Assembly: GCA_904066235.2 (NCBI GenBank)
Contig: CAJFCV020000001.1
Coordinates: 2,728,001-2,792,000, forward strand
From: Bursaphelenchus xylophilus
Taxonomy: Eukaryota > Nematoda > Chromadorea > Rhabditida > Aphelenchoididae
Reading direction: 5' to 3'
Length of the DNA: 64,000 nt
Shown piece after piece: positions 1-64,000 of the stretch. Position 1 is the stretch's first letter, and each line of letters opens with the position of its first letter. The translations under genes and the position numbers were made by a program. The notes beneath the pieces were generated by a model. That model made no database searches. It had not been told where the DNA came from and worked only from the letters and a program-made list of their open reading frames with translations.

Positions 1-1445
1 CTGTTGTATTATAGATATTATGTGGATTACATGGCGGCGGGCACTGGGAACATGATCTACAATGGCTCCTACTACTATCATCGTCATGGATCGGACTTTC
101 TGGTCCGTTACAATCTCGAGAATGCGGAGCAAATGCAAAGTCGGGAGTTGGGGGAGATTGCGGCCAAGGATTGTGGGAGAAAAGTTGATCATACGTTTGA
201 AGTAAGGCGTTTACTACTCTTTTAAGAGTCTCTTAAAGATAATTACTTATTTTAAAGCCTTTTAATTTTGATAATAGACTCTCCTGGGACAAAGATAGAT
301 GTTGTTTTAGCTCTGCAATGAGACAGATCGCGATTTCTGGCTCTACGATCGCCCTCACAACTATATCGACTACGCTGCGGACGAAAATGGCCTGTGGGTG
401 TTGTACATGCGTCCAGACAATGCTCATTTAATGGTCAGCAAAATTGAGCCGGTAAGAAAATTGATCGTATTTTACAAGTTTTTTTTTGGGTTACTGTAGG
501 TCTTCAACTTTACAAGAGCTCCTTGAGATTTTTGTTTTGTCTGAGCCATTGCTTTACAAGATTGAGATTTTTGTTCTGTCTGGGTCATTGTTCTCTGAAA
601 ATTTTTGTTTCCACTTAACAAACACAGCCAAGATATTGAGCGACCTTTAAAGACGAGAGAGTACGCGAAATGCGGAGAGCGGTCAGAGATAAAAAACTGT
701 TTTTCAATACAAATTTGCTAATTTCGCGCGAAAAAAGTGACTTTTTGTGGAACTTTTGATGGTAGAAGTAGGCAAAAATTTTCACGCTAAAATTCGAAAA
801 AAAATATTATATCAGATTTTTTTCTGTTAACAACGTCAAAGACAATTGAAGATCGTAAAATAATTTTTAGTCCACATGTGGAATGTCACAGTAATTTTTT
901 CTAGCCGTTTTTGAGACAGCAAACAAAGGTTTTTTTGGACGTTTCGTTTTCCAAGCCGTGAAGATTGCAATTCATAAGTGGCTGTATTTTTTTATAACTT
1001 TCCGTATTTTACATCTATGTTTTATAATAATTTGCAAGTGCTTTCCGAAAGTCCTTTCCGCAAATACCCAATTTTTAGGACTTTTACGTTGTCCAAACCT
1101 GGGAGCTCGATGTGAACGGCACCGAGCTGGCTGACGCATTTGTCATGTGCGGAGTTCTTTATGGCCTTGAGAGCGCTGAAGATCGCGATACCTTCATTTC
1201 ATACGCTTTCGATTTGTATAAGTAAGCGGCATCTTTTCTTTCCAAAAATTTGCTTGTTTAGCAACCAAACTCTTGACGTGGACATCCCTTGGTACAATCC
1301 TTACCGAGGCCTCACCATGTTGCACTACAACCCCGTGGATGGCCGGCTGTATTTCTTCGATTCGGGGAAATTGTTGAGCGTTAATGTGAGGATTGAAGCG
1401 CCGGAATACGATGATGAAGAGGAAGTTGGTGATAATGCGAATTAA
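1..1445 (+). CDS. Olfactomedin-domain protein, 3' part (5' end outside window)
   Basis: Four in-frame exons can be read: 1-201, 311-451, 1079-1221 and 1262-1445, ending at TAA 1443-1445, all with GT-AG borders and compatible phases. The product is the C-terminal part of an olfactomedin beta-propeller: an N-glycosylation-like NGSYYYH segment, then NETDRDFWLYD, an IDYAADENGLWVLY core typical of the family, a single Cys in VMCGVLYG, and the terminal RGLTMLHYNPVDGRLYFFDSG strand. Olfactomedin proteins are secreted or extracellular; in nematodes a collagen-olfactomedin (gliomedin-like, UNC-122-type) protein acts at neuromuscular junctions, which is one possible identity. The tail after the propeller is short and acidic. 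The third intron (452-1078) carries a dispersed repeat. The domain call is secure; orthology is not. Confidence 0.85.
633..810. repeat. Dispersed repeat copy in olfactomedin intron
   Basis: This segment contains GAGAGTACGCGAAATGCGG, GAGCGGTCAGA and TTTTTGTGGAA followed by a GGTAGAAG motif. Related text occurs near 5500, 10900, 18040, 20600 and 43150. It lies in intron 452-1078. No open frame of note. Confidence 0.5.
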
Positions 1446-1628
1446 ATTGGTTATAATTATATGTAAATTGTTTTAAAATAGCATTCTTTGCTTACATTGT
1501 TTAAAAATTTGATGTACTTTGATGAGCTGTTGACAAAGGCTCCTTTCAAAACAGATAGGTGGACCGTCAATACAAGGGACTCCCCTGCAACGATTCATGT
1601 CTACAACAAACAATTTCAAAAGCTCCGA

Positions 1629-1784
1629 TCAGCCTGTCGGGAAAATAATGAGCACAATGTGGCTGCTCCAATTGCGTCGCTAAAATGAAAAGCAATTTTA
1701 TAATATTTTGTCGCGACACGATTCATCACGGCGATGCGATTTTCAATGCGACAGAGTGTTCATTATTTTCCCGACAGACTGATA
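1629..1784. mobile_element. MITE copy, subfamily A
   Basis: The ends GATCAGCCTGTCGGGAAAAT and CCCGACAGACTGATA are inverted repeats. The interior has the subfamily A text TGAAAAGCAATTTTAT, CGACACGATTCATC and GCGATGCGATTTTC. The whole copy is an imperfect palindrome. Confidence 0.75.
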
Positions 1785-1944
1785 TAATAGAATTATAATA
1801 GAATCAATTCCGGACTTAACTGAACCCTTGTGCAACGAAGCCTTTGTATAACGAATAATTTTTCTTGGTCTCTTACAATTTGTCGCGCAAAACTGTGGTT
1901 GTCATTTCCAAAAATTGTGGCTAACGCTTGCAGTAGTGCGAAGA

Positions 1945-2094
1945 TATCAGTCTGTCGTTAAAATAATGTGGATTCATCCCGCCTTGGAATTGCCCACCAT
2001 TGCTTTACGACGGCTGGAGATTTGGTGCGTGACTGTGACGAGGCAAGAATTTGCGCTGCGGGAAACCCAAATTATTTTCCCGACAAACTGATAT
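1945..2094. mobile_element. MITE copy, subfamily B
   Basis: The TIRs are TATCAGTCTGTCG and CGACAAACTGATA. The interior differs from subfamily A, starting AATGTGGATT and containing CGCCTTGGAATTGCCCACC and a CGACGGCTGGAGATTTGG segment. Confidence 0.7.
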
Positions 2095-2358
2095 ATCAGG
2101 TAAGCCTTTTGGTTTTTTTTGCAATCGTGGTATATAGGTTCACTGATATTTTCCCCCGATTTGGGCTAATTCCCAATTATGTAACTTGACCGGTCGTCTG
2201 GCGAAACCACTTGAAACGCCGTTGACTCCTCGTTTTATCGCTCTTGCAACATATGGAAGCTTTTCGCAAACAATAAATCGAAAAACCCAATATTTTTTAA
2301 AAAAAATGAAGATTCCAAAAAAGATGACAAAACATATTTTATTTACAAAAGCAAATTT

Positions 2359-5300
2359 TTACTCGGTTGTGGCTTTGCGCCACTTGTCGAAGGTGGCCTG
2401 AGGGGGTTTGGAGTAGATATCGTTGAGGGCGTCGCCGACCAGCGGGGTTCCGCCGCGCTGCACCACAATCAACGAGGGGATGGCTTTGAGTTGGTAGCGT
2501 TGGAGGAGGGAGCTGAAAATGTGGATTAATGGAATTTATAGCGAGAAAGCGGTAGGAGAACTCAAACAAATGGGCTTATAATAAACTCCGATGGGTAAAA
2601 TACGATAATCTTCGTGTATTGTGACTTACATCGCTCTCGGATCTCCATACTTGATGAAAAGCCATTTGGGATGGGATTTGAGGAACTGTTTCATCTCGTC
2701 CTCACTGTTGTCATGGGAAATGTAGACCACCTGGAAATAGAGTTGCGGTGATTTTTTGGGCTAAAAATCATGTCAAAGACAAGCTGCGTTGGGATGTAGC
2801 CTGACTACGTCGCTACGCGACTCGTCAGCCTACATTCCCAACGCGGGTGTGCGCGCAAAGCGCCACCTAATTAGCCTAAGCCTAAGCAGCCTAAGCGGCT
2901 AAGCAAACTAAGCCTAAGCGCCTAAGCGGCTAAGCAGCCTAAGCAAACTAAGCCTGAGCTAAGCCTACGCAGCCTAAGCGGCTAAGCAAACTAAGCCTAT
3001 GCGCTAAGCACCGCGCAGTGCACCTTATCAACTCACAGTGCATCTTTTCACCGCACAGTGCACTCGCGAAAACCCGGAGAAAATAAAAAAATTTCGAACC
3101 CGCGCGAACCCAACCGATATCGCCCTCGGAAAAATACTGGGACCCGAAATCGACGAGAAAGCTAAAGAAATTTTTGCTCTCTCACGAAAATGGAAAATCA
3201 ACTTTTGCCACGCCCCTTTTTCCACGTTGCGACACGGTTTGCACAGTGCAATCTTGCCAAACGAAGCCTTTCCCAATTTGCACCGTGCGAAATTTGTTGG
3301 CGGAGTGTCGCAAAAGATTTTGCAGACACTCCCCTTCGAAACCTGAAATTTGGAAAAATTTGCACGGTGCAATCAACAAAAAAGCCTACGTTCGTAGGCT
3401 TTTTTTCATTTTGCACAGTGCGAAAAACACCCTCCAAACGTTTTTCCCAGGCCCCCTTTTGATTTTCCCACTTTCCCCCCAGACGCACCGTGCACTCTGC
3501 ATTTTACCCAATGAGCTAGGCTTTTTCTCAATTTGCACAGTGCGAATCCCAATTTTGGCTTTGTCGCTGCGCGAATTTTGGCTTTGTCGCTGCGCGACAA
3601 AGCAAAAATCCGCACAGTGCACCCTTTCGAAAGTGTTTTTGCACAGTGCGGAGCCCCCGCGCTCGGTCCCTTTTTGATTCCGAGAGAGCCACCCATGGCG
3701 CAGTGGGTAGCGCGGAAGTCTGGCAATCTGAAGTCCCCGGAGGTTCAATCCCCCGGAAAAAAATTCTACCACGTTGTAGTACAATTAGAGGGCCGTCATA
3801 TTTTGGGTTTTTTACCCAAAAGTTTTGACTTTTTCGGGGTGAAATAATTAATGGAAAATTTGGCCAGAATTAAATTCGGCCAGACCGTATTTTAGAAAAA
3901 TATGCAGATTTTTACACTTATCCTGATCGAGTTTTCAATTTCCGAACGATTGAGCCAGGTCCCGTCTTCGTATCTCTACTCGTTCAAAAGTTACGGTACT
4001 TTTTATGTTTACGATGTTACAGTAACCCGGTTTCAAGAAATGGCGGAAACGCGTCGACTAATGTTTTGAAGAGCTATTTAAACACAGTAGAATGATTTTT
4101 GAGGCGGGTGGATACGATCAAAATTGACCGAGATACTGTAACTTTAAGCCAGACACCTTGTTACAGTAATCCCTCGTGTAGCGACAGACCTGGAACCGTG
4201 AAATACACCTTGAAAGACGTGTAATGACGAGTACTACCAGTGCTGTGAATTTTGTCCGGCGCGATCGCGTCAACGCTGAGAAAATGGCGAAAAAGCGCCT
4301 TACGGCGCAGAAGCTACCGTAACCCACAGTAAGCCGAAAAAAATCGGCGAGATAGGAGGACTATGATACCACTTCTGATGGTGATTTTTCACGTAGATTC
4401 AGAATCTGGCATCAGAATTTGGAATTTCCTTCATCTACACCTGTAGCCTAAGGGTTGAAAAAATTGAAAATGTTATAGTAACCGTAGTTTTGAATTTACA
4501 TGAAAGAATCCAATTAGAAAGTTTGAAAGGAATAGAAAACACGTCCGATAAAGAAAGAATGGAACTCGGCGCTCGCTTCGCTCGCGAGATGTTTTTGAGT
4601 ATGTCACAAAATCACTTCGCGAATTGTTTAGAACCGGGGACTGTAACCCGCCGTCCGAAAACCACTTCAGGCGCTTCCAAAAAACGCTCCGCAACTTTCC
4701 ATGGCAGCGATTTTTGATTAAGGTCCTAGTTCCCGAGATACGAAAATCGGATTTTGGATTTGAAATCCGGATATAACCGATATGCAAATTTTTGTTCAAA
4801 AAGCATGTCAGATTTGGAGTCAGCGTGAAAAATGACCCACAGTGCATGAAGGAAACGTGTGGATAGCTGGCCGTTTTCATGTCGAATCGTTTTTGACTTT
4901 TTGGAACCTTCCAGTCCCGAGAGCCGCCCGCGATGGGGACGCGACCGCGTTATGTAGAAATTTCTGAAAATCTATTTGAAGTGTTTTGCAAGAGATCTAT
5001 CGGAACGGGACCTGGCTAACTATCTTTAAAAAGCCGCAAAGGTGGCTCAAAAAAGGGGTACTTTTTAAAAAGTCGGTTTTTTGCAATTTTCAAAATGACA
5101 CTCCAACTATGGTGAAAAAACGAGTACCATATTCAGGTGTAGAATTCCATTCCACGAATTCTGAAAAAAAAATCGGCAGCATAGCTCCAAAAAGAAAGGA
5201 GAAAACTCGATTTTTCAGTACCGACCGGTCGATAATGACAGCCACTAAAAAAAAGTCATTTGGGTATCACAAAGAGTAAAAAAAAGAATGTATGGAAAAA

Positions 5301-6174
5301 AAAGTGAAAAAAATTGAAGTTAAGAGGAAACGGTCAGAAGCCCTTAATGTAGAGGGGGCGCGGCGGAGCGCGGCTCCCGAAACAAAGGAGGTAGTTAAAG
5401 TGCAATCATCAGATTGTGATGAAACTTAGCACACTTTTAGAACATTTTTTAAAGACAGGCAGTTTCCTATCCGAGATTTTTAGATCAAAAATTGGCAAAA
5501 ATGCAAGACTTTTTTACGAATTTTGACCTGAAAAGTTTCATAGCTATTTCTACCGTAGACGGTAATGTTCCGACAAAAAATAAATTTCTACCATGCGAAA
5601 CTGGCAATGATATGAATAAAAAGTGTTTTCTCTCTAACCCCTCTCCGCGCTTTACTCGCTCTCTCGGCCGTAAATATCGAAAAAAGGAAAATCTGAGGGT
5701 CGCGGCGCACTTATGACACGTTCCTTGAAAAAAATGAGCATTTGAATTGCCAAGTATCAAGTTTTTTCTATCAGTCTGTCGGGAAAATAATGTGCACTCT
5801 GTAGCATCAAAAATCCCATTGCCGCCAAGAAAATGAATTGTCTCGCGACAAAACCAAATAGCTTTTCAGTTCAGCGACGCGGCTTGCGTAGCGACATTGT
5901 GTTCATTATTTTCCCGACAGACTGATAGGCAAAAATTTAGTAAAAAGTCATCATAATTGCACCTTCATCTACTGCCATATGAACTCACCTCAAATCCCTG
6001 TGGCTGTGTCTTTTCGTAGAACGCTTTCAACTTGTCGTTCAGCTCTTTTCCAGCCTCTTTGGCGCCAAAGAAAAGGCAGACCACCTTCTTGTTCAATTCA
6101 TCGGAAGTTACTTGCTGACTGGGGCCGTCGGGATTGTTGCGGAAAAGTGGAGCGCCACGAAGAAGATCAGCCAT
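2359..6174 (-). CDS. Thioredoxin-fold (tryparedoxin/nucleoredoxin-like) protein
   Basis: Complement of exons 5989-6174, 2630-2730 and 2359-2512 (146 aa), with ATG at 6174 and TAA at 2359-2361. GTGAGT/AG and GTAAGT/AG borders keep phase. The order of elements fits a thioredoxin fold: beta strand KKVVCLFFGAKEA where the CxxC would lie, a helix rich in Lys/Glu, VVYISHDNSEDEMKQFL, WLFIKYGD, then the cis-proline loop AIPSLIVVQRGG. The VVYIS-D-S-EDEM-F pattern is typical of nucleoredoxin/tryparedoxin-like proteins. The active-site position reads FGAKEAGK, with no CxxC, so a redox role is doubtful, as in the NXNL-like degenerate proteins. Intron 2 (2731-5988, 3258 bp) is far larger than its neighbours and is packed with repeats. 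Assignment to the fold is confident; function is not. Confidence 0.8.
2783..2849. repeat. Short inverted repeat
   Basis: GCGTTGGGATGTAGCCTGAC at the left is repeated inverted as GTCAGCCTACATTCCCAACGC at the right, with the centre CGTCGCTACGCGACTCG. It would fold as a ~25 bp hairpin. It lies in the large thioredoxin-like intron, immediately before a telomere-like tract. Confidence 0.7.
2862..3010. repeat. Degenerate telomere-like (GCCTAA)n tract
   Basis: About 150 bp is built from CTAAGC and GCCTAA words, such as GCCTAAGCCTAAGC, with one-base slips (CTAAGCGGCTAAGCAAACTAAGC). TTAGGC is the canonical nematode telomere hexamer and GCCTAA is its complement, so this reads as a decayed interstitial telomeric array. 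An unrelated simple repeat is the alternative. Confidence 0.55.
3010..3665. repeat. Region rich in GCACAGTGC / GCACGGTGC palindromes
   Basis: At least a dozen copies of a 9-10 bp palindrome (GCACAGTGC, GCACGGTGC, GCACCGTGC) occur every 30-80 bp, often preceded by AATTT or TTTT. Several frames on both strands stay open here, but they share no domain and mirror one another because of the palindromes, so I do not call a gene. Confidence 0.7.
3693..3760 (+). other. tRNA-like segment (A box and B box)
   Basis: TGGCGCAGTGGGTAGCG (from 3696) matches a Pol III A box/D arm and GGTTCAATCCC (from 3742) matches a B box/T arm, at normal tRNA spacing. The anticodon arm does not pair cleanly, so this is a tRNA-derived SINE head or a tRNA pseudogene, not a working tRNA. 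The D arm resembles eukaryotic tRNA-Met. Confidence 0.5.
3840..5280. repeat. Repeat-derived intronic DNA
   Basis: Here GTTACAGTAACC and TACGGTA motifs recur. Segments such as GATTTGGAGTCAGCGTGAAAA near 4815 resemble the arms of the inverted repeats at 15.9-17.7 kb. Open frames on both strands here are shadows of repeat sequence. No gene supported. Confidence 0.45.
5490..5715. repeat. Dispersed repeat copy (inverted orientation)
   Basis: TTCATAGCTATTTCTACCGT followed by GGTAATGTTCCGACAAAAAA is the reverse of the GTGGAAACATTACCCTCTAC block seen near 43240 and 20690. It includes GCTCTCTCGGCCGTAAATATC. Confidence 0.5.
5769..5927. mobile_element. MITE copy, subfamily A
   Basis: Complete copy with TATCAGTCTGTCGGGAAAAT at the left and CCCGACAGACTGATA at the right, lying just inside the thioredoxin-like intron downstream of exon 1's donor side. 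Confidence 0.8.
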
Positions 6175-6720
6175 CTTTCGACCGCAAAAAAGGGGGAAAA
6201 TGTGGTCGAAATTGAAATTGTTCGGTCGATTTTGATTTTTTGAGGGAATTATTGAAATTTTTTGAATTTTGAAAATTTTTTTGAATATTCAAATTTTTGG
6301 GTTTGAGATTTTTTGCTTTTTTTTTGAAGAATGTCTGTTCAGAAAACATTTTTTAGATCGATTTTTTGTTATAAATCCGATAAAAACAACATTTTTTATT
6401 TTAAAAGTTTCCAAATGTATCCAAAACACTTTTTCAGCCAAAAAATCTCGGATTTGGCCCGTAAATCCTTTGCCACTTTGTTTGATCCACTTCCCCCATT
6501 GGTCTCGATCTAATCTCGGCCCGCTTTTCTTCCATTTTGGTGTTGTTACCATTCACTCATCCCCCGATCGGATGAGTGAATGGTTTTGACAAAAACTCGG
6601 AATAATGGCGTCATTCGATACGGACAATCGAAACTAACCACCGCGATTGGGTTTCCGGATCAGCCACGATTTGCCGGGTCACTCGTGGGGACTTGTGTTT
6701 TTTGCATTAAATAACCGAAT
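6175..6720. other. Upstream region of the thioredoxin-like gene
   Basis: AT-rich DNA with runs of TTTTTTGAA. An exact 11 bp inverted pair, CATTCACTCAT / ATGAGTGAATG, sits near 6550-6581. No gene recognised; promoter elements cannot be picked out. Confidence 0.35.
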
Positions 6721-6724
6721 GAAT

Positions 6725-8010
6725 AAAAAAATGCACTGTGCAGGAGTTTGTTTTGAATATTGTAGGGTAAAATACGCATCGCCGAAGTGAGTAGGAAAAA
6801 ATTGGAAGAAGTTGAGTCAATTTGTTGTGTTTCCAACTTATTTTGCAAAAAAAAATTCTTGCACTGTGCAAAATTTTTGAATTTTTATTTCTGCACCGTG
6901 CAAGATATTTTTTGGCTGTTGAGGGTAAAATACGAGTTGAAATGAAAGCGAATCGACTCACTCAGATACAAGACATCTCAATTAACAGCATTTTATTAAA
7001 TTTTTTAAAAATTTTTTTTGCACTGTGCAGAATTTTTGAAATTTTATTTTTGCACTGTGCAGTTTATTTTTTGGCTGTTGCATGGTAAAATACGGACCGA
7101 ATTGATCTCGAATTCACACGTTCAGGTACAAGGCGTCTCAATTAACAGAATTTTATTAAACTTAAAAAAAAAAAAAATTTTGCACTGTGCAAATTTTTGA
7201 ATTTTTATTTTTGCACCGTGCAAGATATTTTTTGGCTGTTGCATGGTAAAATACGAATTGAAATGAAAGCGAATCGACTCACTCAGATACAAGACATCTC
7301 AATTAACAGCATTTTATTAAATTTTTTAAAAATTTTTTTTGCACTGCGCAAAATTTTGAAATTTTGTTTTTGCACTGTGCAAGATATTTTTTTGGCTGTT
7401 GCATGGTAAAATACGGACCGAATTGATCTCGAATTCACACGTTCAGGTACAAGACATCTCAATTAACAGCATTTTATTAAATTTTTTAAAAATTTTTTTT
7501 GCACTGTGCAAAATTTTGAAATTTTGTTTTTGCACTGTGCAAGATATTTTTTTGGCTGTTGCATGGTAAAATACGGGTTGAAATCACACCGCAATTCGCT
7601 TATTCAGATACAAGACATCTCAATTAACAGCATTTCGTTAAATTTTACAAAAAAAAATTTTTCACTGTGCGAGATTTAGTTAGAACTTTTATTTTTGCAC
7701 TGTGCAAGATATTTTTTGGCTGTTGCATGGTAAAATACGGGTTGAATTGATATCGAATGCACTCATTCAGATACAAGACATCTCAATTAATAGCATTTTA
7801 ATTTTTTTAAAATTTTTGCACTGTACAGAATTTTTGAAATTTTAAATATTTTTGCACTGTGCAAGATATTTTTTGGCTGTTGCATGGTAAAATACGGAAA
7901 ACCGAATTTAGTCATTCAGATACAAGACATCTTAATTAACAACGTCTTATTAAAATTTTTTTTTATTTTTTTGCACTGTGCAGAATTTTTGAAATCTTAT
8001 TTTCGCGCTG
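6725..8010. repeat. Minisatellite, about seven ~160 bp units
   Basis: The unit contains GCACTGTGC, a TATTTTTTGGCTGTTGCATGG block, GTAAAATACG, a CAGATACAAGACATCTCAAT block, CAGCATTTTATTAAA and a second GCACTGTGC. The ATTTTTTGGCTGTTG block recurs at about 6906, 7066, 7225, 7387, 7555, 7711 and 7869, a period of 155-170 bp. Units differ at the segment after GTAAAATACG. The array lies between the divergent thioredoxin-like and forkhead genes. Frames on the plus strand that stay open across units are a by-product of the repeat. Confidence 0.85.
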
Positions 8011-8779
8011 TGCAAAGCCAAAAAATCCCGTTTTTGCACCGTGCACTTGTCGGATTCAAAAAAAAATTTTTGTAAAATACGTCATACATCCTTTTGAAAT
8101 AAGATTGATTTCAAATTTCATTTAATAAATTCGACTGCACAGTGCAAAATTTCAAAAATTTCCTCGCACTGTGCGAAAAGGCAAAAATCATTTTCCTGTC
8201 CGAAAAAAGTCGAGAGGCTCATTTTTGACGTGTCCCCGACTTAGTATCGCTTTCAGTTGTCCTCGGAAAAATCTGGGGTGGCCTACCGTTAATCTCGAAA
8301 TAAACAAAACTCTCTCTTCTGGCCTCATTTGGCGCTTCGTCCGCGAGATTTTCGAACCAAAAATTTTTCGGAGCCGAAAACAAGACTCAACCCGTCTGCT
8401 ACAGTATGCTCGAGGCTGAAAATTGGAAATGGGCTGTGTGAGAGGGATAAATTGGGGTGGTAATTTTGAAAAATTGGAAAAATTTAGGTGATTCAAAAAA
8501 AAAATTGAAAATCAGAAAATGATAAAACCAGTTTAATCAACATATTTTAGGCCTATACTAAAAATCCTAAGAAAAAAATCACATTTATTTTTCCAAAAAA
8601 TCTCAAAAATGCAAAAAATAAAAAAATAATTTTTTGAAAAATTACAGTAATCTCATCACAAATATACCACCTGTACTATCTAAAAACACCATAAAAGTCC
8701 TCCTCGATTATCACTCATCACCACCAAGCTATCAAATTACTGAAAACAACTCAATTTCCCATAAAACCCCTTCCTCGTC
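8011..8779. other. Intergenic DNA between minisatellite and forkhead promoter
   Basis: A few more GCACAGTGC palindromes sit at 8030-8180, followed by a GC-richer block (8200-8420) with overlapping open frames on both strands and no recognisable domain. I see no supported gene. Confidence 0.4.
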
Positions 8780-8909
8780 GCTGATTGGCCGACGCTCCCG
8801 CGCCGTGGCCCCGCCCCCTTTTTCTACCAACCTTTTTCAAAGTTTGGCCAGAAGTCTCGACTCTCGACCCGAACCTTTGCGCTCGCTCGGTAATTTGGCG
8901 ACTACTAAT
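8780..8909 (+). promoter_or_regulatory. Probable proximal promoter of the forkhead gene
   Basis: An inverted CCAAT box (CTGATTGGCC, 8781-8790) and a GC box (GGCCCCGCCCCC, about 8807-8818) lie 90-130 bp before the predicted start codon. Base composition jumps to GC-rich here compared with the AT-rich surroundings. Inference from motifs only. Confidence 0.45.
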
Positions 8910-11900
8910 ATGGCGGACAAGTTGTAAGTTTATTTTGTGGGACATTATATAGGGCGGTGTGTTTACACTTTTTTTTCTGTTGATTGGTGAGACGTTATAA
9001 ACAGTTTACATTTTGTAAACACATTTCCGGACGGTCATGTCCGATTTGACGGGAGTTCTTGTTGGAATGCCCTGAGGGTTGGTGGAAATAAGTGTTTTGA
9101 AATTTTGGGGGAGTCAGTAGTAACTTTGTTAAAAACTCGTTGAAATTAGTTGTAAATTGACCGCTAACAGTCTTCAACTTAAATTTTAGGATGGTAAATT
9201 TATTTACCATCAATTTTAAGGCCATAAGTCATCAATCTATCGCCATTTTCAGCGTGAAAATCGAGCTTCCCGAGCTGCAAAATGACAATTCTCATGTCCA
9301 ACCGATCCCCGCGTACAACGGCTTTTATATCCAGCCTTACAACGAGATTTATGAAGACAAATCCTCACTCTCTCCACCTCTGTCGACTGGCTCGGATCAC
9401 ATTGAAAAAGAGGTGAAGAAATCGTCAAGTGGCCAGAAGAAACGCAATCGACGCGCCGAAAATCGGCTCGAGAAACCGCCACACTCATACATCTCGCTGA
9501 TCGAAATGGCGATTAGGGTAAGGTTTGAAGTGAATTTTAAACCATAAAATAAGTTGATCTCAGTCTGTCGGGAAAATAATGAACACTCTGTCGCATCGAA
9601 AATCGCATCGCCGTCGAGAAAATGAATTGTGTCGCGGCAAAATCAAATTGATTTTTAATTCAGCGACGCCTTCGACGCAATGATATTGGGCTCATTTCTT
9701 TCGATTTTTTTGAAAAAAAAGATTTCTCATAGAAAAAAAATTCAATACGATGATGCAATTTGGTATAATATTTTTGGCTGCAAAAGTTTTAAAAATGAAA
9801 CTTTATGAATTGTGATTGCGCTGTTTATACGACGGAGTGCCTTACAATATTAATATTGTCTGAAAGCCGACTTTTTATTCTACTGCCATGCCAGATTTCA
9901 GCCTTCTAGCGCAAACGGCTAGCAAGATATGGAGAGAGAAAGCAAGCACATACCGAAAAAATAGAAAAAGTCGCGGAGATCGGTTGTGCCCCAAAAGTAC
10001 GGAATGCCGTGCGCCGATCGCGGAATTGAAAAGCAATTTGATTTTGCCGCGATACAATTCATTTTCTCGGCGGTGATGAGTTTTTGGATGCGACAGTGTG
10101 CTCATTATTTTCTCATCAGACTAATAAATCAAATTTTTAAAAACAAGTTTTTTCTGTCTGTTTGACAAGCAATACCTTGTCTTATCCCCAAACTTTTAGT
10201 CCCAAGCCTCCGGCCGCGCCACTCTCGCCGAGATCTACGACTTTCTCCAGGCTCGGTTCGACTTCTTCCGCGGCTCCTACGTTGGCTGGAAGAACTCGAT
10301 TCGTCACAATCTCTCTCTCAACCAATGCTTTGAGAAGCTGCCAAAAACAGCGGGTGCCAAGTGCGGGAAAGGCCATTATTGGACAATGGCGGCCAATGCC
10401 GTCATCTCGAATGGGACGCCGAATCTGAATGTGACGAGGAAAAAGGAGCCATTCAAGAAGAGCGGATTCACCGAAGCCGGCGGGTATATGGACTTTGAGG
10501 GGAATAATGGCGATGTTCTTGATGCCATCAACAATGTTGATGATGGTTATGGAAGTGGAGGAGTAAGTTGTGAAATTGTTTTGAAAAAAATGTGAAAAGC
10601 AATTTAACTTTGCCGCGACACAATTCATTTTCTCTACGGCAATAGGATTTTCGATTTTTCGATGCGACCAAGTTCCCATTATTTTCCCGACAGGTTAATA
10701 GCCAGCTTTCGTCGTATGGAAGTTTTTAGTGCAGAGCTTGACTTTATAATGTATGCAACGCTATCCGATCTTTGTGAAATTGCCGCAGACTTATAAAGAA
10801 ATCACCCCAAGTACTGTATTGTTTAATTTTTTTCAACACTTTGGGAATAGGGCACTATCAGCGCTTCAACACTTTAACACGCGCTTTACAGGGCCAGCCG
10901 AGATGATTAAGCACCCTCGAAAAACTTTTTGGACGCATTTAAACGCGTTTTTTGTGGAAACATTTCTTTCTACGGTAGAAATAGGAATTTATATCAAACC
11001 ATAAGAAATGTCCATAAATTTGGAGGAAAATTGGAGGAAAGTTGGAGGGTCTGCATTAGTCTACCTCCAATAAAATTATGATCAAAATTTACTCTCGGAA
11101 TAGCCAAAAATTTGGTCTTTAGCTAAAGCGTTCTTAAAAATTCCCCGCCAAAGTTCGAGTTCGCAACAATCTCCGACTTTGATGTCACCTCAAAAAACGA
11201 TGACTCAATAAATCCGCTCGCATATTTCACTTGTGTTTTTGTTGCGAAGACACTTCTTCCCCGCTATTTGGCCATAAATCGAGCGTGAGGCGATAAATTT
11301 CCCTCCCGCTTCGGAAATGTATCGCTTTTCGGAGTATTAATTGTTGCGGTAAAAAAGAAACTTTTCAATCGAAATTCGTATATTGAATTGTAACGTTTGC
11401 TAAGCAGCGGTCTTTCAGATAAATCCCACGTTATTCCAACCGTATCCTGAGCAGCCAATCTCCACCGAGCACTCCTACAATTACTGCCCATCCAACTTGG
11501 AGGGAGAAGCGCATTGGAATTCCCCGCAAATTCTTCCATGGTATGGCACAACGTACGTTCAAAATGGGGAATTCCCAACGACGTCGGCTCAAACCGAGCT
11601 ACCCGAAATTTCGGGAGATTTTGATGGAAGATTAAGCAGTCAAGAGCATCAGGATCAGCATGATATCAATGAATACAACATGGGTAAGAAAACTCGATTG
11701 GAAAAATCGAAGTGTTAGGGGTGGAAGGCGTTGATTTTGATGCTGCTAATTTTTACGTTTACGAAATCTAGTGAATATCAGTCTGTCGGGAAAATAATGA
11801 GCCCAATGTCGCTGCGCCAATCGCGTCGCTGAAGTGAAAAGCAACTTGATTTTGTCACGACACAATTCATTTTCTCCGGTTGCGATGCGATTTTCGATGC

Positions 11901-12705
11901 AACAGAGGGCTTATTATTTTTCCGACAGACATAAATTTTTATGATTCCTAGTGCCATTACATAGGTTTTATTCAAAAAAGCGTAGACTTTTTTAGCAAGG
12001 CCGCACCGTGCAAAAACCCCATTTTGCACTGTGCAACCTAAAATACAATATCGCGCAACAAAAGCCATTTTCAACTTATTGTTAGTCGCTGCGACATTTC
12101 TGAAGCGAGTTCGCGCGATGGGTCAAAATGCACAGTGCAAAATGTTCGAAAAGCCTGCACGGTGCGAAAAAGGGACAAAGTCGGAAAAGGGGTGCATTGT
12201 GCGTCGCGACAAACAGTGTTTCAGTCTGTCGGGAAAATAATGCGCACTCTGTCGCATGAAAAATCGCATCGCTGCCGAGAAAATGAATCGTGGCGCCTCA
12301 AAATCAAATTTATTTCCACTTCAGCGACGCTGTCGGCGCAGCGACGCGCTCATTATTTTCCCGACAGTCTGATAAATTTGTCAGAGATTACAAGCCTTTT
12401 ACCGATAAAAAACCCATATATTTTTCCTTTCAGCCCCCACAATCCCAGTTTATCAGCACCCCAATGCGGATCCCACCCAGCTCTCGACAATGTTCCAGCA
12501 AGCCCCGCAGGTCTTCGAATTCCGTCCCAACACCTACTCCGACTTTGTTTTCCCACAATATACGGTGGAGCCGAAGCAATGTGATCAGAGTTTCGATCAT
12601 GTTACCGAATGTTCCGATGGGCTTTATTCAATTTCAATGACGGACTTTGAACCTCAAGGTTTCAGCGCCGTCAATGAAGCCAACTTTACGCCGTTTTCGG
12701 AATGA
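8910..12705 (+). CDS. Forkhead-box transcription factor (FoxF/LET-381-like)
   Basis: Five exons: 8910-8923, 9253-9517, 10200-10562, 11419-11683 and 12434-12705 (392 aa), all GT-AG and in phase; TGA at 12703-12705 is followed by AATAAA near 12798. The forkhead winged-helix domain starts at [15 protein letters not shown] (about residue 78) and is split by an intron after this helix; exon 3 continues with [20 protein letters not shown], then [16 protein letters not shown] (recognition helix H3) and GKGHYWTM (wing). The LAEIY-FL and GKGHYWT pattern is closest to the FoxF class, which includes C. elegans LET-381, a mesodermal regulator; that subclass is an inference. A basic KKRNRR stretch just before the domain may be a nuclear signal. 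The C-terminal half is Gln/Pro/Asn-rich, as for an activation region. The short first exon (MADK) is less certain than the rest. Confidence 0.85.
9559..9690. mobile_element. MITE left part, subfamily A
   Basis: Only the left end (CAGTCTGTCGGGAAAATAAT) and interior are kept; the right TIR is missing. It lies in forkhead intron 2. Confidence 0.65.
9998..10125. mobile_element. MITE right part, subfamily A
   Basis: Interior plus a damaged right end (CATTATTTTCTCATCAGACT). With the left part at 9559 it may be one copy split by about 300 bp of later insertion, or two separate fragments. Confidence 0.55.
10590..10700. mobile_element. MITE right part in forkhead intron 3
   Basis: GTGAAAAGCAATTTAACTTT through CCCGACAGGTTAATA. 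The left TIR is absent. The fragment begins about 25 bp past the exon 3 donor. Confidence 0.55.
10740..11400. other. Forkhead intron 3 remainder
   Basis: The interval carries one dispersed repeat copy (about 10900-11000, TTTTGTGGAAACATTTC and TACGGTAGAAATAGG). No gene is seen in this stretch. Confidence 0.4.
11776..11933. mobile_element. MITE copy, subfamily A, in forkhead intron 4
   Basis: Left end TATCAGTCTGTCGGGAAAAT is intact. The right end TTTTTCCGACAGACATA has lost the TGATA terminus. Confidence 0.7.
12219..12374. mobile_element. MITE copy, subfamily A, in forkhead intron 4
   Basis: Both ends are present (TTTCAGTCTGTCGGG; CCCGACAGTCTGATA). It follows a short stretch of GCACTGTGC palindromes (12000-12210) and sits 59 bp before forkhead exon 5. 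Confidence 0.75.
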
Positions 12706-13408
12706 AGGAGGGCTGGAATTCGAATAATTTTGCTTTTTATACAGTGTAAAAGATGTTTATTATAGTTATATTCTCTTGAAAGGTGGATTTTACGCTTAAT
12801 AAAATTGGAAATCAAACAAATTAGTGAGTTCTACAAGCGCTGAAAAGCTTCGTTTGCAGTTTGCAACTGCCCAAAAATGAAAACAGCTTTCTTTTCGAGA
12901 GAGCACGTAAAATGAAGAGAGCCGCCTAAAGAAAAAAATTTTTTTGCTTTTTCCTTTTCTCCGTGAGCCCAGGTAACGTGGGAAGGCAGAAGCACAGTAG
13001 CGCTTCTTTGCAGCAAAACTTGTCTATAACGAACAATTTAAGGGGTCTCAACGTTTGCACACTTTTAATCAGGCCAAATTGGATCTCACAAAACGCTCTG
13101 TGAAATATCAGTCTGTCGGGAAAATAATGATCACTCTGTCGCATTGAAAATCGCATCGCCGCCGAGAAAATGAACTGTGTTGTGACAAAATCGAGTTGCA
13201 TTTCACTGATAGTGCATGATATTCGTTGCACGCCTGACTGTATTTACACACACTTCGGCAAAAGTTGCGCAACAAATCGGGCATTTTTATGGCAGAAATT
13301 CTCAAAATTAAGCGCAGAAATTTTATTTCCCCGATGACTCTTTACTCCAACTTCATTCTGTATTTTGATCGGGTCTCTAGTCTACCGTCTTCAATTCTCA
13401 TCCTCAAG
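12706..13408. other. Intergenic DNA between forkhead and RING genes
   Basis: Holds the forkhead 3' end with AATAAA near 12798 and a left-half MITE at 13106-13210. The upstream part of the RING gene's frame stays open from 13265, so the RING start could lie further 5' than called. Confidence 0.5.
13106..13210. mobile_element. MITE left half
   Basis: TATCAGTCTGTCGGGAAAAT and the interior to TCGAGTTGCATTTCACTGAT; the right half is missing. Confidence 0.6.
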
Positions 13409-16400
13409 ATGTCCACCGAATCTTCTGCTCCTTCCAATTCCGGTGCCTTCTCCACTAAACGTATCTTCTTGGTGAAGACCAGCCTCGATGATACGCTGAG
13501 TTTCCTGCAAAAACAGCTTGACGAGCTGTTCGATTTCGACCAACGAGACCACAATTTAAAGGTCATGATGATCGAGGACTTGATGGGCGACTTGGAGGAG
13601 TGTGTCAACTTGTTTCATCATCGCAAATACCCGGAAGCAGTTGTGACCATTATGAATGATATCATGGGAAGAGCGCTACTGTAAGTTAAAACACGATTTT
13701 TCTAACACTCGAGCGCACCTTTATTGGCCGGCTACACGAAAATTCAAACTGCTTCAAATCCAGCGAAACTTTCAAATCTGTGCCTATGGACAGTTCTAAG
13801 AAACTTTCCCGTTAACTTTTTTTGATTACTCACCGTAGCGTGGGTTACTGTAACTTGACCTCAAAATTTATATCTCGGTAACCAGACGTCGTAGAAGGAC
13901 GGCACCTTCACCATTATGTTCCTCATGCAAAATAACGTGTTTTTGGTTGTTACACCCGGATATGAAAATTATCGGAAGGGTTCCAAAAATTTGAATATTC
14001 ATGCGCTGAACAATAAATCTTCAATTTTCTCGAAAACTGGTTATTATTTTAGCGCTTTTTTATTGCATATTCTGAAAGCAGAGCTTTTTCTGAATCGAAT
14101 GCATATAAGGATTGCTCACAAAGCCGGAGAATTTGGGGGTAACCGGCCGCCGGAAGTTGGCGTACTCCGTTCGAGATCTAAGAAAACGGTCTAAAATCGC
14201 AGCAAATTGGACAATTTTTGAATTTCTTTTTTTATCCAGTTAACTCTAGGGCTTTTTTAGTCCTCATAGACAAAAAGTCATCAACAAATTTATGTTGAAA
14301 AGCCCGTTTTAAAAAAATTTGCATATTTTCGCGCAGTTCTTAAAATTTGTAAATATCTCAAATATTTCCAATGTTATACCCATTATTATCATTGTACAAT
14401 ACATTAGGCAATGTGAGAATCCAACTTTAACTATACGTGTCGCAATTTGAACACCATGTTTTGCGCAGGAAGGCGCTATCTATATGAACACGTAGTGAAA
14501 ACTGTTATCTCTTGTTTTTCTCGTGAAATTATGCTAATTTTAGCACTTTTTTATTGCATTTTCAAAAAGTACAGTGTATCCTGATTCGAATGCGTTCAAG
14601 TATGTTACAAGTCGATGGAGATTTGAGTGAAAACGGAGCTGCTAAAGTTCTTATAACCTCAGTTTCTCAATTGGCAGCAAATCGCTTATTCTTTACGAAG
14701 TTTGCTAAACAGTGGCCTACACAAGAGCCAAAGGCTAGTGAGCCGTCCCCTAGGTTCCGTAGAGACATTCAGGAAGACACTGAAGATGTGGACGAGAGAC
14801 TTTTAGAAAACGATGGGACGAAAGATGTCATCGTCACATTTTAGAAAACGATGGGACGAAAGATGTCATCGTCACTGATATAACCCTTGTGTAATAATCG
14901 CGTACTATTATCTTTTTCATTGCTGATTTAAAATGGGGTCATAAACTTGCATGTGAACTGTAGCAGCAGCTCCGTTTTCACTCAAATCTCCATCGACTTG
15001 TAACATACTTGAACGCATTCGAATCAGGATACACTGTACTTTTTGAAAATGCAATAAAAAAGTGCTAAAATTAGCATAATTTCACGAGAAAAACAAGAGA
15101 TAACAGTTTTCACTACGTGTTCATATAGATAGCGCCTTCCTGCGCAAAACATGGTGTTCAAATTGCGACACGTATAGTTAAAGTTGGATTCTCACATTGC
15201 CTAATGTATTGTACAATGATAATAATGGGTATAACATTGGAAATATTTGAGATATTTACAAATTTTAAGAACTGCGCGAAAATATGCAAATTTTTTTAAA
15301 ACGGGCTTTTCAACATAAATTTGTTGATGACTTTTTGTCTATGAGGACTAAAAAAGCCCTAGAGTTAACTGGATAAAAAAAGAAATTCAAAAATTGTCCA
15401 ATTTGCTGCGATTTTAGACCGTTTTCTTAGATCTCGAACGGAGTACGCCAACTTCCGGCGGCCGGTTACCCCCAAATTCTCCGGCTTTGTGAGCAATCCT
15501 TATATGCATTCGATTCAGAAAAAGCTCTGATTTCAGAATATGCAATAAAAAAGCGCTAAAATAATAACCAGTTTTCGAGAAAATTGAAGATTTATTGTTC
15601 GGCGCATGAATATTCAAATTTTTGGAACCCTTCCGATAATTTTCATATCCGGGTGTAACAACCAAAAACACGTTATTTTGCATGAGGAACATAATGGTGA
15701 AGGTGCCGTCCTTCTACGACGTCTGGTTACCGAGATATAAATTTTGAGGTCAAGTTACAGTAACCCGGACTACGGTGAGTAATCAAAAAAAGTTAACGGG
15801 AAAGTTTCTTAGAACTGTCCATAGGCACAGATTTGAAAGTTTCGCTGGATTTGAAGCAGTTTGAATTTTCGTGTAGCCAAGGCTCTCGACTCATAGAAAA
15901 ATCGTGTTTTAAAAGACGATTTTTGGCTCGCTGCGTCAGCCAATACGAGGGGCCGGACATTCAAAAAATTTTTTTTTTGAGTTTTTTGGCCTAAAATGTT
16001 TGTATAGGTCACTAAAACACATTCCCAAAATTTTTTTGCCCAGTGATGCCCGGAAGGTAGAAATTTGCATACGGTTATATCCGTCCTTCTGAGCTCTGCT
16101 GTTGCCGTCGCAATAAAGACAACTCGACGAAACCGACACCGTATAGGTTTTGGTGGATGGCGAATTCAAAAATCGCAATTTCAAATTAGTAGGATTACTG
16201 TAACATACAGTTTTTGACCTTCGGTCGATAAGAATCGACCGTATCTTCTTCAAATCAAAAATCCCACAAGATTTTATTGCAGATTTGGAATCAGCGTAAA
16301 ATTCTGGTCTAGGAGCATGTAATTTGCATCCTTGATTCCGTGGCAGATAAATCATGGCGCAGTGGGTTTTGACGAAAACTAGTAATCTACCGACCCTGGT

Positions 16401-18483
16401 TCGATCCCCGCTGAAGACAAATATTGTAAAAAATGTGGAAATGACATTTAATGGAATTATGAGGGTTGTATGAGCAACGCTGAGTATTTTTAGACATCAA
16501 TGTAACATGAATTTGAGGCTAGAACAGGGTTTATATTATTTTAGCCTCGGAATCCGTGAAAAATAAAACTGCTTCAAACGGGCTGAAATTGATAACACCT
16601 ATTCTAGGCCTAATTCTTAGAAACTTTTACGTTAACTTTTTTTTGTTAGATTACTGTAGCGTGGATTACGGTCACATAAAACCCAATTTTGTTTTTTCAT
16701 ACCATAAGGCGCAGAGCCATCGGAATATCACAAAGATTGTAGAAGTGGTTAAGAACGAGTGGGCTTGCGCAATAATAGTTCGTTTATGGCCGTATGTTTT
16801 GAAATACCTGAGTTATCTAACACAGTATCACCAATGGATGATGAGATTAATGCACACTGGAAATGAGTTAGAATCGAATTTTAAATATGAAGTATGCCCG
16901 CTTTCTGCCGTTTGAATAATATAGCCAAAAAAAATTTTAATTTTATGCAAAAATTTTGAAGCAATCGCCTTTAACGAGGCCGAGCTTTTTGTTACCGTAA
17001 TCCACGCTACAGTAATCTAACAAAAAAAAGTTAACGTAAAAGTTTTTAAGAATTAGGCCTAGAATAGGTGTTATCAATTTCAGGCCGTTTGAAGCAGTTT
17101 TATTTTTCACGGATTCCGAGGCTAAAATAATATAAACCCTGTTCTAGCCTCAAATTCATGTTACATTGATGTCTAAAAATACTCAGCGTTGCTCATATAA
17201 CCCTCATAATTCCATTAAACGTCATTTCCACATTTTTTACAATATTTGTCTTCAGCGGGGATCGAACCAGGGTCGGTAGATTACTAGTTTTCGTCAAAAC
17301 CCACTGCGCCATGATTTATCTGCCACGGAATCAAGGATGCAAATTACATGCTCCTAGACCAGAATTTTACGCTGATTCCAAATCTGCAATAAAATCTTGT
17401 GGGATTTCTGATTTGAAGAAGATACGGTCGATTTTTATCGACCGAAGGTCAAAAACTGTATGTTACAGTAATCCTACTAATTTGAAATTGCGATTTTTGA
17501 ATTCGCCATCCACCAAAACCTATACGGTGTCGGTTTCGTCGAGTTGTCTTTATTGCGACGGCAACAGCAGAGCTCAGAAGGACGGATATAACCGTATGCA
17601 AATTTCTACCTTCCGGGCATCACTGGGCAAAAAAATTTTGGGAATGTGTTTTAGTGACCTATACCAACATTTTAGGCCAAAAAACTCAAAAAAAATTTTT
17701 TTGAATGTCCCCGGCTGACGCAGCGAGCCAAAAATCGTCTTTTAAATCGTTTTATTTTCTTTGATTTGATGGGGGTTTTGTCGGTTTATATTTAGGTTCT
17801 GTTGGTTTTGTAAACCCTTTACGGTAGGAATAAGCAAGCAACTTTTCAACTTTAAAATTCTCAAAAAATGGGTAACATTTTTACCGAGCGAGAGCCAGGA
17901 ATTTCGAAAAAGAAATATTCTAAATTTGTGCCAAGATTGACTCATAAAGACCGCTAGGATATGCACCAATCCTTTGCAGGAAACTATGTCGAAATGTGAG
18001 AAAATTCTACTCTTTTCTCGAACTTTGACATGGAAAACTTCATGCCTATGTAGAGGGTAATCCTTCCACAAAAAACTAAGACCTATACATCGTTGAATAT
18101 CTCGGCTGTCCCTGCAAAGCATAAACTAAAATTTTCAAGAATTGATATTTAACCTATGCCCTTACTTTTTTAGAAATTGATATATGACATATTCTTGCTC
18201 AACTTCAGATTTTTACTCTTTCAGAATTGCCACGAACATTGCCCAATGCACTCAGAAGAACTTTACCCACACGAATGACATTTGTGCTATCTGTTTGGAA
18301 GAAGAAGCCCAACAGCCCGTCTACTGCCTCCAATGCCTCAAAGTGGTATGCTGCAAAGGCTGTATGACCCAGCTGATGAAGCACAGTAAGCATTTTTTGA
18401 CCTGCTTGAGATGCCAGAGGAAGAGTTCAATCACATTCCCATTCTTTTTTTATGCTAATGTAAGTCCGAATACGTCGGAATAA
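13409..18483 (+). CDS. RING-type zinc-finger protein with a 4.5 kb intron
   Basis: Two exons, 13409-13680 and 18225-18483, join in phase (CT|A) to give 176 aa. Exon 1 encodes a Ser-rich N-terminus and an amphipathic helical region (LQKQLDELFDFDQ, MGDLEECVNLFHH). Exon 2 encodes a compact eight-cysteine finger: CAICLEEE, YCLQCLKVVCCKGC and CLRC, spaced like a RING/B-box-type zinc fold; ubiquitin ligase activity is possible but not shown. The start at 13409 is chosen because it opens MSTESSAPS; the frame is open upstream to 13265. A canonical GTAAGT donor at 13681 and TTTCAG acceptor at 18224 support the splice. AATAAA lies near 18512. The intron is filled by two large inverted repeats, which is exceptional beside its neighbours. 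Confidence 0.7.
13685..15918. repeat. Large inverted repeat 1 (arms ~930 bp)
   Basis: The left arm (about 13685-14645) and right arm (about 14968-15918) are near-identical in reverse. For example, ACACGAAAATTCAAACTG at the left outer part mirrors CAGTTTGAATTTTCGTGT at the right, and the same 92-residue frame can be read on opposite strands in both arms. The ~320 bp centre has its own direct repeat of about 40 bp (GAAAACGATGGGACGAAAGA, twice near 14805-14870). It lies inside the RING gene intron. No transposase is visible, so it is a foldback-type element or an inverted duplication. Confidence 0.85.
16350..16412 (+). other. tRNA-like segment inside inverted repeat 2, left arm
   Basis: A-box-like TGGCGCAGTGG (16355-16365) and B-box GGTTCGATCCC (16398-16408). 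The spacing fits a tRNA, but the arms between do not fold as a standard anticodon stem. An inverted copy lies in the right arm. Confidence 0.45.
17250..17315 (-). other. tRNA-like segment inside inverted repeat 2, right arm
   Basis: Mirror copy of the left-arm segment: GGGATCGAACCAGGG (B box, reversed) and CCACTGCGCCA (A box, reversed). Confidence 0.45.
17850..18115. repeat. Dispersed repeat copy near RING exon 2
   Basis: CATGCCTATGTAGAGGGTAA followed by CCTTCCACAAAAAA matches, in reverse, the block near 20690 and 43250. No coding signal. Confidence 0.45.
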
Positions 18484-18641
18484 TTTATGTCTTGAAGAGT
18501 TATAGTTGTTTGTAATAAATCAGAGTTCTATTATATATTTGAAATTTAACTTGGATATATTTTGATTTGAAAAGTTCAAAAAATTTGCGCTTATAAGAGT
18601 ATTCGTGAATCTTAACTTTCGTCGCTGCGATATTGCAATTG

Positions 18642-18795
18642 TATCAGTCTGTCGGGAAAATAACGGCGGATCGTCGCAGCAAAATGTCCCGCCGGTATCG
18701 CGCACCAAATGCCAAGCCGCTGCTTGCAGTCGCAAAGCGATAATGGGCGATTCGGAGGCGCGACGATCCCCCGTTATTTTCCCGACAGACTGATA
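18642..18795. mobile_element. MITE copy, subfamily B/C
   Basis: Complete, TATCAGTCTGTCGGGAAAAT to CCCGACAGACTGATA. The interior CGGCGGATCGTCGCAGC and GATAATGGGCGATTCGG differs from subfamily A and is mirrored at the far end. Confidence 0.75.
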
Positions 18796-18889
18796 CGGTG
18801 CAAAAGATCAAATGCTCGTCGCAAAAAGGGGTTTTGTGCACGGCGCGGCCCACGACAAAAAGTCTACGCACTTTTGATAAAACGTAATT

Positions 18890-19200
18890 CATTTTCATAA
18901 AGTCCGCAGACTTTTTCTCGCAAAGCTTTTTGCACTGTGCATTTCGTTTTTTGGCAAATTTTTTGCACGGTGCAAAAAATGTCGCCGCGTGGCAAGCTTT
19001 TTCCAACTACGTCGCTGCGGCTTTGCCGAACTATTCGCACGGTGCAAACTGCTTTTTCAATTTTGCACTGTGCAAAAAACAGCAAAATGCACAGTGCATT
19101 AGCGGCAAACAGGAGAAAAAAGCAAAATGCACTGTGCGATAAAAGACAAAAAAGACGAAAAAATGTCTACGCACTTTATGAAAATGCTGGAGTTATTTCG
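18890..19200. mobile_element. Foldback element built of GCACTGTGC palindromes
   Basis: Outer ends CATTTTCATAAAGTCC and GCACTTTATGAAAATG are inverted repeats; between them lie many GCACTGTGC/GCACGGTGC palindromes. The same end signature bounds similar blocks near 41860-42120 and 44865-45160. Confidence 0.55.
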
Positions 19201-19750
19201 GCGACATGCACTGTGCAAAAACAAAAATTCACTTTGCACTGTGCTATTTCTCGCTTTTTGCACCGTGCAATAGGCTTTTTTTGGCTGTCGCTCGCACCCT
19301 GATTTTTTTCGCACATTGAAAATATAAGCATTAAAAAATCACTATAGCGACTTTGCAAACGCACTAGCACCATTTTGCAGCCTAAAAACACTCCCGCGAC
19401 AAAGTTTTTATATTTTATATAGGTTCATCCTCCCTTTCAAAAAAGTCTGGATTCCCTAATCCAAACCTGTGACACAACGCTGATTATGAACTTTGTGCCC
19501 ACCCCTCTATCGGAGGTATAATAAACGAAACACATCGGGAAAAAGCGTTTGTTTTCCTCGCTTTTCAGTTTATTTCTCATGTCTGAAAAGACGTTTTAAC
19601 GGGGGGTTTTAGAACACTTTTGTTTTCCTCATCAATCTTTTCATGCGTTTTTAGTTGATTGCGGAGTTTGATCAGGTAGATAAGGTAATTTTTTTTTGAT
19701 GGTTTAGAAATTATGCAACTACAAGGTAATTTCTGCAAAAATCTTTTTTT

Positions 19751-19848
19751 TAGTCTGTCGGGAAAATAATGAGCACTCTGTCGGATTTCATTTCTGCGAC
19801 GCGATTGGTGCAGCGACAGTGTGCTCAATACTTTCCCGACAGCTGATA
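19751..19848. mobile_element. Internally deleted MITE copy
   Basis: Both termini are present (TAGTCTGTCGGGAAAATAAT; CTTTCCCGACAGCTGATA) but it is only about 98 bp, so about 55 bp of interior is lost. Confidence 0.65.
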
Positions 19849-20292
19849 GGAGGAGCTTTTGAAATTTTTTGTTGTGGACAGGCCTCGTTATACTAGAGTC
19901 CCTTGTACTGGAGGTCGAACTATCCGCCTTAAACATAGTTTTCGTTGAGCAACTTGTCAGTGTAATCTTTATTTTGCCGACATCTTGCTACTCCAAGTTC
20001 GACTTTCAGATTCTCTAAAAATTTTGCAAACACCGCGGCACGGCAACCCAAAATAGAACAAAAATGTCTCCCGCCCACTTTTGAATTTCGTCCAAACGAA
20101 GTGTCAAAATTCACAAAAGAAATAAAATATGTAATTCCGAGAAAAATATTTTTCGGTCGGAAAACCACACGAAAATTCATTTTTGACATTTGGTTTGAAT
20201 TCAACCGATACTAGGTGGGCGAAGCGCCGAAACGAGGCGGGAGACTCCCTGGGTTGCCGTGCGCGGTGATGAGCCGAATATCAATTCCTAAC

Positions 20293-20550
20293 GAGGAAAG
20301 TACTTCTATGGGGTATGGAGTGCTGCCAGCGTTTACTTTAGCTCCAAACAAAGCTTTTCAATTGGTAAAAACTTGGTCAAAAAGGCATTTTGAGTGGTGT
20401 TGCGAGAAAAGTTTTGAGGATTTTTTCACCCTTACAAACCAAAATAAGGCAGTTAATTTTTATATACTCTGAATCAGAAAAATTTTGCGAAATTTTTGAT
20501 GTATGTCTCGACCGGAAACTCCATACCCCATAGAAGTACTTTCCTTGGAA
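20293..20550. repeat. Short inverted repeat, ~200 bp apart
   Basis: AGTACTTCTATGGGGTATGG (about 20300) is mirrored by CCATACCCCATAGAAGTACT (about 20520). A third related copy (GAAAGTACTTTTATGGG) lies near 40642. Confidence 0.6.
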
Positions 20551-20589
20551 AAATTTTAACTTGCGCTTTGCAGGGGCAGCCTAGATATC

Positions 20590-20745
20590 GAACGATCTTT
20601 GCGGCAGAGAGAGCACACGAAACGTAAGCGGTCAGGGTAAAACACTTTTTGGGCCTTATCTTGTTCCATTTCGTATGAAAAAAAAATTATTTTTTTGTGG
20701 AAGCATTACCCTCTGCTGTAGGAATAGGCATGAAACGTGCATTTG
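20590..20745. repeat. Dispersed repeat copy
   Basis: GCGGCAGAGAGAGCACACG, AAGCGGTCAGG, TTTTTGTGGAAGCATTACCC and ATGAAACGTGC in the same order as at 43140-43290. Confidence 0.55.
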
Positions 20746-20829
20746 TTTTTTTTGTCGCGCAATCGACTTCGCGACGACATTTACGTCATTAACTTTAATT
20801 TAGCCTAATAAACCTTAATTCAACAAGTT

Positions 20830-20987
20830 GATCAGTCTGTCGGGAAAATAATGTGGACTTGCTGTGCCTTGGAATCGCCCACCGTCGCTTTGCAACGGCT
20901 TGCCGCGGCTGAAGCTTTTGTGCGTGTCAGCGACGAGGCAAAACATTCCGTTGCGACAAATCCACATTATTTTTCCGACACACTAAT
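20830..20987. mobile_element. MITE copy, subfamily B
   Basis: GATCAGTCTGTCGGGAAAAT to TTTTTCCGACACACTAATG; interior AATGTGGACTTGCTGTGCC and CCTTGGAATCGCCCACC as in the copies at 1945 and 52645. Confidence 0.7.
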
Positions 20988-21507
20988 GTGTCAAAAATCT
21001 TATCGTTGAATTTTTTTGTCTTCTTTATTTTCCCTAATTTTCGAACCGGTTTTTCCCACACCAAAAATCACAATGACATTACCCCTATTACTACCTATTT
21101 TTGTTTGCCCATTAATCAAATACCGCAATCTAAACATGCGATGTTATTTTTAAAGATCACGCCGGGACTGTGGTAACTTTCCATTCCGGATAAAACCCGC
21201 TGAAAAAACATTTTAAAAAGCCCCGTAAAAAGCGAGAATCTTATCATTGCATCAGTTGGGCTGCAAGAAATCCGAATTTTGTTTGATAATTCCTTTTATT
21301 TCTTTCGTGAGAATGGAATTCGGTTCGAACGCTCTTTGCACTATAAAAAAATAGTTGAAAAAATATGTTTTGCGTTTGGAACTTCTAGTTGATTATTTTT
21401 TGAATGGCTTGGTATAATTAGAGCAGGCATAGAGAAAAATTGTTTTTTTTTGATTTTTTGTGATTTCTAGTCGAATATTGGTCAATTCAGAGTCCTGCAG
21501 ATTTCGT

Positions 21508-21520
21508 ATCAGTCTGTCTG
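21508..21520. mobile_element. Left remnant of the MITE that received the Polinton
   Basis: TATCAGTCTGTCTG is the first part of a MITE TIR; its continuation (GAAAATAATGAGCAC) is found after the Polinton at 40079. The last six bases, TGTCTG (21515-21520), are the left target-site duplication. Confidence 0.85.
21515..21520. repeat. Left target-site duplication of Polinton
   Basis: TGTCTG, identical to 40073-40078. Confidence 0.9.
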
Positions 21521-22327
21521 AGTAGTAATAAGAGGTAGTTTCTGGCACTAAATTTTGCATCCACTGGAAAAGGGGGGAGGAGCCGGCGCGGGGTGCCGTA
21601 AATGAGAGAGTGTGGGATTGGAGGAGAGTGGGGAGAGAGGTGAGGGAATTTTTATGGTATGGTAGTACTGTAAAGGTGAGAGAGTGAGGGATTGGAGGAG
21701 AGTGGGGAGAGAGGTCAGGGGAATTTTGCGGTCAAATTTCAAAAAAGATGCGCGGGTGTCGTAATTGAAAGGACGCGATGAAATTGCGGTAAAAAATGAA
21801 AAAGATGAGAGAGTGTGGGATTGGAGGAGAGTGGGGAGAGAGGTCAGGGGAATTTTGCGGTCAAATTTCAAAAAAGATGAGAGGGTGTCGTAATTGAAAG
21901 GACGCGATGAAATTGTGGTAAAAAATGAAAAAGGTGAGAGAGTGTGGGATTGGAGGAGAGTGGGGAGAGAGGTCAGGGGGATTTTGCGGTAAAAAAAAAA
22001 TTGAAAAAGGGTGAGAAAGTGGGGAAAAGAGGAGGATTGAGGGTTGTTGCGCAACCTAGAGGTTGCGGGAGGGCAAGAGGTTGCGGGGTGTTGCGCAACC
22101 GAGATGTTATGAATGTTGCGCAACCTAGAGGTTGCGGTAGGTTAAAGAGTTTATGATTTATGTCTGTGATTTTTTTCCGGAAAAAGCGGAAGGATCAAGA
22201 CTATCAAGTCCATCAATAAAGGTTGATGACCCTTCAATAAACTTTTCGACTCAATGATGATGAAATAATTTTTACCCTTTTCAAAAGGATTAAGAATCCA
22301 ATAACTTTTATTCGTTTATTCAAAAAA
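21521..22327. repeat. Polinton left terminal inverted repeat
   Basis: Inverse of 39270-40072. Its outer part is a purine-rich array of about four units around GGAGAGTGGGGAGAGAGG (at about 21622, 21696, 21824 and 21953; main period ~128 bp). Then comes a block with repeated GTTGCGCAACC palindromes (22045-22140), then AT-rich sequence to CGTTTATTCAAAAA. No gene lies in it; the open frame across the array is low-complexity. Confidence 0.9.
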
Positions 22328-22336
22328 AAAAATCTT

Positions 22337-22702
22337 TTAAATATTTGTATAAAAAATAAGATCAGATTGAGGGACTTCAGTGTGACGTTTGGTAACAGGT
22401 GTTAAATAAATTTGAATTTCATCTCCGTCAAAGAGACATCTAGTGTCGCTCTCACATCCATCATCTTTATCGTACAGCGAAAAGAACCACAGCTTCTCAC
22501 CGCATTTGCTTTGAACAGGTTTCAGACGACAAATCTTACGCCCACGGAATTTCATGTAAAAATTCTAAAAAAAAAAAACATAAAATATATGATATTAAAA
22601 ACTTACACTAAAATTTATTAACTTCAAAGTATTGATATCGACCCCATCAATGGACACGGCGTATGTCTTCCGGATATATTCGTTAAGGGTAATCGAAATC
22701 AT
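22337..22702 (-). CDS. Polinton small protein, unknown (107 aa)
   Basis: Two minus-strand exons, 22607-22702 and 22337-22564, join in phase across a 42 nt intron (GTAAGT/TTTTAG). The start is the ATG read at 22702, 89 bp from the divergent gene at 22792. The product begins with an amphipathic segment (ISITLNEYIRKTYAVSIDG), then a basic patch (KFRGRKICRLKP), several Cys and an acidic DKDDGCESD turn. I recognise no family. Its place as the first gene inside the left TIR, back to back with an OB-like gene, suggests an early or replicative role, but that is only inference. Confidence 0.6.
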
Positions 22703-22746
22703 GAGGGCGGAGCTAGAAAAAGATTGGGGCTAAACTCCACGAGGCG

Positions 22747-22778
22747 AAAATAAGCAAATGACCTCATTTGCTTATTTT
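22747..22778. promoter_or_regulatory. Perfect 15-bp-arm palindrome between divergent Polinton genes
   Basis: AAAATAAGCAAATGA, CC, TCATTTGCTTATTTT. It sits midway between the start codons at 22702 (-) and 22792 (+), so it could be a shared operator or promoter, or a replication or binding site. No such copy is seen elsewhere in the element. Confidence 0.55.
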
Positions 22779-22791
22779 GTCTCCTCGCGAT

Positions 22792-23497
22792 ATGGCTGCG
22801 CCTATTATGACGGAGGAAGAGAGGACGCGCGCCTCTTTTCTGATCAACCCAATGATGGATACGACAACATCCAAAACTGTAGTCGTCCAGGTCCTCAAGA
22901 CCTTCAACAGCGAGGAGTCCAGGACAATTTGTGCAACTGATTGCTTTAACAATCACATCACTTTAGAATGGCCGTTCCCTGATTTTAATATGGGAGGTGA
23001 GGCAATATATCCGGGCACACTTCTGAAGCTGGATAATACAGAGGTCCAGAAAAATTTGGCCGAAAAGGTAATTTTTGTTGATGACACTACTGTTGTAAAA
23101 CATCTTGGAGGAACCACAAAGAGAAGCGAGTTTTATGAAATGTGCCAAAAAGCACGTCAAGAAGATAAGTAAGTTACGATTTGTATAATACAAGATTTTT
23201 AGGAATACGGAGACGGTTATCATTCTGAGAATTTGGAAGAACAACAGACCTGCTGACGGAGGTCCGGATATGGTAATAAATGGAGCTGACATGTTCAAAA
23301 GACCGATTGTAATATATGTAAATGCACATAATAACGTCTCAAAGTTCTCGCCTCTACGAGAAGGACATGTTTATGATCTTAAACCAAGATCCGCCGAACA
23401 TCTTCGTATTTTAGCTTCTTTGTTTTTGCCAAACGAGAAGGCCCTGTGTATGCAGAGGGATCGTCTAGATCACGAAAGCTTTTTAAAATGCTCATGA
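22792..23497 (+). CDS. Polinton protein, possible OB-fold/ssDNA-binding (223 aa)
   Basis: Exons 22792-23168 and 23203-23497 splice in phase (GTAAGT; TTTTTAG) with a 34 nt intron; TGA at 23495-23497. The first third alternates strands as an OB fold would: [34 protein letters not shown], then a [10 protein letters not shown] segment, a layout seen in RPA-like and SSB proteins. The second exon has another strand-rich part ([17 protein letters not shown]) and ends with Cys. No catalytic motif is visible and it does not contain an integrase DDE core. A single-stranded DNA-binding role beside the polymerase would make sense, but rests on pattern only. The start at 22792 is the first ATG in frame. 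Confidence 0.6.
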
Positions 23498-23508
23498 TCT
23501 GTGCACAG

Positions 23509-23516
23509 TATATAAA
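23509..23516 (+). promoter_or_regulatory. TATA box of the 23549 gene
   Basis: TATATAAA ends 33 nt before the ATG at 23549; it overlaps the 3' end region of the upstream gene. Confidence 0.5.
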
Positions 23517-23548
23517 TGTTTCTTTTTTATAGTAGACAAAATATTATC

Positions 23549-23919
23549 ATGGAGTTGTTTAACTGTACCTCAACATCAGAAAGTTCAATCGGTAACTATT
23601 TTTCATATTCTGCTTCGTACGAGACAAAGAAACCCCGGAATGCAACTGTTCGAAATATTGAAAGGCTTGTAAAAGAACTTGTAGACAGATACTCAAAAGG
23701 TTGGAGACTAACTTGAATTATCATATTGTTATAGGTTTCAATTACATTACTATGCACATTTCTGGGGAGATGGATCTCGATGAGTTTAAGGTGGAGGCAT
23801 TGCCATTAAAAGATTTCAAGCCTTCAGATGTTATTAGAGCCTTTTGTCATGCTTACAGCTGTACGAGAACTTTCACGAATACTCCCTTTAACTTGCAATT
23901 ATTATTTATTAAACAATAA
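23549..23919 (+). CDS. Polinton protein of unknown function (111 aa)
   Basis: Exons 23549-23699 and 23735-23919 with a 35 nt intron (donor GTTGGA is weak, acceptor TTATAG good). The N-terminal part is Ser/Asn/Tyr-rich (TSTSESSIGNYFSYSASYE), then a basic helix (VRNIERLVKELVDRYSK), and exon 2 has an acidic strand region and a Cys. No family recognised. It lies tail-to-tail with the penton-like gene, whose stop is 2 bp past this stop, so their 3' ends must overlap. Confidence 0.55.
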
Positions 23920-23921
23920 AT

Positions 23922-25424
23922 TTAAAAAACCGCCAGAGGTTTGAAACATAAAGTTAAACAAGTAATGCCATAATCAAAAGGGCATAAACGTCCATCTAGA
24001 GTTCTAATTTGAACATGTAATACAGAGATCTCCCTTGCTCTAACAGGTATCATTAACGGTTGATCGTAAATCTGTTCCACAACATCCCCCGGTTTGCCTT
24101 TTACTGTAACCATACGAAGCATAGGTGTTTGAAAACTGCCGACAATAACCTGTTCAACTAAATCGTCAACGTATACGGCTAGGTTCTTGATGCCACCACT
24201 GAGATCAGGAGAGAATGGAGCGACAGTTTCGTTTACAATTTCCCCATAATCCGAAAACCCTAGAGTGTACTTTAATTGGGGTGAGAACTCAATCTTCCCC
24301 ACTACTTCATGATTAACATGTGTTTTCACACGCTGAATTTTCTTGTCGTATAATATTGCGAAATCGGAAGATCTTAAAGGTCTCAGGTTATACATTGCTT
24401 TGATTGGCTCTTTCACCGTTTTATGAGGGCGGTTCAATTCATAGACGGGGACCTTCAAAGGTTCAGTCTCAATACGTCTCGTGCCAACCAGGGCAAGGGG
24501 GCGTGACATTCTGGGATACTCAACATCCATAAAACCAATCGCAGGATTGTGCGTAGGCAGATGGTCGGTCGAAACCGGGGAGAAGGAGGTCGCGCCGCTT
24601 TTGTTCTTGGCAGATTGGGAGTTGTTGTTATTCGGGGCCTTTTTTTCATTTTCGAGAGATAAATTGCCTTTTTGTATATTATTGGAAAGGTGTGATGACG
24701 AGGCCTTTGAGGATGCAGAGGGAGCGGTATGTTGTGCCCCTGTTAGTGTTGTTGTAGATGGAGTAGCTATGCTAGTAGTAATTGGATTGCTAAGAGTAGA
24801 CGGTTGTAAAACAGGCGGATTAGAAGGAGGCAAAGGGCTAGGTTGAGCAGCACCATGAGGAAATGTAGTACTTTTAGCAGTATCTCTAGTAGTATTTCGA
24901 ATACCCCCCGGATTATTTCTAGTACCAACATCAGCAATATTAGTATTAGAAACGTTTGGAAGAGAAACATTTTGTACCGCGGCTTTTGTCAAAGGGATTG
25001 GATTTCCCTCATCAGTCTTCACAGACTTCTTTAATGCGACATCCATCTTTTTACCCTTTTTTAAAACCTTTGGCTCTTCCGGAGCATTTCTTTTACGACG
25101 CCCCTCTCCCTTCTCAAGCTCTTCTTGAACCACCGAATTCAAATATGTCACCAAACTCTCAATTGTATTAAAACTCCCTTTAGGGATGTGTATTCTCAAG
25201 ATTGCGTAAGCAGTTGTAAGATCGATATATTGCCCATCCAAGGTCCCGATAGAAGCCCATGAATGAGGATAGACAATGCTCTGTAAACCACATAAATAGG
25301 GGGCGTCAAATGTCAAGGGTTTAGGCAACACGATTTTGAAATCAGCAGGGGTATTTTTCCCAAAGGTGTTACTAGGATCGTTGCTGGGAAGCACAATAAA
25401 AAATGACGAACGCATATCTAACAT
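23922..25424 (-). CDS. Penton-like minor capsid protein of the Polinton
   Basis: One exon of 500 codons; I take ATG at 25424 (25415 is an alternative) because the frame upstream to 25484 runs into the TFIIB-like gene. The N-terminus has the layout seen in Polinton minor capsid (single jelly-roll, penton base) proteins: NTFGKNTPADFKIVLPKPL followed by YLCGLQSIVYPHSW. Residues of about 110-290 are a long Ser/Thr/Asn/Pro-rich linker preceded by basic KKGKK patches, and the C-terminal third returns to strand-rich sequence (YTLGFSDYGEIVNETV, ISVLHVQIRTLDG). In the virion such proteins form the five-fold vertices. The linker is unusual and may be a spike or a DNA-contacting tether. TTTTTATA at 25445 would act as a TATA box on this strand. 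Confidence 0.75.
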   Translation of the reverse strand: MLDMRSSFFIVLPSNDPSNTFGKNTPADFKIVLPKPLTFDAPYLCGLQSIVYPHSWASIGTLDGQYIDLTTAYAILRIHIPKGSFNTIESLVTYLNSVVQEELEKGEGRRKRNAPEEPKVLKKGKKMDVALKKSVKTDEGNPIPLTKAAVQNVSLPNVSNTNIADVGTRNNPGGIRNTTRDTAKSTTFPHGAAQPSPLPPSNPPVLQPSTLSNPITTSIATPSTTTLTGAQHTAPSASSKASSSHLSNNIQKGNLSLENEKKAPNNNNSQSAKNKSGATSFSPVSTDHLPTHNPAIGFMDVEYPRMSRPLALVGTRRIETEPLKVPVYELNRPHKTVKEPIKAMYNLRPLRSSDFAILYDKKIQRVKTHVNHEVVGKIEFSPQLKYTLGFSDYGEIVNETVAPFSPDLSGGIKNLAVYVDDLVEQVIVGSFQTPMLRMVTVKGKPGDVVEQIYDQPLMIPVRAREISVLHVQIRTLDGRLCPFDYGITCLTLCFKPLAVF

Positions 25425-25457
25425 ACAAATCACTAACCGTTTTGTTTTTATAGTGAC

Positions 25458-26250
25458 ATGGAGCGTTTGACGTGCCCCTTTCATACAGAGGCGGAGTTGA
25501 TAGAAGATTTTAGATGTGGAGATCTGATTTGCCCAGAGTGTGGCGTCGTTGTCGGCGAACGGATCTTTGACGTCTTAAATGATGTGCCTTTTTATACCAC
25601 AACACCTACATCAAAAATGTCTGAAGAGAATACAAAAATATTACAAGAGATGACCAGTAAAGGACATCTGCCCTCAAGCATTGAAAAGGATGTTTCAATC
25701 CTATTTGACAGAATCAAAGACTATGTAAAAAACACTAGTGACAAACATGTTTTAGCCACTTGCTTGTACATAACATGTCGTAAAAATGGGGTTCCACGGA
25801 GTTTCAAAGGTTATCAATGACCCAAGCGTTTCATTTTTCCCTTTTTAGAAATCTCAGAATTGTCGGCGGTTAACATAAAGAAGATCTATAAATGTTTCAA
25901 ACAGATCCCCGGAAATATTGCCAATGCAAACAAACCGATTGGAGTCGAGGAATATGCAAGCAGATTTTGCGCTTATCTAGGGCTCTCCTATAAAAGACAT
26001 GCTCAACTAGTAAAAATGGTTCATACAGTTCAAAATAAAAGTGTGCTGACGGGGTAACATATATCAATCTAAAAAATAAAAAATGTTCAGAAATCCTCTT
26101 CTTTCAACTATCGCTGCAACTTTATACTACATGTGCAGAGAAGAATACACACTAATGGACATTTACAGGGCAACAGATGTGAGCAAGAATACACTTCGTA
26201 AACTACAGAAACAGATTGAAAAAGTCTTCGAGGAAGAAAAATCCGACTGA
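25458..26250 (+). CDS. TFIIB-like transcription factor encoded by the Polinton
   Basis: Exons 25458-25809, 25849-26053 and 26091-26250 (238 aa) join in phase across introns of 39 and 37 nt. The N-terminus is a zinc ribbon: CPFH, then CGDLICPECGVVVGER, as in TFIIB/Brf/archaeal TFB. A linker follows, then a first cyclin fold with VLATCLYITCRKNGVPRSF and FKEISEL leading to a KKIYKCFKQI helix, and a second, shortened cyclin fold containing YASRFCAYLGL, LLSTIAATLYYMC and a terminal TLRKLQKQIEK helix. Residue order matches TFIIB throughout, although the protein is shorter than the ~300-residue norm. It is flanked on both sides by Polinton genes and lies well inside the TIRs. TFIIB homologues are known in large DNA viruses; I know of none described for Polintons. 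It would recruit Pol II to element promoters. Confidence 0.85.
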
Positions 26251-26398
26251 CCCCCTTTTATCGTTAAATGTTCCCCTTATCCTTACACCTATTTACAATG
26301 TTTTGATTCCCTCTTATTATCATATATTTTTCGTGAACTGTTGGCGTGTTATTATCGTACCTTTCTTAATTCAATTAATAAAGAAAAAAATTTTTTAG

Positions 26399-29300
26399 AT
26401 GACTAACGAAATAGAACAACCACCTTCCAAGAGAAGGCGTCTTACACCCCTGAGGGACTTATCGAATATAAGAGACCCGGCCGTCGATTATCATAGATCG
26501 GCTCCCAATTTTCGCCAATGCTCGGAAACCATTATGGAAGAGCAGACAAACTCCAATCATCCACCTTCCAAGAGAAGGCGTCTTACACCCCTGAGGGACT
26601 TATCGAATATAAGAGACCCGGCCGTCGATTATCATAGATCGGCTCCCAATTTTCGCCAATGCTCGGAAACCATTATGGAAGAGCAGACAAACTCCAATCA
26701 TCCACCTTCCAAGAGAAGGCGTCTTACACCCCTGAGGGACTTATCGAATATAAGAGACCCGGCCGTCGATTATCATAGATCGGCTCCCAATTTTCGCCAA
26801 TGCTCGGAAACCATTATGGAAGAGCAGACAAACTCCAATCATGAAGAATCAATAAAAATGACAACCCAAGAACAAAATAATACATTGTCCCTTGAAGACA
26901 TTCTCAGGCCCGACTTTAAGGTCTTAGGGCCCGCAGAACTCATGCAGTACATGCAGCTACTCGAAAGGTATCTCTTGTTTTTTTCTCTGATTCATTTTTT
27001 AGTGATGATCTCTCAAACATCCCATCGAGTTCTTCACATAATCCCCGCGAAATGATGATGCAAAAACTTTTGGAAGATCTCGACTTTTACAAGGAATTCT
27101 CAGAAACCAATATTTCTCTAGATGATCTTGACGAGGAAAATTTTTCTGATCCGTGCTTTGACATGGCAAGGTTTTTAGGAGGCACAGATACCCTCCCTGA
27201 ATTTGACGATTTTTTCAGACCTCTCCCTCAAAAAGGTCGGGGGTAAGTGCAATAATCGTATAAAAAAGTCAAAAAATTTTATTATAGAATACAATTCTTC
27301 CGTGTCGGAGCCTCTCGAGTTAAAACGTCAGAGAGATTTAAATGCTACTCAAGAGAACAAAAGTACCATATACACATTAGTGAAAACATGAGTGATTTTG
27401 AAAAACGTTTCAATCAGCTTGTAGAACAATCAGTCAACGAGTGCCTCAGAGAAGGTAAACACTTTAAAAAAAAAATCAAATTTAATTTCTAGTTGAAAGA
27501 GGAGGATCAGAAAGGGCCATGTATGTAGGTGTGAGAGTATCGTCCGATAACTTAACGAGACCTCTAAATCATTTCTCCAAAAGAAATGTTTTCGATCCTA
27601 AACATCTTTACACAAAATTATTCAAAATTGCACAGTCATCCAAAACTCCAAGCTTGTTGGGGAAACCCTTTGTACTCAACATAACAGTTCTATATGGCAG
27701 AATCGGTGGCGCTCCCCCGACACGACAGACAACTAGATCCTTTTTGGAGACAAGTACAGGCATTTTCCATGTTAACACTCAGAAGAATGATTGTCTTCCT
27801 GTATCCATAAACATCTCTAGGCTTGCAACTACCAAGGATCTTCCGGGCCATAAAAAATCTGAACGAAAATTGTACAAGGCTCGAAAATTTACAAAACCAA
27901 CAGAATGTGCTGAACTAAAAGAAGCATACAAACATTTTAAGGCTGCAAGTTTAACAGGAAAGGAAAGCATCGAGTTCACGGTTGGCCTCTGGGAAGCTTT
28001 CATGGACCAAAAATACCCAGAAGCCGCTCCACATAAAATTATAGTTTTTGATCGGAGATCTTTTGAGCACGGATGGAGTTACCCGAAACTGGAGAAGGAT
28101 GAGATTTTGGATGTAAAAACTCCAATTATGCTTTATTACCACGACAATCACTACGACTCCATATGGAGTCCCACTGCTTTCTTCGGAGTCAGATCTTTCT
28201 CCAATTTATGTTTCAGTTGTCGGAAATTGATGAGAGAATCAATCGATCATACAGCTAGATGCCAGAAAAAATGCACCAAGTGTTGTCGTATAGGAAACGA
28301 CTTTCCTTGTAAGGATGATGGCTTTGAAAAGAAGTGCGCCGCATGTACAAAAAAGTTTTTAAACAAGGATTGCTATGAACACCATCTGAAGAAAAACATT
28401 TGCTCTTATTACAAAAAATGTGACAAATGTGATCAGGCATATTCAAAAAAGAATGGGCATTTATGTGGATTAAGTTTTTGCGTGTCATGCCGAGGCTTTC
28501 ACGAAGTCGGGAGTGAGTGTTACGTCAACCCCATACCTGTGCCTAAAAAACCTGTCAACTACAACTTGTGTGCCTTTGACTTTGAAACTACCACCACTCC
28601 TTTGAACGATAACTCGAACAGAAGTCAACACTCTGTAAATTTCGCATCAATTCACAAGGCCTGTACAACTTGTATGGCAAACGGTAAATGGAGAGACGAA
28701 GAGACTCCATGTGAAAAATGTGGAGAGCATCTAAAGACGTTTAGTATTCCTCATGGTGACTCCGAAAATGTTGTCAAAGACGTATGGGAGTATCTAAAAA
28801 GTTGCGCAAAAAAGATACCAGTCCTCGCAATAGCACATTTCGGAGGCAAATTCGATTGTCATTTGCTCATGAAAGAAATAAACAAAGACAAGAGTAGGTC
28901 ATTGCAACAAATTCAAATATTTTTTTCAGCCATCTCCAAGATCGATATGATCTTGACAGGGGCCAAATATTACACAATTAATGTCGCTGGAACTGCTGGA
29001 GCTTTCACAGAGGTCAAATTTACAGACTCTTTTAATTACCTCCAAATGCCTCTCGGATCGATGCCAAAGGCTTTGGGTCTTGAAGTTGATTCCAAGGGGA
29101 CATTCCCCCATCTCTTTAACACTCCTGCTCACTATCAAGCTGACCTCCCTCATCATCCGGATATTCAATATTATTGTCCAGACAGTTTGAATGCGAACAA
29201 AAGACAAGAGTTGCTTGACTTTTACGAAGAAAATCGGGATAAACCTTTCAACTTCAAACAACAGTTGTACGATTATGGAATTCAAGACACCAGAATCCTG

Positions 29301-31403
29301 CTGCATGCCTTAGTAAAGTTTAGAAGTATGATTCAAGAGCATTGTCCTACGGACGATGTATTATACTACTGTCCAACCCTTGCTTCTTCATGTCTGAGAA
29401 TCTGGCGAATGTTAGACCTGGAGGAAAGGACCGTCATCAGAACTCCTACTATTGGGTTTGGAGATTTTATACAACAATCAAAAGTGGCATTACTTTTCTT
29501 CAGATGGCTGAGAGACAAAAAGGACATGAAAGATCTCCAATTTAGGGATAATGGGGAAAAAAGGTTAGAACAAAAACAAAAATAATAAAAAATTTTTATA
29601 GAGTTGAGATTGTCATCGACGGAAAGGTCCACAAAATCTCGATAGATGGGTTCTTGGAAAGGCAGAATGAGAAACCTTTGGCATTGGAGCTAAATGGTTG
29701 CTATTATCACGGGTGCAAAGATTGTTGTAAAGATCTCGGAGACCGTTTGCCCTCTGGAATATCTGTAAAAGAAGGGTTACTAAAAACAGAAAAAAGAGTA
29801 AAAGCTCTCGAAGATTTGGGATTTGAAGTCCTTGTTTATAAGGAATGTGAGATTAGGAAAATGTTACAAGAGGACGACGAAATGTCTGCTTATTTTGAGC
29901 AGAGATTCTTTTCGGCGGGTTCTATCAGACTCCGAGATGCCTTCCATGGTGGACGAACTGCTACGCAATGTCTCAAATTTAACGCTAATGAAAGGAAAGG
30001 AATAGGATACACAGACATTCAGAGTCTTTACCCTTATATCATGGCGACCTATGCAATGCCCATAGGGATACCTACACCCTTATACATTCAAAATTATGAT
30101 GTGAATTGGGAATCTGAAGCAGACATTGAGCATGATGGGTTGTATAAAGTTGTTGTTCTTCCTCCTCAGAATCTCGCGCTTCCTGTCCTCCCGATTACCT
30201 GTAACAAAAAGTTAATCTACCCTCTATGTTATTCATGTGCTCAGGAGAATCAAGGAGCCAGCTACAACAAAAACTTGGTATGCGAACATGGAGAGGAAGA
30301 GAGGTCCTTTTTGACAACTACAACATCAGTTGAACTTAAAAATGCCCTCAGGAAGGGATACAAAGTCAAGAAAATATTCGAAATTTTGAAATTTAATGAA
30401 ATGTCGGACGCCCTATTCAAACCCTATGTATATAGGTTTTTAAAAACCAAGCTTGAGGCTTCGGGAAAACCTTATGATGACGAGGCAAAAAATCAACAAT
30501 TCAAGGAGGAAATTAAGCGAAGATATGGGTTTGAAATTGACGAGGGCAAATGGTCTAAAAATCCTGCTCTCCGAACAATCTCCAAGTTGTATCTCAATAG
30601 TTTATGGGGAAAATTGAGTATGAGAACGGATCTTCCCAAGGTAACGAATGAGCACATTTTTTGTAATCTGATTTTTAGACTGTGGTATGTTCCACTGCCA
30701 CCGAGTTCTACAAGATACTCAACAACTCCACCAATGTGATCAAAAGTGTTGATTTGGTGGAGGATGATAAAATATACATTAGCTTCAAGACCTCTGAAGA
30801 ATTCACAACCCCGCTGGAGTTTTCAAATCTGTTGATCCCTACATGGATCACGGCCCAAGCCCGGACCTATCTCTACTCGTTCTTTGAACAGGTGGAGAGT
30901 AAAGGCGAAAAAATTCTGTATTATGATACAGGTAGGTGTGCATGCAAAACAACAACAATCTTTCAGATAGTCTGATCTTCACCTTTGATAAGGCTTCGGG
31001 TGAGTATCCTCTGAAGACTGGAGACTACCTTGGAGATATGGAGTTGGAGAAGAAAGGGAAGGATATCCTCGAGTTTCTTGGACTTGGTGCCAAGCAATAT
31101 GCCTTAAAATATAGGGACGTTGTGACTGGGGAGTTGGAATATGATCTGAAACTCCGCGGAATAAGTTTAAACGGAAAAACATGTTCGATCATTAACTATG
31201 ACTCCTTTTCTGGTCTGGTTGACCGAGTTATTTTGGATGGATATCAAGAATCTTTAACAGCTGTCTACGACGAGATTCGCGCCATTAAGAACGTTGGAGT
31301 TTTCACTACAAATGATAAACAAAAAGTTTATCAAGGTGTTTGTGATAAGGGATATATTGCTAATGACGACGTCACTATTCTTCCATTCGGTTATGTACAA
31401 TGA
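26399..31403 (+). CDS. Protein-primed-type family B DNA polymerase (pPolB) with tandem-repeat N-terminal extension
   Basis: Exons 26399-26967, 27003-27242, 27288-27454, 27493-29563, 29602-30640, 30679-30931 and 30967-31403 keep phase (about 1591 aa). A further in-frame 36 nt intron at about 28891-28926 is likely. The N-terminal 150 residues are three copies of a 47-residue unit with SKRRR. Next comes an acidic region, then the Polinton polymerase entry segment (RGIQFFRVG). Cys-rich zinc-finger-like sequence (CFSCRK, CTKCC, CAACTKKF) precedes the exonuclease: ExoI FDFET (about residue 685), ExoII HFGGKFD and ExoIII YDYGIQDTRIL. Polymerase motifs: A YTDIQSLYP, B KLYLNSLWGKL, and C DTDS split by intron 6. 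It copies the element from its ends, probably with a protein primer. If intron 27243-27287 is retained, a stop at 27244 ends a separate repeat protein. Confidence 0.9.
26420..26842. repeat. Three perfect 141-bp tandem repeats in a coding exon
   Basis: Copies at 26420-26560, 26561-26701 and 26702-26842 look identical at the DNA level. Each codes for 47 residues with an SKRRR basic patch. Multiples of three keep the frame. The identity implies very recent expansion. Confidence 0.9.
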
Positions 31404-31433
31404 TTATTTATTTATTACTTTTTTTATATAATA

Positions 31434-31684
31434 TTATAAATCATACATTTCTTCTTGTAAATAAATTATTGTTATCAAATGACGTGAAGATCCATTATTG
31501 TAAAATACATACATGGCCCAAGATTCGTTTGGGACTATTTGGACTGAGAGGAATGGCCCCGAGGGCGTCGGATACACGGTAGTACTTGAAATAAACAAAA
31601 AGTTTTAAAAGATACTTACGTTTTCTGACCCAGATCAGTGGGGATACCAATAAAAGACGAACCACCCTCCTCAGAAGAAGACAT
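31434..31684 (-). CDS. Polinton small protein, unknown (71 aa)
   Basis: Exons 31620-31684 and 31434-31584 on the minus strand join in phase across a 35 nt intron (GTAAGT / TTTCAAG). The product starts with a Ser/Glu/Gly-rich head (MSSSEEGGSSF), then a Thr/Pro stretch and strand-rich sequence (FLSVQIVPNESWAMYVFY). A TATAAAA box on this strand ends about 50 nt upstream (31734-31740). The stop is 31 bp past the polymerase stop in the opposite direction. I recognise no family; a minor virion protein is possible. Confidence 0.5.
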
Positions 31685-31735
31685 GACGTTTTTTTTTTAG
31701 ACATTAAATGTCTTTTCTAACCAGAACTATCACTT

Positions 31736-32173
31736 TTATACTCCCCATTTTCCCTCGAGGCGTCTAATCACATTCCTCAGTTGTTTCTCACTAATATGGG
31801 AGAGTGTACCATAAATTGATGTATCCGAAAAACCTCTATTTTTGAGGATCAAATATGCAATACAGTAATGCCCGCAGGCTGATGAAAACAAGGATTGGAC
31901 AGGCTTTTGCCAGTAATTTGTATTTGGAAATTTACTTGTAATTTCGTGTGGCGGCGGATCTCCAAAACTGTCGAAATAGAACACTCTTTTTTGAGAATCA
32001 CCGTACAAAGCGACCCAATGTGAACCTGGCTCATAGCTCTTATCGAGATTGTATATGACACTAAACGGGTACTTGGGGGGAAGACTGACTTGGTCTATCG
32101 AAAGCACGTCTAAGAAGCTCGAAGCTAGCGAGGGCGTCAGCTTGATTATTCTTCGGATTTCGTTTTCGTCCAT
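31736..32173 (-). CDS. Adenain-like cysteine protease of the Polinton (PRO)
   Basis: A single exon of 145 aa carries the adenovirus/ULP-type protease core in order: the His motif GSHWVALYG (about residue 51), the acidic FDSFGDPPP motif (about 67), and the SACGHYCIAYLI motif with the nucleophile Cys (about 98). Polinton and adenovirus proteases of this class mature capsid proteins at Gly-rich sites. The length is on the short side of the family but all three catalytic positions and the oxyanion Gln-like surroundings are present. The N-terminus overlaps the small membrane-protein frame at 32061-32297. Confidence 0.9.
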   Translation of the reverse strand: MDENEIRRIIKLTPSLASSFLDVLSIDQVSLPPKYPFSVIYNLDKSYEPGSHWVALYGDSQKRVFYFDSFGDPPPHEITSKFPNTNYWQKPVQSLFSSACGHYCIAYLILKNRGFSDTSIYGTLSHISEKQLRNVIRRLEGKWGV

Positions 32174-32297
32174 TTATAAGTCCGTGCACAATAAAATATA
32201 CAAACAAAACAATAGTGTAAATTATGCTTACAGCACAAAAAATGAGTTCGTTGTAACGATTGCAAGAGTCGGGAAGTTCAGGAACTGAAACATCCAT
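32061..32297 (-). CDS. Possible small membrane protein (78 aa) overlapping PRO
   Basis: ATG at 32297 abuts the stop of the upstream gene (32298). After a short head with one Cys comes a strong hydrophobic span, LIFCAVSIIYTIVLFVYFIV, then basic GRKRNPKNN. Its last third overlaps the protease gene in another frame, so the true 3' end may differ or the frame may be chance. Spacing argues for a real gene; overlap argues for caution. Confidence 0.4.
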   Translation of the reverse strand: MDVSVPELPDSCNRYNELIFCAVSIIYTIVLFVYFIVHGLINGRKRNPKNNQADALASFELLRRAFDRPSQSSPQVPV

Positions 32298-33230
32298 TTA
32301 ATGCCTTTTCAAAACTTTCGGTGTGCTTTTATACTTCCACGAAAGAACCTTGAATCTGTAGTGTCTTCTTTTCAATAAAACTCCTCGGGCTACTTGCTTT
32401 CTCTCCCTCTTTGTCCGTCCGCTCATAAGTTGATGAATCATATCCTTTGTACCTTCATTCTTGTACATTTTATTTAGAAAATCGATGGGAACGGTGTCAG
32501 CACCAACAACAGGATTCTTGGCCCACTGTTTGAGAAGAGCTTCAGCATTAAAAGTCGTTGCTTTTCCTTTTTTATCTTTTAAGAATCCCTTTTCTGATAT
32601 CCCAAACGTATCTGGGGCCCGTCGGAGTTTCCCTTTTAAAGAATTTGCAATTTCTAAGGCTTTGGAAGGAGTGATTGGAGGAAGGGCTTTCCAACCCGTA
32701 AAGGGTTGGCGTTCACTTTTTGGAGTCGTATTTTTTGGGGTTCTACGGCTGACAGGTGTAAAAAATTCATGGCCTTCTTCGTTTTCGGGGTCAGGGGATT
32801 GTTCTGATTCGAGGTCGGGGATTTGTTCTGAATTGGGCTCATGTTCTTCTTCCCGGTTCTCAGAATGTTTTGGGACAAATCGACGTTTTATTCTAACCCT
32901 CGGAGTTTTCCCAGCAGTTCTCTGAACTTCCTTATAAATTTTGGCAAACAGTTCCCCGTATGCTCCATCATCATCTACTTTTGAGATTGATTTTCCCGTT
33001 TTGGCCCCTGTCGATCCATCTTCAAAAGTAACCTTAACAGGTTTATTATCCATCTCTCTTTTTCTGCGAAGATAATCAGGCATTTGTTGATTATATTTCA
33101 AATACTTTGTGCCCACATTGCCTTTTTGATGCAAGGTCTTGTTGACATTTGATTGAGAAAAATCTTCAGAGGTTGTTGTGTTTAGAATATTGTTGTAAAA
33201 ATCCTCTGGCACTAGGAAAAATTTTTTCAT
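32298..33230 (-). CDS. Conserved Polinton-type basic protein (310 aa)
   Basis: One exon. The opening MKKFFLVPEDFYNNIL resembles the K-LVPE start of an uncharacterised protein common in Polintons between protease and ATPase genes. The middle is charged and disordered, with KTPRVRIKRRFVPK, a Glu/Pro/Asn-rich repeat-like stretch (about 125-160) and a Thr/Pro/Lys part. The C-terminal part is basic (GRTKRERKQVARGVLLKRR), suggesting DNA contact, as a core or minor capsid protein would make. It overlaps the next upstream gene by four bases (33227-33230), so the two share a coding strand block. Confidence 0.65.
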   Translation of the reverse strand: MKKFFLVPEDFYNNILNTTTSEDFSQSNVNKTLHQKGNVGTKYLKYNQQMPDYLRRKREMDNKPVKVTFEDGSTGAKTGKSISKVDDDGAYGELFAKIYKEVQRTAGKTPRVRIKRRFVPKHSENREEEHEPNSEQIPDLESEQSPDPENEEGHEFFTPVSRRTPKNTTPKSERQPFTGWKALPPITPSKALEIANSLKGKLRRAPDTFGISEKGFLKDKKGKATTFNAEALLKQWAKNPVVGADTVPIDFLNKMYKNEGTKDMIHQLMSGRTKRERKQVARGVLLKRRHYRFKVLSWKYKSTPKVLKRH

Positions 33231-33553
33231 TTTAGGAATAATCTCGACGCTTCAAGTAGTGCAGGAATAATTAAGGCAGCAAATGGAAGACCGGCTCCTT
33301 TCTGAAGATGTTTAAGCCCCGAGGCGGTAGACCTTTTTCGACTCAATTCGCGAATAAAGGTAGCGTATGGCAACAACTTTTTCCTTTGGTGGGGAGTTAA
33401 ATGGATGTTCCCTTGAACAAGATTATAACAGATCTCCACAATTGCTTGGACTTGTTCTGGAGAGCAAGAACTTAAAAACAATTTTCGACTTTCAGGACTC
33501 TTGAACGACGCCAATTTTTTTAGAAACAAGACATGCTTTTGAATAAGCTTCAT
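33227..33553 (-). CDS. Small conserved Polinton protein with hydrophobic C-terminus (108 aa)
   Basis: A single exon. The pattern KLASFKSPESRKLFLSS, IVEICYNLVQGNIHLTP and KKLLPYATFIRELSRKR, then a Gly-containing hydrophobic tail (GAGLPFAALIIPALLEA), matches a small protein often seen beside Polinton capsid genes. A Gly-rich break before the hydrophobic tail could be a protease cleavage point that frees a membrane-active peptide, by analogy with adenovirus minor proteins; this is inference. A TATAAATA box (minus strand, 33582-33589) lies 29 nt before the ATG. Confidence 0.65.
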   Translation of the reverse strand: MKLIQKHVLFLKKLASFKSPESRKLFLSSCSPEQVQAIVEICYNLVQGNIHLTPHQRKKLLPYATFIRELSRKRSTASGLKHLQKGAGLPFAALIIPALLEASRLFLK

Positions 33554-33584
33554 AAACTAGATTTTTGGTTGTTCTCTTTGCTAT

Positions 33585-34214
33585 TTATACTTTGTACACC
33601 ACCATGGAGTCTGTCGAAAAAATGTTTGTACGTAGTCTCAAATCAACAGGTGTCTTTGGATGTAGATCGATTAAAAGATAGCCGAATTGTTCCTTTGTTG
33701 CATCACGATATGCTTCCATAAATCCCTTTTTACCGGGGAAAATTTGTGAGCCTAGTGTTCGTACTTGAAGTTCAGCGTTCGGAGCTCTCATTAAAATGAT
33801 ATATTGGGAATTTATGCGTGGAACACGGAGTTTTGGTTCGAAAATTGATTGACTCAATGTAATCACACCCAAGTTTTGATGATGCGCCTTCTTTGTGTAA
33901 AGCTCTGTGAGGTACTGAGGGTCTATCGATGTAATCAGGTCGTCCAACACAAGGAGCAAAGGTTTTTTTGAATTTTTTATTAGCTCATCATCCGGGAGTC
34001 CTGAAACAACTTTAATTCCCTGTTTTGCTAGATGTGTAACATGTTCTCCAAACTCTCCATAACAATAAACCACATCCTTTGGCGGGGGATCAAAAATTTT
34101 ACGCGCATTTTCTATAATTTGGAGCATTAAGGACGTCTTTCCGCTGCCTGAAGAACCTCCTAATAAAAGACCAGATGGTAGGTGAAGTTTCAACTCCGTA
34201 GCAGAGAAAGCCAT
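33585..34214 (-). CDS. FtsK/HerA-type genome-packaging ATPase of the Polinton
   Basis: A single exon of 209 aa. Walker A GGSSGSGKTSL is at residues 19-29, Walker B LLLVLDDL near 85-92 and a TLSQSIF sensor-like segment near 119-125; an Arg-containing MRAPN follows. Length and order fit the A32-like packaging ATPases of Polintons, adintoviruses and virophages, which pump the genome into preformed capsids. It is transcribed as a block with the basic protein and protease genes downstream. The promoter may be shared divergently with the gene at 34289, through the AAGTATTTAAGACAG stretch in between. Confidence 0.9.
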   Translation of the reverse strand: MAFSATELKLHLPSGLLLGGSSGSGKTSLMLQIIENARKIFDPPPKDVVYCYGEFGEHVTHLAKQGIKVVSGLPDDELIKNSKKPLLLVLDDLITSIDPQYLTELYTKKAHHQNLGVITLSQSIFEPKLRVPRINSQYIILMRAPNAELQVRTLGSQIFPGKKGFMEAYRDATKEQFGYLLIDLHPKTPVDLRLRTNIFSTDSMVVYKV

Positions 34215-34288
34215 TGTTTAGCCCGAAATACAAAAATTTTTCTGTCTTAAATACTTTTTCTGCTCCGTCTAACGCTCGTTTCTTCAAA

Positions 34289-34686
34289 ATGTCTCTGAGA
34301 ATTCAAGATTTCTTGAGGACCAATTGTACGTGTCCCAACAACTTTGACTGTTATCGTCCTTTTGGGTAATTTTTTGCATTAATGATTTTTTAAAATGTCC
34401 TTTTTAAGGTATCTGGAACCCCTTATATGCTTGGATTCTAATTATAATGTTGGAAAGACGCTCGATGAAAATTGTTTCTTGAACTTCTCCATCAAATTCT
34501 GGCCCTTGGCTAGCTTAATCCTTGGAATAGTTGCTTTCTTCTTCACTGTAAGATCAAATTCAATATATCATTTTATACCGATTTTAGCTTCTAATCCTCA
34601 TTTGCTCAGGATTAATTGGGGTCCGTGTGAACAAATGTTGTCAATGTCGTAGCAAGGTCATTGAGGAGATCGATATCAACGAATAA
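34289..34686 (+). CDS. Small Cys-rich single-pass membrane protein (104 aa)
   Basis: Exons 34289-34365, 34409-34547 and 34588-34686 join in phase with introns of 43 and 40 nt. The head has five cysteines in a short ectodomain-like part (NCTCPNNFDCYRPFG; a Cys pair further on), then a long hydrophobic span (FWPLASLILGIVAFFFTLL, continuing hydrophobic across the exon junction) and a Cys-rich cytoplasmic-type tail (CCQCR) with acidic end. The architecture is that of a small virion or envelope-type membrane protein; no family is recognised. It lies between the packaging ATPase and the capsid genes. Confidence 0.65.
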
Positions 34687-34822
34687 AACATTGTGGGTTT
34701 TTAAAAAAATATTGTTGTGTCCAAAACAAAATGTTAATCATCAATAAAAATTTTTGTAATCACTAGACTTTTGATTCTGGTTTTGTCATAGATCTTACAG
34801 TTGAGGTGCAAGCAGATAAAAG

Positions 34823-34830
34823 TATAAATA
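34823..34830 (+). promoter_or_regulatory. TATA box of the 34861 gene
   Basis: TATAAATA, 31 nt before the start codon. Confidence 0.5.
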
Positions 34831-34860
34831 CGTATGTTTTGACTTATTTGGACACTAGAT

Positions 34861-35322
34861 ATGGTTCTTGTACCCTTTGACTCTTCGAAAATAGTCGACT
34901 TTTCGCCTCAGGGCAAGACTCAATACGGTAGAAGTTTTCAATATGGTTCTGGATTTTCTTCATCTCCCTTTTATGCGGGAAAAATGTTTCATCGCGGGAT
35001 GGGAAGAATACACAGAGGGCATGGCTTAGGATCAGTTCTTGGTAATGTGTGGCGTTATTTTGCTCCTGTCTTGAAAGCTGCGGGGCAGAGTTTGGGAAAA
35101 GAAGCCTTGGAAACGGGGAGTCGTATTCTCGGAGATATGGCTCAACCACAGAGTGAAGATTTGAAGACCATAATGGTTCGCAACACCTCACAAGGAGCTC
35201 GGAATTTGTTGCGCAAGGCTTCAAATAAATATTTGCATAAAGGGGAGGGAAGGAAACGAAAGGCATCAGGGCGCAAAGGAATGATAAAGAAGAAAAGGAC
35301 CGATGTGTTTGGCATGTACTAA
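34861..35322 (+). CDS. Conserved Polinton minor virion-type protein (153 aa)
   Basis: Single exon. The Gly/Tyr/Ser-rich N-terminus (QYGSGFSSSPFYAGKMF, HRGMGRIHRGHGLG) is followed by an amphipathic segment LGNVWRYFAPVLKAAGQSLG and KEALETGSRILGDMA, then a very basic tail (GRKRKASGRKGMIKKKR). The order Gly-rich head, F-R-LK-AG helix and basic tail is shared by a protein family found beside Polinton major capsid genes. The basic tail suggests genome contact inside the capsid. The gene ends 44 bp before the major capsid start. Confidence 0.65.
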   Translation: MVLVPFDSSKIVDFSPQGKTQYGRSFQYGSGFSSSPFYAGKMFHRGMGRIHRGHGLGSVLGNVWRYFAPVLKAAGQSLGKEALETGSRILGDMAQPQSEDLKTIMVRNTSQGARNLLRKASNKYLHKGEGRKRKASGRKGMIKKKRTDVFGMY

Positions 35323-35326
35323 ACAG

Positions 35327-35334
35327 TATATAAA
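35327..35334 (+). promoter_or_regulatory. TATA box of the major capsid gene
   Basis: TATATAAA, 33 nt before the ATG at 35367. Confidence 0.55.
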
Positions 35335-35366
35335 GGAACATTAGGCCTTACTGCTTCATTATTAAC

Positions 35367-36683
35367 ATGTCGTTTAAGAAGATTGATGCTCGAAGTGAAG
35401 AGAGTGTTTCGTCATCTCTCGATGTTTTCAATGTCCCCGAAACAAATATATCAGCGTCTCATTCCCAATTTAGTGAATATTTAACCCTAAACCCAATTTC
35501 TGAAACTCCTTACCAATTTAAAGTAATGCCTGGAAGCTCTTTTGTTGATTTGACAAAAACTTTTCTTATGACATCGATGAAAATGCAAAAATCATCAGAT
35601 AATGGTCAAACTTGGATAAATATTGAAGCCAATGATAAGGTCGCTCCTATCCAAGGCATTGGGGCAACCTTTATTCAAAATATGAGACTACTAATAAACG
35701 GCCAGGAGGTTTACCATTCAAATTCTTTACAAAGCTGGAGAACCTACTTTGACCTTTTGCTTAATTTCCCCTCAACTGCCAGTCAAACTTATCTCTCCTC
35801 TCTGGGATGGTATGATAGTGTAAAATTTAACGATGAAACGGACTCGGGGTTCCAAAAGCGCCGCGCAATGTTTGTGGGAGGACAGGAAGCGCACTTTGTA
35901 ACAAGGCTTTTCTGCGAGCTCGCAAATGTTCCAAAATTAATGCTTAATCACACGGATCTTGTGTTGGAGATTACGCCTGCAAAGAATTTGTTTTGTATTG
36001 AGAGTAATGTGACAAATCAAGCAACGCAGTTCCGTCTTACCATAACCTCCTGTAAATTATATGTGAAAACTGTGGATTTAAACGATGGTGTGGGAATGGG
36101 ATTTGCCAATACTTTAATTAAAAATCCCGCAATCTATCCAATCAGGAAAACGGATTTGAAATCCTTTTTCATTTCTCAAGGCAGACAAGAATATGTTACA
36201 ACCTTAAGTACAGACCAGGTCCCTCGGAGGGTTGTTTTTGGTTTAACAAATCACCCTGATGTCCAAGACTCTTCGAAAAAGTCTCCCTTTAATTTTGTAC
36301 ACAGTGACCTAAGATCCGTTACTCTCTCTGCTAATGGTCAACAATTCCCTTGCATCCCTTATGAAATGGATTTTACAAAAGATAATTTTATTAGGGCCTA
36401 TCATGATTTTAATGAGGCTTTGGGTTTCGCATTTACCGATTATTCATGCACTATCGATAGGGAAATGTACAAAAAGGGTTTTACGATCTTTGTCTTGAAT
36501 ATGACAACAACCTTAGAAGATGACAACTGCATGGACTTGATCAGAAACGGACCTGTTTCGTTAAGACTTGCTTTTAACACTCCCGTCGGGGAATCAGGTC
36601 TTAGCCTGATTGCTATGATCGAATATGACGCCACAATGCTTGTCGATAATAACCGAAACGTTCAAATGTCCTACAGCGTATAA
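35367..36683 (+). CDS. Polinton major capsid protein (double jelly-roll)
   Basis: A single exon of 438 aa, no introns. The N-terminal part has the Polinton MCP signature: SLDVFNVPETNISASHSQF, then an ISETPYQFKVMPGSSFVDLT strand pair, FIQNMRLLINGQEVYHSN, then the double jelly-roll continues with KRRAMFVGGQEAHFVTRLF and LMLNHTDLVLEI. The C-terminal barrel includes ITSCKLYVKTVDLNDG and ends LIAMIEYDATMLVDNNRNV. The protein forms pseudo-hexameric capsomers in this virus lineage. The frame is fully open and no residue loss is apparent, so the capsid gene looks functional. Confidence 0.9.
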   Translation: MSFKKIDARSEESVSSSLDVFNVPETNISASHSQFSEYLTLNPISETPYQFKVMPGSSFVDLTKTFLMTSMKMQKSSDNGQTWINIEANDKVAPIQGIGATFIQNMRLLINGQEVYHSNSLQSWRTYFDLLLNFPSTASQTYLSSLGWYDSVKFNDETDSGFQKRRAMFVGGQEAHFVTRLFCELANVPKLMLNHTDLVLEITPAKNLFCIESNVTNQATQFRLTITSCKLYVKTVDLNDGVGMGFANTLIKNPAIYPIRKTDLKSFFISQGRQEYVTTLSTDQVPRRVVFGLTNHPDVQDSSKKSPFNFVHSDLRSVTLSANGQQFPCIPYEMDFTKDNFIRAYHDFNEALGFAFTDYSCTIDREMYKKGFTIFVLNMTTTLEDDNCMDLIRNGPVSLRLAFNTPVGESGLSLIAMIEYDATMLVDNNRNVQMSYSV

Positions 36684-36903
36684 AAAATAGAAAATGTTAG
36701 TTTGAAAATCCCTCGGAATTGGCAACAAAACTTTTTTATGGCATTGTGTCTTTTTACCGCAAAAAAAAAAATACAAAGAAAAAAATGTCGAGAAATAAAA
36801 AATGTTTTTTTTTTTTTTGTTGTCGCGATTCATTCGGTTATCTTATAATTGTATTATTTTTCAGTGAAACATACTCTGGTCGACACCGGATACTGAGCGC
36901 TTC

Positions 36904-37226
36904 ATGAGTACCCGTATGGTATGCTGTTTTCGACATTTTTATTCTGTTTTCAGATCAAGTTCAAGGGGGATTTAAATGGCTCCTGTGGTATTTCGGGTCC
37001 TTGTGAAGAAGATGAAGACTGTATGTCTTTTGCCCAAAGACCGAATTTGGCAATAACATGTTTGCCGAAAAATTTTGAAGGATTGGATACGCTGGTTTCG
37101 AAGAATAACAATTTGGTGATCGTAATCTGGGTGCTGCTAGCTGTTATCGTGATCCTCATCCTTTTCAATTTTTACATTTTTTATCGAAGAAGGGGAAGTC
37201 ATAAGAGACTCTCCGAGGATATCTGA
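36904..37226 (+). CDS. Small membrane protein with Cys-rich ectodomain (95 aa)
   Basis: Exons 36904-36918 and 36954-37226 splice in phase with a 35 nt intron (GTATGC / TTTCAG). The ectodomain has paired cysteines (GSCGISGPCEEDEDC) and a further Cys, then a single hydrophobic span (LVIVIWVLLAVIVILILFNF) and a basic tail (YRRRGSHKR). This is type III or I single-pass topology. It lies directly after the major capsid gene, and with the 34289 gene forms a second Cys-rich membrane protein in the element. Family unknown; a role in membrane contact is only inferred. The first exon is short, so the start is less certain. Confidence 0.55.
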
Positions 37227-37486
37227 AAATGCATATCTATCTCTCTTTTTTCATTTGTTATGGATAAAAATTTTATATGAATTGATCTCGGTTATTTCTT
37301 CGTTGAATCTGTTGGAACTTTACGCAACATTTAATCTTGACGGTTTTTTTTTTTGAATAAACGAATAAATGGGAGGGTTTTAGCATTCCGTGGAAAGATT
37401 GCGATGCACGTCAAGATTTTGCGCTCAAAGGGTTATCTTTCAACACATAAGTTGGCGTTCTGTTACCTCTTATGAAAGAGCCTGAA
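37227..37486. other. Short spacer before tandem repeats
   Basis: AT-rich DNA including TTTTTGAATAAACGAATAAA (37350), which matches the inner edge of the terminal repeats. No gene. Confidence 0.4.
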
Positions 37487-37850
37487 AATCACTCTTAATG
37501 AAGGTTTCTTTGGACGGGGTCAGACGAAAGGCGAAATATTGTGTAAAATGACCCGCTTATGAAAGTGTCCAAAAAATCACTCTTAATGAAAGGTGGAATA
37601 TTGTGTAAAATGACCCGCTTATGAAAGTGTCCAAAAATCACTCTTAATGAAAGGCGAAATATTGTGTAAAATGACCCGCTTATGAAAGTGTCCAAAAATC
37701 ACTCTTAATGAAAGTTTCTTTGGACGGGGTCAGACGAAAGGCGAAATATTGTGTAAAATGACCCGCTTATGAAAGTGTCCAAAAATCGCTCTTAATGAAG
37801 GTTTCTTTGGACGGGGTCAGACGAAAGGCGAAATATTGCGTAAAATGAAG
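37487..37850. repeat. Tandem repeat near the right part of the Polinton
   Basis: About five units of the text CACTCTTAATGAAAG, GCGAAATATTGTGTAAAATG, ACCCGCTTATGAAAGTGTCC, with a variable block GTTTCTTTGGACGGGGTCAG in some units. Unit length is about 60 or 85 bp. Open frames are by-products of the repeat. Confidence 0.75.
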
Positions 37851-38400
37851 AGATTTTCCATCTTGAAAACTGACTCATTGGATTTTTTTCGTTTAGGTTC
37901 AGAAAATCCATCTTGTTCCAGAATATGTTTTCAACAAACTTCAAACAGGGGCGAGGGAAAACTCTTGGAGAAATCGGCAAAGTTGTTAAAAAAAAAAAAT
38001 TTTTTTTTTTTTTTAGACGTTGTTAGTTTAGGCTTGAAGCAGATAGAAGACGATTGAATTGTTATATGAAACATGTATGGTGAGGTTAAGTAGGAGTCCA
38101 GCTTCAAATTTCTAGTACCCTGATGTACATTGATGCCAAATGACACATTTCTATCAACAATCACAAAAAGTTACACCCAATTTTTAAAGTGGTGATATAA
38201 TTATGACCCACATGTATGCAATAAATCTATTCTACTCCATCTTCCAGGTGATCAGGTTATCTTTGGAGCAAAAAATTATCTTTGAGCTACAGAATCCAAA
38301 AAATTTTTTTTTTTTTTTTCATTGCTTGAACACTTTTGTTCTATCTTTTCTTGATGTGCGTCGTTATGTTTATTCTTTATCAAAAAAAAAAAAAAATGAT
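37851..38400. other. Polinton spacer with long A and T runs
   Basis: Contains several homopolymer runs of more than 10 (about 37990, 38300, 38385). Small frames have no support. No gene recognised. Confidence 0.4.
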
Positions 38401-38402
38401 TT

Positions 38403-38760
38403 GTGGCCCTAAAGAGGGCCGTTTGGGGTCATTTGAAAAGGCTCGGGCGGGGGGCTCTGGAACTGGCTCTGGCGGGGGCTCTGGAACTGGCTCTGGAACT
38501 GGCTTCTGGCGGGGCCCTAAAGAGGGCCGATTGGGTGGCCCTAAAGAGGGCCGTTTGGGGTCACATTCATGGATGCCCTTTAAGGGCATCCATGAATCCT
38601 TTCATTGGACCGGGGGTCCACCCCGTCTACTGTTTCGAGTGTCTGCTCGAAACAGCGACGGAGTTCTTCCGCCGCCTCCTTGGAAGCCTGTGAGGCTTCG
38701 CCATATATAATGGCATAATAAGCTTTATAAAAGTTTCGGCTTATTTGAAGCCGAAACTCC
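38403..38760. repeat. Cluster of hairpins and GGCTCTGGAACT repeats
   Basis: GCCCTAAAGAGGGCCGTTTG recurs three times (about 38407, 38514 and 38540), between them GGCTCTGGAACTGGCTCTGG units. Then come successive hairpins: GGATGCCC TTTAA GGGCATCC, TGTTTCGAG with CTCGAAACA, and a CGGCTTATTT / AAGCCG pair. Part of the region is also the 3' end of the minus-strand gene at 38580-38936. The structures could be replication, packaging or RNA-level signals. Confidence 0.6.
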
Positions 38761-38936
38761 TCCAAGGTTGAGCACCCTGGGAAATCCGCCACGAGGCGCG
38801 CACTGAGGTGCGCTAACTAAAAAAAAACAGAAAATTAAAAAAATAAAAGAAAAAAATAAAAAAAAAAAATGAAGCTTACTTCGGTTTCGTCCTCGGAGAG
38901 GGACATTGAATTAAACTCTTCACACAGTTTTTCCAT
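38580..38936 (-). CDS. Polinton right-end protein, unknown (97 aa)
   Basis: Exons 38880-38936 and 38580-38816 on the minus strand join in phase across a 63 nt intron made of A/T runs (GTAAGC / TTTTTAG). The N-terminal part is acidic (EEFNSMSLSEDETE) and the second exon is a helix-rich sequence with ADFPGCSTLEEFR, a Tyr-rich YKAYYAII stretch and CFEQTLETVDG. No family recognised. The stop lies in the hairpin cluster. It is the last gene before the right TIR, and its reading direction is inward. Splice borders support it; expression is unknown. Confidence 0.5.
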
Positions 38937-38974
38937 TTCACTAAAAAAATTTTTTTTAATTTTTCGGCAAAATG

Positions 38975-39065
38975 ATTCTAGTCGCGACATAAAGTGCATG
39001 TCGCTAGTGCAAAAAACAGGGAATTGCCGCGACTAGCGACATGCACTTTAATGAAAATGTCTTAA
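38975..39065. repeat. Fragment of a host MITE nested in the Polinton
   Basis: TAGTCGCGACATAAAGT and GTCGCTAGTGCAAAAAACAG, then GGAATTGCCGCGACTAGCG, match the (partly reversed) CGCGACATAAAGTCC family found at 56013 and 59130. Here the order is rearranged into a short inverted repeat. Confidence 0.6.
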
Positions 39066-39269
39066 TATCTTGTCTGAATATATAGGTCTTTTTGGAGGCG
39101 TGACCTATTGACCCCAAACGGCCCCGAAAATCCTGGAGATCTGTGACCTCTAAAGTTTATTGAAGGGTCATCAACTCTTATTCATGGGCCATACATACTC
39201 TTGATCTTTCCGCTTTTCCGGAAAAAAATCACAAACACATAAACTCTTTAACCTACCGCAACCTGTTGG
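39066..39269. repeat. Partial direct duplicate of inner TIR sequence
   Basis: AAAGTTTATTGAAGGGTCAT to ACCTACCGCAACCTG (about 39155-39265) repeats the text of the right TIR at 39350-39470. The rest is unassigned. Confidence 0.6.
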
Positions 39270-40072
39270 TTTTTGAATAAACGAATAAAAGTTATTGGAT
39301 TCTTAATCCTTTTGAAAAGGGTAAAAAATTATTTCATCATCATTGAGTCGAAAAGTTTATTGAAGAGTCATCAAATTTTATTGATGGACTTGATAGTCTT
39401 GATCCTTCCGCTTTTTCCGGAAAAAAATCACAGACATAAATCATAAACTCTTTAACCTACCGCAACCTCTAGGTTGCGCAACATTCATAACATCTCGGTT
39501 GCGGAACACCCCGCAACCTCTTGCCCTCCCGCAACCTCTAGGTTGCGCAACAACCCGCAATCCTCCTCCTTTCCCCACTTTCTCACCCTTTTTCAATTTT
39601 TTACCGCAAAATTCCCCTGACCTCTCTCCCCACTCTCCTCCAATCCCACACTCTCTCACCTTTTTCATTTTTTACCGCAATTTCATCGCGTCCTTTCAAT
39701 TACGACACCCGCGCATCTTTTTTGAAATTTGACCTCAAAATTCCCCTGACCTCTCTCCCCACTCTCCTCCAATCCCACACTCTCTCATCTTTTTCATTTT
39801 TTACCGCAATTTCATCGCGTCCTTTCAATTACGACACCCGCGCATCTTTTTTGAAATTTGACCGCAAAATTCCCCTGACCTCTCTCCCCACTCTCCTCCA
39901 ATCCCTCACTCTCTCACCTTTACAGTACTACCATACCATAAAAATTCCCTCACCTCTCTCCCCACTCTCCTCCAATCCCACACTCTCTCATTTACGGCAC
40001 CCCGCGCCGGCTCCTCCCCCCTTTTCCAGTGGATGCAAAATTTAGTGCCAGAAACTACCTCTTATTACTACT
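39270..40072. repeat. Polinton right terminal inverted repeat
   Basis: Inverse of 21521-22327. The outer part has CTCTCTCCCCACTCTCCTCC units at about 39627, 39755, 39883 and 39957; the inner part has GTTGCGCAAC palindromes and TGTCTG lies just outside. Small differences from the left copy are visible (for example CGCGCATC against GAGAGGGTG-type variants). Confidence 0.9.
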
Positions 40073-40200
40073 TGTCTGGAAAATAATGAGCACTTTGCCG
40101 ATCGTGTCGTTGAAGTGAAAAGCAGTTTGATTTTGTCGCAACATATTTTATTTTTTCCACGGCGATGCGACACTGCGATCGTTATTTTCCCGACAGACTT
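40073..40200. mobile_element. Right target duplication and remainder of the host MITE
   Basis: TGTCTG (40073-40078) then GAAAATAATGAGCACTTTGC through CCCGACAGACTT. Joined with 21508-21514 it restores a MITE copy of subfamily A. Confidence 0.85.
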
Positions 40201-41653
40201 AAAAAACGCATTTTGCAAAGCACTTTTTTGGTGCCGAGCCAACACCGCACATTGCAAAAATACCATTGCCGCCCAGTTATTGAGTAATCATCATTTTTTT
40301 CCATTTTTGAATGTTGCTCAGTTCTGAAGGATTATGTAGATTTGCGTTTGAAAATATGAGCAATATATTATTGATCGTTTTTGGTACTCTGGACTTTATG
40401 ATATCAAAAATGGGAAATTTATAAAATAACTTTTATTGGAAATTGCTAAACAAAAGGCAAGATAAAGGTTGAGAAACGTGACTACTGCTCGGGGCTAGAA
40501 GTCCTGATAATTTCAGGACTGTGCGGTTTTTTCGGGTTGAAAATTGCAAAAAATGCTTTGTACAGTGCATTTTTGATTTTTTGCTTTATGTCGCCCGCAA
40601 ATCCCATTTTTCGCAACAAAAAGTCTTTTTTTACAAGGAAAGTACTTTTATGGGGGCTTCTACTTTTCGACGGGACATATCTTAAAAAATCCGAAATATT
40701 GTGCTGATCAAGGATATGTAAAAATTAGCTGCCCAATTTTGGTTTTTAGGGATGAAAAATCAATCGCAATTTGACCTAAAGTCCTATTTCAACCCCTTTT
40801 CGCCAAATTTTCCACATCGTTACAAAATTTTATTTTAGCTTAAAATGATGTTTCTTGAGTTTCTAAGGCGGAATAGATCAGTCTTGGCACAAAAATTTAG
40901 TTTTTAGAACTTGTTATTTGTTAAGGCAGGCAAAATTCGGGCCGCGATAAGTCCCCTGGACTTTTTGCAGCGAGCAGTATTTCCCTGTTTGTCTGGAGGC
41001 GTTTCGAATATTTTAATTGCGAATTATAGACAATTTTGATAACTTTTTGCTTTGGTTGCTATTAGTCTGTCGGAAAAATAACGACCGCTCTGTCGAATCG
41101 AAAATCGCATCGCCGCCGAAAAAGCGAATTCTGTCGCAAAATTGAACCGCTTTTCACTTCGCGATCGGCGCAGCGACGTTGCGCTCAGCATTTTCCCGAC
41201 AGACTGATAACTACGAGTTAAGACAATTTTAAAGACCTTTTGCCTTTGCTACCACAAAAATTTCTATGGGAATACCAGCTGGTTGTTGCTTGTTTTTGAA
41301 CACAACCTCCTCCGAAACACAAGCCCTCGAGCCACGAGCACTCACAGATTTTCCAAAAAGAGACTCACAACAGTCCCCACTTCCACGAATAAACATATCA
41401 TTATTCCAAAAAAGATGTATTTATATTGCGCGTTCGCTATTTATTGAGTCAAAAACACTTGTTGGAACTTATTTTTGCATGTCTTTTGCAGGAATCAGAA
41501 CGGATCTAATGACGATATCCTGCAGTGTTCTCATGATTAGTGTAATATAACGTAAAGCACACAAAGGTCGTCTTGTTCGATCTTATCTTTGAAGAAGAAG
41601 CCTAATTTTGCGATTGGGACGTAAAACAGGGAAGAGGAGAGAAGACGAACATA
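40201..41653. other. Intergenic DNA between Polinton and transporter gene
   Basis: AT-rich DNA with a MITE copy (41062-41209), a GAAAGTACTTTTATGGG repeat (40642) and no supported gene. The small frame at 41266-41550 has no recognisable domain. Confidence 0.45.
41062..41209. mobile_element. MITE copy, subfamily A
   Basis: ATTAGTCTGTCGGAAAAATA to CCCGACAGACTGATA, complete. Confidence 0.75.
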
Positions 41654-44600
41654 ATGGACCGACTAGAAGATTTTGGTAAGTGAATTATAATATCAGTCTG
41701 TCGGGAAAATAATGAGCACAATGTCGAATCCAAAATAAGCCGCCGAAAAAATGAATTGTGTCGCGGCAAAGTCAAATTGCTTTTCCCTTCAGCGACGCGA
41801 TTGGCGCAGCGAATTTTCGTTCATTATTTTCCCGACAGACGGATAGTATTATTTTCATAAAGTGCATGGACATTTTTCGCAACCCGCACTGCGCATAAAA
41901 AGGCCCTCATTTTGCGCCATGCATTTCACCTTTTTTTGGTTTTCGTATTGTGCGGAGAAATATCACAAAGTCAATTTCAACTACGTCGCTGCGTCGCCAG
42001 GATTTTGCACAGTGCAAACGGCTTTTTTTTGAGGTTTGCACAGTGCGAAAAGGAAAAAATGCACCGTGCGTTGGCGACAAGCATGGGAAAAGGTTCAAAT
42101 GTCTATTCACTTTATGAAAGTACTGATAATTTTTTTTCAACAAAAAAAATCGAAAATGCAATGTGCAAGGCAATTTTTCGCAATTTTCGCAGCCACCTTC
42201 GAAAAGCATTGTAAATTCTCAGGACTTTTTGGGCAGAGTATAAGTCTTTCCGGGAAACAGTGCAATCCAATAAAGGCAGTACTGTACGTTTAACTTGCGT
42301 TTCGCGGAGTAAATAAATGAGAGCTATCAGTCTGTCGGGAAAATAATGAGCCCAATGTCGCATCGAAGATCGCATCGCCGCCGAGAAAATGAATTGTATC
42401 GTGGAAAAATCAAATTGCTTTTCGCCTCAGCGACGCGATCGGCACAGCGAAATTGTGCCCACTATTTTTCCGACATACTGATAAATCATCATTAAAGTTT
42501 TTTTCCTCGAGGTTTTGATTTTTCTGAATGAAAAATGAGAATTCTTTTGGTATACAGTCTGGGTAGAAATTGGCGGTAAATCTAAACTATTATACATAAT
42601 AAACTTTTTTCAGACAAATGGAACCCCTACATTATATGGATATTCACCTCGATGACGTTTACCTGGTGCATAACCGCCGCTCCAATGATGATGACTGCAT
42701 TTATTGTGGGCCAGGTCTGTCCTCCCGACGCAAATTGTACAGTAACCCCGGGGACTTTGATGGAGGAGGTAGGCGCTTCCTTCCTCGGACTTGAAATGTC
42801 TTTTTAGTTCAACTTAACCGGCGATAAATCTCATTTAGCGGGGATTGCCACCTCGATGTATCTATTTGGCAACATGGTTGGAGCTTGTACAGTCGCGAGG
42901 ATAGCGGATTTGTAAGTCATCGTCGAAAAAAAATAATGGTATGGCTTTCAGAATAGGCCGTCGTCCGTTGATTATTGTAAACGTCTTTTTACTCGGTGTG
43001 ATTGGCTGCATTAGCGCTACGTCGTCCAGCATCTACGAGTACATTGTGCTGCGGTTTGTTCAAGGAATCTTTTTCCCGGTGAGAAGTAAATTTTTTTTAT
43101 TAAAAGCGACGGTCAAATATACCGTTATTTTAAAGGATCTTTGCGGCAAAGAGAGTACACGAAACGCGGAGAGCGGTCAGACAGAAAAACACTTTTTGGC
43201 TATATCTTTGCCAATTTTTCGCCGAAAAAATCTTTTTTGTGGAAACATTACCCTCTACAGTAGAAAGAGGCATGAAACTTTTCATGCGAAAATTCGGAAA
43301 AAAGCGACATGACATTGCCAACTTTTGGCCTAAAAATATCGGTTGTTTCTGCAAAGCGCGAGCCTGGATGTCACATATGGCTTAGAAAAAATCATTCTAT
43401 ATTTGTGCCAAGTTTCATCAAAATCTGAGTGTCGCACTTGGAGTGATCGCGGCAAAATGCCTTGGGAATTTTCTGCGACTCTGGAACTTGCATTTTGTGG
43501 CATAATTACGTCGCTCTCTGAAAACCCTTTTTGCACCGTGTATTCGGTATAAAAAGTGAGTTTTCATAGTGCAATTAGTGATGTTGGGGTCTAACAATCT
43601 TGTAAGCAGAGGAAAAAAACTCACTCGCGCATCAAAGCCCCAGCTGCGGCCGGCCGACGAGACATGAGACATGGCTCGTCGGCCGGCCCGGGCCGAAGAT
43701 CTCGGCCCGGCCCGTCGGCCTGAAGGGTTCCGGCCGGCCCGGCCCGTTTCACATTTTCCGTCGGCCCGGCCCGGCCCGTTTTAAATTTGCTTCGGCCCGG
43801 CCCGGCCCGGCCCGGGCCGGCCCGGGCCGGCCCATTGCAACGAAAGTCTCTCCAAGTCTAACTCCTTATGACCAAATTTTTTTCTATCATCATGTAAATG
43901 GATAAATACTGTGTTCCATAGCTATCTAAAAACAAAAAACCCTTTAAAAAACCAATTGTGTCTTGCGTTTATTTTCATTATGAAAAACCCAATTTTCACT
44001 TCGAGATTCTGGATTTTAAATACTCCGGGCCGGGCCGGGCCGAAACGCCGGCCCGGCCGACGGGCCGGAAATGGTCCGGCCGGCCCGGCCGATCTGAAAT
44101 CGGGCCGACGGGCCGAAATTTCGGCCCGGGCCGGCCCGGCCCGGGAGCCATGTCTAGCCGCCGCTAGCCGCCGCAAGATGATGATGGGCGATTCCAAGGC
44201 GCGACAACCGACGACTATTTTTCCGACAGACTCATGTCATAAGAAATATATTTTTAGGGCTGTGGAATTGTGAGTTGGGTGTTGGCCTACGAGAGTATGG
44301 GCATGTTTTGGCGGAGCTACGCCGCGTTTTTCTTTGGCGCCGCTTGGGTTGTTGGCTACTGCATTATCAGCCCGTTGGCCTATCTCATCCCTTACTGGCG
44401 TCATCTTGTTGTTGTTGCTTCATTTCCCTCATGCGTTCTTGGGGTATTTTACTATTTTACAATCCCCGAAAGCTATCATTACATGGTTTCAAAGGGTAAA
44501 TCCAAAGATTTGTCGAATTGGCTGAAGAATTTGAATCGGTTCAAAAAAGAGACCGAGCTGAGTGCTGAGGTGAGTTAATGTGGTGTTGAGAAATGATTTG

Positions 44601-47600
44601 AGAGTTTAGATTTTGATATCTGAGCACATGAAACATCAGAAATCGGATGGCTCGGAGGACAAGAACTTTTTTGTTCAGCTGATTTCACACAAACGGATAT
44701 TGTTTTATACGTTCGTGTTGTCGTATCTATGGTAAGTCAAAAGTATTATTAGTCTGTCGGGAAAATAATGAGCACTCTGTCGCATCGAAAACCGCATCGC
44801 CGATTGATTTTACTGTACAGTGAAAACTTTGTAAAACAAAGCCCTTTTATTACATATTCATGGTATTTTCATAAAGTGCATGGATATTTTTTTCTCTTTT
44901 GCACAGTGCATTTTTTACTTTTTCCCACGCTTGTCGCTAACGCACAGTGCATTTTTGTCTTTTTGCACAGTGGAAACCTCAAAAAATAGGCTTACACTGT
45001 GCAAAGTTTTGAGCGAAACCGCGGCGACGCAACTGGAAAAAGCATGTGTCGCAGCGATATTTCCGATGCATAGCGCAAAAATCAAAAAAAATTTCAAAAT
45101 GCACAGTGCAAAATGGAGGTCACTTTTGCTGGCCGCGAAAAAACGTCCATGCACTTTAAGAACGTGTATATCTGTCGGGAAAATAATGTGAATTTGTCGC
45201 AGCAAAAAAATCTCTTTCAATTTTTTTCACGCACCAAATTCCTATCTATGGCTAGCCGTCGCAAAGCGATGACGGGCGATTCGAAGAGACATATTTCTGC
45301 GACAAATCCACATTATTTTCCCGACAGACTGTAACCCATAGAAATCGCTTATTATAAAATTTTTTATTTTGTACTGAATTTTGTTGTGCGTCGATTTTAC
45401 TGTATGCAAAATTTTTCAGGGTATGCGACACTTTTGTTTACTACGGCCTCTCATTATTCAGTACAGAGTTGGCGGGCAATAAGTTTTGGAACTACATTCT
45501 TTCCGGCTTGATTGAACTTCCATCATACGCGGTCTCTCCGTATCTTCTGAACAAAATTGGCCGAAGACTTTTCGTTTCCTTGTCGCACTTTCTGGCGGCA
45601 TTTTCATTCCTTGGAACAATCTTTGTTGGTGAGTAAAAACTTTTTTAGTCATAGTATAAAAACCTTCAATAAAGATGTCTAGAAAACCAAAAAACGAACC
45701 TTTCTATCTTTCAGAGAGCCCGACAGTCTCATTGTTGCTTTGGCTAACCGGGAAGTTTGGGATTTCCTGCGCGTTCACTTGTCTTTTCGTCTACGCCTCT
45801 GAAGTTTTCCCGACCAATCTTCGGAGTGGATGCATTGGAGCTTGCGAAGTTTTGGCGCGATTGGGTGGAGTGTTTGCTCCTCAGGCAAATGAATTGGTAA
45901 GTCTGGGTAAAATACGTTTATTGTTAGAACACAGAGAAATCTGAAGGAAACGAAGCCTACACAAAGAAACCTTTTTATAACAAACTATTTTCTGAGGCCT
46001 TTGCGGCTTGTTGTACAGAGGCTCCACGAGTAGAGCCACTATTAGTATTTCTATAAAATGCATAGACATTTTTGCGCTACACAGTGCATTTTGCACTCTT
46101 TCCCACGCTTGTCGCCAACGCACAGTGCATTTTTCTTTTTTCGCACTGTGCGAACCTTAAGAAAGCCGTTTGCACTGTGCAAATACCTGACGCCTGCCTA
46201 ACGCATTTGAAACAGCGATATTTAGACAATATCAAGAAAGCTAAAATGCATGGTGTAAATGATGGGCGTTTTCGTGCACTAACGGCGCGACAAATGCCCA
46301 TTATGACAAGGTTTTTAATACAGGGTGTCCAGAGAAATTCCGCGGAAAGTGTTTGCCGATTTCTCTGCGCTCAGGCAAGATATCCAAAAAGTTCTTTTTG
46401 CATTAGAAAGAAGACTATGGGCGGTTTTTTTCCTAAAAAAGTTTTTTTGTCCGTCGACGCGGAGCATACTGTATTCGGCGGAGACTTTTGGTAGCTTTTT
46501 TGGACATCACACCAATCTTAAAAGCTGCAGTACGATTTCTGATGGTTAAAAAGAGAATGTTATCTTATTTTTATGTTTACCAAACGTTCGGCAATGGAAT
46601 GACGAGCTTTCCGTATCGGCGGAGGCCACAACTCAGCTTCGGATAGGAGATGTCCCAAACATTATGTGGCTAGCATTCTTTGCTGATCCCATATGCTCTC
46701 CAAATTTTTTTCGCCAAGCCTTGTCAGCAGCTTAGCCATCAGTAACGACTTGGTGTACCAGAAAACAACAAAATATTTTTTGTTTCAACTTCTCTTTGCC
46801 CCGCTGTTTCAAACCTCCGCACGATGCGGTCGGACTTCATCGCTGTTGACGCAACTACACAGTGCGGTGCAGTTGCTAAATGCGATTGCATAGCGTTGTC
46901 GTCGGTCCCCTGAGCCTCTGTGAAAAAAACTGAAGGCTTCCCGATAGTTTCAGGATCATAGTAAAGCGCTTAAGATTGGTGTGATGACCAAAAAAGCTAC
47001 CAAAAGTCTCCGCCGAATACAGTATGTTCCGCGTCGGCGGACAAAAAAACTTTTTTAGATAAAAAACCGCCCATAGTCTTCTTTCTAATGCAAAAAGAAT
47101 TTTTTGGATATCTTGCCTAAGCGCCTAGAAATCGGCAAACACTTTCCGCGGAATTTCTCTGGACACCCTGTGTAGGTATATCCTCCACTGAGTTCATTTT
47201 GCCATTACAGTCGATCAGTTTCACGAATAACCATAGATTAAAAATCATTCGTTGTAGAAGGGCTTCATTGCATAGAAGTTCATTTTGGTCTAAAGTTGGT
47301 TCTCGGTACCTCCGAGGTTGTGGATTATAGACAGATTTCGTCATAGACTTGCTGCTGCACTCATCATAAAATAAATACGTTGCTAGAAAATAAATAATAG
47401 ATTTACTAATAATTTCAGAAATTCGTCTACGAGAAGCTCCCAATGATTTTCTTCACGATTGTTGCTAGTGTTGGAGGTGCCGTAACGCTAACCCTACCCG
47501 AAACCAAAGGCCAAAACCTGCCCGACACGACGTGTGAGGCCGAAAACCGAACGACAATATCACAACGAGTCCATGCGGAGACAATATTGTCGAATGTCGA

Positions 47601-47604
47601 CTGA
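41654..47604 (+). CDS. SLC22-type organic-ion transporter (MFS)
   Basis: Nine exons: 41654-41675, 42614-42768, 42808-42911, 42952-43078, 44258-44569, 44610-44731, 45420-45628, 45715-45896 and 47419-47604 (472 aa), all in phase. It begins MDRLEDF and reaches a first span ending in TAAPMMMTAF, followed by a short Cys-containing extracellular loop (CPPDANC). The MFS signature DLIGRRPL follows the second span, then a long cytoplasmic loop, and NKIGRRLFV marks the second half. The ASEVFPTNLRSGCIGACEV segment and terminal LPETKGQNLPDT are diagnostic of the SLC22 / sugar-transporter-like superfamily. Family members are usually ~550 aa; here the large extracellular loop is short. Substrate cannot be told from sequence. 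Introns host several MITE and palindrome elements. AATAAA near 47616; the next gene converges 97 bp away. Confidence 0.9.
41691..41845. mobile_element. MITE copy in transporter intron 1
   Basis: TATCAGTCTGTCGGGAAAAT to CCCGACAGACGGATA, beginning 16 bp after the exon 1 donor. Confidence 0.75.
41860..42130. mobile_element. Palindrome-built foldback element
   Basis: ATTTTCATAAAGTGCATGG at the left and CACTTTATGAAAGT at the right, with five or more GCACTGTGC-type palindromes between. Confidence 0.5.
42325..42484. mobile_element. MITE copy in transporter intron 1
   Basis: TATCAGTCTGTCGGGAAAAT to TTTCCGACATACTGATA; about 130 bp before exon 2. Confidence 0.75.
43130..43330. repeat. Dispersed repeat copy, best preserved
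   Basis: GCGGCAAAGAGAGTACACG, GCGGAGAGCGGTCAG, TTTTGTGGAAACATTACCC, CTACAGTAGAAAGAGGCATG and CTTTTCATGCG follow in order. Confidence 0.6.
43640..44165. repeat. GC-rich GGCCCGG repeat block in transporter intron 4
   Basis: Two blocks (43640-43845 and 44025-44165) are almost purely GGCCCGGCC-type, including GGCCCGGCCCGGCCCGGGC, and are in inverted orientation across about 180 bp of AT-rich spacer. No other stretch in the window has similar composition. They are able to form large G/C stems. A degenerate simple repeat or a foldback element fits. Confidence 0.75.
44160..44236. mobile_element. MITE right fragment, subfamily B
   Basis: GATGATGGGCGATTCCAAGG to TTTTTCCGACAGACTCATG, immediately after the GC-rich block. 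Confidence 0.55.
44748..44810. mobile_element. MITE left fragment in transporter intron 6
   Basis: ATTAGTCTGTCGGGAAAATA and CGCATCGAAAACCGCATCGC, then it breaks off. Confidence 0.55.
44865..45165. mobile_element. Palindrome-built foldback element in transporter intron 6
   Basis: TTTTCATAAAGTGCATGGA starts it and GTCCATGCACTTTAAGAA ends it; GCACAGTGC-type palindromes fill the interior. Confidence 0.5.
45170..45332. mobile_element. MITE copy, subfamily B
   Basis: ATCTGTCGGGAAAATAATGT to CACATTATTTTCCCGACAGA; directly after the foldback element. Confidence 0.7.
45897..47418. other. Large final intron of the transporter gene
   Basis: Holds palindromes (46070-46200) and the transposon-like element at 46321-47170. 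Nothing else recognised. Confidence 0.6.
46321..47170. mobile_element. Transposon-like element with CAGGGTGTCC ends
   Basis: CAGGGTGTCCAGAGAAATTC at the left and GAATTTCTCTGGACACCCTG at the right are inverted; the arms extend about 200 bp (AAACACTTTCCGCGG, TCCGCCGAATACAGTATG). The interior of about 400 bp has no transposase I can identify. Non-autonomous DNA transposon. Confidence 0.75.
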
Positions 47605-47700
47605 ATATTTATTGTAATAAACTTGTAAAAAACTTTGTTTTGATCTGCTTAAGTTAGAATAAGATGTTGAGATTTTTATTGACTATTAGATACAGTAATA

Positions 47701-48824
47701 TCAATGAATACAATCGCGAGATTCCCCGGGATATTTACCGGCCAACTCGAGCGTCCCAATGTCATAGGTTTTCTTTGGATGTTTGCTGCCTTTGGTCACG
47801 TAACTGTCGGGCAATTTGATGGTTACTTTGCGTTGGCAGGGCTGAAAATTTTCTTGGTTAAAGAGCCATTACAGTTACTTTTAAATCGCACTTCTACGGC
47901 TTGGAAACAAAATTTCAAAAAAGTTTTTTTCTATCTTCCGCCATGAAAGCAAACTCGGCAAAATTGCAAATACTGTAGTAAGATAATTTTCAGTAAATAT
48001 TTCACCACAATTTTTTAAAAAGCCTTTTTCTCTGAAAAGCAATTTTTTCAAAAATCAGTCTGTCAGAAAAATAATGGGCACTTAGACGAATCGCATCGCA
48101 AAATTTAACTTTTTAGTCTGTCGGGAAAATTCTGAGCACAATTTCGCTGCGTTAATCGCGTCGCTGAAGTGAAAAGCAATTTGATTTTCCGCGACACAAT
48201 TAATTTTTTCGGTGGCGATACGATTTTCGTTGCGACCGAGTTTTCATTATTTTCCCGACAGACTAATAAATCGTGCAATTTTAGGAACTATGTATGTAAG
48301 TCGAATACACACTTATAACTGTATAAATTTTGGAAACTACCGAAGGAAAACGTGCCTTTTATCGCACGGAAGGCCAAATCTTTTACCGTTGATGTCGCTC
48401 GTATTTTAGAAATGCTCAACTTGCTTTCGAAAAACATAAACTCCGATGGTATCTTGCAACTTACCACAAATTTATCATCGCAATCGTGGTAGATATTGAC
48501 TTTTGGGTCGATTGTTCCAATCTCATCCGTATCTCCTGACAAATGGAACTTTCCCTGGTCATCCGAATGACTGGTGTCCATTAGATCATCAGCATCGAGG
48601 CCTAGAATATTGAAAAAGTTTGTTTGTGATTTTAAGAAATTTTCAGCGAAATTCTGGTTGCCAAACTTACCACTATCATCATCGTACAGTTTCACCAGCA
48701 CATCCTTTATCACCACTCCATTACATTTCAGGGTTCCAGTGACAGCAGCACTTTGAATGGTTCCAATCGACAGAACAGACCCAAAAATGGCAAAAAGAAA
48801 GACAGCGTAGGATGTAAGAGCCAT
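47701..48824 (-). CDS. Transthyretin-like (TTR) protein A
   Basis: Complement of exons 48671-48824, 48465-48601 and 47701-47841 (143 aa), in phase. Signal peptide (LTSYAVFLFAIFGSVLSIG) then the TTR fold: AAVTGTLKCNGVVIKDVLVK, YDDD, a DDLMDTSHSDDQGKFHLSG strand-turn, and TIDPKVNIYHDCDD with the family Cys. The last exon begins PCQRKVTIKLPDSYVT and ends ESRDCIH, where the second and third Cys sit. TTR-like proteins are secreted and are a large nematode family; some, such as TTR-52, bridge apoptotic cells to phagocytes. An acceptor TATTTTAG just before the ATG suggests a 5' UTR intron or trans-splice. It converges with the transporter gene, 3' ends 97 bp apart. Confidence 0.9.
48056..48110. mobile_element. 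MITE left fragment in intergenic/intron DNA
   Basis: AATCAGTCTGTCAGAAAAAT start only, in TTR A intron 2. Confidence 0.45.
48115..48271. mobile_element. MITE copy in TTR A intron 2
   Basis: AGTCTGTCGGGAAAATTCTG to TTTCCCGACAGACTAATAA. Confidence 0.7.
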
Positions 48825-48862
48825 TCTAAAATACGAAATCATCTTTTTTAAAAAGATATTTC

Positions 48863-49002
48863 ATTCTGTCGGGGAAATAACGAGCATAATGTCAATCATG
48901 TCGCTGAATTGAAAAGCAATTTGATTTTTCCGCGACAATTCATTTTCTCAGCGGTGATGCAGTTTTTGATGCGTGTTCATTATTTTCCCGACAGACTGAT
49001 AT
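48863..49002. mobile_element. MITE copy upstream of TTR A
   Basis: TTCTGTCGGGGAAATAACG to CCCGACAGACTGATATA, between TTR A and the tRNA. Confidence 0.65.
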
Positions 49003-49084
49003 ATAAGCTGTTACGGGATTTATTTTACAATAAAAAGGCTTTTCCGGCGAACTCCAACAAAAAATAAAGGAAACTGAAGCGTGT

Positions 49085-49156
49085 TCCTCGGTAGTATAGT
49101 GGTAAGTATCCGCGCCTGTCACGTGCGAGACCCGGGTTCGATTCCCGGCCGGGGAG
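49085..49156 (+). tRNA. tRNA-Asp (GTC)
   Basis: Starts TCCTCGGTAGTATAGTGG, with the anticodon loop CTGTCAC (GTC), T arm GGGTTCGATTCCC and 3' CCGGGGAG pairing with the 5' end. It matches eukaryotic tRNA-Asp across most of its length. The anticodon stem has one C-C mismatch and one G-U pair compared with the usual form, so a pseudogene is possible but not favoured. A T-run (TTTTTT) follows at 49163. Confidence 0.9.
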
Positions 49157-49957
49157 GAAACGTTTTTTGGAGATTTGGATAAAAATTAATTTTTAAAATA
49201 CGTTCGGTGATAGTTGGAAATAATTTTTCTGTCTTAAATTTGATTTAAAAAGGCGAAAAAAATTAAAATGTTGGTCAAATCTGGACTAATTTATATTATA
49301 CTACCCAAAAAACAACCGGAGAACTGTCTAGAATATCAAATATATTTGTAAAATACGGTAAAGGCCAAAGTGTCCCGGTTTTTTATCTCAACTTCGACCA
49401 AAAAGCGCCAACAAATCAAAAATTTCCTCAAATTTTGATCAATTTATATTATACCACCCAAAAATCACCCACAGGGCTGTTCAAAACGTCAAATAGAATC
49501 ACATTTCCCTCATCTCAAAGGTTACTTCTCTTTGATTATTATGAAAACCCTCTGAGACGGAAGTATAGTTGACTCATCGCGCACTCGCATACAATGATTC
49601 ATAAAGCAGCCAAATTTCAAAAACATGACCCAATCCGCCGAACATACGACGGAAGACTTGACATTTGATTTGTTTTGGAATTCCAAACAAAAATTTCCGG
49701 TTCCCGAGGCGGTTAAAACACTCAGTTTTCCGTTTATTGGGACTCGACGTCGTCGCCGGTGCGACGGTGTAAAGTTATGATTGTTGATGGGGCTTGATGT
49801 TTTCGATTTTTTGATTTTGTTGGAAAAGAGAGTAATGGGAAGTAATAGGAAGTAATAATCGAAATATTAAATCGAATTGCTTCACAATTATTGGAGTTGT
49901 AATCGGGCCATAAAAGCTGCTTTTAAGGTATTGAAATAGGACTTCTAGGCCTTCATT
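49157..49957. other. Intergenic DNA after the tRNA
   Basis: AT-rich, no supported gene. AATTTATATTATA(C)TACC repeats occur around 49290 and 49440 (two related copies). Confidence 0.4.
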
Positions 49958-49959
49958 TA

Positions 49960-50882
49960 CAGGGTCTTTCAAGAAACGTGCAGGAAAGTAGGTGGCTATA
50001 ACTTTCGGCGGAGGCGGCGCAGAGAGTTCGTTTTTGGAATATGTATTTTTAAGCGACATTATTTTTTGCCTACGAAATAATAAGATTTTTAGGTGCAAAC
50101 TGAGGTCGCTACAACCTTTTGAAAAAGGGGTCTTTTACCCCGAAAACCAGGGTTTTTCGGTTGAAAATGATCGAGAAATTTCAGAGTTTTTCGGTTGAAA
50201 ATCACCAAGAAATGTCGGATTTTTTCGGGGGTTTTGATAGAGTTGACGTTGAAAAAAGGGAAGGATGTTGCCAACACGTTGGAAATTAAGCAAATATTCG
50301 GCTACTCTTTATTCTGACACTTTGACTAGCCAGTTTTTGCTAGCAGTTTAAAGTTTGGTTGTCATTCCTGCCCTTTGACGCCCATTACACCCTTTGACTA
50401 GTTTTTATAGGACTTCACAGCCATTCTGGTGCCTTGGCTAGCCGATTCCAGGTTCCTCAAATCCCTAAATGATGTCACGCTTCTTCGCGGAAGATACCGA
50501 AAAATAAACTCGAAATCTGCCCCAAGTTGAGGCTAGCCGAATATTTGCTTAATTTCCAACGTGTTGGCAACATCCTTCCCTTTTTTCAACGTCAACTCTA
50601 TCGAAACCCCCGAAAAAAAGAACCCCCATTTCTTGGTGATTTTCAACCGAAAAGGACCGAAATTTCACGCTCATTTTCAACCGAAAAAACCTGGTTTTCG
50701 GGGTAGAGATGCCTCTACTTCAGAAGGTCGTAGCGACCTCAGTTTGAACTTTTAAAACTTGTTATTTCGTAGGCAAAAAATAATGTCGCTTAAAAATACA
50801 TATTCCAAAAACGAACTCTCTGCGCCGCCTCCGCCGAAAGTTATAGCCTCCTACTTTCCTGCACGTTTCTTGAAAGACCCTG
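49960..50882. mobile_element. Non-autonomous DNA transposon with ~330 bp TIRs
   Basis: CAGGGTCTTTCAAGAAACGT at the left mirrors ACGTTTCTTGAAAGACCCTG at the right, and TA lies on both sides (49958-49959; 50883-50884), as for Tc1/mariner-type insertion. Arms run to about 50302 and 50532. The mirrored 'MSLKNTYSKNELS' frames in the arms are a by-product. No transposase. Confidence 0.85.
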
Positions 50883-50921
50883 TACAACGAACAGATCGAT
50901 TATTTATGATTTTATTTTTAC

Positions 50922-51070
50922 TATCCGTCTGTCGGGAAAATAATGAGCACTCTGTCGCATCGAAAATCGCCGTCGAGAAAATGAATTGTGTCGCGGCAAA
51001 ATCAAATTGCTTTCCACTTCAGCGACGCGATTGGCACAGCGACATTGCGTTCATTATTTTCCCGATCAGG
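50922..51070. mobile_element. MITE copy before TTR B
   Basis: CCGTCTGTCGGGAAAATAAT to ATTATTTTCCCGATCAGG; right end damaged. Confidence 0.65.
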
Positions 51071-51193
51071 CTTTCGATGGCACTGATTTCGAAAATCATA
51101 TCAATTTTTTCTGAATTTTACAAATTTTCGGACCACAATTTTCAATTACCTCAAACTGTTTTTGACCTAATATCAATCCTTTCAGCCGCAGTA

Positions 51194-52476
51194 ATGATTG
51201 CCAGGACATTACCAATACTCTTTATCACCTTCTCTCTAGCTACAGCCGGCCTTATCGGCTCTACACAGTCCGCCGGCGCCAAGGGAAAGCTCACTTGTAA
51301 TGGCAAACCGCTGAGTGGAGTGCTCATCAAACTTTATGATGATGATAGAGGTATCTAACTTTCATAACCTTTTAATACAAAAAAAGAAGAACTATCGTAT
51401 TTTACCTTTTCTCACTGTGCGATCAAAAAATGAAATTTTTCCAAAAATTTTGCCTCGTATTTTAGGCCTGGACACTGACGATTTTATGGGCAAAACCAAG
51501 ACTGACAGCGAGGGCTACTTTGAACTTCAAGGCCATTCCGATGAGATCAGCAGCATCGACCCTAAGATCAACATCTACCATGACTGTGATGACTCTTGGA
51601 CTGTAAGTCATTTTTATTGAAAAAGTAGTCAAAACTGTTGACTAGTCCGTTTGTAAAGTCACGGGAGTGATGTTTGACATTTGCACAGTGCAGAAAAGTC
51701 AGGGTGCCAGCGACAGCCCAAAAAAGTCTATTGCACGGTGCAAAAAAAGAAATTGCACAGTGCAGAGGGAACTTTTGTTTTCGCACAGTGCATGTCGCCG
51801 AAATCACTCCAGCGATTTGCGGACGGACTCGTAAAGTCGCTGGAGTGATGTTTGGCATTTGCACAGTGCAGAAAAGTCAGGGTGCCAGCGACAGCCCAAT
51901 AAAGTTTTTTGTGCACGGTGCAAGGTGAATGGAAATTTGTCGCGCCCGCACCGCACAAAAAACTTTTTGGTGCACCGTGCATTTCGCTTTTTTTGTTTGG
52001 TTTTCGCACCGTGCATCGAAACATCGCTGCGACGTAAGCTTTTTTCAACTGCGTCGTCGCGGTTTTGCTCAAAAATTTGCACGGTGCAAACGGCTTTTTC
52101 GAGGTTTGCACGGTGCGCAAAGGGAAAAACGAAAAATGCACTGTACATCGGCGATAAGCGTGGAAAAAGGTTCAAAATTACTGTGCAAAGCAAAAAAAAT
52201 GTCCAGGCACTTTGTGGAAATGCTAATAGTAGGCCATTAGTTGGGCCCAGTCAAATTTTTTTTTGAATTTTACACGACTGATATTAATACAATCAATCGT
52301 ATTTTACCCGATTATCTTCCATTTCCCATCATTTTCAGCCATGCCAACGCAAAATCTCGATCATGATCCCCGACCGCTACATCAGCAAGGGAAAAGTTGC
52401 GGAGCAACTGTACGACGCCGGAACGATGGAATTGTCCGGGAAATTCCCGGGAGAAACCAGAGACTGCATCCACTAG
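51194..52476 (+). CDS. Transthyretin-like protein B
   Basis: Exons 51194-51350, 51466-51602 and 52339-52476 (143 aa). Signal peptide ITFSLATAGLIG, then SAGAKGKLTCNGKPLSG, KLYDDD, DTDDFMGKTKTDSEG, SIDPKINIYHDCDD and PCQRKISIMIPDRY, ending ETRDCIH. All four family Cys positions are kept and the intron positions equal those of the neighbours (both introns phase 1 then 0). Intron 2 (736 bp) is filled by GCACAGTGC palindromes. A TTTCAG acceptor lies just before the ATG at 51184. Confidence 0.9.
51650..52235. repeat. GCACAGTGC palindrome block in TTR B intron 2
   Basis: A near-exact direct repeat (TTGCACAGTGCAGAAAAGTC twice, about 51680 and 51858) plus many GCACGGTGC/GCACCGTGC copies; the right edge AATGTCCAGGCACTTTG resembles the foldback element end. 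Overlapping frames here are artefacts of the repeat. Confidence 0.7.
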
Positions 52477-53180
52477 AATGTCCGTCACCTTATTTTACAT
52501 GTACATCGCATTTTTTTGACTTTTGGCTAATCAATCGAACTTTTAATATTATTCATGACAATTTTTGCTCACAAAAAAGACAAAATCATGATTCAAATTT
52601 AAACTTTTGGGAGGAGAAAATGTATTTCTCAATTTTTATATTAAGATCAGTCTGTCGGGAAAATAATGTGGATTTGTCGCGCCTTGAAATCGCCCATCAA
52701 CGCCCTGCGACGGCTTGAAGGGGCTGGAGATTTGGTGCGCAGTTGCGACAAAGCGAAAGACTTTTCTGCGACAAATCCACATTATTTTCCCGACAAACTG
52801 ATATCCAAAAGAGTTTCACAGTTTTGAGAAGAATCCCAAAGAATTTGAATTTGCACAAATCCGCGAATCCTGCCCCAAAATCTACGCTTCGACCGCTTTT
52901 TTGGTCACTTCTTCGCGTGTCGTGTGTGAATAAATTGTGTTCTAATTTCCACACAAAAGAAGCGGTTGGATTTGTGGGGGTAATCTAATCAACAATCGTA
53001 AGTTTTACTTGGGGGCCAAAATGTCATAATTCAGACCGCAGACGGACAGAATTTTAATTTTTTGTAAGCCTTGTTTATGAGTGGAGAAACTGTGTTTTGT
53101 CATTCGCCCAAAAATTTTGCGCTGCCCAAGACTTTGACATCGCAAAGGTCTAATCCGAATATATATTTTCAGCCTTCGCG
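52477..53180. other. Region between TTR B and C
   Basis: Contains a MITE (52645-52804) and, around 52880-53000, a divergent version of the upstream exon of the TTR cluster (TTCGACCGCTTTTTTGGTCA, AGCGGTTGGATTTGTGG, then CGTAAGTTTTAC). Confidence 0.5.
52645..52804. mobile_element. MITE copy, subfamily B
   Basis: GATCAGTCTGTCGGGAAAAT to CCCGACAAACTGATA; interior CGCCTTGAAATCGCCC and CGACGGCTTGAAGGGGC. Confidence 0.75.
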
Positions 53181-54043
53181 ATGATTGCCAAGACATTCCT
53201 CCTGCTCACCATCGCCTTCTTCGTGGGTGATGCCCGGCCCGGCGGGAAGTATCAGTACGCCGGGGCCAAAGGAAGGCTCTTGTGTAACGGCATACCACAG
53301 GAGGGAGCTCGCATCAGACTCTGGGATGAAGACGGTACGTACTTTTTGAATAAATTAAAGCCATTCGTAGAGAAGTTCAGTTTTCTGGCTGAGGGTGCAA
53401 AAGCTTTTCGTAAAAATTTTTCAAAATCGAATTTTATGAGGGAATTGAATTTCATGTGTTTTTGTGTTGGAAAAGCCTCAGGGAACAAAAAGATGAAGGC
53501 TAGCTAAAGACAGCATCTATGCTAAGGCTCGGGCGCAGCTGGAAAAATAAGCCTAGAAAAATTTGCGTATTTGAAAATGAGGATTTTTTCGCTATAAGCC
53601 GACCTGCGCCCGAGCTGCATCTCGCAAAATTTCCAGCCAACTTTGGAACAGGAAATTGGCCCAATCAGACTTCGTACTTCTTTCTATTTATAGTCTTCCT
53701 TGACGACAGTATGGCCGAAACAACGAGCGACAAGAACGGCTACTTTGAACTGAAAGGACATGCCGAAGAAAACTTCGAGAGCGACATCGACCCCAAAATC
53801 AACATTGACCACAACTGCGACGACGCTTGGATTGTACGTAATTCGTGCTGGGACAGCCCGATTCCGGCGTAAATCTGATTTCGCTTCGATTTCCAGCCGT
53901 GCGACCGCAGACTCACCATCTATCTTCCCGACAGCTACATCACCAACGGCCGCTTTTCGCATTATCCGAAAAAACTTTACGACGTCGGCACACTCGAGTT
54001 GTCCGGGAAGATGAGCGGAGAATCCAGGGACTGCATCCACTAG
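53181..54043 (+). CDS. Transthyretin-like protein C
   Basis: Exons 53181-53334, 53694-53833 and 53897-54043 (146 aa). Signal peptide KTFLLLTIAFFVGDARP, GAKGRLLCNG, a DSMAETTSDKNGYFELKG region, DPKINIDHNCDD, then PCDRRLTIYLPDSYIT ending ESRDCIH. Compared with its neighbours the second exon is longer by two residues (AEENFESD). Acceptor TATTTTCAG immediately precedes the start. AATAAA at about 54094. Confidence 0.9.
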
Positions 54044-54245
54044 GATGGTCTTGGCCTTGTTTAACATTTACATCGCATTTTTTAGACACCTGGCTAATAA
54101 ATCCAAGTTTGTATGACATATCGTTATCTATGTATCGTTATTACTATAAATATATCTATTTTTTATAATCATCGTAATTTTTGCCAAAAACAGGCTGAGT
54201 CGTCTGTTTCGAGACTTGGGCCTTGGCGCAGATTGCCGAGAATTT

Positions 54246-54366
54246 GCATAAATCGACCAAGAATAATGTAAAAGCGAGGATCGACCGCTTCTCGGTCGTT
54301 TTTTCGCTTTGTTGAGCTCCAAAAAACGGTTGGATTCGTGGAGCGACGCCTTTTGAGCGTAAGTTT
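54246..54366 (+). promoter_or_regulatory. Conserved TTR-cluster promoter and 5' exon (for D)
   Basis: TTTGCATAAATCGACCA, a TATA-like TGTAAAAG, then CGACCGCTTCTCGGTCG hairpin and CGGTTGGATTCGTGGAGC, followed by a GTAAGTTTT donor. The intron would end at the TTTTCAG before the TTR D start. Confidence 0.6.
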
Positions 54367-54434
54367 TCTTAAGCGTTTCGCAGCTCGCGTCCTGACTTCC
54401 TCCTAGATTAATCTATACATTTTCAGGCTTCAAG

Positions 54435-55004
54435 ATGATTGCCAAGACACTCCTCCTGCTCACCACCACCCTCTTCGTCGGCACGGACGCGTTTGGCTTT
54501 CTTCCCCAAACACAGTCGGCCGGAGCCAGAGGGAAGCTCTTGTGTAATGGCAAACCAGCAGTCGGAGTTCAGGTCAAGCTCTGGAATGACGCACGCAAGT
54601 TTTTTATGCAAACTACAACTAGCTTCGTCTTTTACACCACGTTTGCAGTCAAGATCTTTGATTGAAAAAATAAAATTTTATATTTTAGCCGTTGATGACC
54701 CAATGGGTCAGACCGTAACCGACAGTAATGGGACTTTCCTAGTGTACGGACATTCCAGCGAGTTTTTCTTTGGAAATATCAGTCCCAAAATCAACATTGA
54801 CCATGAATGTGAGGATAACTGGGTAAGAAAAATAGCAAGAAAATATTTATTTTACACCATTTATAGCCATGCAACCGCAGAATCAGGATCTATATTCCCG
54901 AGACTTACGTCAACGAAGGCGATCGCGTGAAGCGGTTTTACGATGCCGGAGTAATCGAATTGTCCGGAAAATTCGCTGGAGAAGAGAGGGACTGCCTTAA
55001 TTAG
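54435..55004 (+). CDS. Transthyretin-like protein D with a GC-AG intron
   Basis: Exons 54435-54594, 54689-54822 and 54867-55004 (143 aa). Signal peptide LLLLTTTLFVGTDAFGF, SAGARGKLLCNG, ISPKINIDHECEDNW, PCNRRIRIYIPETYVN, ending EERDCLN. Intron 1 uses the donor GCAAGT rather than GTAAGT; only this position restores phase with exon 2. AATAAA near 55061. Confidence 0.85.
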
Positions 55005-55685
55005 GGTGTTCTCAACTATAGCTTGTATGTATATCTCTGGATCTATTCGAATTACGATTAATAAATCTTCAATTATATTATATTAATCATGGAAATTTTT
55101 GTCCAAAAACGAAAAGCTTCTGCTTCGAGTACCAGCAAGCTCTCGAAGAAGCTGCAGCCAACAGTTTCCCATTTCATATGATGAAACATGTCCCGAAGTA
55201 AACTTGGCCTCTATGTTCAACAAAATGCAAAAATGAGTCTTTATGGTCGCTGGAGGTATTTAAAAGCCACAGGACTACCATAGGAAACCAGTATCTACTG
55301 GATCAAGGCCTTTTTCCAAGTTTTGCATGGTTCCCAACCTTGCGCGCACCCAGTTGACAAGGACAGTACCCCAATTACGACGTTCCCATTTTTTTACAAT
55401 TAAATTTTACATACAATCTGGGCATTGGTGACCCGCTAACAAGAGAAGTAACAAATTCGGCCTTTATGGTTAATCTTTGCTGATTGCAAGCTGCAAACCA
55501 ATTCCCAAGAATTTTGTATTTTTGGAGCAAAATTTGCATAGACCTTGAAAGTCGAATTATTCGACCAAAAATTCGAATAGGAAAGTGGACTTCGTTTGCA
55601 CTGTGCAAAACAGAACTTTTGCCCCAAAAAAGGGCAATCTTCTGTTTCGAAACTTGGACTTTGGTGAAAGTTGCCAAGAATTTCA
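55005..55685. other. Region between TTR D and the promoter of E
   Basis: No gene. The piece ATTATTCGACCAAAAATTCG and TTTGCACTGTGCAAAACAG (55550-55620) recurs upstream of TTR F (57655-57720), so it was copied with the gene. Confidence 0.5.
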
Positions 55686-55689
55686 TAAA

Positions 55690-55806
55690 TCGCCAAGAAA
55701 AATATAATATAAAACCGGTGGATCGACCGCTTTTCGGTCGTTTTTTGGCTTTGTTGTGCTCCAAAAAAGCGCTTGGATTCGTGGAGCGACTACATTTGAT
55801 TGTAAG
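55690..55806 (+). promoter_or_regulatory. Conserved TTR-cluster promoter and 5' exon (for E)
   Basis: TATAAAA at 55708-55714, then CGACCGCTTTTCGGTCG (55724-55740), GCTTGGATTCGTGGAGCG and a TTGTAAGTTTTCC donor. Confidence 0.65.
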
Positions 55807-56012
55807 TTTTCCGGGGGTTACTAAACAAAAAAATTTACGAGGAAATGGTGATTTGGGGGTCGCTTATGTTTCTGGGATAATTGTTTAGCGGTATTGAAAA
55901 TTCGATTTTCCATATTTTTTTGAGAGAAAACGGCCCTGAAATTATTATACTACACGCTTTTTCTTTCAAAAACGCGTATATAGACTTTTTGTCAAGAACT
56001 TTCCGCACTGTT

Positions 56013-56192
56013 TACTAGTCGCGACATAAAGTCCGGAGACGTTTGCACAGTGCGTTTTTGTTTTCCTTTCGGACTCGTCGCCGCAATTTCCCGTTTTTGC
56101 ACTAGAGACATGCACTTTCGCGCGAGCTCGCCAATTTTCTCGCGCCACACCCGCGACAAAATGTGTCAGGACTTTATGGCGTGACTAGTATT
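56013..56192. mobile_element. MITE of the CGCGACATAAAGTCC family
   Basis: ACTAGTCGCGACATAAAGTC at the left and GGACTTTATGGCGTGACTAG at the right; the interior includes GCACAGTGC and CGACAAAATGTGTCAGG. It lies inside the TTR E 5' intron. Confidence 0.75.
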
Positions 56193-56478
56193 TCAATTTT
56201 TGGCACTGTCTAATCGAAGATCGCCGCAGCGTAGGCCTTTTTCGACTTCGTCGGTGCGCCTTTTGCGCGCTCGCAAATTTGAGTTGCGCGATAAAAAAAA
56301 AGCACAGTGAAAATTAAAACTGCACTGTGAATTTTTGGCCCTTTTCAAAAGAATTCGATCCGAACTGTGCGCAAACTTCATTTTATGGCATAAACGTTTA
56401 GCAGCTTGCGCCCTGGCTTCTTTGTAGACTAATCTATAAATATGTATAGATTATAATCCATAAATTTTCAGGTTCAAG

Positions 56479-57063
56479 ATGACTATCAAGATATTCCTCC
56501 TGCTCAGCATCACTTGCTTCGTTGGCACGGCCAACGCAGACTTTGGCCGTATACAGTCCTCCGGAGCCAAGGGGAGGCTCCTGTGTAACGGCAAACCAGC
56601 CGAAGGAGTTAGGGTCAGACTCTGGAATCATAATAGTATATCTAACGGTAAGTTTTTTTTTAATGTAAACTTCAACTAGATTCGTCTTTTACACCCATTT
56701 TGCAGTCAAAATCTTCGATTAAAAAAATAAAAATTTATATTTTAGTGTATGATAAACATATGGGCCTAACCACAACCGACAGTAATGGTTTCTTTCAAGT
56801 GTTCGGACATTCCAGCGAGACTTTTTTTGGGTCAATCAGTCCCAAAATCAACATTGACCATGAATGTGAGGATAACTGGGTAAGAAAAATAGCAAAAAAA
56901 AACATTTATTTTACCCCATTTCTAGCCATGCAACCGCAGAATCAGGATCTTTATTCCCGACTCTTACGTCACCGACGGCTGGACCCCGGAGCGTTTTTAC
57001 GATGCCGGAGTACTCGAATTGTCCGGAGAATTCGCTGGAGAAGAGAGAGACTGCTTTAACTAG
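56479..57063 (+). CDS. Transthyretin-like protein E
   Basis: Exons 56479-56647, 56746-56879 and 56926-57063 (146 aa). The signal peptide (TIKIFLLLSITCFVGTANA) ends in an Ala site. Then GAKGRLLCNGKPAEG, a W-N-H-N stretch longer by two residues than in D, SISPKINIDHECEDNW, PCNRRIRIFIPDSYVT and EERDCFN. Sequence is closest to D in both exons and introns, so D and E are a recent duplicate pair. AATAAA at about 57117. Confidence 0.9.
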
Positions 57064-57780
57064 AGTGTTCTCAGCCTTAGCTTGTATGTATCTCTGGATA
57101 TATTCTAATTACGATAAATAAATCTATATTTTATATTAACCTTGATGATTTTTGACTTAAAATAGAAATATTGCTTAAAAAAATTCAAAATTCCACAGCA
57201 AGAAAGTAGCTGGTCGTATTTTACCCCATAACAAACAAAATTAGCCCCCAAATTTTTTGTTGAAATTAAAACTTCGAGCTTGTAGCGCACTTGACTACCA
57301 AGTGTAATATAAGTTCATCGAGAGATCATAAATAAATCTATCATTTATATTAACCGTGGTAATTTTTGTCCAATAACAAAAATCTTAGACTTGGAGTACC
57401 AGCAAACCCTTGAAAAAGGGCTGTAGGCAGCAGTTTCACATTTTATACGATGAAATATGTCCCGAATTAAACTTGGTTTCCATGTTCAACAAAATGAGCC
57501 TTTATGGTCGCTGGAGGTATCTATCAGTCTAGCCGAAAAATAACTTCACCTCCGTCACACGAATTTGGCAAATTTTGTTTTCGAGTTCCAAAAAACCCGA
57601 AATTCCCAAGAATTTCGTATTTTTTCAAGCAGAATTTGCGTAGACCTCGAAAGTCGAATTATTCGACCAAAAATTCGAATAAAAAAGTGGACTCCGTTTG
57701 CACTGTGCAAAACAGAATTTTTGCCCCAAAAAAGGGCAATCTTCTGTTTCGAAACTTGCACCTTGAAAAAGGTTGCCAAC
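57064..57780. other. Region between TTR E and the promoter of F
   Basis: No gene. It contains duplicated upstream text shared with the TTR E upstream region, and TATCAGTCTAGCCGAAAAAT (57520) is a decayed MITE end. Confidence 0.5.
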
Positions 57781-57784
57781 GATT

Positions 57785-57912
57785 TGCATAAATCGACCAA
57801 CAATAATATAAAAGCGGTGGATCGACCGCTTTACGACCATTTTTTCGCTTGTTGTGCCCTCCTTTGAAAAAAAGCTATTGGATTCGTGGAGCGACAACAT
57901 TTGATTGTAAGT
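57785..57912 (+). promoter_or_regulatory. Conserved TTR-cluster promoter and 5' exon (for F)
   Basis: TTTGCATAAATCGACCA, TATAAAA at 57807-57813, and CGACCGCTTTACGACC, in which the hairpin is weakened, followed by a TTGTAAGTTTTACG donor. Confidence 0.6.
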
Positions 57913-58370
57913 TTTACGGGGTTTACCAACCAAAAAAATACGGGGAAATGGTGATTTGGGATTATTTTAGCTATGGCCTTTTGGTTTTACAATGGCGGAC
58001 CTGATCCAGTGGCAAAAAACGTACCATTTTGCATCCGGAAAGAATCCAGAAACGTAGCAAAATACCTCCCTCTTCAAGTGAAAAAACTCCGACCTCAAAA
58101 GCTCTTTTTGTGAGGGAAAAGACGCGCGCTTCAAAACGGAGTTTTTTAGCTGGAGCGGGAGGCATTTTGATACATTTTTTGATACTTCCCGGGTGCAAGA
58201 TGGTACGTTTTTTGCCACTGGATCAGGTCCTCCATTGTAGTCGACCCGAAAATTTTAACTTGTGCTTTGCCAGCACATCCCACATACATATTAGGCGAAA
58301 TTTTTCCGAGCACAGCAGATTTTCAGGCACCCAATTTTTTGGTATAATCGCAATATTTTCAGCCTTCATT

Positions 58371-58958
58371 ATGATTGCCAAAACCTTCCTCCTGCTCACC
58401 ATCACCTCCTTCGCCGGCGCAGACGACATTCTTCCCCTTCGCCAAACACAGGCCGCCGGAGTTAGAGGGAAGCTCCTGTGTTTAGGGAAACCCGCGAAGG
58501 GAGTTATGGTCGAGCTCGCGAATCACAACACGATTAAGTTTTTTTTAATTTAAATTACCTAGATTCTTATTTTACAACCCTTTGCAGGCAAAATTTTAAC
58601 TAGAAAAAATGAATTTTTATGTTTTAGTTATTGATGACGGAATGGATCAGATGGTAACCAACAAAACCGGTATCTTTCAACTGCACGGACATGCCAATGA
58701 GCTTTTGATTGGGAACATCGACCCCCAACTCAAAATCTACCATGAATGTGATGATAAATTTGTGAGTATTTCTTTATCGAAAACAGCGAAAAAATCCGAA
58801 TTAATTTCTAGTGGTGCGAGCGCATGATCAGGATCAATATTCCACAGAATTATGTCTACAATGGCTATCGCGCGAAGCGTTTTTACGATATCGGAACGAT
58901 CGAATTGTCTTCAAGATTAGGTGGATTCGAGAAACAAGAGAGAGTCTGCTTCCACTAG
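58371..58958 (+). pseudogene. Transthyretin-like gene F with broken donor in intron 1
   Basis: Regions homologous to the three exons: 58371-58533, 58628-58761 and 58812-58958. The signal peptide (IAKTFLLLTITSFAGAD), GVRGKLLCLGKPAKG, DGMDQMVTNKTG, ECDDKF and the last exon (CERMIRINIPQNYV; final Cys kept) are all readable. At the first donor the cluster's GTAAGT reads TTAAGT, and the nearest GT downstream gives a frame break. Also CNG is CLG, the Leu-Trp before the intron is Leu-Ala, and the Pro before Cys in exon 3 is Trp. Probably a decaying gene; it could still be expressed if another donor is used. Confidence 0.7.
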
Positions 58959-59130
58959 GACGTTCTCGGCCTTGTTTGATATGGAGCTGGTCTTATTACG
59001 ATAAATCAATATATTTTTTATATCTGGCCATATTTTATGCCATACCAAACAAAATTGGCCCCAAATTTTTCGCTGAAGTTTAAACTCCGACCTCATAGTA
59101 CACTTGACTACCAAGTGTAATACTAGTCGC

Positions 59131-59300
59131 GACATAAAGTCCTGAGAAATTTGCACAGTGCATTTTTGTTTTTCTTTCGGACCCGTCGCGGCAATTCCCC
59201 GTTTTTGCACTAGCGACATGCGCTTTCGCGCGAACCACTCCAATTTTCTCGCGCGACACCCGCGACAAAATGTGTCAGGACTTTATGGCGCGACTAGTAT
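59131..59300. mobile_element. MITE of the CGCGACATAAAGTCC family
   Basis: ACTAGTCGCGACATAAAGTC to GGACTTTATGGCGCGACTAG, close in sequence to the copy at 56013. Confidence 0.75.
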
Positions 59301-59509
59301 GAGTGCATCAAGAGATCAAAAATAAATCTATCGTTTATATCAACTGTGGTAACTTTTGTCCAAAAAAGGGAAACCTTATACTTCGACTACCAAGGTAAGC
59401 GTTAAAATCGGGCTGCAGGCAGCAGTTTCACATCTTATACGATGAAACATGCCCCGAAGTAAACTTGGCCCTCCGTGTTTAACAAAATGAGCCTTTATGG
59501 TTGCAGATA

Positions 59510-60428
59510 TCAACGAATTTCTTTTTGCTTCTAAAAATTGACGTCAAAAAATTTTTTTTCGTCGGCGGAGGGCCCATTTCTCGGCGGAGAAAGTAAGGGC
59601 CTTTTTTTAAAAATCACATCGTATTATGTGGCGGAAACGCCGTTGCGACGGCTGAAATCAAGTTTACGTATCACCTCCATGGATTTCACGGTATTCTTTT
59701 TTTGCGTTTTCGATTTTACGCACTTCCGCGGATGCGCGGCGGAGACCTCAGATTTCGGCGGACGTTGTTTTGGGCCGTCGGCTGTTGCAATTCATGTTGG
59801 AAAAGAGGTTGGGGCGATTTTTTGTTGTCATCCGATGCACAGATGGCAAAAATTTCGTGCTTTTTATCCCCGGCGGAGGAGTGGGCGGAGGCTTTATCAA
59901 AGGGTCAAAACAAAACTCCGCCGATTTGTCCGCCGGACCAAAAAAATCAAAAATCTTTGAAAGATAATGTTGCTCTGATGGATTCTTGTAGCTGAGATTT
60001 TTCCCGGACTCGTAAGACAGCTTTGACCCTTTGATCAAGCCTCCGCCGGGGAAAGAAATTAACGACATTTTTGCCATCTGTTGCATCGGATGACAACAAA
60101 AAATCACCCCAACCTCTTTTCCATCATGAATTGCAACAGCCGAAGGCCCAAAACAACGTCCGCCGAAATCTGAGGTCTCCGCCGCGCCTCCGCGGATTGC
60201 GTAAAATCGAAAACGCAAAAAAGCATGCCGTAAAATCCACGGAGGTTTAACGTAAACTTGATTTCAGCCGTTGCAACGGCGTTTCCGCCACGTAATACGA
60301 TGTGATTTTTCAAAAAGGCCCTAATTTTCTCCGCCGAGAAATGGGCCCTCCGCCGACGAAAAAAAATTTTTTTAGAGATTCTAAAAACGCACGACGTCAA
60401 TTTTTAGAAGCAAAAAGAAATTCGTTGA
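59510..60428. mobile_element. Foldback element with ~420 bp TIRs
   Basis: TCAACGAATTTCTTTTTGCT at the left and AGCAAAAAGAAATTCGTTGA at the right, flanked by TA on both sides (59508-59509; 60429-60430). The arms extend through TTTTGGGCCGTCGGCTGTTG and its inverse; only about 70-100 bp is unpaired at the centre. No transposase. Confidence 0.85.
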
Positions 60429-60592
60429 TAGCTGCAAAGACAACAAAGATATAATTATTTGTTCCAAATTTCTTGAAACACCCTGTATTAACCATGGTAA
60501 TTTTTTCAAAATTTGTGGAAGAAAACATCTCCTCTCGCCTGGTTTTCACATAATTATGCAGAAAATGCCATGGTTTGCTGAAGATTCCCAAA

Positions 60593-60742
60593 GAATTTGC
60601 ATAAATCGACCAGCACTGAAAGTATAAAAGCCGTGGATCGACCGCTTTTCGGTCACGTTTTCGCTTGTTGCGTGCGAGTCAAGTTGTGCCCTTCCGTTCG
60701 AAAGAAGCGTTTGGATTTGTGGAGCAACCAAGAATTGTAAGC
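60593..60742 (+). promoter_or_regulatory. Conserved TTR-cluster promoter and 5' exon (for G)
   Basis: TTTGCATAAATCGACCA, TATAAAA at 60623-60629, CGACCGCTTTTCGGTCA, then GCGTTTGGATTTGTGGAGC and a TTGTAAGCC donor. A transposon lies between it and the coding exons. Confidence 0.6.
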
Positions 60743-60826
60743 CTCCCCGAGGGGCAATTTAGCGGCCAAATTGTTGATCGAAAATTTCGACCGGGCAAAA
60801 TTTCAGTCCGTTTTTCTCACAGTGTA

Positions 60827-61746
60827 CAGGGTGGGCCGCTCGAAACTGACAAGTTGTTTCTTTGAATTTCTCCGCGGAGACTCTGCCGATTTTTCTAAAA
60901 TTTAGATTTTTCTGGAGCTGAACCCGCCGTTTTCAACCGACTGAATTTCAAAAAAACATGCTTTAAATTAACCTTTCCATGCCTTTTCAAAGTTTTGAAA
61001 AATTATTTTCAGGCCGAAACCGCTAAAACTTAAAAAATTTTTGGAATGATTTTCAATTGACTTTCTCGGACTTGGAAAATTTTTGGTTTTTTTTTGGGGA
61101 AATCGTGGAGTAAAAAGTTGCTAGTGCTCGCCTTAAACTTGTTTAAAGCAAATTGAAAGCCACAAGAGGGTTGTTTGTATTACCATTAGGGCACGAACGT
61201 TCAAAAAAAGAAGATTTCAAAAAGATTGTTAAATTCGACGTCAATGGTTATCGAGTCAGGCCTGGGGCATCTGGAAGCTCAGAGCCCGGCCTGATTGAAG
61301 TTAAACCATATTCACGATACGTAATTATAGCTGTTCATGACTCTCAAAGGCACTGCAAGTTTGTGATGCGAGAGGAGGTGGGCATAATATAATAACTCAG
61401 ATAGAAACATTAATAATCAGATTGTTAAATAAAATTGGTTTTGGACAATATTTGATAACTATCTGAGGTAAAACAAAGAAAATTTCACCCAAGAACTCGG
61501 AAAAATGACCAAGTTTTCAAAATCATTCCAAAAATTTTCCAAGTTATAGCGGTTTCGGCCTGAAAATAATTTTTCAAAACTTTGAGAAGGCATGGAAAGG
61601 TCAATTCAAAATATATTTTCTTGAAAGTAAGTCGGTTGAAAATGGCGGGTCTCAGCTCCAGAAAAATCTAAATTTTGGAAAAATCGGCGGAATCTCCGCG
61701 GAGAAATTCAAAGAAACAACTTGTCAGTTTCGAGTGGCCCACCCTG
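60827..61746. mobile_element. Transposon with CAGGGTGGGCC ends in TTR G 5' intron
   Basis: CAGGGTGGGCCGCTCGAAAC mirrors GTTTCGAGTGGCCCACCCTG, with TA at both flanks (60825-60826; 61747-61748). Arms are about 290 bp (AAATCTAAATTTTGG, GTCGGTTGAAAATGGCGGG). A 79-codon frame inside (61153-61392) has no recognisable domain. Confidence 0.85.
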
Positions 61747-61939
61747 TACATCGCAAAAAATCACTTCAGTGAATTTGCGAACGAGTTGGTAATTTCAGTA
61801 TAGGAAAGTGCCCTTCAACATCGTATTAGCTCTTATGGAGCTTTTTACCTTGTCTTACAAATTTTCTGCTTTTTTTTGAAAACCGCAGATTTTCAAGTAT
61901 GCCAAATTTTTTCTAATCTATACATTTTCCGGCTTCAAG

Positions 61940-62517
61940 ACGATTGGCAAGACATTCCTCTTGCTCACCCTCACCTTCTTCGTCGGTACTGCCGAGATTT
62001 TTGGCCGTGACCAGGCCGCCGGAGCCACAGGAAAGCTCTTATGTAAGGGCAAACCAGCAGTCGGAGTGAGCGTCAAACTCTGGGACGACGACAGTAAGTT
62101 TTTTAGGCCATACCTAGATTCGTATTTTAAAAGCATTTGCAGTAAAAATCTTACGTTGAGAAAATCATACTTCATATTTTAGGCCCGGACTTGGACGACA
62201 AAATGGATGAAACCACAACCGACAGCGAGGGGCGATTCCAACTGGAAGGACATGCTAGAGAATATACGAATATCGACCCCAAAATCAACATTGACCACGA
62301 TTGTGACGATCGCTGGGTAAGTATTTCTTATGCGAAAAATAGCAAAAAAAATCCTAATTTATTTTTGCACCACTTCTAGCTATGCCAACGCAGACTCACG
62401 ATCTACATTCCTGACAGTTACATCAACGATGGCGGTCGCGCGGAGCGTTTCTACGACGTCGGAGTAATCGAATTGTCTGGCGAATTCGAAGGAGAAAAGA
62501 GAGACTGCATTCACTAG
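61940..62517 (+). pseudogene. Transthyretin-like gene G, start codon lost
   Basis: Homologous exons 61940-62093, 62183-62316 and 62380-62517 are open and in phase. The cluster's ATG appears as ACG at 61940, and the acceptor just before (TTTTCAG elsewhere) reads TTTTCCG, so no start codon leads this frame. The body is well kept: signal-like KTFLLLTLTFFVG, GATGKLLCKG, DDKMDETTTDSEGRF, NIDPKINIDHDCDDRW and LCQRRLTIYIPDSYIN, ending KRDCIH. Either a very recent pseudogene or a gene that starts at a non-ATG codon or uses a different 5' exon. The transposon at 60827-61746 separates it from its conserved promoter. Confidence 0.7.
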
Positions 62518-62954
62518 GATTTTCACGACCTTATTTTATATGTATCTATGGATCTATTGCGATAAATAAACCTATCTTTTATATTAACCATGGTATTTAA
62601 TTTTTTCCCCCGTATTTTACACCATTCCGGCAGGATTGGCACAAAATTTTTATTGAAATATAAACTCAGACCGGATATTACACTTGATTACCAAGTGTAA
62701 TATAAATACCTCGAGAGATCACAAAGCAAAGTTGATTGATTGCGAAGACGAGTGAATTTGAAATGTTTACGTTAAGAGAACAACTTGATAACAGAACCAA
62801 TGAAAAGTTCTTTTCTTCAAGCTCTCAAGTTTACATGAGTCATATTACTCATGAAGCTTGCATGTGAGTCACGAGGGCAAATGCGGGAGTCGTTTTGTTA
62901 CAAATACCTCTCTTCACACACGTTCTATCTACTAATCAATCAAATTCTAGAAAA
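62518..62954. other. Region between TTR G and H
   Basis: AT-rich; GATTACCAAGTGTAATAT resembles the sequence at 57293 and 59107, part of the shared TTR 3' flank. Otherwise no gene. Confidence 0.45.
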
Positions 62955-63549
62955 ATGACTTCAAGCTTAAAATTTTTTTCCATTTCGATATTATCCATGG
63001 TAGTGATGGAAAATCCTGTAAATTCTATTGGAATTGGTAGAGAACAAAGTGCAGGAGTCAAAGGGATATTGTTGTGCAAAGGCGAGCCAGCTTACAAAGT
63101 GGAAGTCAAGCTGTATGACGAGGATTTCGGTGAGTTTTACCTTATTTTAGGTGGGAAGACACCCGTGTCTATTATCAGTCCAAAAAAGTACATAAAATTC
63201 CTTTCCTTAGGCCTGGACCTCGATGATTTGCTAGATAGTGGCATGACCAATGCCATGGGCGAATTTCAGCTTCAGGGATCGACGTATGAGTTCATGACTA
63301 TCGACCCAAAGCTCAATGTTTACCACGACTGCGAGGATTCAATGGTAAGCAAAAAAAGTCGTATTTTACAACCTAAACACCTGTAAAATTGAAATAAAAT
63401 TGATCTTACAGCCTTGCCAACGAAAATTCTCTATTGAGATCCCGAAACGATACGTTTTCGATGGTGAACGACCTGGATTTGTCTATGATATTGGAGTAGT
63501 CGAGTTGTCTGGAGAAATGCCCGATGAATCACGTGATTGCCTCCATTAA
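62955..63549 (+). CDS. Transthyretin-like protein H
   Basis: Exons 62955-63129, 63211-63344 and 63412-63549 (148 aa). It differs most from the cluster: signal peptide region LKFFSISILSMVVMENPV, then GVKGILLCKGEPAYKVEVKL, LDLDDLLDSGMTNAMGEFQL, TIDPKLNVYHDCED, PCQRKFSIEIPKRYV and ESRDCLH. GGCCTGGAC at the exon 2 start (GLDLDD) is shared with TTR A and B rather than C-F. The ATG follows a TTCTAG acceptor. It lacks the upstream promoter/5' exon text seen for D-G, so it is an older copy. Confidence 0.85.
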
Positions 63550-63793
63550 AGCCTATAAAATCGCACGTAATAAAACTACTCACCTCTAAACATACGATGC
63601 AATCGAGCGGCGTAATAAATCTGATTGTGAGGTCATTTTATTGTCGGACACGTTTCATCGTATAACACACTACGCGAGTTGCAGATATATCGGGCGCGAG
63701 ACGCGGAAAAAGAAATTCCTAAAATATTGGGAAATTGCAAAATGTTTCAAGTTTTCTCGAGTTTTAGCAGTAATTCAGTTTGGGTTGGGAAAT
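63550..63793. other. Upstream region of the right-edge gene
   Basis: AATAAA at 63569 for TTR H, then unassigned sequence and an open frame from 63641 without a recognisable domain. Confidence 0.4.
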
Positions 63794-64000
63794 ATGGTTA
63801 CCAACGAGCATTTGGAGGACGCCGACAACGAATTTGAGCTGAGCAGCGATGTTCTGGCCATGATCGCCGAGATCAAAGCGAAGAATGACGCTCCCTTGGA
63901 TGAAAACGAGAACACTGCAAACTCAAAGACGGAGATTTGGAGTGTAAGTCCTTTTTTATTTTGTGTTTCAGGTTTAGGAAGATTATAGCGATGTTAAATC
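63794..64000 (+). CDS. 5' end of a gene (possible EEF1A lysine methyltransferase 1-like)
   Basis: Exon 63794-63943 (50 codons) with a GTAAGT donor, continued by an exon starting at 63978 (TTTAG acceptor) that reads EDYSDVK and runs off the window. The opening is acidic (MVTNEHLEDADNEFELSSDV), then LAMIAEIKAKND. The sequence D-EFELSSDVLA, followed soon by W-SEDYS, weakly resembles the start of eukaryotic EEF1AKMT1-like methyltransferases, whose domain would lie outside the window. Gene call fair, identity weak. Confidence 0.4.

What the first reader, a model, noticed from the sequence alone, without database searches (positions are those of the whole stretch)
25458..26250. TFIIB-like general transcription factor carried by a Polinton
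Seen: zinc ribbon, two cyclin-like folds and TFIIB-type helices in a three-exon gene inside the TIRs, flanked by the penton and polymerase genes. Known: TFIIB homologues occur in some nucleocytoplasmic large DNA viruses; I know none in Polintons. Inference: the element may carry its own initiation factor to direct host Pol II to its promoters, which would be a new regulatory layer for this group.
Basis: partly seen in the sequence, partly recalled or inferred. Interest (0 to 1): 0.9.

Follow-up and report, generated by a model that had tools for sequence, protein, structure and literature searches.

The report
Captured host TFIIB gene in a Polinton
A virus-like mobile element of the pine wood nematode carries a captured, shortened copy of the animal gene for TFIIB, a protein that places RNA polymerase II on genes, so the element may steer its host's gene-reading machinery; what the protein actually does is not yet known.

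Summary
Window 25458-26251 is a three-exon gene for a 238-residue TFIIB homologue: zinc ribbon plus two TFIIB repeats, all above Pfam cut-offs. It lies in an 18.55-kb Polinton in a genome whose own TFIIB is identical to that of Bursaphelenchus xylophilus. All seven near-identical copies of this element carry it with an open frame, each with a perfect 6-bp target-site duplication. It is no retrocopy: both introns share codon and phase with introns of host TFIIB, so a cellular gene was captured as DNA. It is old (34% identical, silent sites saturated) and was not found in three other Polinton lineages of the genome. About 48 reader/linker residues are missing; the Pol II-docking ribbon is best kept, repeat 2 poorly. 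I favour an accessory initiation factor for these genes (0.45); a decoy and a passenger are the rivals. No published Polinton TFIIB turned up, but two key nematode papers could not be read.

The parts
21521..22286 (+). left terminal inverted repeat, begins AGTAGT; preceded by target-site duplication TGTCTG
39311..40072 (-). right terminal inverted repeat, ends ACTACT; followed by TGTCTG
25458..25809 (+). TFIIB-like gene, exon 1 (zinc ribbon, shortened linker, start of repeat 1)
   Evidence: intron after the first base of the Glu-118 codon, as in host TFIIB
25849..26053 (+). TFIIB-like gene, exon 2 (rest of repeat 1, start of repeat 2)
26091..26251 (+). TFIIB-like gene, exon 3 with stop codon (rest of repeat 2)
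   Evidence: intron in phase 2 of the Gly-186 codon, as in host TFIIB
25446..25452 (-). TATA box of the penton-like gene, 5 nt from the TFIIB start codon
23922..25415 (-). penton-like ORF (497 aa; name from position and resemblance, no Pfam match), head to head with TFIIB
23382..23543 (-). N-terminal remnant of the integrase; the rest is deleted in this copy (junction 23383/23384)
22792..23172 (+). ORF of unknown function at the left end
26399..27055 (+). ORF with three 141-bp tandem repeats between TFIIB and the polymerase
27486..31403 (+). DNA polymerase B gene, apparently in several exons (PF03175 in two pieces)
31736..32173 (-). adenovirus-type protease-like ORF (PF00770 below cut-off)
33585..34214 (-). 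packaging-type ATPase-like ORF (weak P-loop matches, below cut-off), TATA box at 34247-34253
34861..35322 (+). small structural-type ORF, TATA box at 34823-34829
35367..36683 (+). major-capsid-like ORF (name from position and resemblance, no Pfam match), TATA box at 35327-35333

Best explanation
SHOWN: one Polinton lineage of this nematode carries a TFIIB gene captured from a cell as intron-bearing DNA. INFERRED: the protein is an accessory or alternative initiation factor. Its conserved ribbon docks on host Pol II, and its two repeats still sit on TBP at TATA boxes, so that Pol II is brought to the element's TATA-box (late-type) capsid, ATPase and penton genes, perhaps when the host factor is limiting or with changed preference for the sequence beside the TATA box. 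TFIIB itself has no TATA box in the window searched and would be made early by the host factor. The penton TATA box lies 5 nt from its start codon, so late transcription could shut the gene off.
For: TFIIB family by profile, repeat by repeat, and by solved relatives. Residues invariant in 19 animal TFIIBs and kept here: ribbon 13 of 17, repeat 1 16 of 29. Both introns shared with host TFIIB in codon and phase. Open frame in 7 of 7 copies, each a separate insertion with its own TSD. Silent sites saturated against host TFIIB while the ribbon keeps 25 of 42 residues, which neutral drift would hardly leave. TATA boxes 36-40 nt before 5 of 5 structural-type genes in this lineage and before 0 of 6 other gene starts, background 4-5% per window. 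Precedents: ASFV TFIIB has shorter reader/linker motifs than human TFIIB and is thought to serve late genes (PMC10881513, passages); the algal virus CpV-BQ1 encodes two TFIIBs and a TBP, which its authors think redirect host Pol II (PMC12085832, passages).
Against: Three sister lineages have the same TATA arrangement and no TFIIB match, so it is not required for those promoters. Between the one divergent copy and the window copy TFIIB shows 4 nonsynonymous and 1 synonymous change, against 8 and 14 in six other gene segments: no sign of recent constraint, though the numbers are tiny. No transcript or protein evidence: the 5.8-billion-protein set gave no near-identical protein, although it holds the neighbouring penton-like protein.
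Confidence: 0.45

Rival explanations
1. Decoy or brake: the shortened TFIIB binds Pol II through its ribbon, and perhaps TBP, but cannot support start-site opening because most of the reader/linker is gone. It lowers host (or the element's own) Pol II initiation, for example to limit silencing transcripts or copy number.
For: Reader/linker shortened in all seven copies; the ribbon is the best conserved part, and repeat 2, which includes the promoter-DNA helix, keeps far fewer invariant residues (12 of 42).
Against: ASFV TFIIB also has shorter reader/linker motifs and is thought to be active. A strong global inhibitor would harm the host germline in which the element must persist (inference).
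Confidence: 0.25
2. Passenger: a captured gene that hitch-hikes, now evolving without constraint, its frames intact only because the seven copies are young.
For: 4 nonsynonymous to 1 synonymous change against the divergent copy; six copies have identical coding sequence. Not found in sister lineages. No expression evidence.
Against: To reach 34% identity with saturated silent sites and still hold 238 open codons, all four zinc ligands and both splice pairs needs long past constraint. Seven of seven copies keep it.
Confidence: 0.2
3. Origin from a viral TFIIB (nucleocytoplasmic large DNA viruses) or an ancient Polinton gene rather than a captured animal gene.
For: Very long branch (8.3), and the AU tests do not reject positions outside nematodes or outside animals (p 0.33 each). 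Giant viruses often encode TFIIB.
Against: Two of two introns match host TFIIB introns in codon and phase (chance about 1e-5 by my estimate). The best tree puts it among nematode TFIIBs (100/97). Three scans of viral contigs gave no relative. No giant-virus TFIIB was in the tree, so this is not a direct test.
Confidence: 0.04

Closest known systems
Cellular TFIIB (host gene of this Bursaphelenchus xylophilus genome, G000 C5:4540108-4541358; human GTF2B)
   Same: Zinc ribbon with all ligands, two TFIIB repeats; two introns at the same codon and phase as the host gene
   Different: 34% identical to the host protein; 238 against 305 aa; about 48 reader/linker residues absent; repeat 2 strongly changed; two of four host introns absent; encoded by a mobile element
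TFIIBs of nucleocytoplasmic large DNA viruses, such as ASFV and CpV-BQ1
   Same: A DNA virus or virus-like element coding for TFIIB; shorter reader/linker in ASFV (PMC10881513, passages); in CpV-BQ1 thought to redirect host Pol II (PMC12085832, passages)
   Different: ASFV has its own RNA polymerase; no polymerase subunit was seen among the element's ORFs given to Pfam. Here the gene has introns shared with an animal gene. No such viral sequence was compared directly
Nematode Polintons/Mavericks with captured cargo (wosp proteases, krma kinases; also a fusogen; Widen's work as described in PMC10680173, passage read)
   Same: Nematode Polinton carrying captured cellular genes
   Different: The cargo here is a general transcription factor
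Vertebrate Mavericks (PMC8097293, passages read)
   Same: AGTAGT..ACTACT ends, perfect 6-bp duplications, PolB, integrase in sister copies
   Different: The intact vertebrate elements are reported intronless; here TFIIB, and apparently PolB, have introns; TFIIB is extra
TFIIB-like factors of other polymerases (Brf1, Rrn7/TAF1B)
   Same: Ribbon plus two repeats
   Different: A second TFIIB-family gene of the genome (C2:5238562-5239554; I take it for Brf, name inferred) matches far less well than host TFIIB; the solved relatives listed are all TFIIBs

Membership tests
TFIIB family | N-terminal zinc ribbon (PF08271) with CxxH..CxxC ligands | tested here: met
   E=7.9e-8, 32.2 bits over cut-off 29; ligands (known from TFIIB, recalled) at residues 6, 9, 25 and 28
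TFIIB family | two TFIIB (cyclin-like) repeats, PF00382 | tested here: met
   60-137 plus a second stretch; residues 138-238 alone 28.1 bits over cut-off 23.6
TFIIB family | B-reader and B-linker between ribbon and core | tested here: not met
   48 residues missing against host TFIIB; 2 of 11 invariant residues kept. So a homologue of TFIIB, not a complete canonical TFIIB
TFIIB family | binding to TBP-TATA and to the Pol II dock | not testable with these tools
   needs biochemistry
Polinton/Maverick | long TIRs with AG..CT ends and 6-bp target-site duplication | tested here: met
   ends and duplications in 7 of 7 copies; TIRs in the window copy
Polinton/Maverick | DNA polymerase B (PF03175) | tested here: met
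   E=5.3e-15 and 2.2e-26 for two pieces
Polinton/Maverick | retrovirus-type integrase (rve) | tested here: met
   5 of 7 copies: 50% identity over 307 aa, no stop in the matched stretch, to the lineage C integrase, whose ORF matches PF00665 over cut-off; the window copy and C5:1542k have lost most of it
Polinton/Maverick | packaging ATPase, protease, major and minor capsid proteins | tested here: inconclusive
   ORFs in the expected places with relatives in the other lineages; Pfam matches below cut-off or none; no structure prediction possible
Processed retrocopy of host TFIIB | introns absent, high identity to the parent gene | tested here: not met
   two introns at parental positions, 34% identity

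The most novel reading that the evidence does not exclude
A Polinton has turned a captured host general transcription factor into its own early-to-late switch. The element's TFIIB, made early from a TATA-less gene, recruits host Pol II to the TATA-box capsid genes. Because the penton TATA box overlaps its own 5' end, late transcription shuts the TFIIB gene off.
Probability: 0.15. Interest if true: 0.88.

Novelty: new variant of a known kind. Interest (0 to 1): 0.68.

Why it matters
Polintons are thought to sit close to the roots of several eukaryotic DNA virus groups, and how the integrated forms control their own transcription is hardly known (recalled background). A captured, intron-bearing TFIIB shows that such an element can take a gene of the basal transcription machinery from an animal as DNA, a possible route by which larger DNA viruses came by such factors. 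The shared TATA promoters with and without TFIIB, in four lineages of one genome, give a natural comparison in which the role of the captured factor can be tested.

Tried and rejected
Rejected: recent retrocopy of host TFIIB (introns and divergence); chance ORF (profile matches, seven copies); Brf rather than TFIIB; gene confined to a single element; hidden linker exon (exon 1 runs open from ribbon to repeat 1). I first thought that the whole lineage lacks an integrase; two searches showed that only two of seven copies do.

Led nowhere: P0001 against 5.8 billion proteins gave three distant TFIIB-domain proteins of 252 candidates; viral-contig scans gave 0 confirmed of 9, 38 and 11 pattern stretches; structure prediction not available. 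Literature: ten searches; nine bore on Polintons, Mavericks or virophages, one on the TFIIB reader. Lists were complete and capped in 9 (30 of 191), 13 (25 of 222), 47 (20 of 139), 53 (15 of 800) and 75 (15 of 22). No listed title or abstract start reports TFIIB in a Polinton. I looked up passages in 11 of these papers; of the 8 papers that hold both words I looked at 5 (PMC12638062, PMC11464507, PMC12085832, PMC11003980, PMC6401483), where TFIIB belonged to giant viruses; the other 3 (PMC6563490, PMC6746690, PMC10598087) were seen in the listing only. Jeong et al. 2023 (PMC10748475) is not held, and the Widen work was seen only as reported in PMC10680173, so prior mention there cannot be excluded. 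The tree used 36 of the 123 homologues listed plus the query, chosen by hand for spread; its bootstrap had not settled; no giant-virus or archaeal TFIIB was included because none was obtained.

Full report
What is there. The gene at 25458-26251 (+) has three exons and two GT..AG introns of 39 and 37 nt and encodes 238 residues. Pfam finds the TFIIB zinc ribbon (residues 5-39, E=7.9e-8) and TFIIB repeats (E=1.1e-19, two stretches), all above cut-off; the C-terminal 101 residues alone also pass for PF00382. The closest solved protein is human TFIIB, E=2.1e-30. Exon 1 alone runs open from ribbon to repeat 1, so the short linker is real and not a missed exon.

Where it lies. The terminal inverted repeats, about 21521-22286 and 39311-40072, start AGTAGT and end ACTACT and are flanked by the duplication TGTCTG. 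Between them lie PolB (PF03175), a protease-like, an ATPase-like and capsid-like ORFs. The names penton and major capsid rest on position and resemblance, not on a profile or a structure. The genome is 78.25 Mb in 8 contigs; its own TFIIB is 100% identical to a Bursaphelenchus xylophilus protein.

Copies. The protein finds seven full copies (four on C1, one on C4, two on C5), one remnant on C5, host TFIIB on C5 and a second TFIIB-family gene on C2 that I take for Brf. The ATPase, capsid-like, PolB and penton-like queries each find the same seven places at 99-100% identity, so all copies of this element that were found carry the gene. All seven TFIIB frames are open: splice pairs and frame were read in four copies, and the other three differ from the window copy by nothing or by one intronic base. 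Six coding sequences are identical; C1:3531k has five exon substitutions. All seven copies have both ends and a perfect, different 6-bp duplication, so they are independent transpositions. The remnant (C5:2175523) is a 103-bp stretch at 88% identity with no other match to the element in 9 kb, a hint that TFIIB-carrying elements are older than the present burst.

Origin. Host TFIIB has five exons. Its intron inside the Glu codon of VPRTFK|E (phase 1) and its intron inside the Gly codon of LVAG|RSP (phase 2) coincide in codon and phase with the two introns of the Polinton gene. With three host introns in the alignable part, two of two matches by chance is about 1e-5 (my estimate). The host intron at ADFM|SRFC is absent, and the stretch that holds the fourth host intron lies in the missing linker. 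A reverse-transcribed copy or an intronless viral gene does not explain this; capture of a genomic TFIIB gene does. The best tree places the protein among nematode TFIIBs (support 100/97), but its branch is 8.3, the bootstrap had not settled, and AU tests do not reject placing it outside nematodes or outside animals (p 0.33 each) or next to Bursaphelenchus (p 0.39). The introns carry the argument, the tree only agrees. Introns of other nematode TFIIBs were not available, so the donor species is open.

Constraint. Against host TFIIB the protein is identical at 80 of 238 aligned residues. Of 78 identical residues with synonymous alternatives, 56 use another codon; dS could not be estimated (saturated), dN is 0.33 in the ribbon and 0.74 in the core. 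Of residues invariant in 19 animal TFIIBs, chosen from the 120 listed, it keeps 13 of 17 in the ribbon, 2 of 11 in reader/linker, 16 of 29 in repeat 1 and 12 of 42 in repeat 2. So the Pol II-docking part is best kept. Against the only divergent copy TFIIB has 4 nonsynonymous and 1 synonymous changes; six other gene segments together have 8 and 14. These numbers are too small for a test, but they give no sign of recent constraint on TFIIB.

Distribution. The genome holds at least three more Polinton lineages, roughly 35-57% identical over the stretches matched by ATPase, capsid-like and PolB queries, and a decayed closer relative on C6 (76-78% in two short ATPase pieces). Genome-wide PF00382 and PF08271 searches find over-cut-off matches only in the seven copies, host TFIIB and the Brf-like gene, plus two weaker PF08271 matches elsewhere on C4 and C1; the tool scores only its best candidates. 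ORFs from 25 aa in the penton-PolB stretches fetched from those lineages give no TFIIB match at E 1, and none was seen in the 20 kb around the C6 relative. TFIIB is thus most simply an acquisition of one lineage. Penton-like and PolB genes are neighbours in all four, with none to two small ORFs between them in the other three.

Promoters. TATA boxes (TATAWAW or TATTTAA) lie in the window from 70 to 20 nt before the start of five structural-type genes (penton, ATPase, capsid-like, g34861, g33227): 5 of 5 in this lineage and 19 of 20 over one copy each of four lineages; the miss (lineage C ATPase) has one about 71 nt upstream. Random windows score 1.8-6.5%. One of the 20 starts (lineage C capsid-like) was taken from the alignment because no ATG was found. 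In this lineage none precedes TFIIB, g26399, g22762, g36897, protease or g32298 (0 of 6). The genes were chosen after seeing the pattern; 5 of 11 starts is still far above background, and the four lineages are not independent. This speaks both ways. The late-type promoters are of the kind that TBP and TFIIB serve, but lineages without their own TFIIB have them too.

How it probably works. Shown: capture, integrity, lineage limits in this genome, loss of most of reader/linker, conserved ribbon, TATA promoters. Inferred: use of host Pol II and TBP, because no polymerase subunit or TBP appeared among the 17 ORFs or pieces given to Pfam, one of them outside the element. ASFV TFIIB, with shorter reader/linker motifs, is thought to work at late genes (PMC10881513, passages), so a short linker does not by itself mean an inactive protein. 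The algal virus CpV-BQ1 encodes two TFIIBs and a TBP, and its authors think that these redirect host Pol II (PMC12085832, passages): the proposed mode of action has a precedent in larger viruses. Expression is unknown; no near-identical protein is in the large protein set while the neighbouring penton-like protein is.

Known or new. Giant viruses carry TFIIB as a marker gene (PMC12638062, passage). Nematode Mavericks carry captured proteases and kinases and a fusogen (PMC10680173, passage). None of nine searches on the subject listed a report of TFIIB in a Polinton, with the gaps told under Tried and rejected: capped lists, three unread papers, and Jeong 2023 and Widen 2023 not available. I file it as a new variant of a known kind: a Polinton with a captured general transcription factor.

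Noticed in passing
window 23382-23543, junction 23383/23384; G000 C5:1542k copy: The window copy and C5:1542k share an internal deletion of most of the integrase, while the other five copies keep it without stops in the matched stretch; both deleted copies have their own target-site duplications, so they seem to have moved with integrase supplied in trans.
   Followed up: yes
L028, L030, L032, L068, L075, L076 and window 25446-35333: TATA boxes 34-59 nt before structural-type genes in all four Polinton lineages, with lineage-typical variants (TATTTAA at all lineage C matches).
   Followed up: partly
window 26399-27055: ORF with three 141-bp tandem repeats, 100% alike by TRF, in frame, just upstream of the polymerase; unknown function.
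   Followed up: no
window 21672-21994 and 39599-39921: 129-bp tandem repeats inside the terminal inverted repeats whose number seems to differ between copies.
   Followed up: partly
G000:C6:12110300-12120200 (L066): Scrambled remains of an older relative of this lineage (ATPase piece 79%, left-end ORF 69% identical) without a TFIIB match in the 20 kb fetched.
   Followed up: partly
window 22792-23172: Left-end ORF of unknown function, with a relative in the decayed C6 element; no Pfam match.
   Followed up: no
window 13730-15878 and 15964-17702: Two large, nearly perfect inverted repeats (914 and 717 nt arms, 321 and 305 nt apart) outside the Polinton.
   Followed up: no
P0088 and P0087: Steinernema carpocapsae and Pristionchus fissidentatus have a second, diverged TFIIB of normal length (66% identical to the Bursaphelenchus one).
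   Followed up: no
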